Assembly: GCA_947481115.1 (NCBI GenBank)
Contig: CANKEI010000003.1
Location: forward strand, 1-37,167
Origin: a bacterium
GTDB taxonomy: Bacteria; Babelota; Babeliae; Babelales; JABDEC01
DNA: 37,167 nt
Direction of reading: 5' to 3'
Positions 1 through 37,167 of this stretch are shown in pieces. The notes under the pieces were generated by a model. That model was not told the origin of the DNA. It saw only the letters and a list, made by a program, of their open reading frames with translations, and ran no database searches. A program made the translations under genes and the position numbers. Each line of letters opens with the position of its first letter. Within the stretch, counting starts at the first letter, position 1.

Positions 1-297
1 GAAGAATATCTGGGCTTAGAAGTTGAAGCTGTGCATAAAATGTTGATACAAGCTATGAAGCTCGAGCCTGATAATATTTGGTATAAATCAGCTGATTATT
101 TATATGTAAATCGCAGAATTTTAAATCAAAGTCCTGCTGCTCTGGAATATGCTGAACAAGCCTTAAGTCATAATTCAGAATTAGATAGTAAGTTAAATTG
201 GCATTGTGCATTTAATAAATATTTGAGTGAAGAAATTATTAAATGGGCCCAAGATGTCGTGGCTTGGAATTCTAAAGCGCAGCAATGGCAGGCTTAA
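1..297 (+). CDS. C-terminal end of a TPR-like hypothetical protein (partial)
   Basis: The reading frame is open from base 1, so the true start lies outside the window; the listed GTG at base 31 is just the first possible start codon inside it. About 98 residues are visible, ending QQWQA. The segment has the helix-turn-helix feel of a tetratricopeptide repeat: A-M-K-L-E-P-D-N-I-W followed by ALEYAEQALSHN. TPR proteins mediate protein-protein contacts, but nothing here fixes a partner or a function. It is followed by about 45 bp of ordinary sequence and then a family 1 repeat element. The TPR assignment is an impression from spacing and residue pattern, not a domain search. Confidence 0.6.
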   Translation, partial: EEYLGLEVEAVHKMLIQAMKLEPDNIWYKSADYLYVNRRILNQSPAALEYAEQALSHNSELDSKLNWHCAFNKYLSEEIIKWAQDVVAWNSKAQQWQA

Positions 298-341
298 TCG
301 AGAAATTTTCAAGACTTCGATTCATATCTTATCAGAGCTAA

Positions 342-503
342 TATTAGACTTCTTCCGTAATTCACAGTTTTTCTCGCAACATCCCCCCTCGACTGACGCT
401 CGGGGTGAGCGGGGTTCGGGACGACCGTGTCCGGCATAGCCTCTGGCGACGCCTGGAGCGGGCGAAAGTAAGTTTACAAGATAGTTACGGAAGAGCTCTA
501 ATA
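342..503 (+). repeat. Family 1 repeat element, full-length copy A (about 162 bp)
   Basis: A GC-rich block in an AT-rich background. It is bounded by imperfect inverted repeats: TATTAGACTTCTTCCGTAA on the left, and the reverse complement of TATTAGAGCTCTTCCGTAA on the right. The left half contains CCCTCGACTGACGCTCGG and the right half GCCTCTGGCGACGCCTGG. The same element recurs in full, inverted, at about 22714-22877, and as half-copies elsewhere in the window. No transposase is encoded, so if mobile it would be MITE-like or palindromic-element-like. ORFs called across it (for example 227-439) are by-products. Confidence 0.85.
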
Positions 504-711
504 AACAATGGGATCAGGCCATTACTACCTAGAGTATTGGTTAGGGTGATTTTAAAATAAGCTAGGCGCTTTTTAGCACTAAAATTTGACAAATATGTGT
601 TGCAGATTAACTTTTCTATATAGCATGTGCTTGATGGCAAAAAACTTTTTCCCTCTACATATAGGCTAGTACAGACGATTAACAAATTTCGCGCGTGAGT
701 CGAAGACAACT
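504..711. other. Intergenic region upstream of the beta-barrel gene
   Basis: About 200 bp of AT-rich sequence without a convincing gene. A perfect -35-like TTGACA occurs at 586-591, but no good -10 hexamer follows at 16-18 bp; TAACTT at 608 is weak. A second -35-like TTGATG at about 631 also lacks a good partner. A promoter for the 712-2832 gene is expected here but cannot be placed firmly. Confidence 0.35.
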
Positions 712-2832
712 ATGGATACCTCAGGTTTCAAAATAAAGTCCCCAATTATCATATTTTTATTGTTATGTGGCGGGTTAAATACTGCTGATAACTTATACGC
801 TAAGCCGGATCAGGTTGGGACTAATAATAGTGGCAATGGTGTGATTAACACTAATGCTAGCGATATTAGCTTAGTTGGTAGTAATACTGGAATAGTAACT
901 AGTAAAGTAAAATTAGATAATGTTGACGAACTAATTGCTGCCGAGAATCTCACTGAATCTGTGCATATCCAAGCCGCTAAAGCAACCGAAAAACAAAGAG
1001 AGATTTTTGGTTGCCGGTGGGACGATAATGAATTTGAAGTGGGTTTGAAAAATCGCGTAGAAATTTTTTACAGTAAAAACTGTGCGTTGTTTAGCGGTAG
1101 CCCATTAGATCAAGTATTATGGGCCCAAGGGATTTGGGATTTAAAAGCTAAAGCTAAAATTGGCAAAACCTTAGAATCTTATTTAGTGTTGCGTAATAAG
1201 AGTCGCTGGGGTAGTCCAGACTCGATTGCTACCACTTCCACTACGCCAATTAAGTTGGCAGATGCAACATTTGGTGATCATGGCCATTATATTAGTAAAC
1301 AGATCTTCTGGTTACGTGAAGGTTGGGTCGATATTAATTTAAATAATACTATTGGGGTGAACACTGATGGTATACAGCATTTTAAAGCTGGTTTATTCCC
1401 ATTTGAATTAGGGCGCGGTATTGCGCTTGGTTCGGCTTATGCTTCATCTGCAGGTTTACTTGGTTTCTATGCTGATAGTACCGTTGATCAAAATGCGCCA
1501 GGGTTTTTATTATATGGTGATTTAGCTAAAGACAAAGTTTTCTATGATATGTACCTCGGAATTTTACGCAATTGGACTGATAACTTTGGACGTATAAACG
1601 AAAAACTTTATACTAACGAGTTAAATCCAGAATGGAATGGTTCGCGCGGATTTGGGCATGTAAATTTTGTTTATGCGATGCGAGTAAAATGGTACCCGAT
1701 GAGTGTTAAGCAGGGCGATCATAGTACATTGGTAATCGAACCATATTTCTTATTTAATCGTAATCCCGAAGTATCGATTGAATTTCCAGCAGACAGTGCC
1801 AGCAATTTAATTACCCCGGGCTTGATGGTTGACTATGAAGGTGAAAAATTCCAATGGGGTTGTGAGTTTGCTGCCAACTTTGGTCATCAGACTGTGCATG
1901 GTTGGGACAGTAACCAAATAGAGATAAAAGCAGATAGTAATGGAAATTTAGTGGAACAATACACTAAAGTTTATAGCAACAGTAATTTAACTACCAATGC
2001 ATTAGTTAGTAGCACCAATAAAGCGATTGTGAAAAAATATGCTGGTAATGATCCAGATTTAAATGGTCAACAGATCAATAATACTGGGTTATATAATGGC
2101 GCAACTAGATTTAATCCAAAATACCATAATATTTATAAAGGTTTTATGTTGGTAGCTGATCTAAGTTGGCTAATTACCAAGGCGTTAAAACTTTCTGGAA
2201 CTGTCGGCTGGGCCACCGGCGATGAAAATCCGAATCGTGATTTAACAGGTCTTGGCGATAGCAATGTTGATGGCGACTATCAGGGCTTTATTGGTTTACA
2301 AGAAGTTTATTCTGGTAAACGTGTAATTTCACTATTTGTAATTGGGCCAAACTCAATTGCTCGACCATTATCATCTGTTTCTGATCCAAGTGTCACTGGT
2401 GTTTATCCATCTAAAGTAACTGGCTTTAATAATATTTTATATTGTGGTGGCGCCTTAAATTTCGATCGAAAATTCTGCTCTAAAGCCGTGAATTGGAATT
2501 TGGGATTATTGAGTTATTGGCAAGATTATGCTACTAAGAAATTTAGTATTCCGTTAAAACATTCAATTGATGTGCCTGCTAGCAGGCATCTTGGTACAGA
2601 GTTTAACGCTACAATAACAATGCAATTTGTGAAAAACCTAAAAGGATTCTTGGTTGGTGGATTCTTTGTACCAGGTCAACATTTTAAAGATATTAGAGGT
2701 AAAGCGCTAAGCAAAGATGACTTAGCGGCATTGGAGCAATTAGATGATGACGGTTTTAGTATCTCAGGAACACCACTCTTGAATACTAAAACAGCATTTG
2801 TTTTAAACTGGGGTATCGAATATGCCTTCTAA
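712..2832 (+). CDS. Outer-membrane beta-barrel (porin-like) protein
   Basis: A 706-residue exported protein. The N-terminus has a signal-peptide pattern: charged start, hydrophobic IIIFLLLCGG, and a likely signal peptidase I site near LYA-K around residue 31. The body is rich in alternating aromatic and polar stretches (for example FKAGLFPFELGRG, YMRVKWYP-like segments). The last residues, NWGIEYAF, end in phenylalanine, the usual C-terminal signal recognised by BamA for barrel insertion. It is longer than a classical 16-strand porin, with a low-complexity N/S/T-rich region at about residues 32-75. The exact family is not recognised; a large substrate channel is plausible but unproven. Its stop overlaps the aspS start by 11 bp, suggesting translational coupling, an odd pairing for a porin and a tRNA synthetase. 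Confidence 0.8.
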   Translation: MDTSGFKIKSPIIIFLLLCGGLNTADNLYAKPDQVGTNNSGNGVINTNASDISLVGSNTGIVTSKVKLDNVDELIAAENLTESVHIQAAKATEKQREIFGCRWDDNEFEVGLKNRVEIFYSKNCALFSGSPLDQVLWAQGIWDLKAKAKIGKTLESYLVLRNKSRWGSPDSIATTSTTPIKLADATFGDHGHYISKQIFWLREGWVDINLNNTIGVNTDGIQHFKAGLFPFELGRGIALGSAYASSAGLLGFYADSTVDQNAPGFLLYGDLAKDKVFYDMYLGILRNWTDNFGRINEKLYTNELNPEWNGSRGFGHVNFVYAMRVKWYPMSVKQGDHSTLVIEPYFLFNRNPEVSIEFPADSASNLITPGLMVDYEGEKFQWGCEFAANFGHQTVHGWDSNQIEIKADSNGNLVEQYTKVYSNSNLTTNALVSSTNKAIVKKYAGNDPDLNGQQINNTGLYNGATRFNPKYHNIYKGFMLVADLSWLITKALKLSGTVGWATGDENPNRDLTGLGDSNVDGDYQGFIGLQEVYSGKRVISLFVIGPNSIARPLSSVSDPSVTGVYPSKVTGFNNILYCGGALNFDRKFCSKAVNWNLGLLSYWQDYATKKFSIPLKHSIDVPASRHLGTEFNATITMQFVKNLKGFLVGGFFVPGQHFKDIRGKALSKDDLAALEQLDDDGFSISGTPLLNTKTAFVLNWGIEYAF

Positions 2833-4594
2833 ACGAACAGTTGTTTGTGGAGCAATAAATAGTGCAGCATTGGGCCAGTCAGTCGTAGTAACTGGTTGGG
2901 TACATCGTCGTCGTGATCATGGCGGTTTAATCTTTATCGATTTGCGTGATCGCAGTGGGATTGTACAACTAGTGTTTAATCCTGACTTTGATCAGGTGGC
3001 GCATAAGTTGGCCCAAGATTTACGTTCTGAGTATGTAATCTTAGCCAAAGGTGTAGTAGCTGCTCGTTCAGCTGAAACCATTAACAAAAACATGGCTACG
3101 GGTGAGATCGAAATTCAGATTAAAGAACTAGAAGTATTAAATAAGTGTAAAAATCTACCGTTTGCTTTAGAAGATGCCCATAAAGTAGATGAAGAGTTAC
3201 GCTTAAAATATAGGTATTTAGATTTACGCAGACCAGAAGTTACGGAAAAATTTTTATTCCGCAATAAAGTAGTTTTTGCAATGCGTGAATATATGCATAA
3301 TAGTGGTTTTTGCGAAGTTGAAACACCTATATTAACTAAAAATACGCCTGAAGGCGCACGTGAATTTTTAGTACCATCGCGAGTACATTGGGGTAAGTTT
3401 TACGCCTTGCCGCAATCACCACAATTATATAAACAGTTGTTAATGGCTGGCGGCTTAGAGCGTTATTATCAAATTGCTCGCTGTTTTAGAGACGAAGATT
3501 TACGAGCTGATCGGCAACCAGAATTTACCCAACTTGATATCGAGATGTCGTTTATTGACGAAGAAGATATCATGAGCATTATCGAGGGTTTGGTAAAAGC
3601 CATCTTCGAAGCGGCATTTAAGCAAAAATTAAATTTGCCGTTCCCGCGCATGACTTACGACCAAGCGTTTTCGCAGTACGGCTCTGATAAGCCTGATTTA
3701 CGTTTTGATCTAAAAATTCATGAACTATCTAAGATCTTTGCTGAAACGGAAATTAAATTTTTACAGGCAGCACTAAGTTTACCAGAAGGTAAAATTGGCG
3801 CGCTTTGTGTGCCTGATTACCAATTTAGCCGATCTGAGCTAGATCAGTTAGTTAATCAAGCAATTGAAATGGGTGCTGGCGGTTTACTCTGGATTAGATT
3901 TGATGAAAATGGTTTACCAGAATCGCCCGTAGCTAAATTTTTACCAAATAATTTTTTAGCTCAGGTGCAAACTCTAGTCCCAGGTGCAACTAAAAGTTCG
4001 ACACTGTTTTTATTAGCAGGTGATTATCAAGATATGTGGACCTACTTAGGTCGTTTACGCAATATTCTAGGTAAAAAACTAAACTTAATTAACCCGGACG
4101 AGTTTAATTTTTCCTGGGTCACGCAATTTCCATTATTCGAGTTTGATCGTGATACTAAAACTTGGAACTCGGTGCATCATCCATTTACATCACCAGAATT
4201 GGGTTGGGAAACTAAAGAGCTTAAAGATATCAAGGCTCGCGCTTATGATTTAGTTTTAAATGGCGTAGAGCTAGGTGGTGGCTCAATTAGAATTTACGAC
4301 GCTGATATGCAAGCTCGCGTATTTGAATTACTGGGTGTTGATCCTGACACTATGCAACGTAAGTTTGGTTTCTTACTCGAAGCTTTACGCTTGGGGTTCC
4401 CACCATTAGGTGGCATAGCTCTAGGAATCGATCGCCTTATTATGTTGTTAACCAAATCACAGTCGATTCGTGATGTAATCGCTTTCCCAAAAACAGCGCG
4501 TGGGTACGACCCATTAATGGATTCACCAACCGAAGCTGACCCAGGTCGCTTAGATGAATGCGGGATTCGCATTATGGAACGTACTGAAGAGTAA
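2822..4594 (+). CDS. aspS: Aspartyl-tRNA synthetase
   Basis: Charges tRNA-Asp with aspartate using ATP, in the cytoplasm. The length, 590 aa, is normal for the long bacterial form with the GAD insertion. The N-terminal OB-fold anticodon-binding domain is clear (GWVHRRRDHGGLIFIDLRDR). Class II motif 1 lies near FRNKVVFAMREYM, motif 2 at YQIARCFRDEDLRADRQPEF, and motif 3 at GGIALGIDRLIMLL. The bacterial insertion domain occupies roughly residues 285-410. The start ATG overlaps the end of the upstream beta-barrel gene (ATGCCTTCTAA), so initiation probably depends on coupling. A strong hairpin follows the stop. Whether it is discriminating or non-discriminating (AspRS/AsxRS, with GatCAB) cannot be told with confidence here. 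Confidence 0.98.
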   Translation: MPSKRTVVCGAINSAALGQSVVVTGWVHRRRDHGGLIFIDLRDRSGIVQLVFNPDFDQVAHKLAQDLRSEYVILAKGVVAARSAETINKNMATGEIEIQIKELEVLNKCKNLPFALEDAHKVDEELRLKYRYLDLRRPEVTEKFLFRNKVVFAMREYMHNSGFCEVETPILTKNTPEGAREFLVPSRVHWGKFYALPQSPQLYKQLLMAGGLERYYQIARCFRDEDLRADRQPEFTQLDIEMSFIDEEDIMSIIEGLVKAIFEAAFKQKLNLPFPRMTYDQAFSQYGSDKPDLRFDLKIHELSKIFAETEIKFLQAALSLPEGKIGALCVPDYQFSRSELDQLVNQAIEMGAGGLLWIRFDENGLPESPVAKFLPNNFLAQVQTLVPGATKSSTLFLLAGDYQDMWTYLGRLRNILGKKLNLINPDEFNFSWVTQFPLFEFDRDTKTWNSVHHPFTSPELGWETKELKDIKARAYDLVLNGVELGGGSIRIYDADMQARVFELLGVDPDTMQRKFGFLLEALRLGFPPLGGIALGIDRLIMLLTKSQSIRDVIAFPKTARGYDPLMDSPTEADPGRLDECGIRIMERTEE

Positions 4595-4620
4595 GTAAAA
4601 GTATTGATTTAAAATTAATT

Positions 4621-4665
4621 CAGAGGCCCGTTGGAATAAAATTCCGATAGGTCTCTGGCTTTTAT
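4621..4665 (+). terminator. Two-tier hairpin terminator after aspS
   Basis: CAGAGGCC (4621-4628) pairs with GGTCTCTG (4650-4657) through eight base pairs including one G-U. Inside it GGAAT pairs with ATTCC across an AAA loop. A short T-rich run (CTTTTAT) follows. It lies 27 bp after the aspS stop. Confidence 0.75.
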
Positions 4666-4739
4666 AGCAGCTTTATTTAACTTTTTCAGACTTAAACTTT
4701 ATTTTCTCAGACTTAATATGTTTAGCTATAGGTTGTTTA

Positions 4740-4905
4740 TCCGCAATATCTCTTCCCGCGTTGCTCTTTCAGCTATGCAGGACACGCGATCTACTTGGGC
4801 TATGCCCGGCAAAGCGTTAGCGAAGACGGGACGAGCGGTAGAAAGGTTTCAATAAATACCCACTCCGTTCATCCCGAGCGCAGTCGAGGGAAGGGTATTA
4901 TGGGT
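4740..4905. repeat. Cluster of GC-rich repeat fragments upstream of enolase
   Basis: Contains GGCTATGCCCGGCAAAGCG with GACGGGACGAGCGG, and CATCCCGAGCGCAGTCGAGGGA. The last of these is a variant of the TCCCGAGC-N-GTCGAGGGA motif also found in the copies at 17731 and 36487. These are mosaic fragments related to family 1 and its relatives. No gene is supported between 4666 and 4931. Confidence 0.65.
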
Positions 4906-4931
4906 AAGTTTTAAAATCTGAGAGTAGCTAA

Positions 4932-6278
4932 ATGAAAATTGTAAATTTAGTGGGACGAGAAGTTTTAGATGCTAATGGCTGGCCAACCATCGCTTGTGAC
5001 GTCACACTAGATGATGGCACAGTAATCAGTTCAGTAGCACCAACTAGTGTCTCTAAAGGGCCACATGAAGCTGTCGAACTACGTGATGGCGATGCTCGTT
5101 TATTAGGTTTAGGCGTGCAAAAATCTATCGATATTATTCATGATAAAATTTTTCCTATTGTGATGGGCTGTGCGCCAGATGGGGTGCATACTGACCTAAA
5201 ATTAATCGAACTAGATGGCACTAGTAATAAAGCCAATTTTGGTGCAAACACTATGTTAGCTGTTAGTCAGGCAATTTTTAGAGCGCAGGCTGTAGCTGAA
5301 AATATGCAATTATTTGAGCTGATTGCATTAGTTTGTGACCATGCTCAAGTGACTCTGCCTATTCCCATGATTACTTTAATCGAAAACAGCTCGCAAGTTT
5401 TTAACTCCCAAATTATAGGTCCAAGTTCTAAAACAGCTGCTTTAAATAAAGCTACACTATTTCGGGAATATTTAGCTATCCCGTATGGCGCTAAAAGTGC
5501 GCGCGTAGCACTAGAGCGCTCAGTGATGTTAGCACATAAACTCAAAGAAATTTTAATTAAAAATTATAATTTAAACTCAGCTGATATTAATGGTCCTAAT
5601 AATACTAATCTAAAATTTTCAGAATTTACCTTTGGTCCAGAAGGGGGTTTACAGGCAAATTTTGAGTCACCTACTGCGCCATTAGATTATATTATGTTAG
5701 CGCTAAAACAGTTTTCACTCGCAGATGATCCGCTATTCGTTTTAGGTTTAGATGTGAACGCTAGTGATTTTTATGACCGTAGCGCTAATTTATATCAGTT
5801 GAATGGGCATGATTATACTAACGATAAATTAATCGAGCTATATGCCAAAATTTGTCAAAATTACCCGATCTATGCGATCGAAGATGGCATGTCTATTAGC
5901 GATGCCACTGGTTGGCAATTATTAAACGTGGCACTTGGTCAACAAATTCATATTGTATCGGATGAATTGTTAGCGACTAATCCCGAACGAATCGCCTATG
6001 CTGCGGAACAACAGATGGTAGGAGCGGTGGTGATTAAGCCAGCCCAGATTGGGACCGTAACTGAGGCCATTCAGGCCATTAAGCTGTGCCAGGAATCCGA
6101 TCTAATGACGATTATAGCCCATTATGGTGGCGACTCTATGGATACGTTTATAGTTGACCTAGGGGTTGGGACTAATGCTACTCATCTTAAAATGGGTGGT
6201 CTACATGGTGGCAATCAAATTGCCAAGTATAATAGATTGTTGGAAATCGAAGATATTTTGATAAATTTACAGCTATAA
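4932..6278 (+). CDS. eno: Divergent enolase-family protein
   Basis: 448 aa, matching enolase from end to end (opening IVNLVGREVLDANGWPT, then ELRDGD, DLDGT-like and AKYNRLLEIE blocks). Enolase interconverts 2-phosphoglycerate and phosphoenolpyruvate. The metal ligands and general base are present by alignment to yeast enolase: Asp274 (D246), Glu317 (E295), Asp344 (D320), Lys369 (K345), Glu237 (E211), His397 (H373), Lys420 (K396). Several substrate-loop residues are not: the SGAST loop reads TSVSK, the NGGxHA segment reads ENSSQVF, and the phosphate-binding Arg-Ser of SHRSG is replaced (AHYGG). The DSRGNP signature reads DANGWP. It could be a working but fast-evolving enolase or a repurposed paralogue. 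An SD-like GAGAG lies about 10 bp before the ATG. Its last 38 bp are duplicated at 7170-7207. Confidence 0.85.
   Translation: MKIVNLVGREVLDANGWPTIACDVTLDDGTVISSVAPTSVSKGPHEAVELRDGDARLLGLGVQKSIDIIHDKIFPIVMGCAPDGVHTDLKLIELDGTSNKANFGANTMLAVSQAIFRAQAVAENMQLFELIALVCDHAQVTLPIPMITLIENSSQVFNSQIIGPSSKTAALNKATLFREYLAIPYGAKSARVALERSVMLAHKLKEILIKNYNLNSADINGPNNTNLKFSEFTFGPEGGLQANFESPTAPLDYIMLALKQFSLADDPLFVLGLDVNASDFYDRSANLYQLNGHDYTNDKLIELYAKICQNYPIYAIEDGMSISDATGWQLLNVALGQQIHIVSDELLATNPERIAYAAEQQMVGAVVIKPAQIGTVTEAIQAIKLCQESDLMTIIAHYGGDSMDTFIVDLGVGTNATHLKMGGLHGGNQIAKYNRLLEIEDILINLQL
6225..6262 (+). repeat. Enolase 3'-end direct repeat, copy 1
   Basis: 38 bases inside the 3' end of the enolase gene are identical to 7170-7207, and the match extends imperfectly at both ends. 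The pair brackets a roughly 0.9-kb segment holding the truncated PDDEXK gene. Confidence 0.9.
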
Positions 6279-6348
6279 TATAATTATTATTAAGCTACAG
6301 AGTATTTTATATTTAGTTTTATAGTCAGTATACTAGCGAGTTAAGATT

Positions 6349-7140
6349 ATGACCAAGTCTATCGAAGTACATGAATATGCTGATTTTTTAAAAGAGCTTA
6401 AAAATCGTATTCAAATGGCTCAGTCTACGGCTTTGCGAGCCGTAAATAAAGAATTAATGATGTTATATTGGGATATTGGTCGACAGATAGTTGAGCAGCA
6501 AAGTATCGACCAATGGGGTGACTCTGTGATCGAGGGACTAGCGATAGATCTGCAAAAAGCTTTTCCTGGCATAAAAGGGTTTTCGGCTAGAAATTTATGG
6601 AATATGCGCGATTTATACCTGTCTTATTGCAAAAATCTAAAACTGCAGCCGCTGGTTGCAGAAATTAGCTGGACACATAATCTTTATATTTTAAACAAAT
6701 GTAAAGATGTGTTAGAGCGTGAATTCTATATTCGCATGGTTCGCAAGCACAAATGGAGTAAAACTGAGCTGGCTAACCGTATTGAAAATCAAACATATGA
6801 AAAAATTATGCTTGGGCAAACTAATTTTGATACAGCTTTGCCAGCAGAGATGCATAACAAAGCACAGTTAATCGTTAAAGATGAGTATACTTTTGATTTT
6901 TTAGAATTAGATGATGATTTTAGTGAGCGGCAACTTGAAAACGGCTTAATAGCCAAGATCAGTGACTTTTTAGATGAGATGGGTGGCATTTTTGCTTATT
7001 TAGGTCGACAATTTAGATTAGAAGTGGATGGTAAAGAGTATTTTATTGATATTTTACTTTACCATCGCCATTTGCGCTGCTTGATTGCTGTTGAGCTTAA
7101 AATTGGTGAATTTATCAGTACTATCAATATGGCTTTCTAG
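6349..7140 (+). pseudogene. YhcG/DUF1016-family PDDEXK nuclease, 3'-truncated and chimeric
   Basis: The first ~255 residues match the YhcG/DUF1016 family: an N-terminal DUF1016_N helical domain (LYWDIGRQI, WGDSVIEGLA, FSARNLWNMRDLY) followed by a PD-(D/E)XK nuclease fold. The catalytic signature is visible as FIDILLYH then AVELKIG. Family members usually run to about 330-350 aa; this one stops at 263, just after the ELK motif. The final residues STINMAF are foreign: the 24 bp encoding them and the stop (7118-7141) are identical to the 3' end of the beta-barrel fragment at 8901-8924. The C-terminal part of the nuclease fold was thus replaced by a recombination event, so it is probably inactive. 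Family members are linked to genome maintenance and mobile elements. Confidence 0.8.
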
Positions 7141-7169
7141 ACTCTATAGGTTTGGGGTTTCAGATTGCT

Positions 7170-7207
7170 AAGTATAATAGATTGTTGGAAATCGAAGATA
7201 TTTTGAT
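7170..7207 (+). pseudogene. Remnant of an enolase 3' end (38-bp duplicate)
   Basis: Identical to 6225-6262. In frame it reads QIAKYNRLLEIEDILI and then a stop, ending five residues earlier than the intact enolase. It sits directly after the borrowed beta-barrel tail, marking a recombination junction. Confidence 0.85.
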
Positions 7208-7267
7208 TTAATTTATTTTAATGTTAATGTCATAATATGTTTAAATTAGCATAATTTATGAGATATT

Positions 7268-7629
7268 GTGACGCTAAAAGAAATAATTTGGATTAGTTCT
7301 AGCAAAAAAGATTTATTAAGTTTGCCAGAAAATGTGATGGATTTTATGGGTTACGGATTGTTTTTAGCTCAAAAAGGGCAACAGCATGGTGCAGCCAAAG
7401 TCTTAAAGGGTTTTGGTAGCGCGGGGTTATTGAAATTATTGATTCAGATGCATCTGGAACATATCGGGTTGTTTATACGGTTCAAATGACAGAAGTGATA
7501 TTTGTCTTACATTCATTTCAGAAGAAATCTAAGCAGGGGATTAAGACGCCACAAAAAGACATAGATTTAATTCATAGTCGCTTAAAATTAGCAATAGAGA
7601 TATATAAAGTGCGATTCAAGAAAAAGTGA
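7268..7629 (+). pseudogene. HigB/Gp49-like (RelE superfamily) toxin, frameshifted
   Basis: Frame 1 starts at GTG 7268 and reads IIWISSSKKDLLSLPENV then KVLKGFGSAG. This matches the N-terminal half of phage-derived Gp49-like/HigB mRNA-interferase toxins. It then runs into an unrelated tail ending at 7489. The rest of the family (VIEIIDSDASGTYRVVYTVQ, then FVLHSFQKKSKQGIKTP) continues in the -1 frame down to TGA at 7627-7629. Restoring one base at the GGGG run (7423-7426) would give a continuous protein of about 120 aa, the normal family size. The simplest reading is a one-base deletion. A programmed -1 shift or sequencing error is possible. The antitoxin gene follows 6 bp later. Confidence 0.85.
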
Positions 7630-7635
7630 AAAATT

Positions 7636-8049
7636 ATGAAAGATAAAAATTATTCGATTAGTTCAGGCAATATTTTTGCTGATTTAGGACTCTCTAACCC
7701 TGAAGAGCGGCTAGCTAAAGCCGAGTTAGCATATCAAATTAATTATCTCATTAAGCAACGGAAGCTAACACAAATAGCAGCAGCTAAACTGCTTGGAGTA
7801 GATCAACCAAAAATATCGGCACTCAATAGCGGAAAATTAACTGGATTTTCCTTAGAGCGACTATTCTCTTTTTTAAATATTTTGGGACAAACTGTTACTA
7901 TCAAAATTGCTAAAACAAAGACTAAAAGTAAACCTGGAATTTGTGTAAGTCTGCCTAAGCAAACATTGTTGTTGTCAGTAGTTAAACCTAAAAAAATAGT
8001 TAAAAGTATCTCGGCTGGCGCAAAGATTAAGTCTAAAATTAGAAAATAG
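7636..8049 (+). CDS. XRE-family antitoxin (HigA-like)
   Basis: 137 aa. The N-terminus (SGNIFADLGLSNPEERLAKAELA) and the helix-turn-helix (LTQIAAAKLLGVDQPKISAL) match the short XRE antitoxins partnered with Gp49-like toxins. These bind the toxin and repress their own operon. The C-terminal 45 residues are Lys-rich and not part of the usual domain. It lies 6 bp after the toxin stop, in the toxin-first order typical of HigBA. The stop codon TAG is the first part of a family 1 repeat half-copy (TAGAGCTCTTACGTAAC), so the natural C-terminus may have been altered by that element. With the toxin broken, the antitoxin may persist as a solitary regulator. Confidence 0.85.
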   Translation: MKDKNYSISSGNIFADLGLSNPEERLAKAELAYQINYLIKQRKLTQIAAAKLLGVDQPKISALNSGKLTGFSLERLFSFLNILGQTVTIKIAKTKTKSKPGICVSLPKQTLLLSVVKPKKIVKSISAGAKIKSKIRK

Positions 8050-8129
8050 AGCTCTTACGTAACTATCTTGAAATAAAATTTTTTCCTGCTCCAGGCGTCG
8101 CCAGAGGCTATGCCGGACACGGTCGTCCA
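8047..8129 (-). repeat. Family 1 repeat element, right-half copy B
   Basis: Begins with the terminal inverted repeat (one change: TTACG for TTCCG) at the antitoxin stop codon. It continues through CTCCAGGCGTCGCCAGAGGC to GGTCGTCC, where similarity to the full element stops. Orientation is opposite to copy A. It directly precedes the beta-barrel fragment and may have removed that gene's 5' end. Confidence 0.8.
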
Positions 8130-8152
8130 GACGTGTAGCCCGGAGAAGTTTT

Positions 8153-8923
8153 GTGGATCGACACATTGTGCGTGAGAGTTTGAATGTTGATGTTTTTGAT
8201 AAACATAAGACATCTGGTTTAATGTTAAATTTAAATTACACACCTGCCAAATCTTGGTGGAGCGAAATTTCAACTGGCCTAGAGCATGAAAATTTAACTA
8301 CTACGGGTACTTTTGTAGCTAAGGCGTCGGCTACTGGCCTGGATGATATTATTATGCAGGCTGGGCACGATGTGTTTTTGTCTAATCGTACCCAATTTGT
8401 GCTTTATGCTTGTGGTGGCTTGCCAACTAAGCGCAAAGTCATTGAGGCTGAAAAATTTGATACATTAGTTGGCACTAGGTTTTTTAGTGCTGGGGCTGGA
8501 ACGGAATTATCGCATGATTTTATTGGTGCACCAGAAGAATCGTTGATCGGGATCTTTCAAGGACGGTTGATCCATTTTTTTAGCCGTGAATGGTGTCCTA
8601 TTCTGCCAGCAGGGGCAGATATACAGCCAGGTAATATGACAGATTTTTTACTATCTTTGCTATACCACAAATCACAAAACACTTATGAAAGTGGGTATAA
8701 TTTAACTATTTTTTCTAACCAAGCAATATGTTTGCGTCCTGGTTATATTGCTGGAGATGATATTTTTCGCAATAGTATTTTTTTTCACTTTAATCATAGC
8801 TGTAGCCATTTTCCTGCTACGGAGCATCCGGTAGTGGTTGGGTTCGGGATTGGTGGCAGTTGGGCCAAAACTGATCGTATTCGGATTTTTTCGGTTCGTG
8901 GTACTATCAATATGGCTTTCTAG
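8153..8923 (+). pseudogene. 5'-truncated outer-membrane beta-barrel protein fragment
   Basis: 256 codons from GTG 8153. The sequence shows amphipathic, aromatic-rich strands (SGLMLNLNYTP, FVLYACGGLP, YNLTIFSNQAIC) and ends GTINMAF with a terminal Phe, typical of outer-membrane barrels. There is no signal peptide and the start lies only about 20 bp beyond a family 1 half-copy. An SD-like GGAGAAG sits just upstream of the GTG, so translation is possible, but the product could not be exported by Sec. I read it as the 3' remainder of a larger barrel gene. Its last 24 bp are shared with the end of the PDDEXK gene at 7118-7141. Confidence 0.65.
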
Positions 8924-9079
8924 ATCCTATAGATTTGAGATCAAGGGGTTTTAATTAAGCGATTATAAATCAGCCATAGATAGCTTAAATAACACGTTTT
9001 AATCAAAATTCTTGAATTCTGGTTCCAGTTTAAGTTACCCTGATAGCAATAATTAAGTATCTATTAATGGGGTTTCTAT

Positions 9080-9088
9080 GGGGGGGGG
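9080..9088 (+). repeat. G9 homopolymer upstream of a small secreted-protein gene
   Basis: Nine consecutive G residues end 5 bp before ATG 9094. The run can act as an over-long Shine-Dalgarno. If slippage changes its length, it changes the spacing and the frame relative to two upstream ATGs (9067, 9078). Confidence 0.8.
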
Positions 9089-9093
9089 TTATT

Positions 9094-9372
9094 ATGAGCG
9101 CTAAGCGATTTAAAGGTTATTTTCTGGGTTTAATCTTACTCATAGGTGCAGCGAGTTTTAATCTGTCATATGGAGTACTTTGTAATTGGCGAGATAGTAA
9201 TTGTCGTTTAACAAACAATAATGGCAATAGTAAAATCTGCGATAGCATTCAGGATATTAAAGATATTGATGGCAAGCGGATTGCTACAGTAAGATATCCC
9301 TGTCGAGATCGTCACGAGGATGGTACTTTTAAATATTATTGTTGCTTTGATACAACTCAAGAACTCATGTAA
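9094..9372 (+). CDS. Small Cys-rich secreted protein of unknown function
   Basis: 92 aa from ATG 9094, chosen over the track's 9067 start because it gives a clean signal peptide (KRFKGYFLGLILLIGAASF) and lies just behind the G9 tract. Cleavage is likely around SYG-V. The mature part of roughly 65 residues has six cysteines, including an adjacent YYCCF pair near the C-terminus, suggesting disulphide bonds in the periplasm or outside the cell. No family is recognised. It stands alone, pointing toward the end of the oppositely transcribed T2SS gene run. Confidence 0.7.
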   Translation: MSAKRFKGYFLGLILLIGAASFNLSYGVLCNWRDSNCRLTNNNGNSKICDSIQDIKDIDGKRIATVRYPCRDRHEDGTFKYYCCFDTTQELM

Positions 9373-9399
9373 TTAAATGGTTAGTAATAAAATCAAGAT

Positions 9400-12063
9400 T
9401 TAGTGCTGCGATTGATGCACAAATTGATTGATTACTTTTAAGTTTTCATGACCAATCTTAGGGAAAAAGAAACGGGTAATTGGGTCACGCACATTGTCGA
9501 AAACCTGGCCATTTTCGATGGTCTCTTTGGCGGCTTGTCCTAATCTATTGCCAGTAAAGTCACCAATGCTGTTTTTGCGTGGATAAATTAATTTCGGTGC
9601 GATAAATACTACTAATGTGCGCTTAATATTGTCTTGGCTGCGATTTTTGAAAAAATTACCGATGATCGGGATTTTGGATAAAATTGGCGTTTCGGTTTGT
9701 GAATCAGTATCATCACGCCTGGTCAAACCACCTAGTACCAAAACATCATTATTCTTAATATTGGTATTAGTTGTGATTTCGCGATTATTAATTACGTTTC
9801 CAAGTGAACCTAATTCAGGATTAAAGTCTTGTACTTCTACTTTAATGCCAAGGTTAATATTAGAACCATCGGCACTTATATTAGGAAAAATGGTTGCTCT
9901 TAAACGTGCCCGATATTTTATATTTTTACGCACAAAAGTACCATTTTCTGGTACCACATCGCCCGCTCTTAATTTATTATCTTCCACAGATACCATGGCT
10001 TGTTTGTGATTCTGGGTGACTATGAACGGCTGTGATAAAATTTTATATGATTTCATTTTATTTAATAAGTCAAGCACATAGGCAATTCCATTGCCATCAT
10101 TAAAAGACATTACCGCAGCGCCATTTTGAATATAGTTAACTAACGAGTCTCCAAAGGGGTCAACACCAGTTAATAAATCAGCATCTAGGGCGCGACCCAT
10201 ATCAATTTTGCTGGTGGGAGGGATGGGAGTTGAAGGAGTAACTGGCGGGATATAATTTAAAATTGGCGCGCCGAGTTGTGCTGATTGCCAAGACAATTTT
10301 GGTGACATATTGTTTTGGTGTAGTCCCCGGGCTTGTGCAGCTAGGGATTGTAATTCATCTAGTTGTAGATCTGCAATAATTATCTCAAGAGCTACTTGTA
10401 ATTGCGGTTGGTCCATTTCCTCGATAATTTTTTCTAGGACTTTCCAATCATCGTGATAAGCCGAAACAATTAAATTGTTGCTATAACTATATGATTCTTG
10501 AAATTCAGCCCCAGGTTTTTCGTCTTTAAAAGTGTCGTTTTTTTTGCCACCACTTTCTTTTTTAACTTGTGGGGCACTAACAGACTCTTCAGATAGCACA
10601 ATCACATCTTTAAAACTATCTGTAGGATTATTAGTACCGGCGGTAGGACTACTAGTTTGTTGGTTGCGTTTACCACGGACTAAATTTTGTAAGACTGGGG
10701 CGAAGTTTTTGGCATCTAAGTATTGCAGTGGCTTGATATGAATAATTGAGCGACCGGAGTCTACAGATTGATCTAAATTTTCGACAATTAAATCTTTTAG
10801 TTTTCGGACAGAAGCGGCGTCGCCCATTAAAACCAGCGAGTTAGTGCGACCAACTGAGATAGCTCGCACGTTTTGTAAATACTTAGTACCAGATTTTTTA
10901 TTGCCAGCTGGCTTATAACCATAACCCAGGTTATCGTCAGATTGCTCTTTAAGTAATTCTTCGATCATCTTTTCGATCCGATAAGCATCGGTGTGATTTA
11001 AAGCTAGGATCGCGACCGTTTCTTTAAAGCCAGAGTTATCTAGCCATTGTACAATTTCCAGGGCTTGGCGTAAACAGTTTGCCCGGTTAGCTAAAATTAA
11101 ACTATTAGTTGGTGGATCAAATTGGATGGTAATTTCTTGGCCACTAGTGCTAGCACTAGGTGCTGCTGGGGCATAGGGATTAGCACCATAATTATCGCTA
11201 GTGCTGGCGCCAGCACTGACACCGCCAGGTAAGATCGAACTTAAGATCCCGCCGAGTTCTTTTTGTGCTTCTTGATCGTTAGTTAAATTAATATTCTTAA
11301 AATAATAAATATATCTAATGGGTTCGTCGTTATTGGGTAATTTATCAAAATCAGTATCGATGTATAATTTTAAATTTTTACCAACAAATTTGCGATTACG
11401 TACTACTTCATAAAAATGTTCATTCGGAACTAAGCTATAACCGGCAATTTCTAAGAAATTTAGCGCTAAGTTCCAGGCACTGTGAATGCTTAATTTTTTA
11501 TTATGCGTATAAGTAATCTTAGTTTTAATAGTATCTGGTGCTTGCGGAAATAAAATATTAGTCTTTTTGCCAGTAGCACTAGTTTTAAGTTCAGCTAACT
11601 TATTAATAATATCGACTAGATCTTCGTTTTCGTAATCAAAAAGTACGAGATCTTTAGCTTTAATTTTTTTGCTGGTAATAGTAGCTGGAGCAGTATAGAG
11701 ATTAGTGTTAGTTGTAACTAGTATCATTAGACATAATTTTGAAATTATGGTTCGATACGTCCCGATGGGGCATCCACCACGAACGGGCCAAAAAGTATTC
11801 TTTTTAGCTAGGTTCAGTAACCAATCTTCCACCACATTCCTCGACTGCGCTACGCTTCGCTCGGGACGAGCGGGATAAAACTTTTGTGATAATTTTATTC
11901 GAGAAAAATTTATTAATTCTAAAATATTTATTGTTAGACTTTTTCCGTAATTCACAGTCTGATCTCGCAACATCCCCCCCTCGACTGACGCTCGGGGTGA
12001 GCGGGGTTCGGGACGAGCGTGATAAAGTCTTTTTGATAAAGAGTCCAACTCGAGTTTTACCAT
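9400..12063 (-). CDS. gspD: Second T2SS secretin (GspD paralogue) with repeat-interrupted N-terminus
   Basis: An outer-membrane channel protein of the secretin family, 887 codons from ATG 12063 or 775 from ATG 11727. N0/N1-type modules are followed by KNINLTNDQEAQ... and repeated N-domains (VVRNRKF, IHIKPLQYLDAKNFAPVLQN), then the secretin core. The signature VLVLGGLTRRDDTDSQTETP and ILSKIPIIGNFFKNRS is unmistakable. A C-terminal motif (DPITRFFF) is shared with the other secretin in the operon. Residues ~14-107 come from three repeat fragments (family 1 half, a TCCCGAGCG-type piece, family 2). Beyond them lies a hydrophobic stretch (IISKLCLMILVTT) that looks like the interrupted signal peptide. 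The frame is open throughout, so either a long N-extension is made or translation starts at 11727. It begins 22 bp after gspM. Confidence 0.9.
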   Translation of the reverse strand: MVKLELDSLSKRLYHARPEPRSPRASVEGGMLRDQTVNYGKSLTINILELINFSRIKLSQKFYPARPERSVAQSRNVVEDWLLNLAKKNTFWPVRGGCPIGTYRTIISKLCLMILVTTNTNLYTAPATITSKKIKAKDLVLFDYENEDLVDIINKLAELKTSATGKKTNILFPQAPDTIKTKITYTHNKKLSIHSAWNLALNFLEIAGYSLVPNEHFYEVVRNRKFVGKNLKLYIDTDFDKLPNNDEPIRYIYYFKNINLTNDQEAQKELGGILSSILPGGVSAGASTSDNYGANPYAPAAPSASTSGQEITIQFDPPTNSLILANRANCLRQALEIVQWLDNSGFKETVAILALNHTDAYRIEKMIEELLKEQSDDNLGYGYKPAGNKKSGTKYLQNVRAISVGRTNSLVLMGDAASVRKLKDLIVENLDQSVDSGRSIIHIKPLQYLDAKNFAPVLQNLVRGKRNQQTSSPTAGTNNPTDSFKDVIVLSEESVSAPQVKKESGGKKNDTFKDEKPGAEFQESYSYSNNLIVSAYHDDWKVLEKIIEEMDQPQLQVALEIIIADLQLDELQSLAAQARGLHQNNMSPKLSWQSAQLGAPILNYIPPVTPSTPIPPTSKIDMGRALDADLLTGVDPFGDSLVNYIQNGAAVMSFNDGNGIAYVLDLLNKMKSYKILSQPFIVTQNHKQAMVSVEDNKLRAGDVVPENGTFVRKNIKYRARLRATIFPNISADGSNINLGIKVEVQDFNPELGSLGNVINNREITTNTNIKNNDVLVLGGLTRRDDTDSQTETPILSKIPIIGNFFKNRSQDNIKRTLVVFIAPKLIYPRKNSIGDFTGNRLGQAAKETIENGQVFDNVRDPITRFFFPKIGHENLKVINQFVHQSQH
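11747..11797 (-). repeat. Family 2 repeat fragment in the second gspD 5' region
   Basis: On the + strand ATGGTTCGATACG followed by CATCCACCACGAACGGGCC. It matches the left arm of the palindromic element at 31729 and the piece in atpD. In the ORF frame it encodes WPVRGGCPIGTYRT. Confidence 0.75.
11830..11880. repeat. GC-rich repeat fragment (CTCGACTGCGCTACGC type)
   Basis: TCCTCGACTGCGCTACGC joined to CTCGGGACGAGCGGG, a relative of the fragments at 4740-4905. It lies between the family 1 and family 2 pieces in the 5' part of the second gspD ORF and is in frame (YPARPERSVAQSRNVVED). Confidence 0.65.
11929..12031 (+). repeat. Family 1 repeat element, left-half copy D
   Basis: Starts with the terminal repeat (TTAGACTTTTTCCGTAATTC) and runs through CCCTCGACTGACGCTCGG to GGGACGAGCG, where similarity to the full element ends. 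It is in frame with the second gspD ORF, encoding ARPEPRSPRASVEGG on the minus strand. Confidence 0.8.
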
Positions 12064-12084
12064 TTCAGTTCTCTATTTTTAATT

Positions 12085-12672
12085 TTAACCAGCCTGGTTA
12101 ATTTCAGTATGATTCTTAAGCGTCGCAATTGTTAATAACAAACTAACAGTTGGTGGAGTGTCTGGGTTAGATTCTAACTCTAAATTCTTAATATACACGC
12201 GTTTATTTTTTTCTAGCTCTTCTAGTAATTGTGTGACTTGCCACATATTTAGATCATCTAGTTTAATTTCTAAGATTAACTCTGAATAGCCCTTACTTTT
12301 TAACATGGCGGGCTCATTAGTAGTTAAGCGCGGCTTTTCTTGTAGTTTATTAGTTAAATTTAACTGCTCTGCAATGGTTTCAAAATAGTGCATAATTAAA
12401 AAGTTTTTGTCTTGCTGAATTAATTCATCGACCAAATTTTGTTGTTCACGAATAGTAAGCTCTTTACTGAGTAATTCTTGTACTTGAACACGCTTAGTAT
12501 TTAAAGTTCTAATATTTTTAATCATAGCTGCGGTGCGATAATTATAATAAAAAATTAAGCCACCGCAGAGTACCGAAAACGTACCTATGTAAACTAAAAT
12601 ATAGTTTCTAAACATGCTGCTATTTTGAGTAGCTAAAAAACTTTCAATGCGGGCGAGTAAGCGGTTAATCAT
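12085..12672 (-). CDS. gspM: T2SS inner-membrane protein, GspM/PilO-like
   Basis: 195 aa with one N-terminal transmembrane helix (YILVYIGTFSVLCGGLIFYY, about residues 24-45), then a coiled-coil-like segment (IRTLNTKRVQVQELLSKEL). A small alpha/beta domain at the C-terminus has the ferredoxin-like pattern of GspM/PilO (SELILEIKLDDLNMWQVTQL, RVYIKNLELE). It would pair with GspL to couple the cytoplasmic ATPase to the pseudopilus. Sequence similarity in this family is always weak, so the call rests on topology, size and position. Its start overlaps the gspL stop by 4 bp (ATGA). Confidence 0.75.
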   Translation of the reverse strand: MINRLLARIESFLATQNSSMFRNYILVYIGTFSVLCGGLIFYYNYRTAAMIKNIRTLNTKRVQVQELLSKELTIREQQNLVDELIQQDKNFLIMHYFETIAEQLNLTNKLQEKPRLTTNEPAMLKSKGYSELILEIKLDDLNMWQVTQLLEELEKNKRVYIKNLELESNPDTPPTVSLLLTIATLKNHTEINQAG

Positions 12673-14450
12673 AGTAATTGCTCCCCATTCTTAAGATTTA
12701 AGATAATCTCAAAATCGATATCTTGTGGTTCTTTAGATAATTCAAATAAGTTTGAATTTCTTAATTCAAAAGTTAGTTTATTGAGGGCCGCATAGTCTGC
12801 TTTTTGGCCCTGACCAGTGGTAATTTTACCTTGGAGTGTCATTTGGGTGTCTGCAATAGTTAGTAATTCTAGTTTTAGACCAAGTTCTTCAGGCTTAATA
12901 ATTTTACTTAACTCTTGTAGATATTCTAAGATTGAAACCCGAGTTTGCCGAGAGAAAGCAAACCAAATTTTAGACTCATGTTCGATTTTGCCTTCGGCAG
13001 ATCTAATAGCTAGCGGCAAAGTTTTCTTTTCTTTAGCATTTAAATTAAAGGTTTTGCTCAGACGATTAAGCGTTTCTAGTTCAGCTTTCTGTAATTTGCC
13101 ATCTAAGTTGCTAAGTTCCCAAAAAATATGGCCACTAATTGCACCCAAGATGATTAAGCTAAAGATTAAGCCAACTGCGATTTGATGCTTTAATAATCCG
13201 CTACTGGTGCGCCCATATTCTAAATTACTATGATCCTGGACAATGCTATTATACGCCCCCGCGATGGGACCATAATCGCTGGAGCTCAATTTGAGATTTG
13301 TTTTAAAAACTTTATTGTCTAATAATTTAGTTAGTTCTAAATTATAACACTTGATTTTGAAAGTTTGATTAATTAACTCTGATAGACCTGCAATAACTTG
13401 TTCGCTTTGTAACAATATAATTTGTTTGAGCTCAAGTTTGGCGTCAGAATTAATACCTGGGTGCTGGGCTTGTAGATTAACAGCAAAAGATTCTAACGTA
13501 GCTGAGATTAAATTAAAATATTCGCCCAAGACCGCTTTTAGCTGAGTGGTATGCGATTGATCAATCGCATGCGATAAATTAACGCGATTAATTAGTTCTA
13601 ATGCTTCGGGATAGCTAATTTTAGCCCGTTGCGAGAATTGCCGAGCTAGGTAATTAAATCCGCGTGGGATCACGCGCGAAAGCTGCAACTTGTTTTGATC
13701 TAAATAAATTATGGTAGTTGTGCTATCACCTAAATTCAAAACAATCTGCGCAGTTTGCTTTTTGCTTGTATTGGTCAGACTAACTTGATCGAAACTAGAT
13801 TTGTTTGCTGGTGTACTAGCTGGGGCAGTATTAACTTGATTGTGTGTCTGGCTGTGTGCCTGGTTATATGTTTGATTATATGATGTATGATAATCTGGAA
13901 TCTTTTGAAACAGCGCATAACTATCAAATAGCTCTACAGTAAATTGGTCAACACCTTTGAGGCCAGCTTTTTTAAATAAATCTTGGTAATACTCTAAATC
14001 TTTTTTCTGAACAATCGCTGCTAGTATTTGTGAGCTTTTTTTGCTTAAATCTTGACTGGTAATAATAAAACTAACGACGGCTTTATCGATTGCAAATGGT
14101 AGGTTAGCTTCAACTTCAAATTTAAGCACCTGATTGATTTTTTGCGCATCTAAGAATGGTAACTCAAGTTCTTTAAAGATCGTGTGCGTGCTGGGCACGG
14201 TAAAAGTAATTAAGCTAGATTTGTTTTTTTTGATAATTTTTTTAATAGCAGCTGAGACTAATTGTTCATAAGTTAAGCCAGAATCAAATTCCAGCTCTTC
14301 ACGATAAATTTCTTGAATCGTTACAGTGTTGCCCGCAGCTAAAATTTGACAAGCAGTGACATGATTACGATTGAGCGAAAAGCTTAAAATTTTTTGTGAA
14401 ATCAAATAGTAGTTGTTAATTACATTCGGAATAAACAGGTTTTGGATCAT
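12669..14450 (-). CDS. gspL: T2SS assembly platform protein GspL (PilM-PilN fusion-like)
   Basis: 593 aa. The N-terminal ~370 residues have the actin-like PilM/GspL cytoplasmic fold: LELPFLDAQKINQVLKFEVE is the typical PilM block, VLNLGDSTTTIIYL resembles the phosphate loop, and RGFNYLARQFSQRAKISYPE the following helix. A low-complexity T/N/Q linker (residues ~195-225) interrupts the fold. A single transmembrane helix (VGLIFSLIILGAISGHIFW, about 420-440) is followed by a coiled coil and a periplasmic PilN-like domain. This is the GspL arrangement, anchoring the GspE ATPase. The start overlaps the gspD stop by 4 bp and the stop overlaps gspM by 4 bp, so the three are translationally coupled. 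Confidence 0.85.
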   Translation of the reverse strand: MIQNLFIPNVINNYYLISQKILSFSLNRNHVTACQILAAGNTVTIQEIYREELEFDSGLTYEQLVSAAIKKIIKKNKSSLITFTVPSTHTIFKELELPFLDAQKINQVLKFEVEANLPFAIDKAVVSFIITSQDLSKKSSQILAAIVQKKDLEYYQDLFKKAGLKGVDQFTVELFDSYALFQKIPDYHTSYNQTYNQAHSQTHNQVNTAPASTPANKSSFDQVSLTNTSKKQTAQIVLNLGDSTTTIIYLDQNKLQLSRVIPRGFNYLARQFSQRAKISYPEALELINRVNLSHAIDQSHTTQLKAVLGEYFNLISATLESFAVNLQAQHPGINSDAKLELKQIILLQSEQVIAGLSELINQTFKIKCYNLELTKLLDNKVFKTNLKLSSSDYGPIAGAYNSIVQDHSNLEYGRTSSGLLKHQIAVGLIFSLIILGAISGHIFWELSNLDGKLQKAELETLNRLSKTFNLNAKEKKTLPLAIRSAEGKIEHESKIWFAFSRQTRVSILEYLQELSKIIKPEELGLKLELLTIADTQMTLQGKITTGQGQKADYAALNKLTFELRNSNLFELSKEPQDIDFEIILNLKNGEQLL

Positions 14451-17350
14451 GTGTTAAGCTCCTGGTCTAACTCCTGAGCTGTTTTTTTAGAATTTTGCTT
14501 GCCACTACTATTACTATTATTATCTTCTTGTTCACTATAATGGCTAGGAACACTTGCGAGTAGGGCTGATTTGCGACGTGGTAATACGGTTGTAGATGTA
14601 TCGGCTAGTTGTGCGGTTGATGTACCAACTGGTGCTAAACACATAGCGCCTGGTGTACCTTGGCGGCGATCGACAAACTTTTGTACTTCATCAGTTTCTT
14701 CGTGGCGATAATCTTTAAAGAACCATTTTACAATTGGATCACGACTCTTTGTTTTAGAATTTATTTCACCGAGTGCTTGTTGTAAATCTTCAGATTTGCT
14801 TAGTGTATAACTGCATGTTTGATCTTGGTCATTAGTGATAATTCTGGGCGTAATAAAGATTAATAGCGTGTCTTTAATATTTTCAGAAGTGCGATTTCTA
14901 AATAAGTTACCGATAATGGGAATTTTACTTAAAATTGGTACATTAGTTTCAGTGTTAGTAGTTGTGCGTTTAATTAAACCGCCCAATGCTAATACTTCAC
15001 CGTTGGCTACATTAGTACAAGTTTGCACCTCTTTAATTGATGTATTACCAGAATCTATATTGTCTGGATCATCACCTTTAACTGAGAAATTTTCAATTTT
15101 TATAGCTACTTCTAAATTGATTAAACCATCACTATTAATTTGAGGAATAATATTTAGCTCTAAGTTGGCCGACATTTCTTGAATGGCATTTAAGGTATTT
15201 CCAGTTGCTACTACAGTACCAGATGAAACGCGTCGAGTTTGTCCAACTACCACGCGGGCGGGATATTTATTAGTAGTGATCACAAATGGTGAAGCAATTA
15301 CATTGGTACGCGTATATCTATTTAAAACCCCAATCATAGCCCAGGCGCTATTTTTACCTAGTGAAATCAAGGTGGAGCCGGCCGTACTAGTTTGCGCCAA
15401 GGTTAATAAATTACCAATTAAGCTGCCAGTGGTCGGATCAGTGACTACTGCGCCGCCGTTAGTGGGATTGTTAAACCAACCACTTGTAGCAGCGTTCACA
15501 TTGCGATTTTGAGCACTGTTGATTTGAGAGTACAAACCTTTGAGGTCATCAGTTTGCAATGTCACAATAATTGCTTCGATAGCTACCTGGGGTTGTTTTT
15601 TATCCAGCTGTTTAATCACATCTAGGACTAATTTATAATCTTCTGGTTCGCCGCGAATGACTAAATTATTACCTTGAACTTCGGGTTCAAAATGTAAATT
15701 ACCAAATAAGCGATCTTGGCCATGCAACCGCGCTTGACCGGCACCTAAGTTAGCACCAGCTACGCCTGGTGTGGCGTTAGCACCAAATTGGGTCACTTGA
15801 TTTAATAGTTCCGCCATCTGTTTAGCTGGGGTATGATTTAGTGGCACCACCCAAAAATTGGTGCGTCGTCTTTGCAGATCAGTGTCAAACTCCTGCACAA
15901 TTTGTTCAACTGTAGCAATTGCTGTGCGAGAACCTAAAATCAAAAGTGTATTAGAGCGTGATTCTACGATTACGCGTGCTTCTTTGAGTGACGAACTGAG
16001 CTTATTACTTTTAGCAAATGGACTTTGATAACCATATTTATCAGCGCTAGTATCTTTGCCGCCTGCTAGTTTTTTAATTAAATCAGCAATTTCAGCTGCA
16101 TCGGCTTGCTTAAGTTTAATAATCGAGAGCATCTCGGGGGTATTAGCGCCGTCGAGTTCACGCACAATCTCCATCAGTGACTTAATATTATAAGCCGTGT
16201 CAGTGAAAATTAGCGCGCGTAGATTTGCGAAGCTGCTAATTTTAGCGTTCTTACTTTTGATTTTATCCAGCACTTCGAGCATTTGCGCGGGCGTGCTATT
16301 TTTTAAGAAATAAATATATCTAATTACACCACTCTCAGTGATTTTATTCGCATCGACATTAATAAATACGGGTACTACTTCTTGCATAGCTGTACCCAAT
16401 GCTGTAATACGGTAAATTGGTTCACTGACACCAGTGACACGCACGCGGGCATACCCAGCTACTTTTAAGAACTGGTCAGTTAGGTGCCATAATTCACTTT
16501 TAGTTAATGGTTGATTAGTTGCAAATGAGATCTTGCTATTTTCTAGGCCAGTTTTACTAGTAGAATTACTATTGCCTGCGCCAGTACTAGCACCATCTTC
16601 TTTGGGGCTATTGCTATAAGCATCTGGTTCTTTAGTGTCTTTAGATTTAGGTTCTTTAGTTGGCTTAATATCTTCATCGAAAACAAAACTGATTTTAAAG
16701 ATTAGTTCTACTTTTTTGAGAAAATTTAACAAACTAGCGTTCTCAAAATTTAATGAGATGTCAGCGCTAAATGGGGTATCTTGATTTAGATCTAAGTCTG
16801 AACTTAATTCCGGTCCGGTATTATTTGGGTTAATAGAATTATTATTAATAGCCAGACTATTTTTGGTGTCAAGTGTCTTAGTATCATGCGAATCTAGTAG
16901 TTTTGGTTTAGTTTTAGCGCGCGAGTTACTATTATTATTATCAACTAAGTTTTTACGAGCATGATTGTAGGGATTATTTTTAGCAGCCTGTGCGTCTAGT
17001 CCCACTAATTCTTCGGGCGTAGCTGGAAAATTAAACTCTTGAAAATCTGGTGTATTTTTAGTTGGTTTTAAAATCGGTGCTAAATCTAAATCTATATTGC
17101 GAGTGTTAGTTGCAAACTTTGTTCCAGAGACTATTGCTGAGTTAGTTTTATTTATCTCACCAGGGTTATTATTTGCACCAGCTTGTTCAGACACATTAGT
17201 ATCAGCAGTCTGGGCAACTGGCCTAGTTTTTTTAATACGCGCTGTAAGTGTATTGGTACTAATTAAAGTTAATAGTAGTAATAATACCAATAATACGTTC
17301 GTGGTGAGTTTTTTCGACTTCAGAAGAAAGAGTATCGAACCATTATGCAT
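14447..17350 (-). CDS. gspD: T2SS outer-membrane secretin GspD
   Basis: 967 aa from ATG 17350, chosen because GGGAGG sits 5 bp upstream; the track's GTG at 17356 has no room for a ribosome site. A signal peptide (VLLVLLLLLTLISTNTLTA) is followed by a long N/S/K-rich linker to about residue 190. Then come the N0 domain (DISLNFENASLLNFLKKVEL), N1-N3 repeats (IRYIYFLKNSTPAQMLEVLDKI, FWVVPLNHTPAKQMAELLNQ, EDYKLVLDVIKQLDKKQPQV) and the secretin core ending VPILSKIPIIGNLFRNRTSE. It forms the multimeric exit gate. A charged, Ser/Thr-rich C-terminal tail follows a DPIVKWFF motif shared with the second secretin. It overlaps gspC by 8 bp and gspL by 4 bp. Confidence 0.95.
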   Translation of the reverse strand: MHNGSILFLLKSKKLTTNVLLVLLLLLTLISTNTLTARIKKTRPVAQTADTNVSEQAGANNNPGEINKTNSAIVSGTKFATNTRNIDLDLAPILKPTKNTPDFQEFNFPATPEELVGLDAQAAKNNPYNHARKNLVDNNNSNSRAKTKPKLLDSHDTKTLDTKNSLAINNNSINPNNTGPELSSDLDLNQDTPFSADISLNFENASLLNFLKKVELIFKISFVFDEDIKPTKEPKSKDTKEPDAYSNSPKEDGASTGAGNSNSTSKTGLENSKISFATNQPLTKSELWHLTDQFLKVAGYARVRVTGVSEPIYRITALGTAMQEVVPVFINVDANKITESGVIRYIYFLKNSTPAQMLEVLDKIKSKNAKISSFANLRALIFTDTAYNIKSLMEIVRELDGANTPEMLSIIKLKQADAAEIADLIKKLAGGKDTSADKYGYQSPFAKSNKLSSSLKEARVIVESRSNTLLILGSRTAIATVEQIVQEFDTDLQRRRTNFWVVPLNHTPAKQMAELLNQVTQFGANATPGVAGANLGAGQARLHGQDRLFGNLHFEPEVQGNNLVIRGEPEDYKLVLDVIKQLDKKQPQVAIEAIIVTLQTDDLKGLYSQINSAQNRNVNAATSGWFNNPTNGGAVVTDPTTGSLIGNLLTLAQTSTAGSTLISLGKNSAWAMIGVLNRYTRTNVIASPFVITTNKYPARVVVGQTRRVSSGTVVATGNTLNAIQEMSANLELNIIPQINSDGLINLEVAIKIENFSVKGDDPDNIDSGNTSIKEVQTCTNVANGEVLALGGLIKRTTTNTETNVPILSKIPIIGNLFRNRTSENIKDTLLIFITPRIITNDQDQTCSYTLSKSEDLQQALGEINSKTKSRDPIVKWFFKDYRHEETDEVQKFVDRRQGTPGAMCLAPVGTSTAQLADTSTTVLPRRKSALLASVPSHYSEQEDNNSNSSGKQNSKKTAQELDQELNT

Positions 17351-18611
17351 GTGCACCTCCCTGAGCCTTTAACATCCGCTGACGATCTTGTTGTTGTATT
17401 TTTTCGAGTGTGTTTGGTTTATTTTGTGAAACAACTGGCACTGGAACTTGGGCTTCGCGTTTAAGATCGTTAATCTTTAAATCTTTCGGATGATCAGGTA
17501 ATACAAATTCAGCTTCGGAAATTTCTTGCGCACTACGCGTGGTACTTGGCGCTGGAACTAAGCGATTACGTAAGCTAATTTCTGGCTCTTCGTCAGTGAT
17601 ATTATAAGTCAGCTTAATTGGTTGATTGTGTCGCAAAATCTCGATTGTAAAATTAGTTAAATTATTAGAGTTACTAGAATTATTAGTATCAGTTTTATCC
17701 CGTTTATTAGTATCAGTTTTATCCCTTTCGTCCCGAGTGTAATCGAGGGATGTGACGGGTACAGAATTATTGCTGTTAGTAGTTAGCTTTTGGTAAATTT
17801 CAAATCTGTCTTTAGTGCTCTTAGTCGGAATATCCGCAATTGCTAAAATTATATCACCAGTTTCAAAACCAAGCGTGTTGCCCAGTGTTTTATAGCCAGC
17901 TTGACCAATGCGACAGCCTAGATTTTCACCATCTTGGAAAGCGGTTGTCAGGTCTAATAATTCAATTAGATTACCCAAATTTCGCACATGCTCAGTAAAC
18001 TGGTCTAGATCGATGGCAATTTGATGATATCCAGTAGTCTGAATAAACTTGCTCCAGTTAATATCAGTTTTTTCCATGTCGCTTTTAGCTTCACGTTGAT
18101 ATAAATATAAAGTTTCTTGTTGGCCATTGTTGCGCAATAATTCGACTTTATGTTTAGTAATATTAATAATCTGGGCATCTTGGACACGATCGCCAATGCG
18201 ATAGTTGGTTTCTTCTTTAGTAGTTTGATCTACGATAATGGCAACATTTTCTTGATTATTACCAAAGGTCATGATGCCAGTTAAATTAATATTTAGCGGT
18301 TCTAAGAACGGCGCGGCAAATGGCGCTAGCCCTTCTGGTTGACTCAATTCTGGTGCCAAGGGAAAATTATCTGATTCAACTGAAAATTCTTCGGTTAGTT
18401 CAGCAGGTTGTGATTTGGTGCCAAAAAGATCGTTTAAGTAAATTAAACTGTAATCTTGGACGTCAGAATGGATCACCTGGGATTGCGGAAGTGCAACCAG
18501 CGTAATCGATTTTATATTAGGCATTTTGACTGGCATAAATAAAATGAAATATGTGGAAGCCAAAAGCTCTAACAGTAAGATACTGTTTACAATCCAAAAG
18601 GGCTGCCGCAT
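17343..18611 (-). CDS. gspC: T2SS inner-membrane protein GspC with PDZ domain
   Basis: 422 aa from ATG 18611, which has AAAGGA about 8 bp upstream; the track start is TTG 18647. A transmembrane helix (WIVNSILLLELLASTYFILF) is followed by the homology region (LNINLTGIMTFGNNQENVAI, YRIGDRVQDAQIINITKHKVELL) that contacts GspD N0, then a PDZ domain (GCRIGQAGYKTLGNTLGFETGD) that in other systems helps select substrates. Within the PDZ region a low-complexity insert (SLDYTRDERDKTDTNKRDKT) corresponds at DNA level to a GC-rich repeat fragment plus a duplicated 24-bp unit. The last ~60 residues are Pro/Gln-rich. First T2SS gene of the run; its stop overlaps gspD. Confidence 0.88.
   Translation of the reverse strand: MRQPFWIVNSILLLELLASTYFILFMPVKMPNIKSITLVALPQSQVIHSDVQDYSLIYLNDLFGTKSQPAELTEEFSVESDNFPLAPELSQPEGLAPFAAPFLEPLNINLTGIMTFGNNQENVAIIVDQTTKEETNYRIGDRVQDAQIINITKHKVELLRNNGQQETLYLYQREAKSDMEKTDINWSKFIQTTGYHQIAIDLDQFTEHVRNLGNLIELLDLTTAFQDGENLGCRIGQAGYKTLGNTLGFETGDIILAIADIPTKSTKDRFEIYQKLTTNSNNSVPVTSLDYTRDERDKTDTNKRDKTDTNNSSNSNNLTNFTIEILRHNQPIKLTYNITDEEPEISLRNRLVPAPSTTRSAQEISEAEFVLPDHPKDLKINDLKREAQVPVPVVSQNKPNTLEKIQQQDRQRMLKAQGGAHA
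17681..17757. repeat. 24-bp tandem duplication plus small palindromic repeat inside gspC
   Basis: TATTAGTATCAGTTTTATCCC begins at 17681 and again at 17705 (period 24, in frame). It is followed by TCCCGAGTGTAATCGAGGGA at 17731-17750, a variant of the dispersed TCCCGAGC-GTCGAGGGA motif. All of it is translated within GspC. Confidence 0.8.
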
Positions 18612-18643
18612 GCACACATTCCTTTGTTTTAGCTGATTCTCGA

Positions 18644-18675
18644 ACAATACTCTGACGGATCTGATTTTTTGTCAA
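18644..18675 (-). promoter_or_regulatory. Possible internal promoter before gspC
   Basis: On the minus strand a perfect TTGACA (18675-18670) overlaps the end of moxR. Candidate -10 boxes are GAGTAT at 17 bp or TATTGT at 20 bp, both poor. It could let gspC onward be transcribed apart from moxR. Confidence 0.3.
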
Positions 18676-18677
18676 GC

Positions 18678-19727
18678 TTATGGCGTGACAATTTGTTCCA
18701 ATAGATCTGCAATAATATTATCAGTTGAAATTTGATTGGCTTGTGCTTCATAACTACGCGCAATTCTGTGGCGCAAGCAAGCCGGAGCGACTGCTTTAAT
18801 ATCATCAGGAATCACAAACTGGCGTTGGTGCATCAGTGCATAAGCTTTAGCGCTGTGATAAATTGCTAAACTGGCGCGTGGCGAAGCACCAAGTGCGATA
18901 TAGCCGGCGATAGTCAATTTAAATTTAGCGGGATTGCGCGTGGCTTGTACAATTTTTACAATATATTCGATAATTTTTTCATCGACATAAACTTGGTCGA
19001 CTAGCTCTTGAAGTAAAGTTAATTGGGGCTTAGAAATAATCGCATGGGTCTGAATCACTTGCTGTGACCTAGTAATAATCTGTTTTTCAACTTCACTATT
19101 GGGATATGGGACCAATAATTTAAACATAAAGCGATCTAGTTGTGCTTCTGGTAATAAATAAGTTCCCGATTGTTCAATTGGATTTTGGGTAGCAAAAACT
19201 AAAAACGGTAAATCTAATTTAAAACTCTCATTTCCAATGGTCACCTGTTGTTCTTGCATACACTCTAGTAAAGCAGATTGTACTTTAGCGGGGGCGCGAT
19301 TAATTTCGTCTGCTAGCACAATATTAGTAAACACTGGACCAGGTTTAATCACAAATTCTAGAGTTTTGGGATTATAAATCGAAGTGCCAATTAAATCACT
19401 GGGTAATAAATCTGGGGTAAACTGAATGCGTTTAAAATTCAGGCCTAACGCTTGGGCAACAGTTTTAACTAAAGTAGTTTTGGCAACACCCGGCATGCCT
19501 TCTAGTAACACGTGTCCGCGGCAAGCGATCGCGATTAGCATTAAATCGATTAGTTCTTGATTGCCTGCGATTACTTGGGAAATTTCAGTGCGCAGTGTAG
19601 CTAAAATTTGGGCAGCTTGCACTAAATTTTGGTTGTTTTGCGAATTATGGGTTGGCGACTGATTTAGTAGGGGTTGTGTAGCTTGGTCTTGTTCTGGTTT
19701 TAAATTTGCTTCTGGGTTATGGTTCAT
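18678..19727 (-). CDS. MoxR-family AAA+ ATPase
   Basis: 349 aa from ATG 19727. Cytoplasmic chaperone-like ATPase. The Walker A is GMPGVAKTTLVK (the variant with A before K typical of MoxR), Walker B VLADEINRAP, sensor 1 FATQNPIEQSGTY, and the C-terminal lid SPRASLAIYHSAKAYAL. MoxR proteins usually sit with DUF58 and von Willebrand factor A genes and help mature metal- or membrane-associated complexes; here none of those partners is present and the gene leads into gspC with a 66-bp gap. The track extends the ORF to 19958, but the extra residues (SPARSSRTLLTLSVSRGGD) are translated family 1 repeat and are not conserved in the family, so I use the later ATG. Confidence 0.93.
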   Translation of the reverse strand: MNHNPEANLKPEQDQATQPLLNQSPTHNSQNNQNLVQAAQILATLRTEISQVIAGNQELIDLMLIAIACRGHVLLEGMPGVAKTTLVKTVAQALGLNFKRIQFTPDLLPSDLIGTSIYNPKTLEFVIKPGPVFTNIVLADEINRAPAKVQSALLECMQEQQVTIGNESFKLDLPFLVFATQNPIEQSGTYLLPEAQLDRFMFKLLVPYPNSEVEKQIITRSQQVIQTHAIISKPQLTLLQELVDQVYVDEKIIEYIVKIVQATRNPAKFKLTIAGYIALGASPRASLAIYHSAKAYALMHQRQFVIPDDIKAVAPACLRHRIARSYEAQANQISTDNIIADLLEQIVTP

Positions 19728-19821
19728 AAAATTATTACTCGTAATTTTTGGGTTTACAAATTTAACTGTTTTTAAATTTAACCAAATTAATAGTTTTGTG
19801 CTAGAATGTCGCATGATGATT

Positions 19822-19944
19822 TTTAGGAGTCTTTTTCTCGCAACATCCCCCCCTCGACTGACGCTCAGGGTGAGCAGGGTTCGGGACGAGCGGGCGGGAC
19901 TATATGGATTTATGCGCCTGGTGAAGCAGTGTGTGTTTAGGAGT
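19822..19944. repeat. Family 1 left-half fragment flanked by a 9-bp direct repeat
   Basis: CTCGCAACATCCCCCCCTCG and onward to GGGACGAGCGGG (about 19837-19893) is family 1 sequence without its terminal repeat. TTTAGGAGT occurs at 19822-19830 and again at 19936-19944, bracketing it. The right copy is the ribosome-binding site of the barrel gene. It lies in the divergent moxR/barrel upstream region. Confidence 0.65.
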
Positions 19945-19947
19945 GGT

Positions 19948-21528
19948 ATGCAGCGCAACGGTTATATGAAAAATAATATTTTAAGCATTAAGTTTTTTAG
20001 AAATTTTTTTTGCTTTTTAAATCTAATTTTGGTTTCTAATTTAATTTTAGCCGACGATAATACTAATCAAGTTAAAATTTCTAGTCGGGCTTGTCTCTGG
20101 CCGCGGATGCCATTTTATCCAACTACACCAGAAACTTTACCGCTCAATCGGACATTATTAGAGCCATATCAACAGGATCAGTTTTACCAAGTTTATTTTA
20201 CGCCCTACTTCTCTCAAACGGGTCATCATGATGATCTGGGTAGCTACTTTTTGCCTAACGGTAAATCATCTATGATTTGTGGCGAATTTGGTTGTACGGC
20301 CGCTTATAATGGCACTTTAGATGTGTTAGCAAATTACTTTAATGTATTTACTAATGCTATTCCTATTACTGGTGATCCAATTAGTTTACAAGATTATAGG
20401 TTTGAAAGTTTGGTTAAATTTAAACCAAAGCAAACTATGGTCGGGACAGCATTAACTTATCATCAGCATTTATCGGAATATTTAGACGAAGGTTTTTGGT
20501 GGGAATTTATTATTCCCTTATTAAATGTCACGAATGATTTACAAGTCTCAGAAGATTTTATTAACACCGGCACTGGGCCAACACCCGATGGTTATTACAA
20601 CAATATGATCGAAGCATTTCAGCAGCCAGGTTGGTACTATGGTAAAATCGATGACTCTGCTCGTTCAGCTTTTGGAATTGCCGATATTCAAGTTAAACTG
20701 GGTTACACATATAACAAAACTGAAACACATGCGTTTTCAACTTATTGGGGCATAATTTTACCAACTGGTAATACACCAGATGCCGAGTGGATGTTTGAAC
20801 CAGTGGTTGGTAATAACGGTCATATGGGTTTATATTCGGCTGCTTCACTTTTTTTTAGAGTCTGGCATTCCGAAGAGATGGGTTTATATTGGACGCTCGA
20901 TACGGCCGGAATTTTCTTTGGGGAAAATAAACAAATGCGGTCCTTTGATCTTAAGGGCAAACCATGGTCACGTTACATGTCAGTTTATGCTGATTATGGT
21001 GCAACTAGTGTGACGCCTGGTATTAATATTTTTACGCAATCGATGAATGTCACACCTGGGGCACAGCGCGATCTTAATCTGGGTTTCTTATTTAAGAATG
21101 GCGGCTTTAGAGGTGAATTTGGTTATCACGTATTTTGCCGCGCACAAGAAATAGTTAAGCTTGCTGGCCGTTGGGATAGTAATGCTGGTATCGCGGCGAT
21201 CTACGATAGCAATATCGGCAATATGATCGCTGGCGGGGCTACTCGTGATCAAGCGACAATTAATACTTATGGCAATATTACTAATGATCAAATTAACGCT
21301 AGTAGTACTACCGCGAAATTTTTAGCAATCTCCGAAGATCAAATTGATTTAAACTCTGCGGCGATGGCGGGCACTTTTTTAAATACTTTTTATGTGACAC
21401 TAAATTATTATTGGGCTGATCGACCACATCCAGTTTATTTAGCTGGTGGTGGTTCGTTTGACATGAAGACTGATAATACGGCGCCAGCAAAATGGGCAGC
21501 TTGGTTTAATTTAGGCTTAGAATTTTAA
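19948..21528 (+). CDS. Outer-membrane beta-barrel protein
   Basis: 526 aa from ATG 19948, chosen because TTTAGGAGTGGT gives a perfect AGGAG 5 bp upstream; the track's 19798 start runs through a repeat. A signal peptide (FFRNFFCFLNLILVSNLILA) precedes a mature protein with long runs of alternating residues: IADIQVKLGYTYNKTETHAF, MSVYADYG, FRGEFGYHVFCRAQ, FYVTLNYYWAD. It ends NLGLEF with the terminal Phe expected for BamA-dependent insertion. No specific porin family is recognised. A strong hairpin terminator follows at once, so it is probably monocistronic with a promoter in the moxR-divergent region; TAGAAT at about 19803 is a possible -10. Confidence 0.8.
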   Translation: MQRNGYMKNNILSIKFFRNFFCFLNLILVSNLILADDNTNQVKISSRACLWPRMPFYPTTPETLPLNRTLLEPYQQDQFYQVYFTPYFSQTGHHDDLGSYFLPNGKSSMICGEFGCTAAYNGTLDVLANYFNVFTNAIPITGDPISLQDYRFESLVKFKPKQTMVGTALTYHQHLSEYLDEGFWWEFIIPLLNVTNDLQVSEDFINTGTGPTPDGYYNNMIEAFQQPGWYYGKIDDSARSAFGIADIQVKLGYTYNKTETHAFSTYWGIILPTGNTPDAEWMFEPVVGNNGHMGLYSAASLFFRVWHSEEMGLYWTLDTAGIFFGENKQMRSFDLKGKPWSRYMSVYADYGATSVTPGINIFTQSMNVTPGAQRDLNLGFLFKNGGFRGEFGYHVFCRAQEIVKLAGRWDSNAGIAAIYDSNIGNMIAGGATRDQATINTYGNITNDQINASSTTAKFLAISEDQIDLNSAAMAGTFLNTFYVTLNYYWADRPHPVYLAGGGSFDMKTDNTAPAKWAAWFNLGLEF

Positions 21529-21534
21529 AACTTT

Positions 21535-21569
21535 ACCACTGGCCCCTAATGAGTTTAGGGGCCAGTGGT
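21535..21569 (+). terminator. 15-bp perfect hairpin between the barrel gene and galE
   Basis: ACCACTGGCCCCTAA pairs perfectly with TTAGGGGCCAGTGGT across a 5-base loop, 6 bp after the stop. No T-tract follows on the + strand, so it may act as an RNA end-stabiliser or a weak terminator. Confidence 0.7.
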
Positions 21570-21624
21570 TAGCACAAAACAATTAGTGTGCATTAAAGAT
21601 CAATTAATAAATGGTATCAAAATT

Positions 21625-22656
21625 ATGACACAAGCAATTTTAGTGACGGGCGGAGCCGGGTACATTGGTTCACACACTGCTTTATATTTAACTCAACAGG
21701 GTTATAAAGTAATTATTTTAGACGACTATTCTCAGCAACAAGATTTTGCGCCAACTTGGCCTGAAAAAATTATTCAAGCTGATTTTGCGGATGAGCAGGT
21801 GTTACACAAAATTTTTACTAGCTATAAAATTTTAGCGATCATGCATTTCGCTGGCTTTACTGAAGTTGGCCTATCTGTTACTAGCCCGTTAGATTTTTAT
21901 GAAAACAACGTCGCTAAGACTATTAAATTAATTAAAATAGCGCTGGCGCACGGAATCAATAAAATTATCTTCTCTTCTAGCTGCGCAGTTTACGGGGTGC
22001 CAGAATTTTTGCCATTAACTGAAGAGCACCCGTGCCATCCCATTAGTCCCTATGGGAAGACTAAATTGATGGTCGAAAGGATTTTGCAAGATTGTGCACT
22101 AGCTTATAATTTACAATTCGTGATCTTAAGATACTTTAATGCAGTTGGAGCGTTACCAGAATATAATTTATTTGAGCAGCATACGCCCGAGACCCATTTG
22201 ATCCCATTGTTGTTTCGTGCAGTTATTAATCAAGCGGATAATAGTTTGGCGAGTTATAAGCAGGCGAGTACTAATCAAGCTAGTTATGGTCAGGCTAGCT
22301 TTAAGATTTTTGGACATGATTATAATACGGTTGATGGCAGTTGCGTACGGGATTATTTACACGTGTGGGATCTAGCATCCGCGCACTACTTAGCCTTCGA
22401 GCACCTGCAAAATAATTTACCGAGTGACATTTTTAATTTGGGCACTGGATATGGGTATTCTGTGTTGCAGATTGTGCAAGCGGTCGAACGGGTTACTGGT
22501 GTTAGTTTAAAATTAGAATTAGTTGGTAGAAGAGCAGGGGATCCGGCGGTGTTGGTGGCTGATGCCAGTCGCGCCCGAGATATTTTAAAATGGGCCCCGC
22601 AAATTTTGGATTTGGATTTTATGTTAAGGTCGGTGTGGGTGAGGTATATGGCTTAG
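21625..22656 (+). CDS. galE: UDP-glucose 4-epimerase
   Basis: 343 aa from ATG 21625; the track start at 21565 lies inside the preceding hairpin. Interconverts UDP-glucose and UDP-galactose, feeding surface polysaccharide. The extended short-chain dehydrogenase fold shows the NAD loop VTGGAGYIGSH, the serine of SSSCAVYG, the YGKTK catalytic Tyr/Lys pair, and YFNAVGA. CVRDYLHVWDLA is the usual GalE block. Just before it the protein carries an extra stretch of short repeats (ASYKQASTNQASYGQAS) absent from standard GalE at that point. No other sugar-nucleotide genes are nearby. Confidence 0.93.
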   Translation: MTQAILVTGGAGYIGSHTALYLTQQGYKVIILDDYSQQQDFAPTWPEKIIQADFADEQVLHKIFTSYKILAIMHFAGFTEVGLSVTSPLDFYENNVAKTIKLIKIALAHGINKIIFSSSCAVYGVPEFLPLTEEHPCHPISPYGKTKLMVERILQDCALAYNLQFVILRYFNAVGALPEYNLFEQHTPETHLIPLLFRAVINQADNSLASYKQASTNQASYGQASFKIFGHDYNTVDGSCVRDYLHVWDLASAHYLAFEHLQNNLPSDIFNLGTGYGYSVLQIVQAVERVTGVSLKLELVGRRAGDPAVLVADASRARDILKWAPQILDLDFMLRSVWVRYMA

Positions 22657-22657
22657 A

Positions 22658-22694
22658 GGGCGACAGAAAATTTCCATCGCCCACCAGTTTTTTA
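22658..22694 (+). terminator. Terminator after galE
   Basis: GGGCGA (22658-22663) pairs with TCGCCC (22677-22682), followed by ACCAGTTTTTT. It starts right after the galE stop. Confidence 0.65.
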
Positions 22695-22713
22695 AATTGC
22701 ATTAAGTGTCAAA

Positions 22714-22877
22714 ATTAGAGCTCTTCCGTAACTATCTTGAAATAAAATTTTTTCCCGCTCCAGGCGTCGCCAGAGGCTATGCCGGACACGCTCGTCCCGA
22801 ACCCCACTCACCCCGAGCGTCAGTCGAGGGGGGGGATGTTGCGAGTAGAAACTGTGAATTACGGAAGAAGTCTATTA
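22714..22877 (-). repeat. Family 1 repeat element, full-length copy C
   Basis: An inverted full copy relative to 342-503: it starts ATTAGAGCTCTTCCGTAAC and ends ACGGAAGAAGTCTATTA. The right end overlaps the stop codon of the giant minus-strand gene (TAA at 22877-22875). The element fills almost the whole gap between galE and that gene, which are convergent. The ORF called at 22706-22909 is translation of this repeat. Confidence 0.85.
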
Positions 22878-25800
22878 AAATTTTATGTCTCTTAAAATGT
22901 CTTCGATAGCGGAGTCTACTTTTCCTTCGAAGGCTTTTGCAATTTGCGCCATTGCCTCTTCCGCAGTCACTTCTCTGCCAGAAGCTTCGACCATGGCACT
23001 ACTGAGCTTTGTTTTTAATTCATCCGTCATTTCATTAACCTTCTGACCATACGTTATACCTTTTATTCTACCAAGTCTAATTTCATCAACAAGGTTTTCT
23101 ACTGCGTTAGCTTTGGATCCAGCAGCGCGATCTGTTGCTGTAGGCCCACCTTCTACTTCTTTTGCACGTGTACCGGCCTCAACTTTTTGACCCGCTCTCG
23201 TTCCTTTATCTGTAGAAATAGCTTCTGCTGTTCCGCTTCTATTAGCAGACTCATTCCCTTCAGCCTTTTCCTTAGCCTCAGCAACTTTCTTTTTATCCGC
23301 CGCCTTCTCTTTAAAGTATTTATATGTTGCAAAGCCCGCTCCTAAGAGGATTTGTAGTATGAACAAGCCCATCGCATACTCCGTAATATCCTGTGACCAG
23401 CTGCCGGTTCCTGGAGGAGGTTGCGGGGGAGTGGCTGTTTGGAAGTAACCTTGAACAGTGGAGTAGATTTGATAATCAGCCAATAACGCGAAGTAAGCAT
23501 CCATTGCTGGGACACTATATGGCGTATCACATTGCCAGTTACTAGTTATGTTGCCTGCGGCGTCTTTGGTTTGTACAACGCTACCAGCACACCAATTACT
23601 GACTATCGGCGATGGTGTTGTTTGATTAATTGAACCACTGAGCACAGCTGTTTTGTATTCTGTATAGTCAATTGCAATTTGGGGAAAATGAATCCCGGAA
23701 TATTGTCCTGGTAAGTCTTTAAAAGTAGTTTGACTGGGGCTCTCTGTGTTAGCAAGTAATGTGTTATTAGCATAAGCAACAGATAACTCCTTAGCTAGGT
23801 CGACATCATACATTGACCATGGCCCTACGATTAGTGGTGAAGGCATAGGATTTGGGAAGTTGAAGCTGACTTGGGTACCTAAAATTGGTACGCCATTTCC
23901 GCCGGTTGCGCCACTTAAGTAAGATGCTGGTGATGCAGTCTCAGCTTTACCATTGATCATTTCAATCAAAATTAAGGGCAATTCGGTAATTGGGAAATTA
24001 TTTATTGCATATAGCAACAATGGCATACTGCTGTTTTGATTAGTCATAGCAGCACTAGAACTATCTTGAAGTGCTGTGATCATATTTTGGAAAGCTGAGA
24101 ATAGGGCGCCTTGAATAATGCCATTGTCATTAGTATTATACAGACTTGCTAAAAGTGTAGTTAGGTCTGTAGTAAGCGTAGCAGCCGCACTGGCACCAGT
24201 ATTAATATCGCTAACTACAGCATTATAAAATTTAGGCATGTCAGTAGGAGAAGGATTGCCATTTTGAACGGCCATTTCACTTAATAAAGCTAGCATGTCA
24301 GCATTTAAGGTAGTGGTACCGCTAGCGCCAAGATCTAAATTTATATCTGTAATTAACTGTAATAATTCTGTGTTAAGATCAGTCATAGTAGATGGGAAAG
24401 TAGCATCAAGCAAGGCTTTCGTATCATTAGTCAAAGTTGTGCCAATTGCCATATCTAAATCAGCTACAACCGCTAAGGCTTCAGTATTAATTGCAAGATG
24501 ATTAGTTACAGCAGTAGGTGTGAGTTGTTGTAAAAGTTTGCTTAAATCAGCAAAAAGTATGGCCGAAGTGGCACCACTAGCAATATCTTCAATAATAGTA
24601 TTATAGGCGGCGCTAAGTTCAGCAGATACTGTAGCGTTACCATAAATATCTGTTAATAGTTTAGTTAAAGCGGCTGCAGTGGTATTAGCGGGGTTAGCAG
24701 CAGCAGCTGCTACAGCAGTATAGGCAGTAGTAATATTTTGGATTGCTTGTGTGATATCAACACTTAAGAGAGCATTTAGGTCAGTATTTAATTGTGTGGA
24801 TGTTTGCTCACTTAAAACATCTAAGATTAATGTTTGTAGAGCTGTTGCCAGCTGCGCTGGTTGAGTAGCGCCAAAGATATCAGTCATCAATCTATTCATA
24901 TCACCAGTTTGTGCAGTTTGCCCTAAATCAGACACTAGCTGATTGAAATCTGTTTTAATCTGGTCCGCACTGGCTGCAAGCGCTAAATGCGCTAAATATG
25001 TAAATAGATTCAATAAGTCAGTATTTAAAGCTTTAGCAGTAGCTGTGTAAGCATTGATATCGGTCACCATTTTATTATAAGGGGTAGCGATGTCTTCAGA
25101 TGGATTAAAGTTTGTAAATAGATTTAACAGATCAGCATATAATGCTGCTGAACCTGGATTAGCACTTTGTGCATCAGTGATTAATTGTTGGATGGCCGAA
25201 ATCATAGTGCCAGTTTGGGTAACTGTAGTTAGTTTGTTGATGAAGGTGGTTGTAGCGGGGATAGTGATACCAGTTATTAGGGTAGTATAAGCCAGCTCAA
25301 TGTTGTCTAAGGCGCTATTATTTGGGATTGGATTAAATAAGTAAGTCAACATGACCGGTAAGTATTTGTTTAAATTAATCAGGTTGTTAGTTTGGACGGC
25401 ATAAATTACATTTTCGATTTTATTTTCTACCATAGCTAATTGTCTGTCCGAAGGTGTGCCTGGAATTTTATTATTAGCGGCATTAGGATTATTATAATAT
25501 AGCGCTAAGTTGGCAGTGGCGATTGCAGCACTTTCCAATGTTTGTTGATAAATAGTTGCAATTTTGATCTGATTAGTTGGATTAAAATTATTTAGAATAT
25601 TAACTAAATCAGTATTTAAAGTTGCGCTTACGGGCTTTGTTGCCAGAGCATCTTTAGCCAGCTGTATAATAGCATTGGTTAAATCTAGGGTTAACTGATG
25701 ATTAGTGGTTAATGATCCCATTAATGTGGCGGCTAAGGCTGCTATTTCGGTGGGAGTTTCTCCAGATGTATTAATGCCAGCGACAAGTTTTCCGTAAGCA

Positions 25801-28800
25801 GTACTTACAGTAGTAAGTTCAGCAAGAGTGGCTAACGGATTAAATAAATAGGCCAGCATCTTCGGCAGGTATGGATAATTTAAGCTACCATAATTTTGAC
25901 CATTAATGTCATTAATTACTTGCGCTAAGTTGGTTTGAAGATTGATTAATTGTGCTGCTGTGAGGCCGGCATAAGGAGCCAAATTTTGCGTGGCGATTGC
26001 AGCGCCATTAACTAATTGAGCGTAGGTATTTTCGATAGCGACCTGGTTGGTAGGATTAAAATTAGCCAATAAATTTGCTAAGTCGGTATTTAAAGTTGCG
26101 CTTACGGGCTTTGTTGCCAGAGCATCAGTAGCGAGCTGTTGGATTGCTGTCATTAATGTAACTGGCTCTGTAGCGGTTGTAAGCGTGAGCATTAAACTAG
26201 CTAAGTCAGTTTGAATTTGTGCCGGAATATTATTTTTAATACTAGCAGTTAAGTTAGTATAAGCTGTTTGTGTCGCAGTTATATTAGCAGTAGTTGCTAA
26301 AGGATTAAACAAATAGCTCAAGCATGTTGGTATATCTGTATTTAAACCGGCAAAGCTTGGTGGTAAGTTAATACTATTAATTAACGCATCTAAGTTTGTT
26401 TCCATATTAGTTAATTGTGCGGCTGTAAGATTTTTATATGGAACTAGATTAGTGCTAGCAACAGCTGCGCTGTCAGCTAAAGATTGATAGGCGCTAGTAA
26501 TAGCATTTTGGTTAGTTGAATTAAAACTAGTCAGTATATTGTTTAAATCAGTATTTAAAGTTGCTGCGATTGGAGTAACTTGAGTGGTATCGATGATTAA
26601 TTGTTTAAGCGCTGAACTTAAAATATTTAATTCGGTGTTAGCGGTTAATTTTGCTAACAAGCTAACCATTAAGCTAGCAGCACTTGATCCATTAATACCG
26701 GCAACTAAACTAGTATAAGCTGTTTGTACGTTAGTGATTTCAGCGGCAGTTGCTAATGGATTAAATAAATAAGTTAAGAAATTTGGAATATCAGTGCTTA
26801 ATTGTGTAAAGCCATTAGTGTTAATATGGTTAATCAGATTACTTAAACTAGTTTCTAAATTAGTTAATTGTATTGGCGTGATTAAGGCTTTGGTGGCTAC
26901 ATTAGTATATGGGGCAATATTAGCAGTAGTTGTAGCAACACTGCTAGTTAAAAGCTGATAATAGTTAGCAATTACGCTAGCATTGGTAGGATTAAAGTTA
27001 ACTAAAAGATTATCAAGATCGGTGTTTAATGTAGTGGCTACCAAAGTAGTTCCTACAGCATCAGTAATTAATTGTTGTATAGCGGTTACTAACGCAGCTG
27101 GTATTTCAGCGCTAGTAACATTTGTGGTCGCAAGTAATGCTGCGATTAGTGCTGTAGTTAAGGTTGGAATGCTAGAATTGTTAGCTTTAATAGCATTTGC
27201 TAGATTGCTATATGCTGTTTCAACTATGGCTAAATTAGCTGGTGTAACTTGGGGGTTAAATAAGTAGGCTAATAAGGTGGGCAGAGTTGTATTTAGATTT
27301 GTAATCGGACTACTATTAATACTGCTAATTAAAGCTGCTAAGCTAGTAGTTAGAGAATTTAATTGCGCGGTTATATATGCCGTCATTTGTTCTGGCCATC
27401 TTTGTCCTTTAGGCACAGTGCTTAGAGCACTAAATAAGCTAATGAATAATTGCTGTTGGATTAACGGTACCGTGCTTTGTGGTACGATAGTTGTGAGCTC
27501 TGTAATAAAATCTGCTAATAATATTGGAGATAAGGCGCCTGTTTGCGGCAGAATAGTAGTCATAGCAGTAAATAGATTTTCCATGGTGGCTTGTTGACCA
27601 CTGGTTGGAATAGTAGTTAAGGCCGTGAACAAATCTCCTAAGGTAATGTTATCGCTGAGTGTGGTTATAGCTTTAAAGACAGCATCTAGGTCATCTTTTT
27701 GGCTAACATTAGGCACTGACTGAATGTCGGTAATTAATGCTTGATAAAGCGGCGCTACAGTATTATCAGCTTTAGTATCAGTTTCACCAAAAGCAAGATG
27801 AATCAAGTTGAGTGTGTCGGCTGCAAGATTGGCAGATTTACTGTTAACGTCAGTCAAGACAGTTTGGTATTGTGCATTAAGATCAACTTTAGCCTGTTGA
27901 AAAGGAATATTCAGAATAGCCGCAATGTCAGTATTTAAAGTGGCGCTATTAGCGGGAGTCTGAATATCATTAATTAAGCTATAATAAGCTTGACAAGGTA
28001 GTGGTCCAGTAAATGTGGTAGCCGGTGCTACTGGTGCAACGCAGGCGGTCGTGGTTGTTTGATAAATATCATTTAATACTGCACTCAATTGCTTGGCAAT
28101 ATAAGAACTAGAATATTTATTCTGGATATCTCCAACCAGAGTATTATAATCGCTTGCAAGATTGCTTTGTTGAAAAGTCTGATTTCCTTGTGGAATATCA
28201 TTGATATATAATTGCATAGCTTGGATTAAAGTTAGCAGATCAACATTAAGCGTAGTAGTTTTAACGGTGATGCTTTGGGAATCAATAATAAGCTGTTGAT
28301 AAGCATTTTGTAGGTTAGTTAACTGTGGACTACTTGTATCGCCAGTGAAAACCATGGCCCATAATGTAGCAAAAGCGGCCGTAAGTTTAGTATTATTTCT
28401 TAGATTATTAATCAGTGCTTGATAATCAGCCATAACTGTAGCGATATTGGCCCCTGTATTGTTTTGAGTAGCAGTTTGTTGTAAAAACGTTCCAAAATCT
28501 GTTTCTGTTTTTGTTCCTTTTGCTGTTTGAATATCTGTATAAAACTGGTACAGTGCTGTGGCTGCATTAGGAGTGGCAGAAGGAAACGTAATGCAATTGA
28601 GAGTGGTTGGGCAATAAATGGAGTTTAATAAGGCTGGAAAATCTGTTTTTTGCAACTGAATACTATCTGCCAAATCAGTTGTTAATTTATTATAGGCTGT
28701 GGAAATAGCTTGATAAGCTGGCAGCGGGGTTGAAGAACAACTAGCGTCAGTAGTGTCAGTGCAAATCTCTGGTTCCTTAGTAGTTGGATTTATCTTCAGC

Positions 28801-31499
28801 ATAGAAATGGCCTTACCCCATGGTGCTGGCAATAGTCTCTCATAATACGTTTTTTGTCCATCCATATCACCGTTTTTAACGGCAGTAAAATAAGCTTGAT
28901 AGTTAGGATTAATATAATTTCCATTAGCATCTTTACCATTTATAATTGGGTCTAGTGGACTACTTTGGTTAGACAAAATTAACATTAATTCTTCTTGTAA
29001 TTCAGCTAAATAAGCCTGGAGAGTAGTTGGCTCAGCACCTTTTAAGGCTTCACCAATAGTTGTAGACGGACCTATTTTAGTGATCGGTTCGCAATTTATT
29101 ACGGTTTTATCATTGCTCCTACAGTTGACTAAATTGCCGTTTTTATCACAGCAAGTGTTCCCGGTATATTTTAATTTATTAACATAATCAGTGGCGGCTT
29201 TGATCGTCAATAAATCACCAATCGCACTAGCATACGTTTGCCCAACGGTTAAATCATGGTTAAATATTTCATTGAAAGCGGTGATAGTTGTATTATATAT
29301 ATTGGCACAAATCAAATTATATAATGCGCCATTGGTAGGATCAGAATTAAAAAGACCTGGGGATCCTTGAGGCTGACAGGTACCAGTAGCGGCGCCAGTA
29401 GGTATGTCACAATAACTGTTTTGGCAGGTATAAGATAAGCCTAACTCTTTTGGGTAGATAACACTACAGTTTTCATTAGTTTTACATTGCAAGACGCATT
29501 GCCCATTTAAACAGATTAGGTCGGATGCATTATATGGCGTAGTCGGGTCAGTTGAAACTGTGCAGTCTGATGTTTGTCCGCAAGCACCGCCAAAGCAAGC
29601 AGGTTGTCCATATAAACCATCTGCAATTATGCAATTGAGACTTTCGGCTGTTCCCGTACAGGCATTGCTAGGTACGGAATAGATACAGGTGTTGATATTT
29701 GTGCCACAGGCTGCGGCATTTTCACAACAAACTGTACCATTGCAACACATAGTTCCATCAGCCGTATTCGTTGTTGTATTTAAGCATGATGCACCAATAC
29801 AGGAACCGACAATTTGGGTAAGGTTAAAATTAGTACCACTTGTAGAGCAGGTGATATAGTCATTGGTGTTGTCAGGGCACGAAATACCCAAGCTTAAATT
29901 ACTTTCAGAGAATAAACAGGTTATCCCTATAGTTACCGGTGGATTAGCGATATTGCCAGAACCTGTAGTCTCACTAGCATTAGATGGATTAATCATGAAA
30001 CCATAAATTGGACCACCATTCGATGTAGCATCGCTTGGTTGGCCAGAACCTTGAACTAAGGCATAGTTATAATCATAGGTGCCAGGCGTAGTTCCGCCAA
30101 TTACAAGACCAGGCCAAGTTGGATTTAAATATAGTTCTGATTCTTCAATAGCATTTAGTAGAGCTTGCGTATTGACACTTTCATCTGGATTAGTTTCGCT
30201 ACAGATCACACTAAATTGATTAAATAAACCATCTTGAGGGTTACTAATAATCTGGCAACTTAGAGTGCCGCTAATATCACAGCAGGCTGGTGGAGTCCCT
30301 CCTGTGACAGCGCATGTGCTTATACTGCCAGCGCAATTAGGCGCAATTTGGACATTCACTTTGATTTCTTGAGTTAATGCATAAATGGTAGGTACATTTG
30401 CAGCTGTAATAAGGGAAACATTATTTGAATTTAAATAGTTAATGCCACCAGTGCCAGCAGGCGGAGGAGCTTCTGTAGCACTAATATATTGATAGTAATC
30501 TGCACTATAGTTAGCATTTTTGATTAAGATGGATGGAATAGCGGTGAATGGTGTAGTATTACTGTTTAATGTATAAGTATCGAGCCCAAGGCCATGACAA
30601 GTATCAGTTTGCATACAATTAAGTACTGGTAATGGGTTATTGGGAGGTATAATCCAATTACCGTTACCATCCTTGTTTTTAGGATAATTTGTTGGAACCA
30701 GTGTGCAAACAGTTGTTTTACCATCTTCCGGCCATAATTGACAGGTTAAGCCACCTGTTAAGCCGCAGTTAGTAGCATCCATAGTACCAAGTGCAGTAGA
30801 GCAATTTGCGCCAGCATTGTTTAGGACGCATACGCCAGAATTTTGATCACATGCCAGATCTGGATTAGGGGTTATTTTATCATTTTGCAAGCAATCTTTG
30901 CTAGTTTGGCAAGCTGCGCCAATATTTGTGGCACAAATGCCTTCCGTACAATATAGATCATAATCTGATTTGCCATACGGCATATTAATGCAATCAGAAT
31001 TGGAAGCACATTTTTGCGCGACAGTCTGATAGGCTTGATTAATAATGCCTGCGGTGGTCGCAGATCCTTGATAAACACTGGTGCCAAGCATGTTAGCTTC
31101 AGCCAAAGCAATTTGGTCAAGTGTCCAGTTAATGGCACTCATAAAGCTAGTCGCTTTATCAACCACAAGTTGAAAATTAGTGCCATAGTTAGTGAGCGCA
31201 TCTACTATTTTATTATTTAATAAATCTGAAACGGATATCTGATCAAATGCTTCAAAAGCATCTACGTCAGTTTCATATTGTGGTAAACCGCAGCTTTGTT
31301 GGCAATTTACTATAGAGGCATTATCTTTATGGGCACATTGACAATAGGTGTTTTTACAATAGTTAATATCAAATGCGCCGCCAACAGGGCAGGAAGGGGG
31401 TGTTTGAGCAAATAGCTCTACAGGTACACCAGTTAATACTAGTGCTATGGTCAGTAAGCGACAAAGCTTTTTACTAATGGTTCGTATAAACTTATTCAT
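22875..31499 (-). CDS. Giant exported repeat protein, Cys-rich N-terminus, single TM near C-terminus
   Basis: 2,874 aa. A signal peptide (LLTIALVLTGVPVELFAQ, cleavage about residue 31) leads into a Cys-rich region to about residue 800. There, clusters such as CASNSDC, CTEGIC, CQTSKDC, CCNGTVCCENAAAC and CLNGQCVLQCKTNENC suggest many small disulphide-bonded modules. Cysteines then become rare. Residues ~800-1400 and ~2100-2500 hold short degenerate helical units (YxxLixDI...LNTDLxxLL). Residues ~1400-2150 hold about five longer units of ~155-170 aa marked by YLFNPLAT, TLNTDL and NFNPTN. A last Cys pair lies near 2640. One transmembrane helix (AMGLFILQILLGAGFATY, about 2705-2725) is followed by a ~150-residue Lys/Ala/Glu-rich tail. 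No known family is recognised; a surface or periplasmic fibre is inferred. The stop codon falls in a family 1 repeat. Confidence 0.85.
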   Translation of the reverse strand: MNKFIRTISKKLCRLLTIALVLTGVPVELFAQTPPSCPVGGAFDINYCKNTYCQCAHKDNASIVNCQQSCGLPQYETDVDAFEAFDQISVSDLLNNKIVDALTNYGTNFQLVVDKATSFMSAINWTLDQIALAEANMLGTSVYQGSATTAGIINQAYQTVAQKCASNSDCINMPYGKSDYDLYCTEGICATNIGAACQTSKDCLQNDKITPNPDLACDQNSGVCVLNNAGANCSTALGTMDATNCGLTGGLTCQLWPEDGKTTVCTLVPTNYPKNKDGNGNWIIPPNNPLPVLNCMQTDTCHGLGLDTYTLNSNTTPFTAIPSILIKNANYSADYYQYISATEAPPPAGTGGINYLNSNNVSLITAANVPTIYALTQEIKVNVQIAPNCAGSISTCAVTGGTPPACCDISGTLSCQIISNPQDGLFNQFSVICSETNPDESVNTQALLNAIEESELYLNPTWPGLVIGGTTPGTYDYNYALVQGSGQPSDATSNGGPIYGFMINPSNASETTGSGNIANPPVTIGITCLFSESNLSLGISCPDNTNDYITCSTSGTNFNLTQIVGSCIGASCLNTTTNTADGTMCCNGTVCCENAAACGTNINTCIYSVPSNACTGTAESLNCIIADGLYGQPACFGGACGQTSDCTVSTDPTTPYNASDLICLNGQCVLQCKTNENCSVIYPKELGLSYTCQNSYCDIPTGAATGTCQPQGSPGLFNSDPTNGALYNLICANIYNTTITAFNEIFNHDLTVGQTYASAIGDLLTIKAATDYVNKLKYTGNTCCDKNGNLVNCRSNDKTVINCEPITKIGPSTTIGEALKGAEPTTLQAYLAELQEELMLILSNQSSPLDPIINGKDANGNYINPNYQAYFTAVKNGDMDGQKTYYERLLPAPWGKAISMLKINPTTKEPEICTDTTDASCSSTPLPAYQAISTAYNKLTTDLADSIQLQKTDFPALLNSIYCPTTLNCITFPSATPNAATALYQFYTDIQTAKGTKTETDFGTFLQQTATQNNTGANIATVMADYQALINNLRNNTKLTAAFATLWAMVFTGDTSSPQLTNLQNAYQQLIIDSQSITVKTTTLNVDLLTLIQAMQLYINDIPQGNQTFQQSNLASDYNTLVGDIQNKYSSSYIAKQLSAVLNDIYQTTTTACVAPVAPATTFTGPLPCQAYYSLINDIQTPANSATLNTDIAAILNIPFQQAKVDLNAQYQTVLTDVNSKSANLAADTLNLIHLAFGETDTKADNTVAPLYQALITDIQSVPNVSQKDDLDAVFKAITTLSDNITLGDLFTALTTIPTSGQQATMENLFTAMTTILPQTGALSPILLADFITELTTIVPQSTVPLIQQQLFISLFSALSTVPKGQRWPEQMTAYITAQLNSLTTSLAALISSINSSPITNLNTTLPTLLAYLFNPQVTPANLAIVETAYSNLANAIKANNSSIPTLTTALIAALLATTNVTSAEIPAALVTAIQQLITDAVGTTLVATTLNTDLDNLLVNFNPTNASVIANYYQLLTSSVATTTANIAPYTNVATKALITPIQLTNLETSLSNLINHINTNGFTQLSTDIPNFLTYLFNPLATAAEITNVQTAYTSLVAGINGSSAASLMVSLLAKLTANTELNILSSALKQLIIDTTQVTPIAATLNTDLNNILTSFNSTNQNAITSAYQSLADSAAVASTNLVPYKNLTAAQLTNMETNLDALINSINLPPSFAGLNTDIPTCLSYLFNPLATTANITATQTAYTNLTASIKNNIPAQIQTDLASLMLTLTTATEPVTLMTAIQQLATDALATKPVSATLNTDLANLLANFNPTNQVAIENTYAQLVNGAAIATQNLAPYAGLTAAQLINLQTNLAQVINDINGQNYGSLNYPYLPKMLAYLFNPLATLAELTTVSTAYGKLVAGINTSGETPTEIAALAATLMGSLTTNHQLTLDLTNAIIQLAKDALATKPVSATLNTDLVNILNNFNPTNQIKIATIYQQTLESAAIATANLALYYNNPNAANNKIPGTPSDRQLAMVENKIENVIYAVQTNNLINLNKYLPVMLTYLFNPIPNNSALDNIELAYTTLITGITIPATTTFINKLTTVTQTGTMISAIQQLITDAQSANPGSAALYADLLNLFTNFNPSEDIATPYNKMVTDINAYTATAKALNTDLLNLFTYLAHLALAASADQIKTDFNQLVSDLGQTAQTGDMNRLMTDIFGATQPAQLATALQTLILDVLSEQTSTQLNTDLNALLSVDITQAIQNITTAYTAVAAAAANPANTTAAALTKLLTDIYGNATVSAELSAAYNTIIEDIASGATSAILFADLSKLLQQLTPTAVTNHLAINTEALAVVADLDMAIGTTLTNDTKALLDATFPSTMTDLNTELLQLITDINLDLGASGTTTLNADMLALLSEMAVQNGNPSPTDMPKFYNAVVSDINTGASAAATLTTDLTTLLASLYNTNDNGIIQGALFSAFQNMITALQDSSSAAMTNQNSSMPLLLYAINNFPITELPLILIEMINGKAETASPASYLSGATGGNGVPILGTQVSFNFPNPMPSPLIVGPWSMYDVDLAKELSVAYANNTLLANTESPSQTTFKDLPGQYSGIHFPQIAIDYTEYKTAVLSGSINQTTPSPIVSNWCAGSVVQTKDAAGNITSNWQCDTPYSVPAMDAYFALLADYQIYSTVQGYFQTATPPQPPPGTGSWSQDITEYAMGLFILQILLGAGFATYKYFKEKAADKKKVAEAKEKAEGNESANRSGTAEAISTDKGTRAGQKVEAGTRAKEVEGGPTATDRAAGSKANAVENLVDEIRLGRIKGITYGQKVNEMTDELKTKLSSAMVEASGREVTAEEAMAQIAKAFEGKVDSAIEDILRDIKF
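25000..27300 (-). repeat. Five tandem coding repeats (about 458-510 bp) in the giant gene
   Basis: The YLFNP block recurs at about 27250, 26770, 26310, 25848 and 25338, spacing 458-510 bp. Each is followed by TLNTDL...NFNPTN...YxxL...AxxNLxPY. The 41 bp at 25612-25652 and 26086-26126 are identical, showing that at least two units were copied or converted recently. Confidence 0.85.
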
Positions 31500-31728
31500 A
31501 AATATCTGTCCCCAAAATCTTTTGGTTTCCCCAAAAAATTAATTTAATATTTTTGATATTAACAATTAATTTAATTCTTAATAATTACACTTAGGTTAAG
31601 AATAATTAAACTAGTGATTGAGATACAAGAGTATGGGGATAATTATTGGATTAACTGTTATGTTAGGGCCTAAACTTGAAAAATTTAGTTTAAGTTGTGT
31701 GGACGATTTATGTGTTTATAGATTATTT
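31500..31728. promoter_or_regulatory. AT-rich upstream region of the giant gene, with a 14-bp palindrome
   Basis: CCAAAATCTTTTGG (31512-31525) lies 12 bp before the ATG and could be an operator or a leader hairpin. GGGGACAG, a poor ribosome site, abuts it. The rest is very AT-rich, and -35/-10 boxes cannot be assigned firmly. The ORF at 31618-31806 ends in a repeat and is not supported. Confidence 0.3.
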
Positions 31729-31823
31729 ATGGTTCGATATGCCCTAATGGGCTACTCGCCACGAACGTGCCCAGCGACTGTACCCGTCATATCTTTTTGG
31801 ATATGACGGGTGTATCGAACCAT
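31729..31823. repeat. Family 2 palindromic element, complete copy (95 bp)
   Basis: ATGGTTCGATA at 31729-31739 is matched by TATCGAACCAT at 31813-31823. Inside, CCCGTCATATC (31783-31793) pairs with GATATGACGGG (31800-31810). The middle carries GGGCTACTCGCCACGAACG, shared with the fragments at 11747 and in atpD. It sits between the convergent-side end of lon and the giant gene's promoter and may also end lon transcripts. Confidence 0.85.
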
Positions 31824-31843
31824 ATCAACTAGTTTCATTTCTA

Positions 31844-34183
31844 TTAAGCTGCGCTGACTAAGACATGATCTAAGACTTCGTTAGCAGTGTGTACCCAGAT
31901 CAGTTCTAGGTCGCCCACAATATCTTTAAGCTTAGATAGTTCATTTTGATTCTTAAATGGTAAAATTACGGACTTTAAGCCGTTACGCCTAGCAGCTAGT
32001 ACTTTTTCTTTCACGCCGCCGATCGGCATCACTTCGCCTTGCAAATTTAGTTCGCCAGTCATAGCATAACTAGCTTTAATCGGACGTTTGGTGAAGGCTG
32101 ATAAAATGGCTGACAAGATGGTAATTCCCGCTGAAGGGCCATCTTTAGGCACTGCACCAGCTGGTACGTGAATATGTAGATCGGTAGTATCGAACAATTC
32201 ATGCGCGATCTTAAATTCAGCAGCATGGGCCCGCGCGTAGCTTAAAGCAGCCTGCGCAGATTCTTTCATGACGTCGCCTAATTGACCAGTTAAAGTTAAC
32301 TTACCTTTGCCTGGCATTAAGACCGCTTCGATTTTAATTATATCGCCGCCATAACTGGTCCAAGCTAGCCCATTACAGATCCCAATCGAGTTCTCACGAC
32401 TAAGTGTATCTTCGATAAAGATCTTGGGCCCCAGGAATTCCATAATATTAGCACAGGTAAATTCTGGAATCGTAGTTTGTTCTACAAATTGTCTAGTTGC
32501 TTTAGAACACAGTTTCTTGATGGTACGCTCGAGTTGTCGTACACCAGCTTCACGGGTATAAGAACTGATAATATCAGCTAGTAATAGATCTGAAAGTGGG
32601 ACATGGTGATGCTCTAAGCCCGCTTCTTTTAGTGCACGAGGTACAATATAGTTACGGGCAATCTGGAGTTTTTCTTCTTGGGTGTAGCCCGAGACATGAA
32701 TGATTTCCATGCGATCGCGTAATGGTTCAGAGATCGTATCTAAGCTATTAGCCGTAGCAATGAAAATCGCTTTCGAGAGATCAAATGGGACGCCTAAATA
32801 ATTATCGTAGAAAGTTTTGTTTTGATGTGGATCTAGCACTTCTAGCATGGCCGCTGATGGGTCACCTCTAAAGTCTGTGCCGATCTTGTCGATTTCATCG
32901 ATAATAATTACCGGATTATTACTTTTAGCTTTACGGATGCCCTGAATGAATCGGCCTGGCATCGCGCCCACATAAGTCCGTCGATGGCCACGAATTTCAG
33001 CTTCATCACGGATGCCACCAAGTGATATGCGTACGTAATTACGGTCTAAACACTTAGCGATCGATTTGCCTAATGAAGTCTTACCAGTACCTGGCGGTCC
33101 GGCAAAACATAAAATTGGTGCCGCGGAATCTTGTTTGAGATTACAGACTGAGATAAAATCTAAAATTCTTTCTTTGACTTCTTCGAGACCATAGTGATCT
33201 TCATCTAAGATCTTGCGCGCATGTTTTAAATCTAAAATATCAGTCGTAGCTTCGGTCCATGGTAAAGAAAAAATCCAGTCCAGATAGTTACGTGTGACGG
33301 TAGCCTCCATGGAATCGGGGGCAGTTTTTTCTAAACGATTTAATTGACGATTAATCTCTTCACGAACTTCAACAGAAACTGGCAAGGTAGCTAATTTATC
33401 ACGCATGATTTCTAGATCATCACAATCATCTTCGCCGAGCTCTTTCTTGATCGCTTTAAGTTGTTCCCGTAAATAATATTCTTTTTGCGATTGGTTCATG
33501 GCTTCGCGGGCATTATTGCGAATTTGCTCTTGCACTTCTGAAACTTGTACTTCACCTTGTAATAACTTATAAATGGTTTTTAAAAATAGACAGGTGTCAT
33601 TAATTTCTAATAATTCTTGCAGTTTTTCTACTTTAAGATTTAAGTGTGACAAAATAAAATCAGCTATTTTATCTGGATCTTCCATCTTAGAAATAATTAT
33701 ATGAAAGTCGGGACTGAAACTATAACCATTCGCATTGATGCGTTCACTAAAAGCTTTAATATCTTTAATGCAGTCGGCAATGGCAGATTTATTATCATTA
33801 ATGGGTGTGATCTTACTAATTTTAGCAACTAAAAAGCTGTCGTCAGCTTGTAATTTATCGACCGTAGCTTTGCAGATACCCTGAACTAAAATTTTGATGC
33901 CCCCATTTGGTAACTTTACTACCCGCATAATTGTAGAAACGGTACCCGTACTATATAGATCTTTGGTACCAATCGCCTCCTGTTCTTCGGATTTCATCCG
34001 TGTGCCTAATAATAAAACCAGCTTCGAGCCATTTAAAGCTTGCTCAATGCCATTAATGATTTTTTCATCGACCACTAGTAGTGGTACGATCATATGCGGG
34101 AAAACAATCGTGTCCATGGTAGGCACAACGGGTATGATTTCCGGTATTGAAGATAAAGAATCTCTGTCATTGCTTGTATCCAC
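31844..34183 (-). CDS. lon: ATP-dependent protease La (Lon)
   Basis: 779 aa, the normal length. Degrades misfolded and regulatory proteins in the cytoplasm. The N-terminal LON domain (IPVVPTMDTIVFPHMIVPLL) is followed by a coiled-coil region, the AAA+ module with Walker A GPPGTGKT (about residue 359) and Walker B VIIIDEIDKIG, and the C-terminal protease. The catalytic serine lies in PKDGPSAG (Ser684) and the lysine in GGVKEKVLAA (Lys727), 43 residues apart as in E. coli Lon. The start is GTG 34183, preceded by a strong AGGGGGG ribosome site. It is transcribed away from orn; the shared 128-bp gap has an inverted repeat. Confidence 0.98.
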   Translation of the reverse strand: MDTSNDRDSLSSIPEIIPVVPTMDTIVFPHMIVPLLVVDEKIINGIEQALNGSKLVLLLGTRMKSEEQEAIGTKDLYSTGTVSTIMRVVKLPNGGIKILVQGICKATVDKLQADDSFLVAKISKITPINDNKSAIADCIKDIKAFSERINANGYSFSPDFHIIISKMEDPDKIADFILSHLNLKVEKLQELLEINDTCLFLKTIYKLLQGEVQVSEVQEQIRNNAREAMNQSQKEYYLREQLKAIKKELGEDDCDDLEIMRDKLATLPVSVEVREEINRQLNRLEKTAPDSMEATVTRNYLDWIFSLPWTEATTDILDLKHARKILDEDHYGLEEVKERILDFISVCNLKQDSAAPILCFAGPPGTGKTSLGKSIAKCLDRNYVRISLGGIRDEAEIRGHRRTYVGAMPGRFIQGIRKAKSNNPVIIIDEIDKIGTDFRGDPSAAMLEVLDPHQNKTFYDNYLGVPFDLSKAIFIATANSLDTISEPLRDRMEIIHVSGYTQEEKLQIARNYIVPRALKEAGLEHHHVPLSDLLLADIISSYTREAGVRQLERTIKKLCSKATRQFVEQTTIPEFTCANIMEFLGPKIFIEDTLSRENSIGICNGLAWTSYGGDIIKIEAVLMPGKGKLTLTGQLGDVMKESAQAALSYARAHAAEFKIAHELFDTTDLHIHVPAGAVPKDGPSAGITILSAILSAFTKRPIKASYAMTGELNLQGEVMPIGGVKEKVLAARRNGLKSVILPFKNQNELSKLKDIVGDLELIWVHTANEVLDHVLVSAA

Positions 34184-34217
34184 AATGCCCCCCTATGTTT
34201 TGGCGATTGACAATACT

Positions 34218-34237
34218 CCAGCAGTTTAGAATGCTGG
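34218..34237. promoter_or_regulatory. Inverted repeat in the lon/orn divergent promoter region
   Basis: CCAGCA-N8-TGCTGG, with TTGACA at 34208 just upstream and TAGAAT inside the loop (14-bp spacing, short). It is a candidate operator serving lon, orn or both. It is not the CIRCE sequence. Confidence 0.35.
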
Positions 34238-34311
34238 TTATCTAAAAAACAATATTTTGGTATTCTGAGTAGTCGAAACTCAGTTGGGCTAGTTAACTTT
34301 GTGAGTAATTT

Positions 34312-36413
<2,102 letters not shown>

Positions 36414-36444
36414 AATAGAGTTATAAAAAAACAAAGTCCTAATT

Positions 36445-36517
36445 TCCCGCTCCAGGCGTCGCCAGAGGCTATGCCGGACACGGTCGTCCCGAGCGAAGTC
36501 GAGGGATGCTGCGGGTA
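36445..36517 (-). repeat. Family 1 right-half copy E joined to a TCCCGAGCG fragment
   Basis: CGCTCCAGGCGTCGCCAGAG to CGGTCGTCCC is the family 1 right half without its terminal repeat. It then switches to CCCGAGCGAAGTCGAGGGA, the other repeat type. It lies between atpD and atpC. Confidence 0.8.
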
Positions 36518-36560
36518 TGATTTCGAGAACAAACTATATATTGTGAAAGAAATTATATCT

Positions 36561-36806
36561 ATGAAACTACAGTTAATTTCGCTGGATCAACCAGTGTATG
36601 AATATGAAATTAGTTGGCTAGAATTAGATACAACTACCGGTAATTATGTAATTCAGCCGGGTCATGCACCCATGATTTTAATTTTAACACCAGACTCTAA
36701 AGTAACTTGTTGTTTAGTTAGAAACGGCGAACAAAAATTGTTTATAATTCGAGATGGGATAGTGCATATTAAACGAGATGGTATAATCTTGAGTTACAAT
36801 AGTTAA
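36561..36806 (+). CDS. atpC: F1 ATP synthase epsilon subunit, short form
   Basis: 81 aa from ATG 36561; the track's 36471 start reads through the repeat. It matches the N-terminal beta-sandwich of epsilon: an opening LQLISLDQPVYEYEI and the PGHAPMI block. The C-terminal two-helix regulatory domain (normally another ~45-50 residues) is absent, as in some lineages, so inhibition of ATP hydrolysis by extended epsilon would not be expected. Its position after atpD supports the call despite weak sequence conservation. Confidence 0.85.
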   Translation: MKLQLISLDQPVYEYEISWLELDTTTGNYVIQPGHAPMILILTPDSKVTCCLVRNGEQKLFIIRDGIVHIKRDGIILSYNS

Positions 36807-36873
36807 ATTAAATAATATTAGACACAATCCTAAAAGCAGCAATCAAGGGGCTAATATTAGAAGAAGCAGTCAC

Positions 36874-36908
36874 CTTAAGCAATAATATTATCTTGAGTTA
36901 TTTTTTTT
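36874..36908 (+). terminator. Terminator after atpC
   Basis: CTTAAG pairs with CTTGAG (one T-G) around an AT-rich self-complementary centre (AATAATATTAT). TTA and then a run of about eight T follow. The T-run lies within the last codons of the convergent minus-strand gene. Confidence 0.6.
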
Positions 36909-37167
36909 AAGCGCTTGAATCTGTTCAATACTTAAACCAGTTGTCTGTACAATTGTCGCAATATCTAAAACATCTAATAGCCGTTTTGCAATTTCAAGCG
37001 CTTTTTTTTGTTCACCCTTAGCCAACCCCTTAACCTCACCCTTAGCTTCAGCAGTTTCAATTTGGCTGATTTGGGATCGTAAAGCATCTAAATATTTTTC
37101 GTATTGCAGCATTTCTTGATTAGACCAATTACTTTGGGCTAGCAGACCAAAAGCATCCGTAAAATTA
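36888..37167 (-). CDS. C-terminal end of an Rpn-family (PDDEXK) transposase-like nuclease (partial)
   Basis: The frame is open to the right edge of the window, adding NFTDAFGLLAQSNWSNQEML before the track's ATG at 37112. The visible ~93 residues match the tail of Rpn/PD-(D/E)XK transposase-family proteins: a YEKYLDALRS helix, a KGEVKGLAKGEQKK charged repeat, IAKRLLDVLDIATIV and a final TGLSIEQIQALKK. The nuclease domain lies outside the window. Family members promote recombination and are common, often multicopy, in host-associated bacteria. Convergent with atpC. Confidence 0.8.
   Translation of the reverse strand, partial: NFTDAFGLLAQSNWSNQEMLQYEKYLDALRSQISQIETAEAKGEVKGLAKGEQKKALEIAKRLLDVLDIATIVQTTGLSIEQIQALKKNNSR

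Follow-up and report, generated by a model that had tools for sequence, protein, structure and literature searches.

The second secretin gene and the repeats in its leader

The window, as we call the whole 37,167-nt stretch of DNA analysed here, is contig C3 of a metagenome-derived genome (882 kb, 70 contigs, 75% complete) whose relatives are Candidatus Dependentiae/Babeliales/TM6. It carries the gene order gspC - secretin 1 - gspL - gspM - secretin 2, and the features of this cluster described below lie on the minus strand. The second secretin gene (9400..12063) encodes 887 aa with a Secretin_N domain (PF03958, residues 351-432) and a Secretin domain (PF00263, residues 667-826), and by these domains together with its T2SS gene context the protein is of the T2SS/T4P type; in the comparison with PHROGs it matched the general secretin family alone (M13 protein IV). 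At least two secretin matches are present in most of the genomes of the order checked, several of the pairs lying close together on one contig (compare 9400-18647 in the window).

The gene is preceded by the gspM stop codon and a 21-nt leader containing AGAGAAC (12064..12087), and the first base of ATG 12063 lies 22 bp past the gspM stop, as the preliminary description of this DNA had it. Translated from this ATG, the protein reads MVKLELDSLSKRLYHARPEPRSPRASVEGG...RPERSVAQSRNVVEDW...WPVRGGCPIGTYRTIISKLCLMILVTTNTNLYTAPA, and between the ATG and the hydrophobic core the frame passes stop-free through a stack of three repeat elements spanning about 300 nt. Element 1 (11932..12045, end points set by eye) is a family-1 REP with its core at 11979-12013 and imperfect inverted ends, GTTGGACTCTTT and AAAAAGTCTAAC. 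An AT-rich spacer (11884..11931) separates it from a short-type REP (11828..11883, core 11839-11866) of the TCCCGAGCG...TCGAGG type, which contains TCCCGAGCGAAGCGTAGCGCAGTCGAGG and whose tail has diverged to GAATGTGGTGG; a second spacer (11790..11827) leads to a family-2 palindrome (11745..11789, core 11748-11784) reading GTTCGTGG...TCGAACCA. Neither spacer has another copy in the genome at E<=0.001. The passage of the frame through three repeat pieces before a hydrophobic stretch, noticed earlier from the letters of the sequence, was borne out: the three cores could be mapped, all are dispersed repeats, and the reversed control patterns gave 0 matches in the same genome.

Dinucleotide shuffling of the whole insert left the frame open 0.4% of the time, and 1.1% of the time when the spacers alone were shuffled; because the ORF had been chosen as open before these probabilities were calculated, we read them as supportive and not as a clean test. 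A structured RNA leader was considered and set aside, the folding z-score being just -1.2 and no Rfam family matching.

The h-region, IISKLCLMILV, was located by hydropathy at residues 106-116 (11716..11748), and residues 125-127 (11683..11691) form a candidate signal peptidase motif, A-P-A, picked out by eye from the sequence. With a predicted n-region of 105 residues and net charge +9, an h-region of hydropathy 2.34 (orthologue range 1.5-2.8) and this A-x-A site, the features of a Sec signal peptide are present by sequence. Of 28 orthologues from the same order, 27 have only 0-11 residues ahead of this region, and the single exception, whose first-listed start is uncertain, has 46; an n-region of 105 residues is extreme.

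The start codon of the second secretin

Within the genus, the gspC-secretin1-gspL-gspM-secretin2 order recurs in genome G001 (contig CANKVQ010000001.1), whose secretin 2 is 72% identical to that of the window, is free of the repeats and is 98 residues shorter (789 vs 887 aa). The preliminary description had proposed that removal of ~94 residues would restore a normal signal peptide; the size was close, the measured excess over G001 being those 98 residues. The G001 gene starts with MLSRKIINIFVIIISCTLTINAAHTP, 20 nt after gspM, and when the gspM ends and leaders of the two genomes are aligned, the AGAGAAC is identical and both ATGs fall in one column. Judged from this alignment, which is a same-genus comparison with one close relative, ATG 12063 is the ancestral start, since it is homologous to the G001 start within a conserved leader, and this places the repeat elements behind the start, inside the signal peptide.

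An alternative put forward earlier, that translation restarts at ATG 11727 (11725..11727, residue 113) with a shortened signal, has in its favour that no other ATG lies behind the insert. It is nevertheless a poor candidate: Shine-Dalgarno complementarity is absent (+1.6), the start would fall in the middle of the h-region with no positive n-region ahead of it, the maximal 12-residue hydropathy would drop from 2.34 to 0.59, and the G001 orthologue starts upstream. As the ancestral start this ATG is ruled out by the orthologue alignment and by hydropathy, and as a start in use we find it scarcely credible. The outcome that the preliminary description had named as refuting its reading, orthologues with ATG 11727 for their ancestral start, did not appear in G001.

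A better internal start than ATG 11727, absent from the preliminary description, is the in-frame GTG GTG at residues 77-78 (11830..11835), with GAGG 3 or 6 nt upstream. If translation began at GTG 11835 or 11832, inside the stack, the mutated REP would supply the GAGG, everything upstream would be untranslated leader, and the n-region would be ~28 residues long with charge +2 in front of the same h-region. The Shine-Dalgarno duplex energies are -5.3/-5.9 at these codons vs -2.9 at ATG 12063, a weak value equal to that of the G001 start, and many REPs at ORF 5' ends in other species have been judged untranslated (PMC3733652). Such a start, however, would not account for the uninterrupted frame between the conserved ATG 12063 and the GTGs, and the retention of the ancestral leader at ATG 12063 also speaks against it.

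Secretin 1, in the same operon, bears on this choice as well. There a family-2 palindrome (17297..17342) stands directly behind ATG 17350, which has a good site (AGGGAGG) upstream, and in front of the h-region VLLVLLLLLTLIS; at the position of the palindrome G001 reads MFKNSLKFLLLL. We found no plausible start downstream of this palindrome, so that, as far as the sequence tells, it must be translated and act as the n-region, which it supplies as MHNGSILFLLKSKKLTTN. This counts against a GTG start in the second secretin, and we consider the latter unlikely; the kept frame and the first-secretin case together lead us to favour ATG 12063 as the start in use. In gspC, an in-frame REP (core 17731-17748) and a 24-nt tandem repeat (17683..17764) make up an insert of 31 residues which is absent from the G001 gspC, a protein otherwise 71% identical.

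The insertion might also have knocked out the secretin or its export, leaving a young pseudogene, as the extreme leader and the decay expected in a small host-dependent genome could suggest. Yet the frame is intact over 887 codons, and dN/dS outside the insert is ~0.12 vs G001 (dS 1.6, near saturation), similar to the 0.09-0.11 obtained for gspC, gspM and enolase; moreover, sufC, mutM, ftsI and DNA ligase also contain in-frame REPs, and these genes cannot all have been inactivated. We therefore hold a pseudogene to be very improbable, while noting that the insertion may be too young for selection elsewhere in the gene to reveal whether it still works.

Dispersed palindromes in the genome and its relatives

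Two gapped patterns retrieved 69 copies of REP-like palindromes from the genome, 57 distinct copies (58 raw matches) with the first and 12 with the second. Pattern-1 copies are few in most of 48 relatives, G045 alone reaching a comparable number (46). Full-length family-1 copies are composites of ~165 bp in which imperfect inverted ends, carrying CTTCCGTAA, enclose the REP; an intergenic one lies in the window on the plus strand (22712..22877), and it is full-length copies of this family alone that have the terminal inverted repeats, though imperfect, and the small size of a MITE. Short REP copies come near the 8-9 bp stem and 4-5 nt loop of the CGTC-tagged superfamily discussed below (TCCCGA..TCGAGGGA), but longer inner loops are common. 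Conserved pairing of the outer stem across copies was rejected, its value (236) being no better than with shuffled partners (229 +/- 4.5). A RAYT-type Y1 transposase (PF01797) had no match in the 75% complete genome, control genomes being positive, and was accordingly dropped as the mover of the repeats. Each copy has on average 4.7 of its 6 frames open, vs 2.6 of 6 in random sequence of the same composition, and the persistence of the elements is probably due to this near-absence of stops in most frames and to insertion at sites that can accommodate additional residues.

The preliminary description had not noticed that many further genes, gspC and secretin 1 among them, also carry these repeats in frame. 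From reading the genomic stretches around the copies, with ORFs and domain or structure comparisons as the basis for the intragenic counts, we find REPs in frame in the conserved genes gspC, sufC, mutM, DNA ligase, ftsI, transketolase, murG, a potD-like gene and others. Compared with solved structures, SufC has ~78 extra residues at the REP, MutM ~55 and DNA ligase ~57 (two REPs), and the residues around the REP that extend beyond the aligned solved chain number roughly 35 in FtsI and ~30 in transketolase. Pfam domains span the REP or flank it on both sides in the PotD-like protein, MurG, a glycosyltransferase and MetG; a comparison of MurG with solved structures gave no match under the strict threshold applied. 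Across the different genes, the palindrome occurs in each of its six reading frames.

In G001, three of six REP copies lie within ORFs, DNA ligase included. The REP in the G001 DNA ligase (L229, G001 C13) occupies a site differing from those of both REPs in its counterpart here, which argues for independent and continuing REP insertion within the genus. Among the copies sampled in G045, none was clearly located within a conserved gene, and a few lie in putative ORFs.

Further REPs, which may be translated, lie in frame immediately ahead of the hydrophobic stretch at the N-terminus of proteins that are exported or in the membrane, namely a DUF192 protein, LspA and one other protein (L099, G000 C6:2728; L098, C4:16512; L083, C2:2664). 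Mechanical ORF calls for ATP synthase epsilon (36471-36806) and MoxR (18678-19958) run upstream through REPs, and the real starts of both are probably downstream of the called ones. Short in-frame tandem arrays (period 9-30 nt) are commoner near REPs, 14 of 69 copies having one within 120 nt vs 6.5% of control positions (binomial P ~1e-4); examples are gspC, mutM, mutS and DNA ligase, and the sites include 17683-17748 in the window and G000 contigs C6, C11, C19, C21 and C43. Elsewhere in the window the 3' ends of the enolase and DUF1016 nuclease genes are partly duplicated downstream (6215-6262/7160-7207 and 7118-7154/8901-8937), in a stretch absent from G001, and an ORF of 2874 aa (22875-31499) has internal repeats of ~465-477 nt.

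Since repeats of the same family stand at the ends of several contigs, a misjoin of the repeat stack in the metagenome assembly has to be considered. But the flanking genes keep the same order in an independent genome, in-frame REPs are found on many contigs and also in G001, and pieces joined wrongly at random would seldom preserve the frame; an assembly artefact thus seems to us a very remote prospect.

Palindromes in probable n-regions of signal peptides

With a repeat-free orthologue, an ancestral start at 12063, an open frame and a retained h-region, the tolerance of repeats in a very long n-region, one of the two options in the preliminary description, has become the best-supported reading. 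We consider it likely that the three REP-like elements behind ATG 12063 are translated as a ~105-residue n-region of a signal peptide that is then removed. In this scenario three REP-like palindromes would have been inserted successively, a few codons behind the ancestral ATG. Beginning at 12063, ribosomes would read through the insert, the extended basic n-region (+9) would remain cytosolic while the original h-region drives Sec export, and signal peptidase would cut near the A-P-A at residues 125-127, taking off the entire repeat-encoded stretch and leaving the mature secretin unchanged. Removal of the signal peptide would be what makes this accretion of REPs tolerable. We infer translation from 12063, export, cleavage and the mode of element movement from sequence.

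The best-known palindromic elements read in frame within proteins are those of Rickettsia. The Rickettsia palindromic elements (RPE) of R. conorii are small palindromic repeats found in intergenic positions and in frame in conserved genes, some of them N-terminal, with larger repeat-encoded regions of 43-82 residues (PMC3733652). The palindromes described here likewise interrupt protein-coding genes in frame, again in a small genome of a host-dependent bacterium, but they belong to the phylum Dependentiae and to what appears to be a different sequence family, and three of them form one insert of roughly 100 codons in a signal peptide. Although they work like the RPE, we do not class them with the families RPE-1 to RPE-8. 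They also resemble the CGTC-tagged REP superfamily (PMC3733652) in a core of the xTCCCGAGCG..TCGAGGGAx type, in being dispersed and partly intragenic, and in that no dedicated transposase was found. The tag position ahead of the stem, however, reads GCTC or GTTC here, not CGTC/TGTC/CCTC, and inner loops reach ~23 nt; because of the tag we do not class them as CGTC REPs, which have been reported from five phyla, Dependentiae not among them (PMC3733652).

Other parallels concern the signal peptide itself. A small mobile repeat of enterobacteria forms part of the signal in a putative exported protein (PMC2759123), so that there too some residues of a signal peptide derive from a mobile element; in the present case, by contrast, the original h-region stays and the repeats lengthen the n-region of a conserved operon gene. 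The long signal sequences of autotransporters (PMC2805444) are likewise exceptionally long Sec signals of Gram-negative bacteria, but they are characteristic of a protein family, whereas we describe an insertion of dispersed repeats in a single genome. The QMITE elements of Coxiella burnetii (PMC5896051) are small inverted-repeat elements that overlap genes in a host-dependent bacterium; they do so at the 3' ends of annotated functional genes, unlike the internal and N-terminal repeats seen here. Among open-licence papers we found no prior description of such elements in Dependentiae as a phylum, of a ~100-codon stack in one signal peptide, or of a parallel case in the same operon.

It is possible, though we offer this quite tentatively, that signal-peptide n-regions are a safe harbour for mobile palindromes, REPs serving as working n-regions of both secretins and as tolerated loops elsewhere, in several frames. 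If the n-region is cut off, one REP after another could be accommodated in essential exported proteins. Because a single operon offers two such cases, the idea can be tested directly for signal peptides. Start codons will be misplaced by gene callers where such repeats sit near 5' ends. A second host-dependent lineage with in-frame palindromes, resolved by two genomes and with insert-free orthologues at hand, may help to tell which protein sites tolerate selfish DNA.
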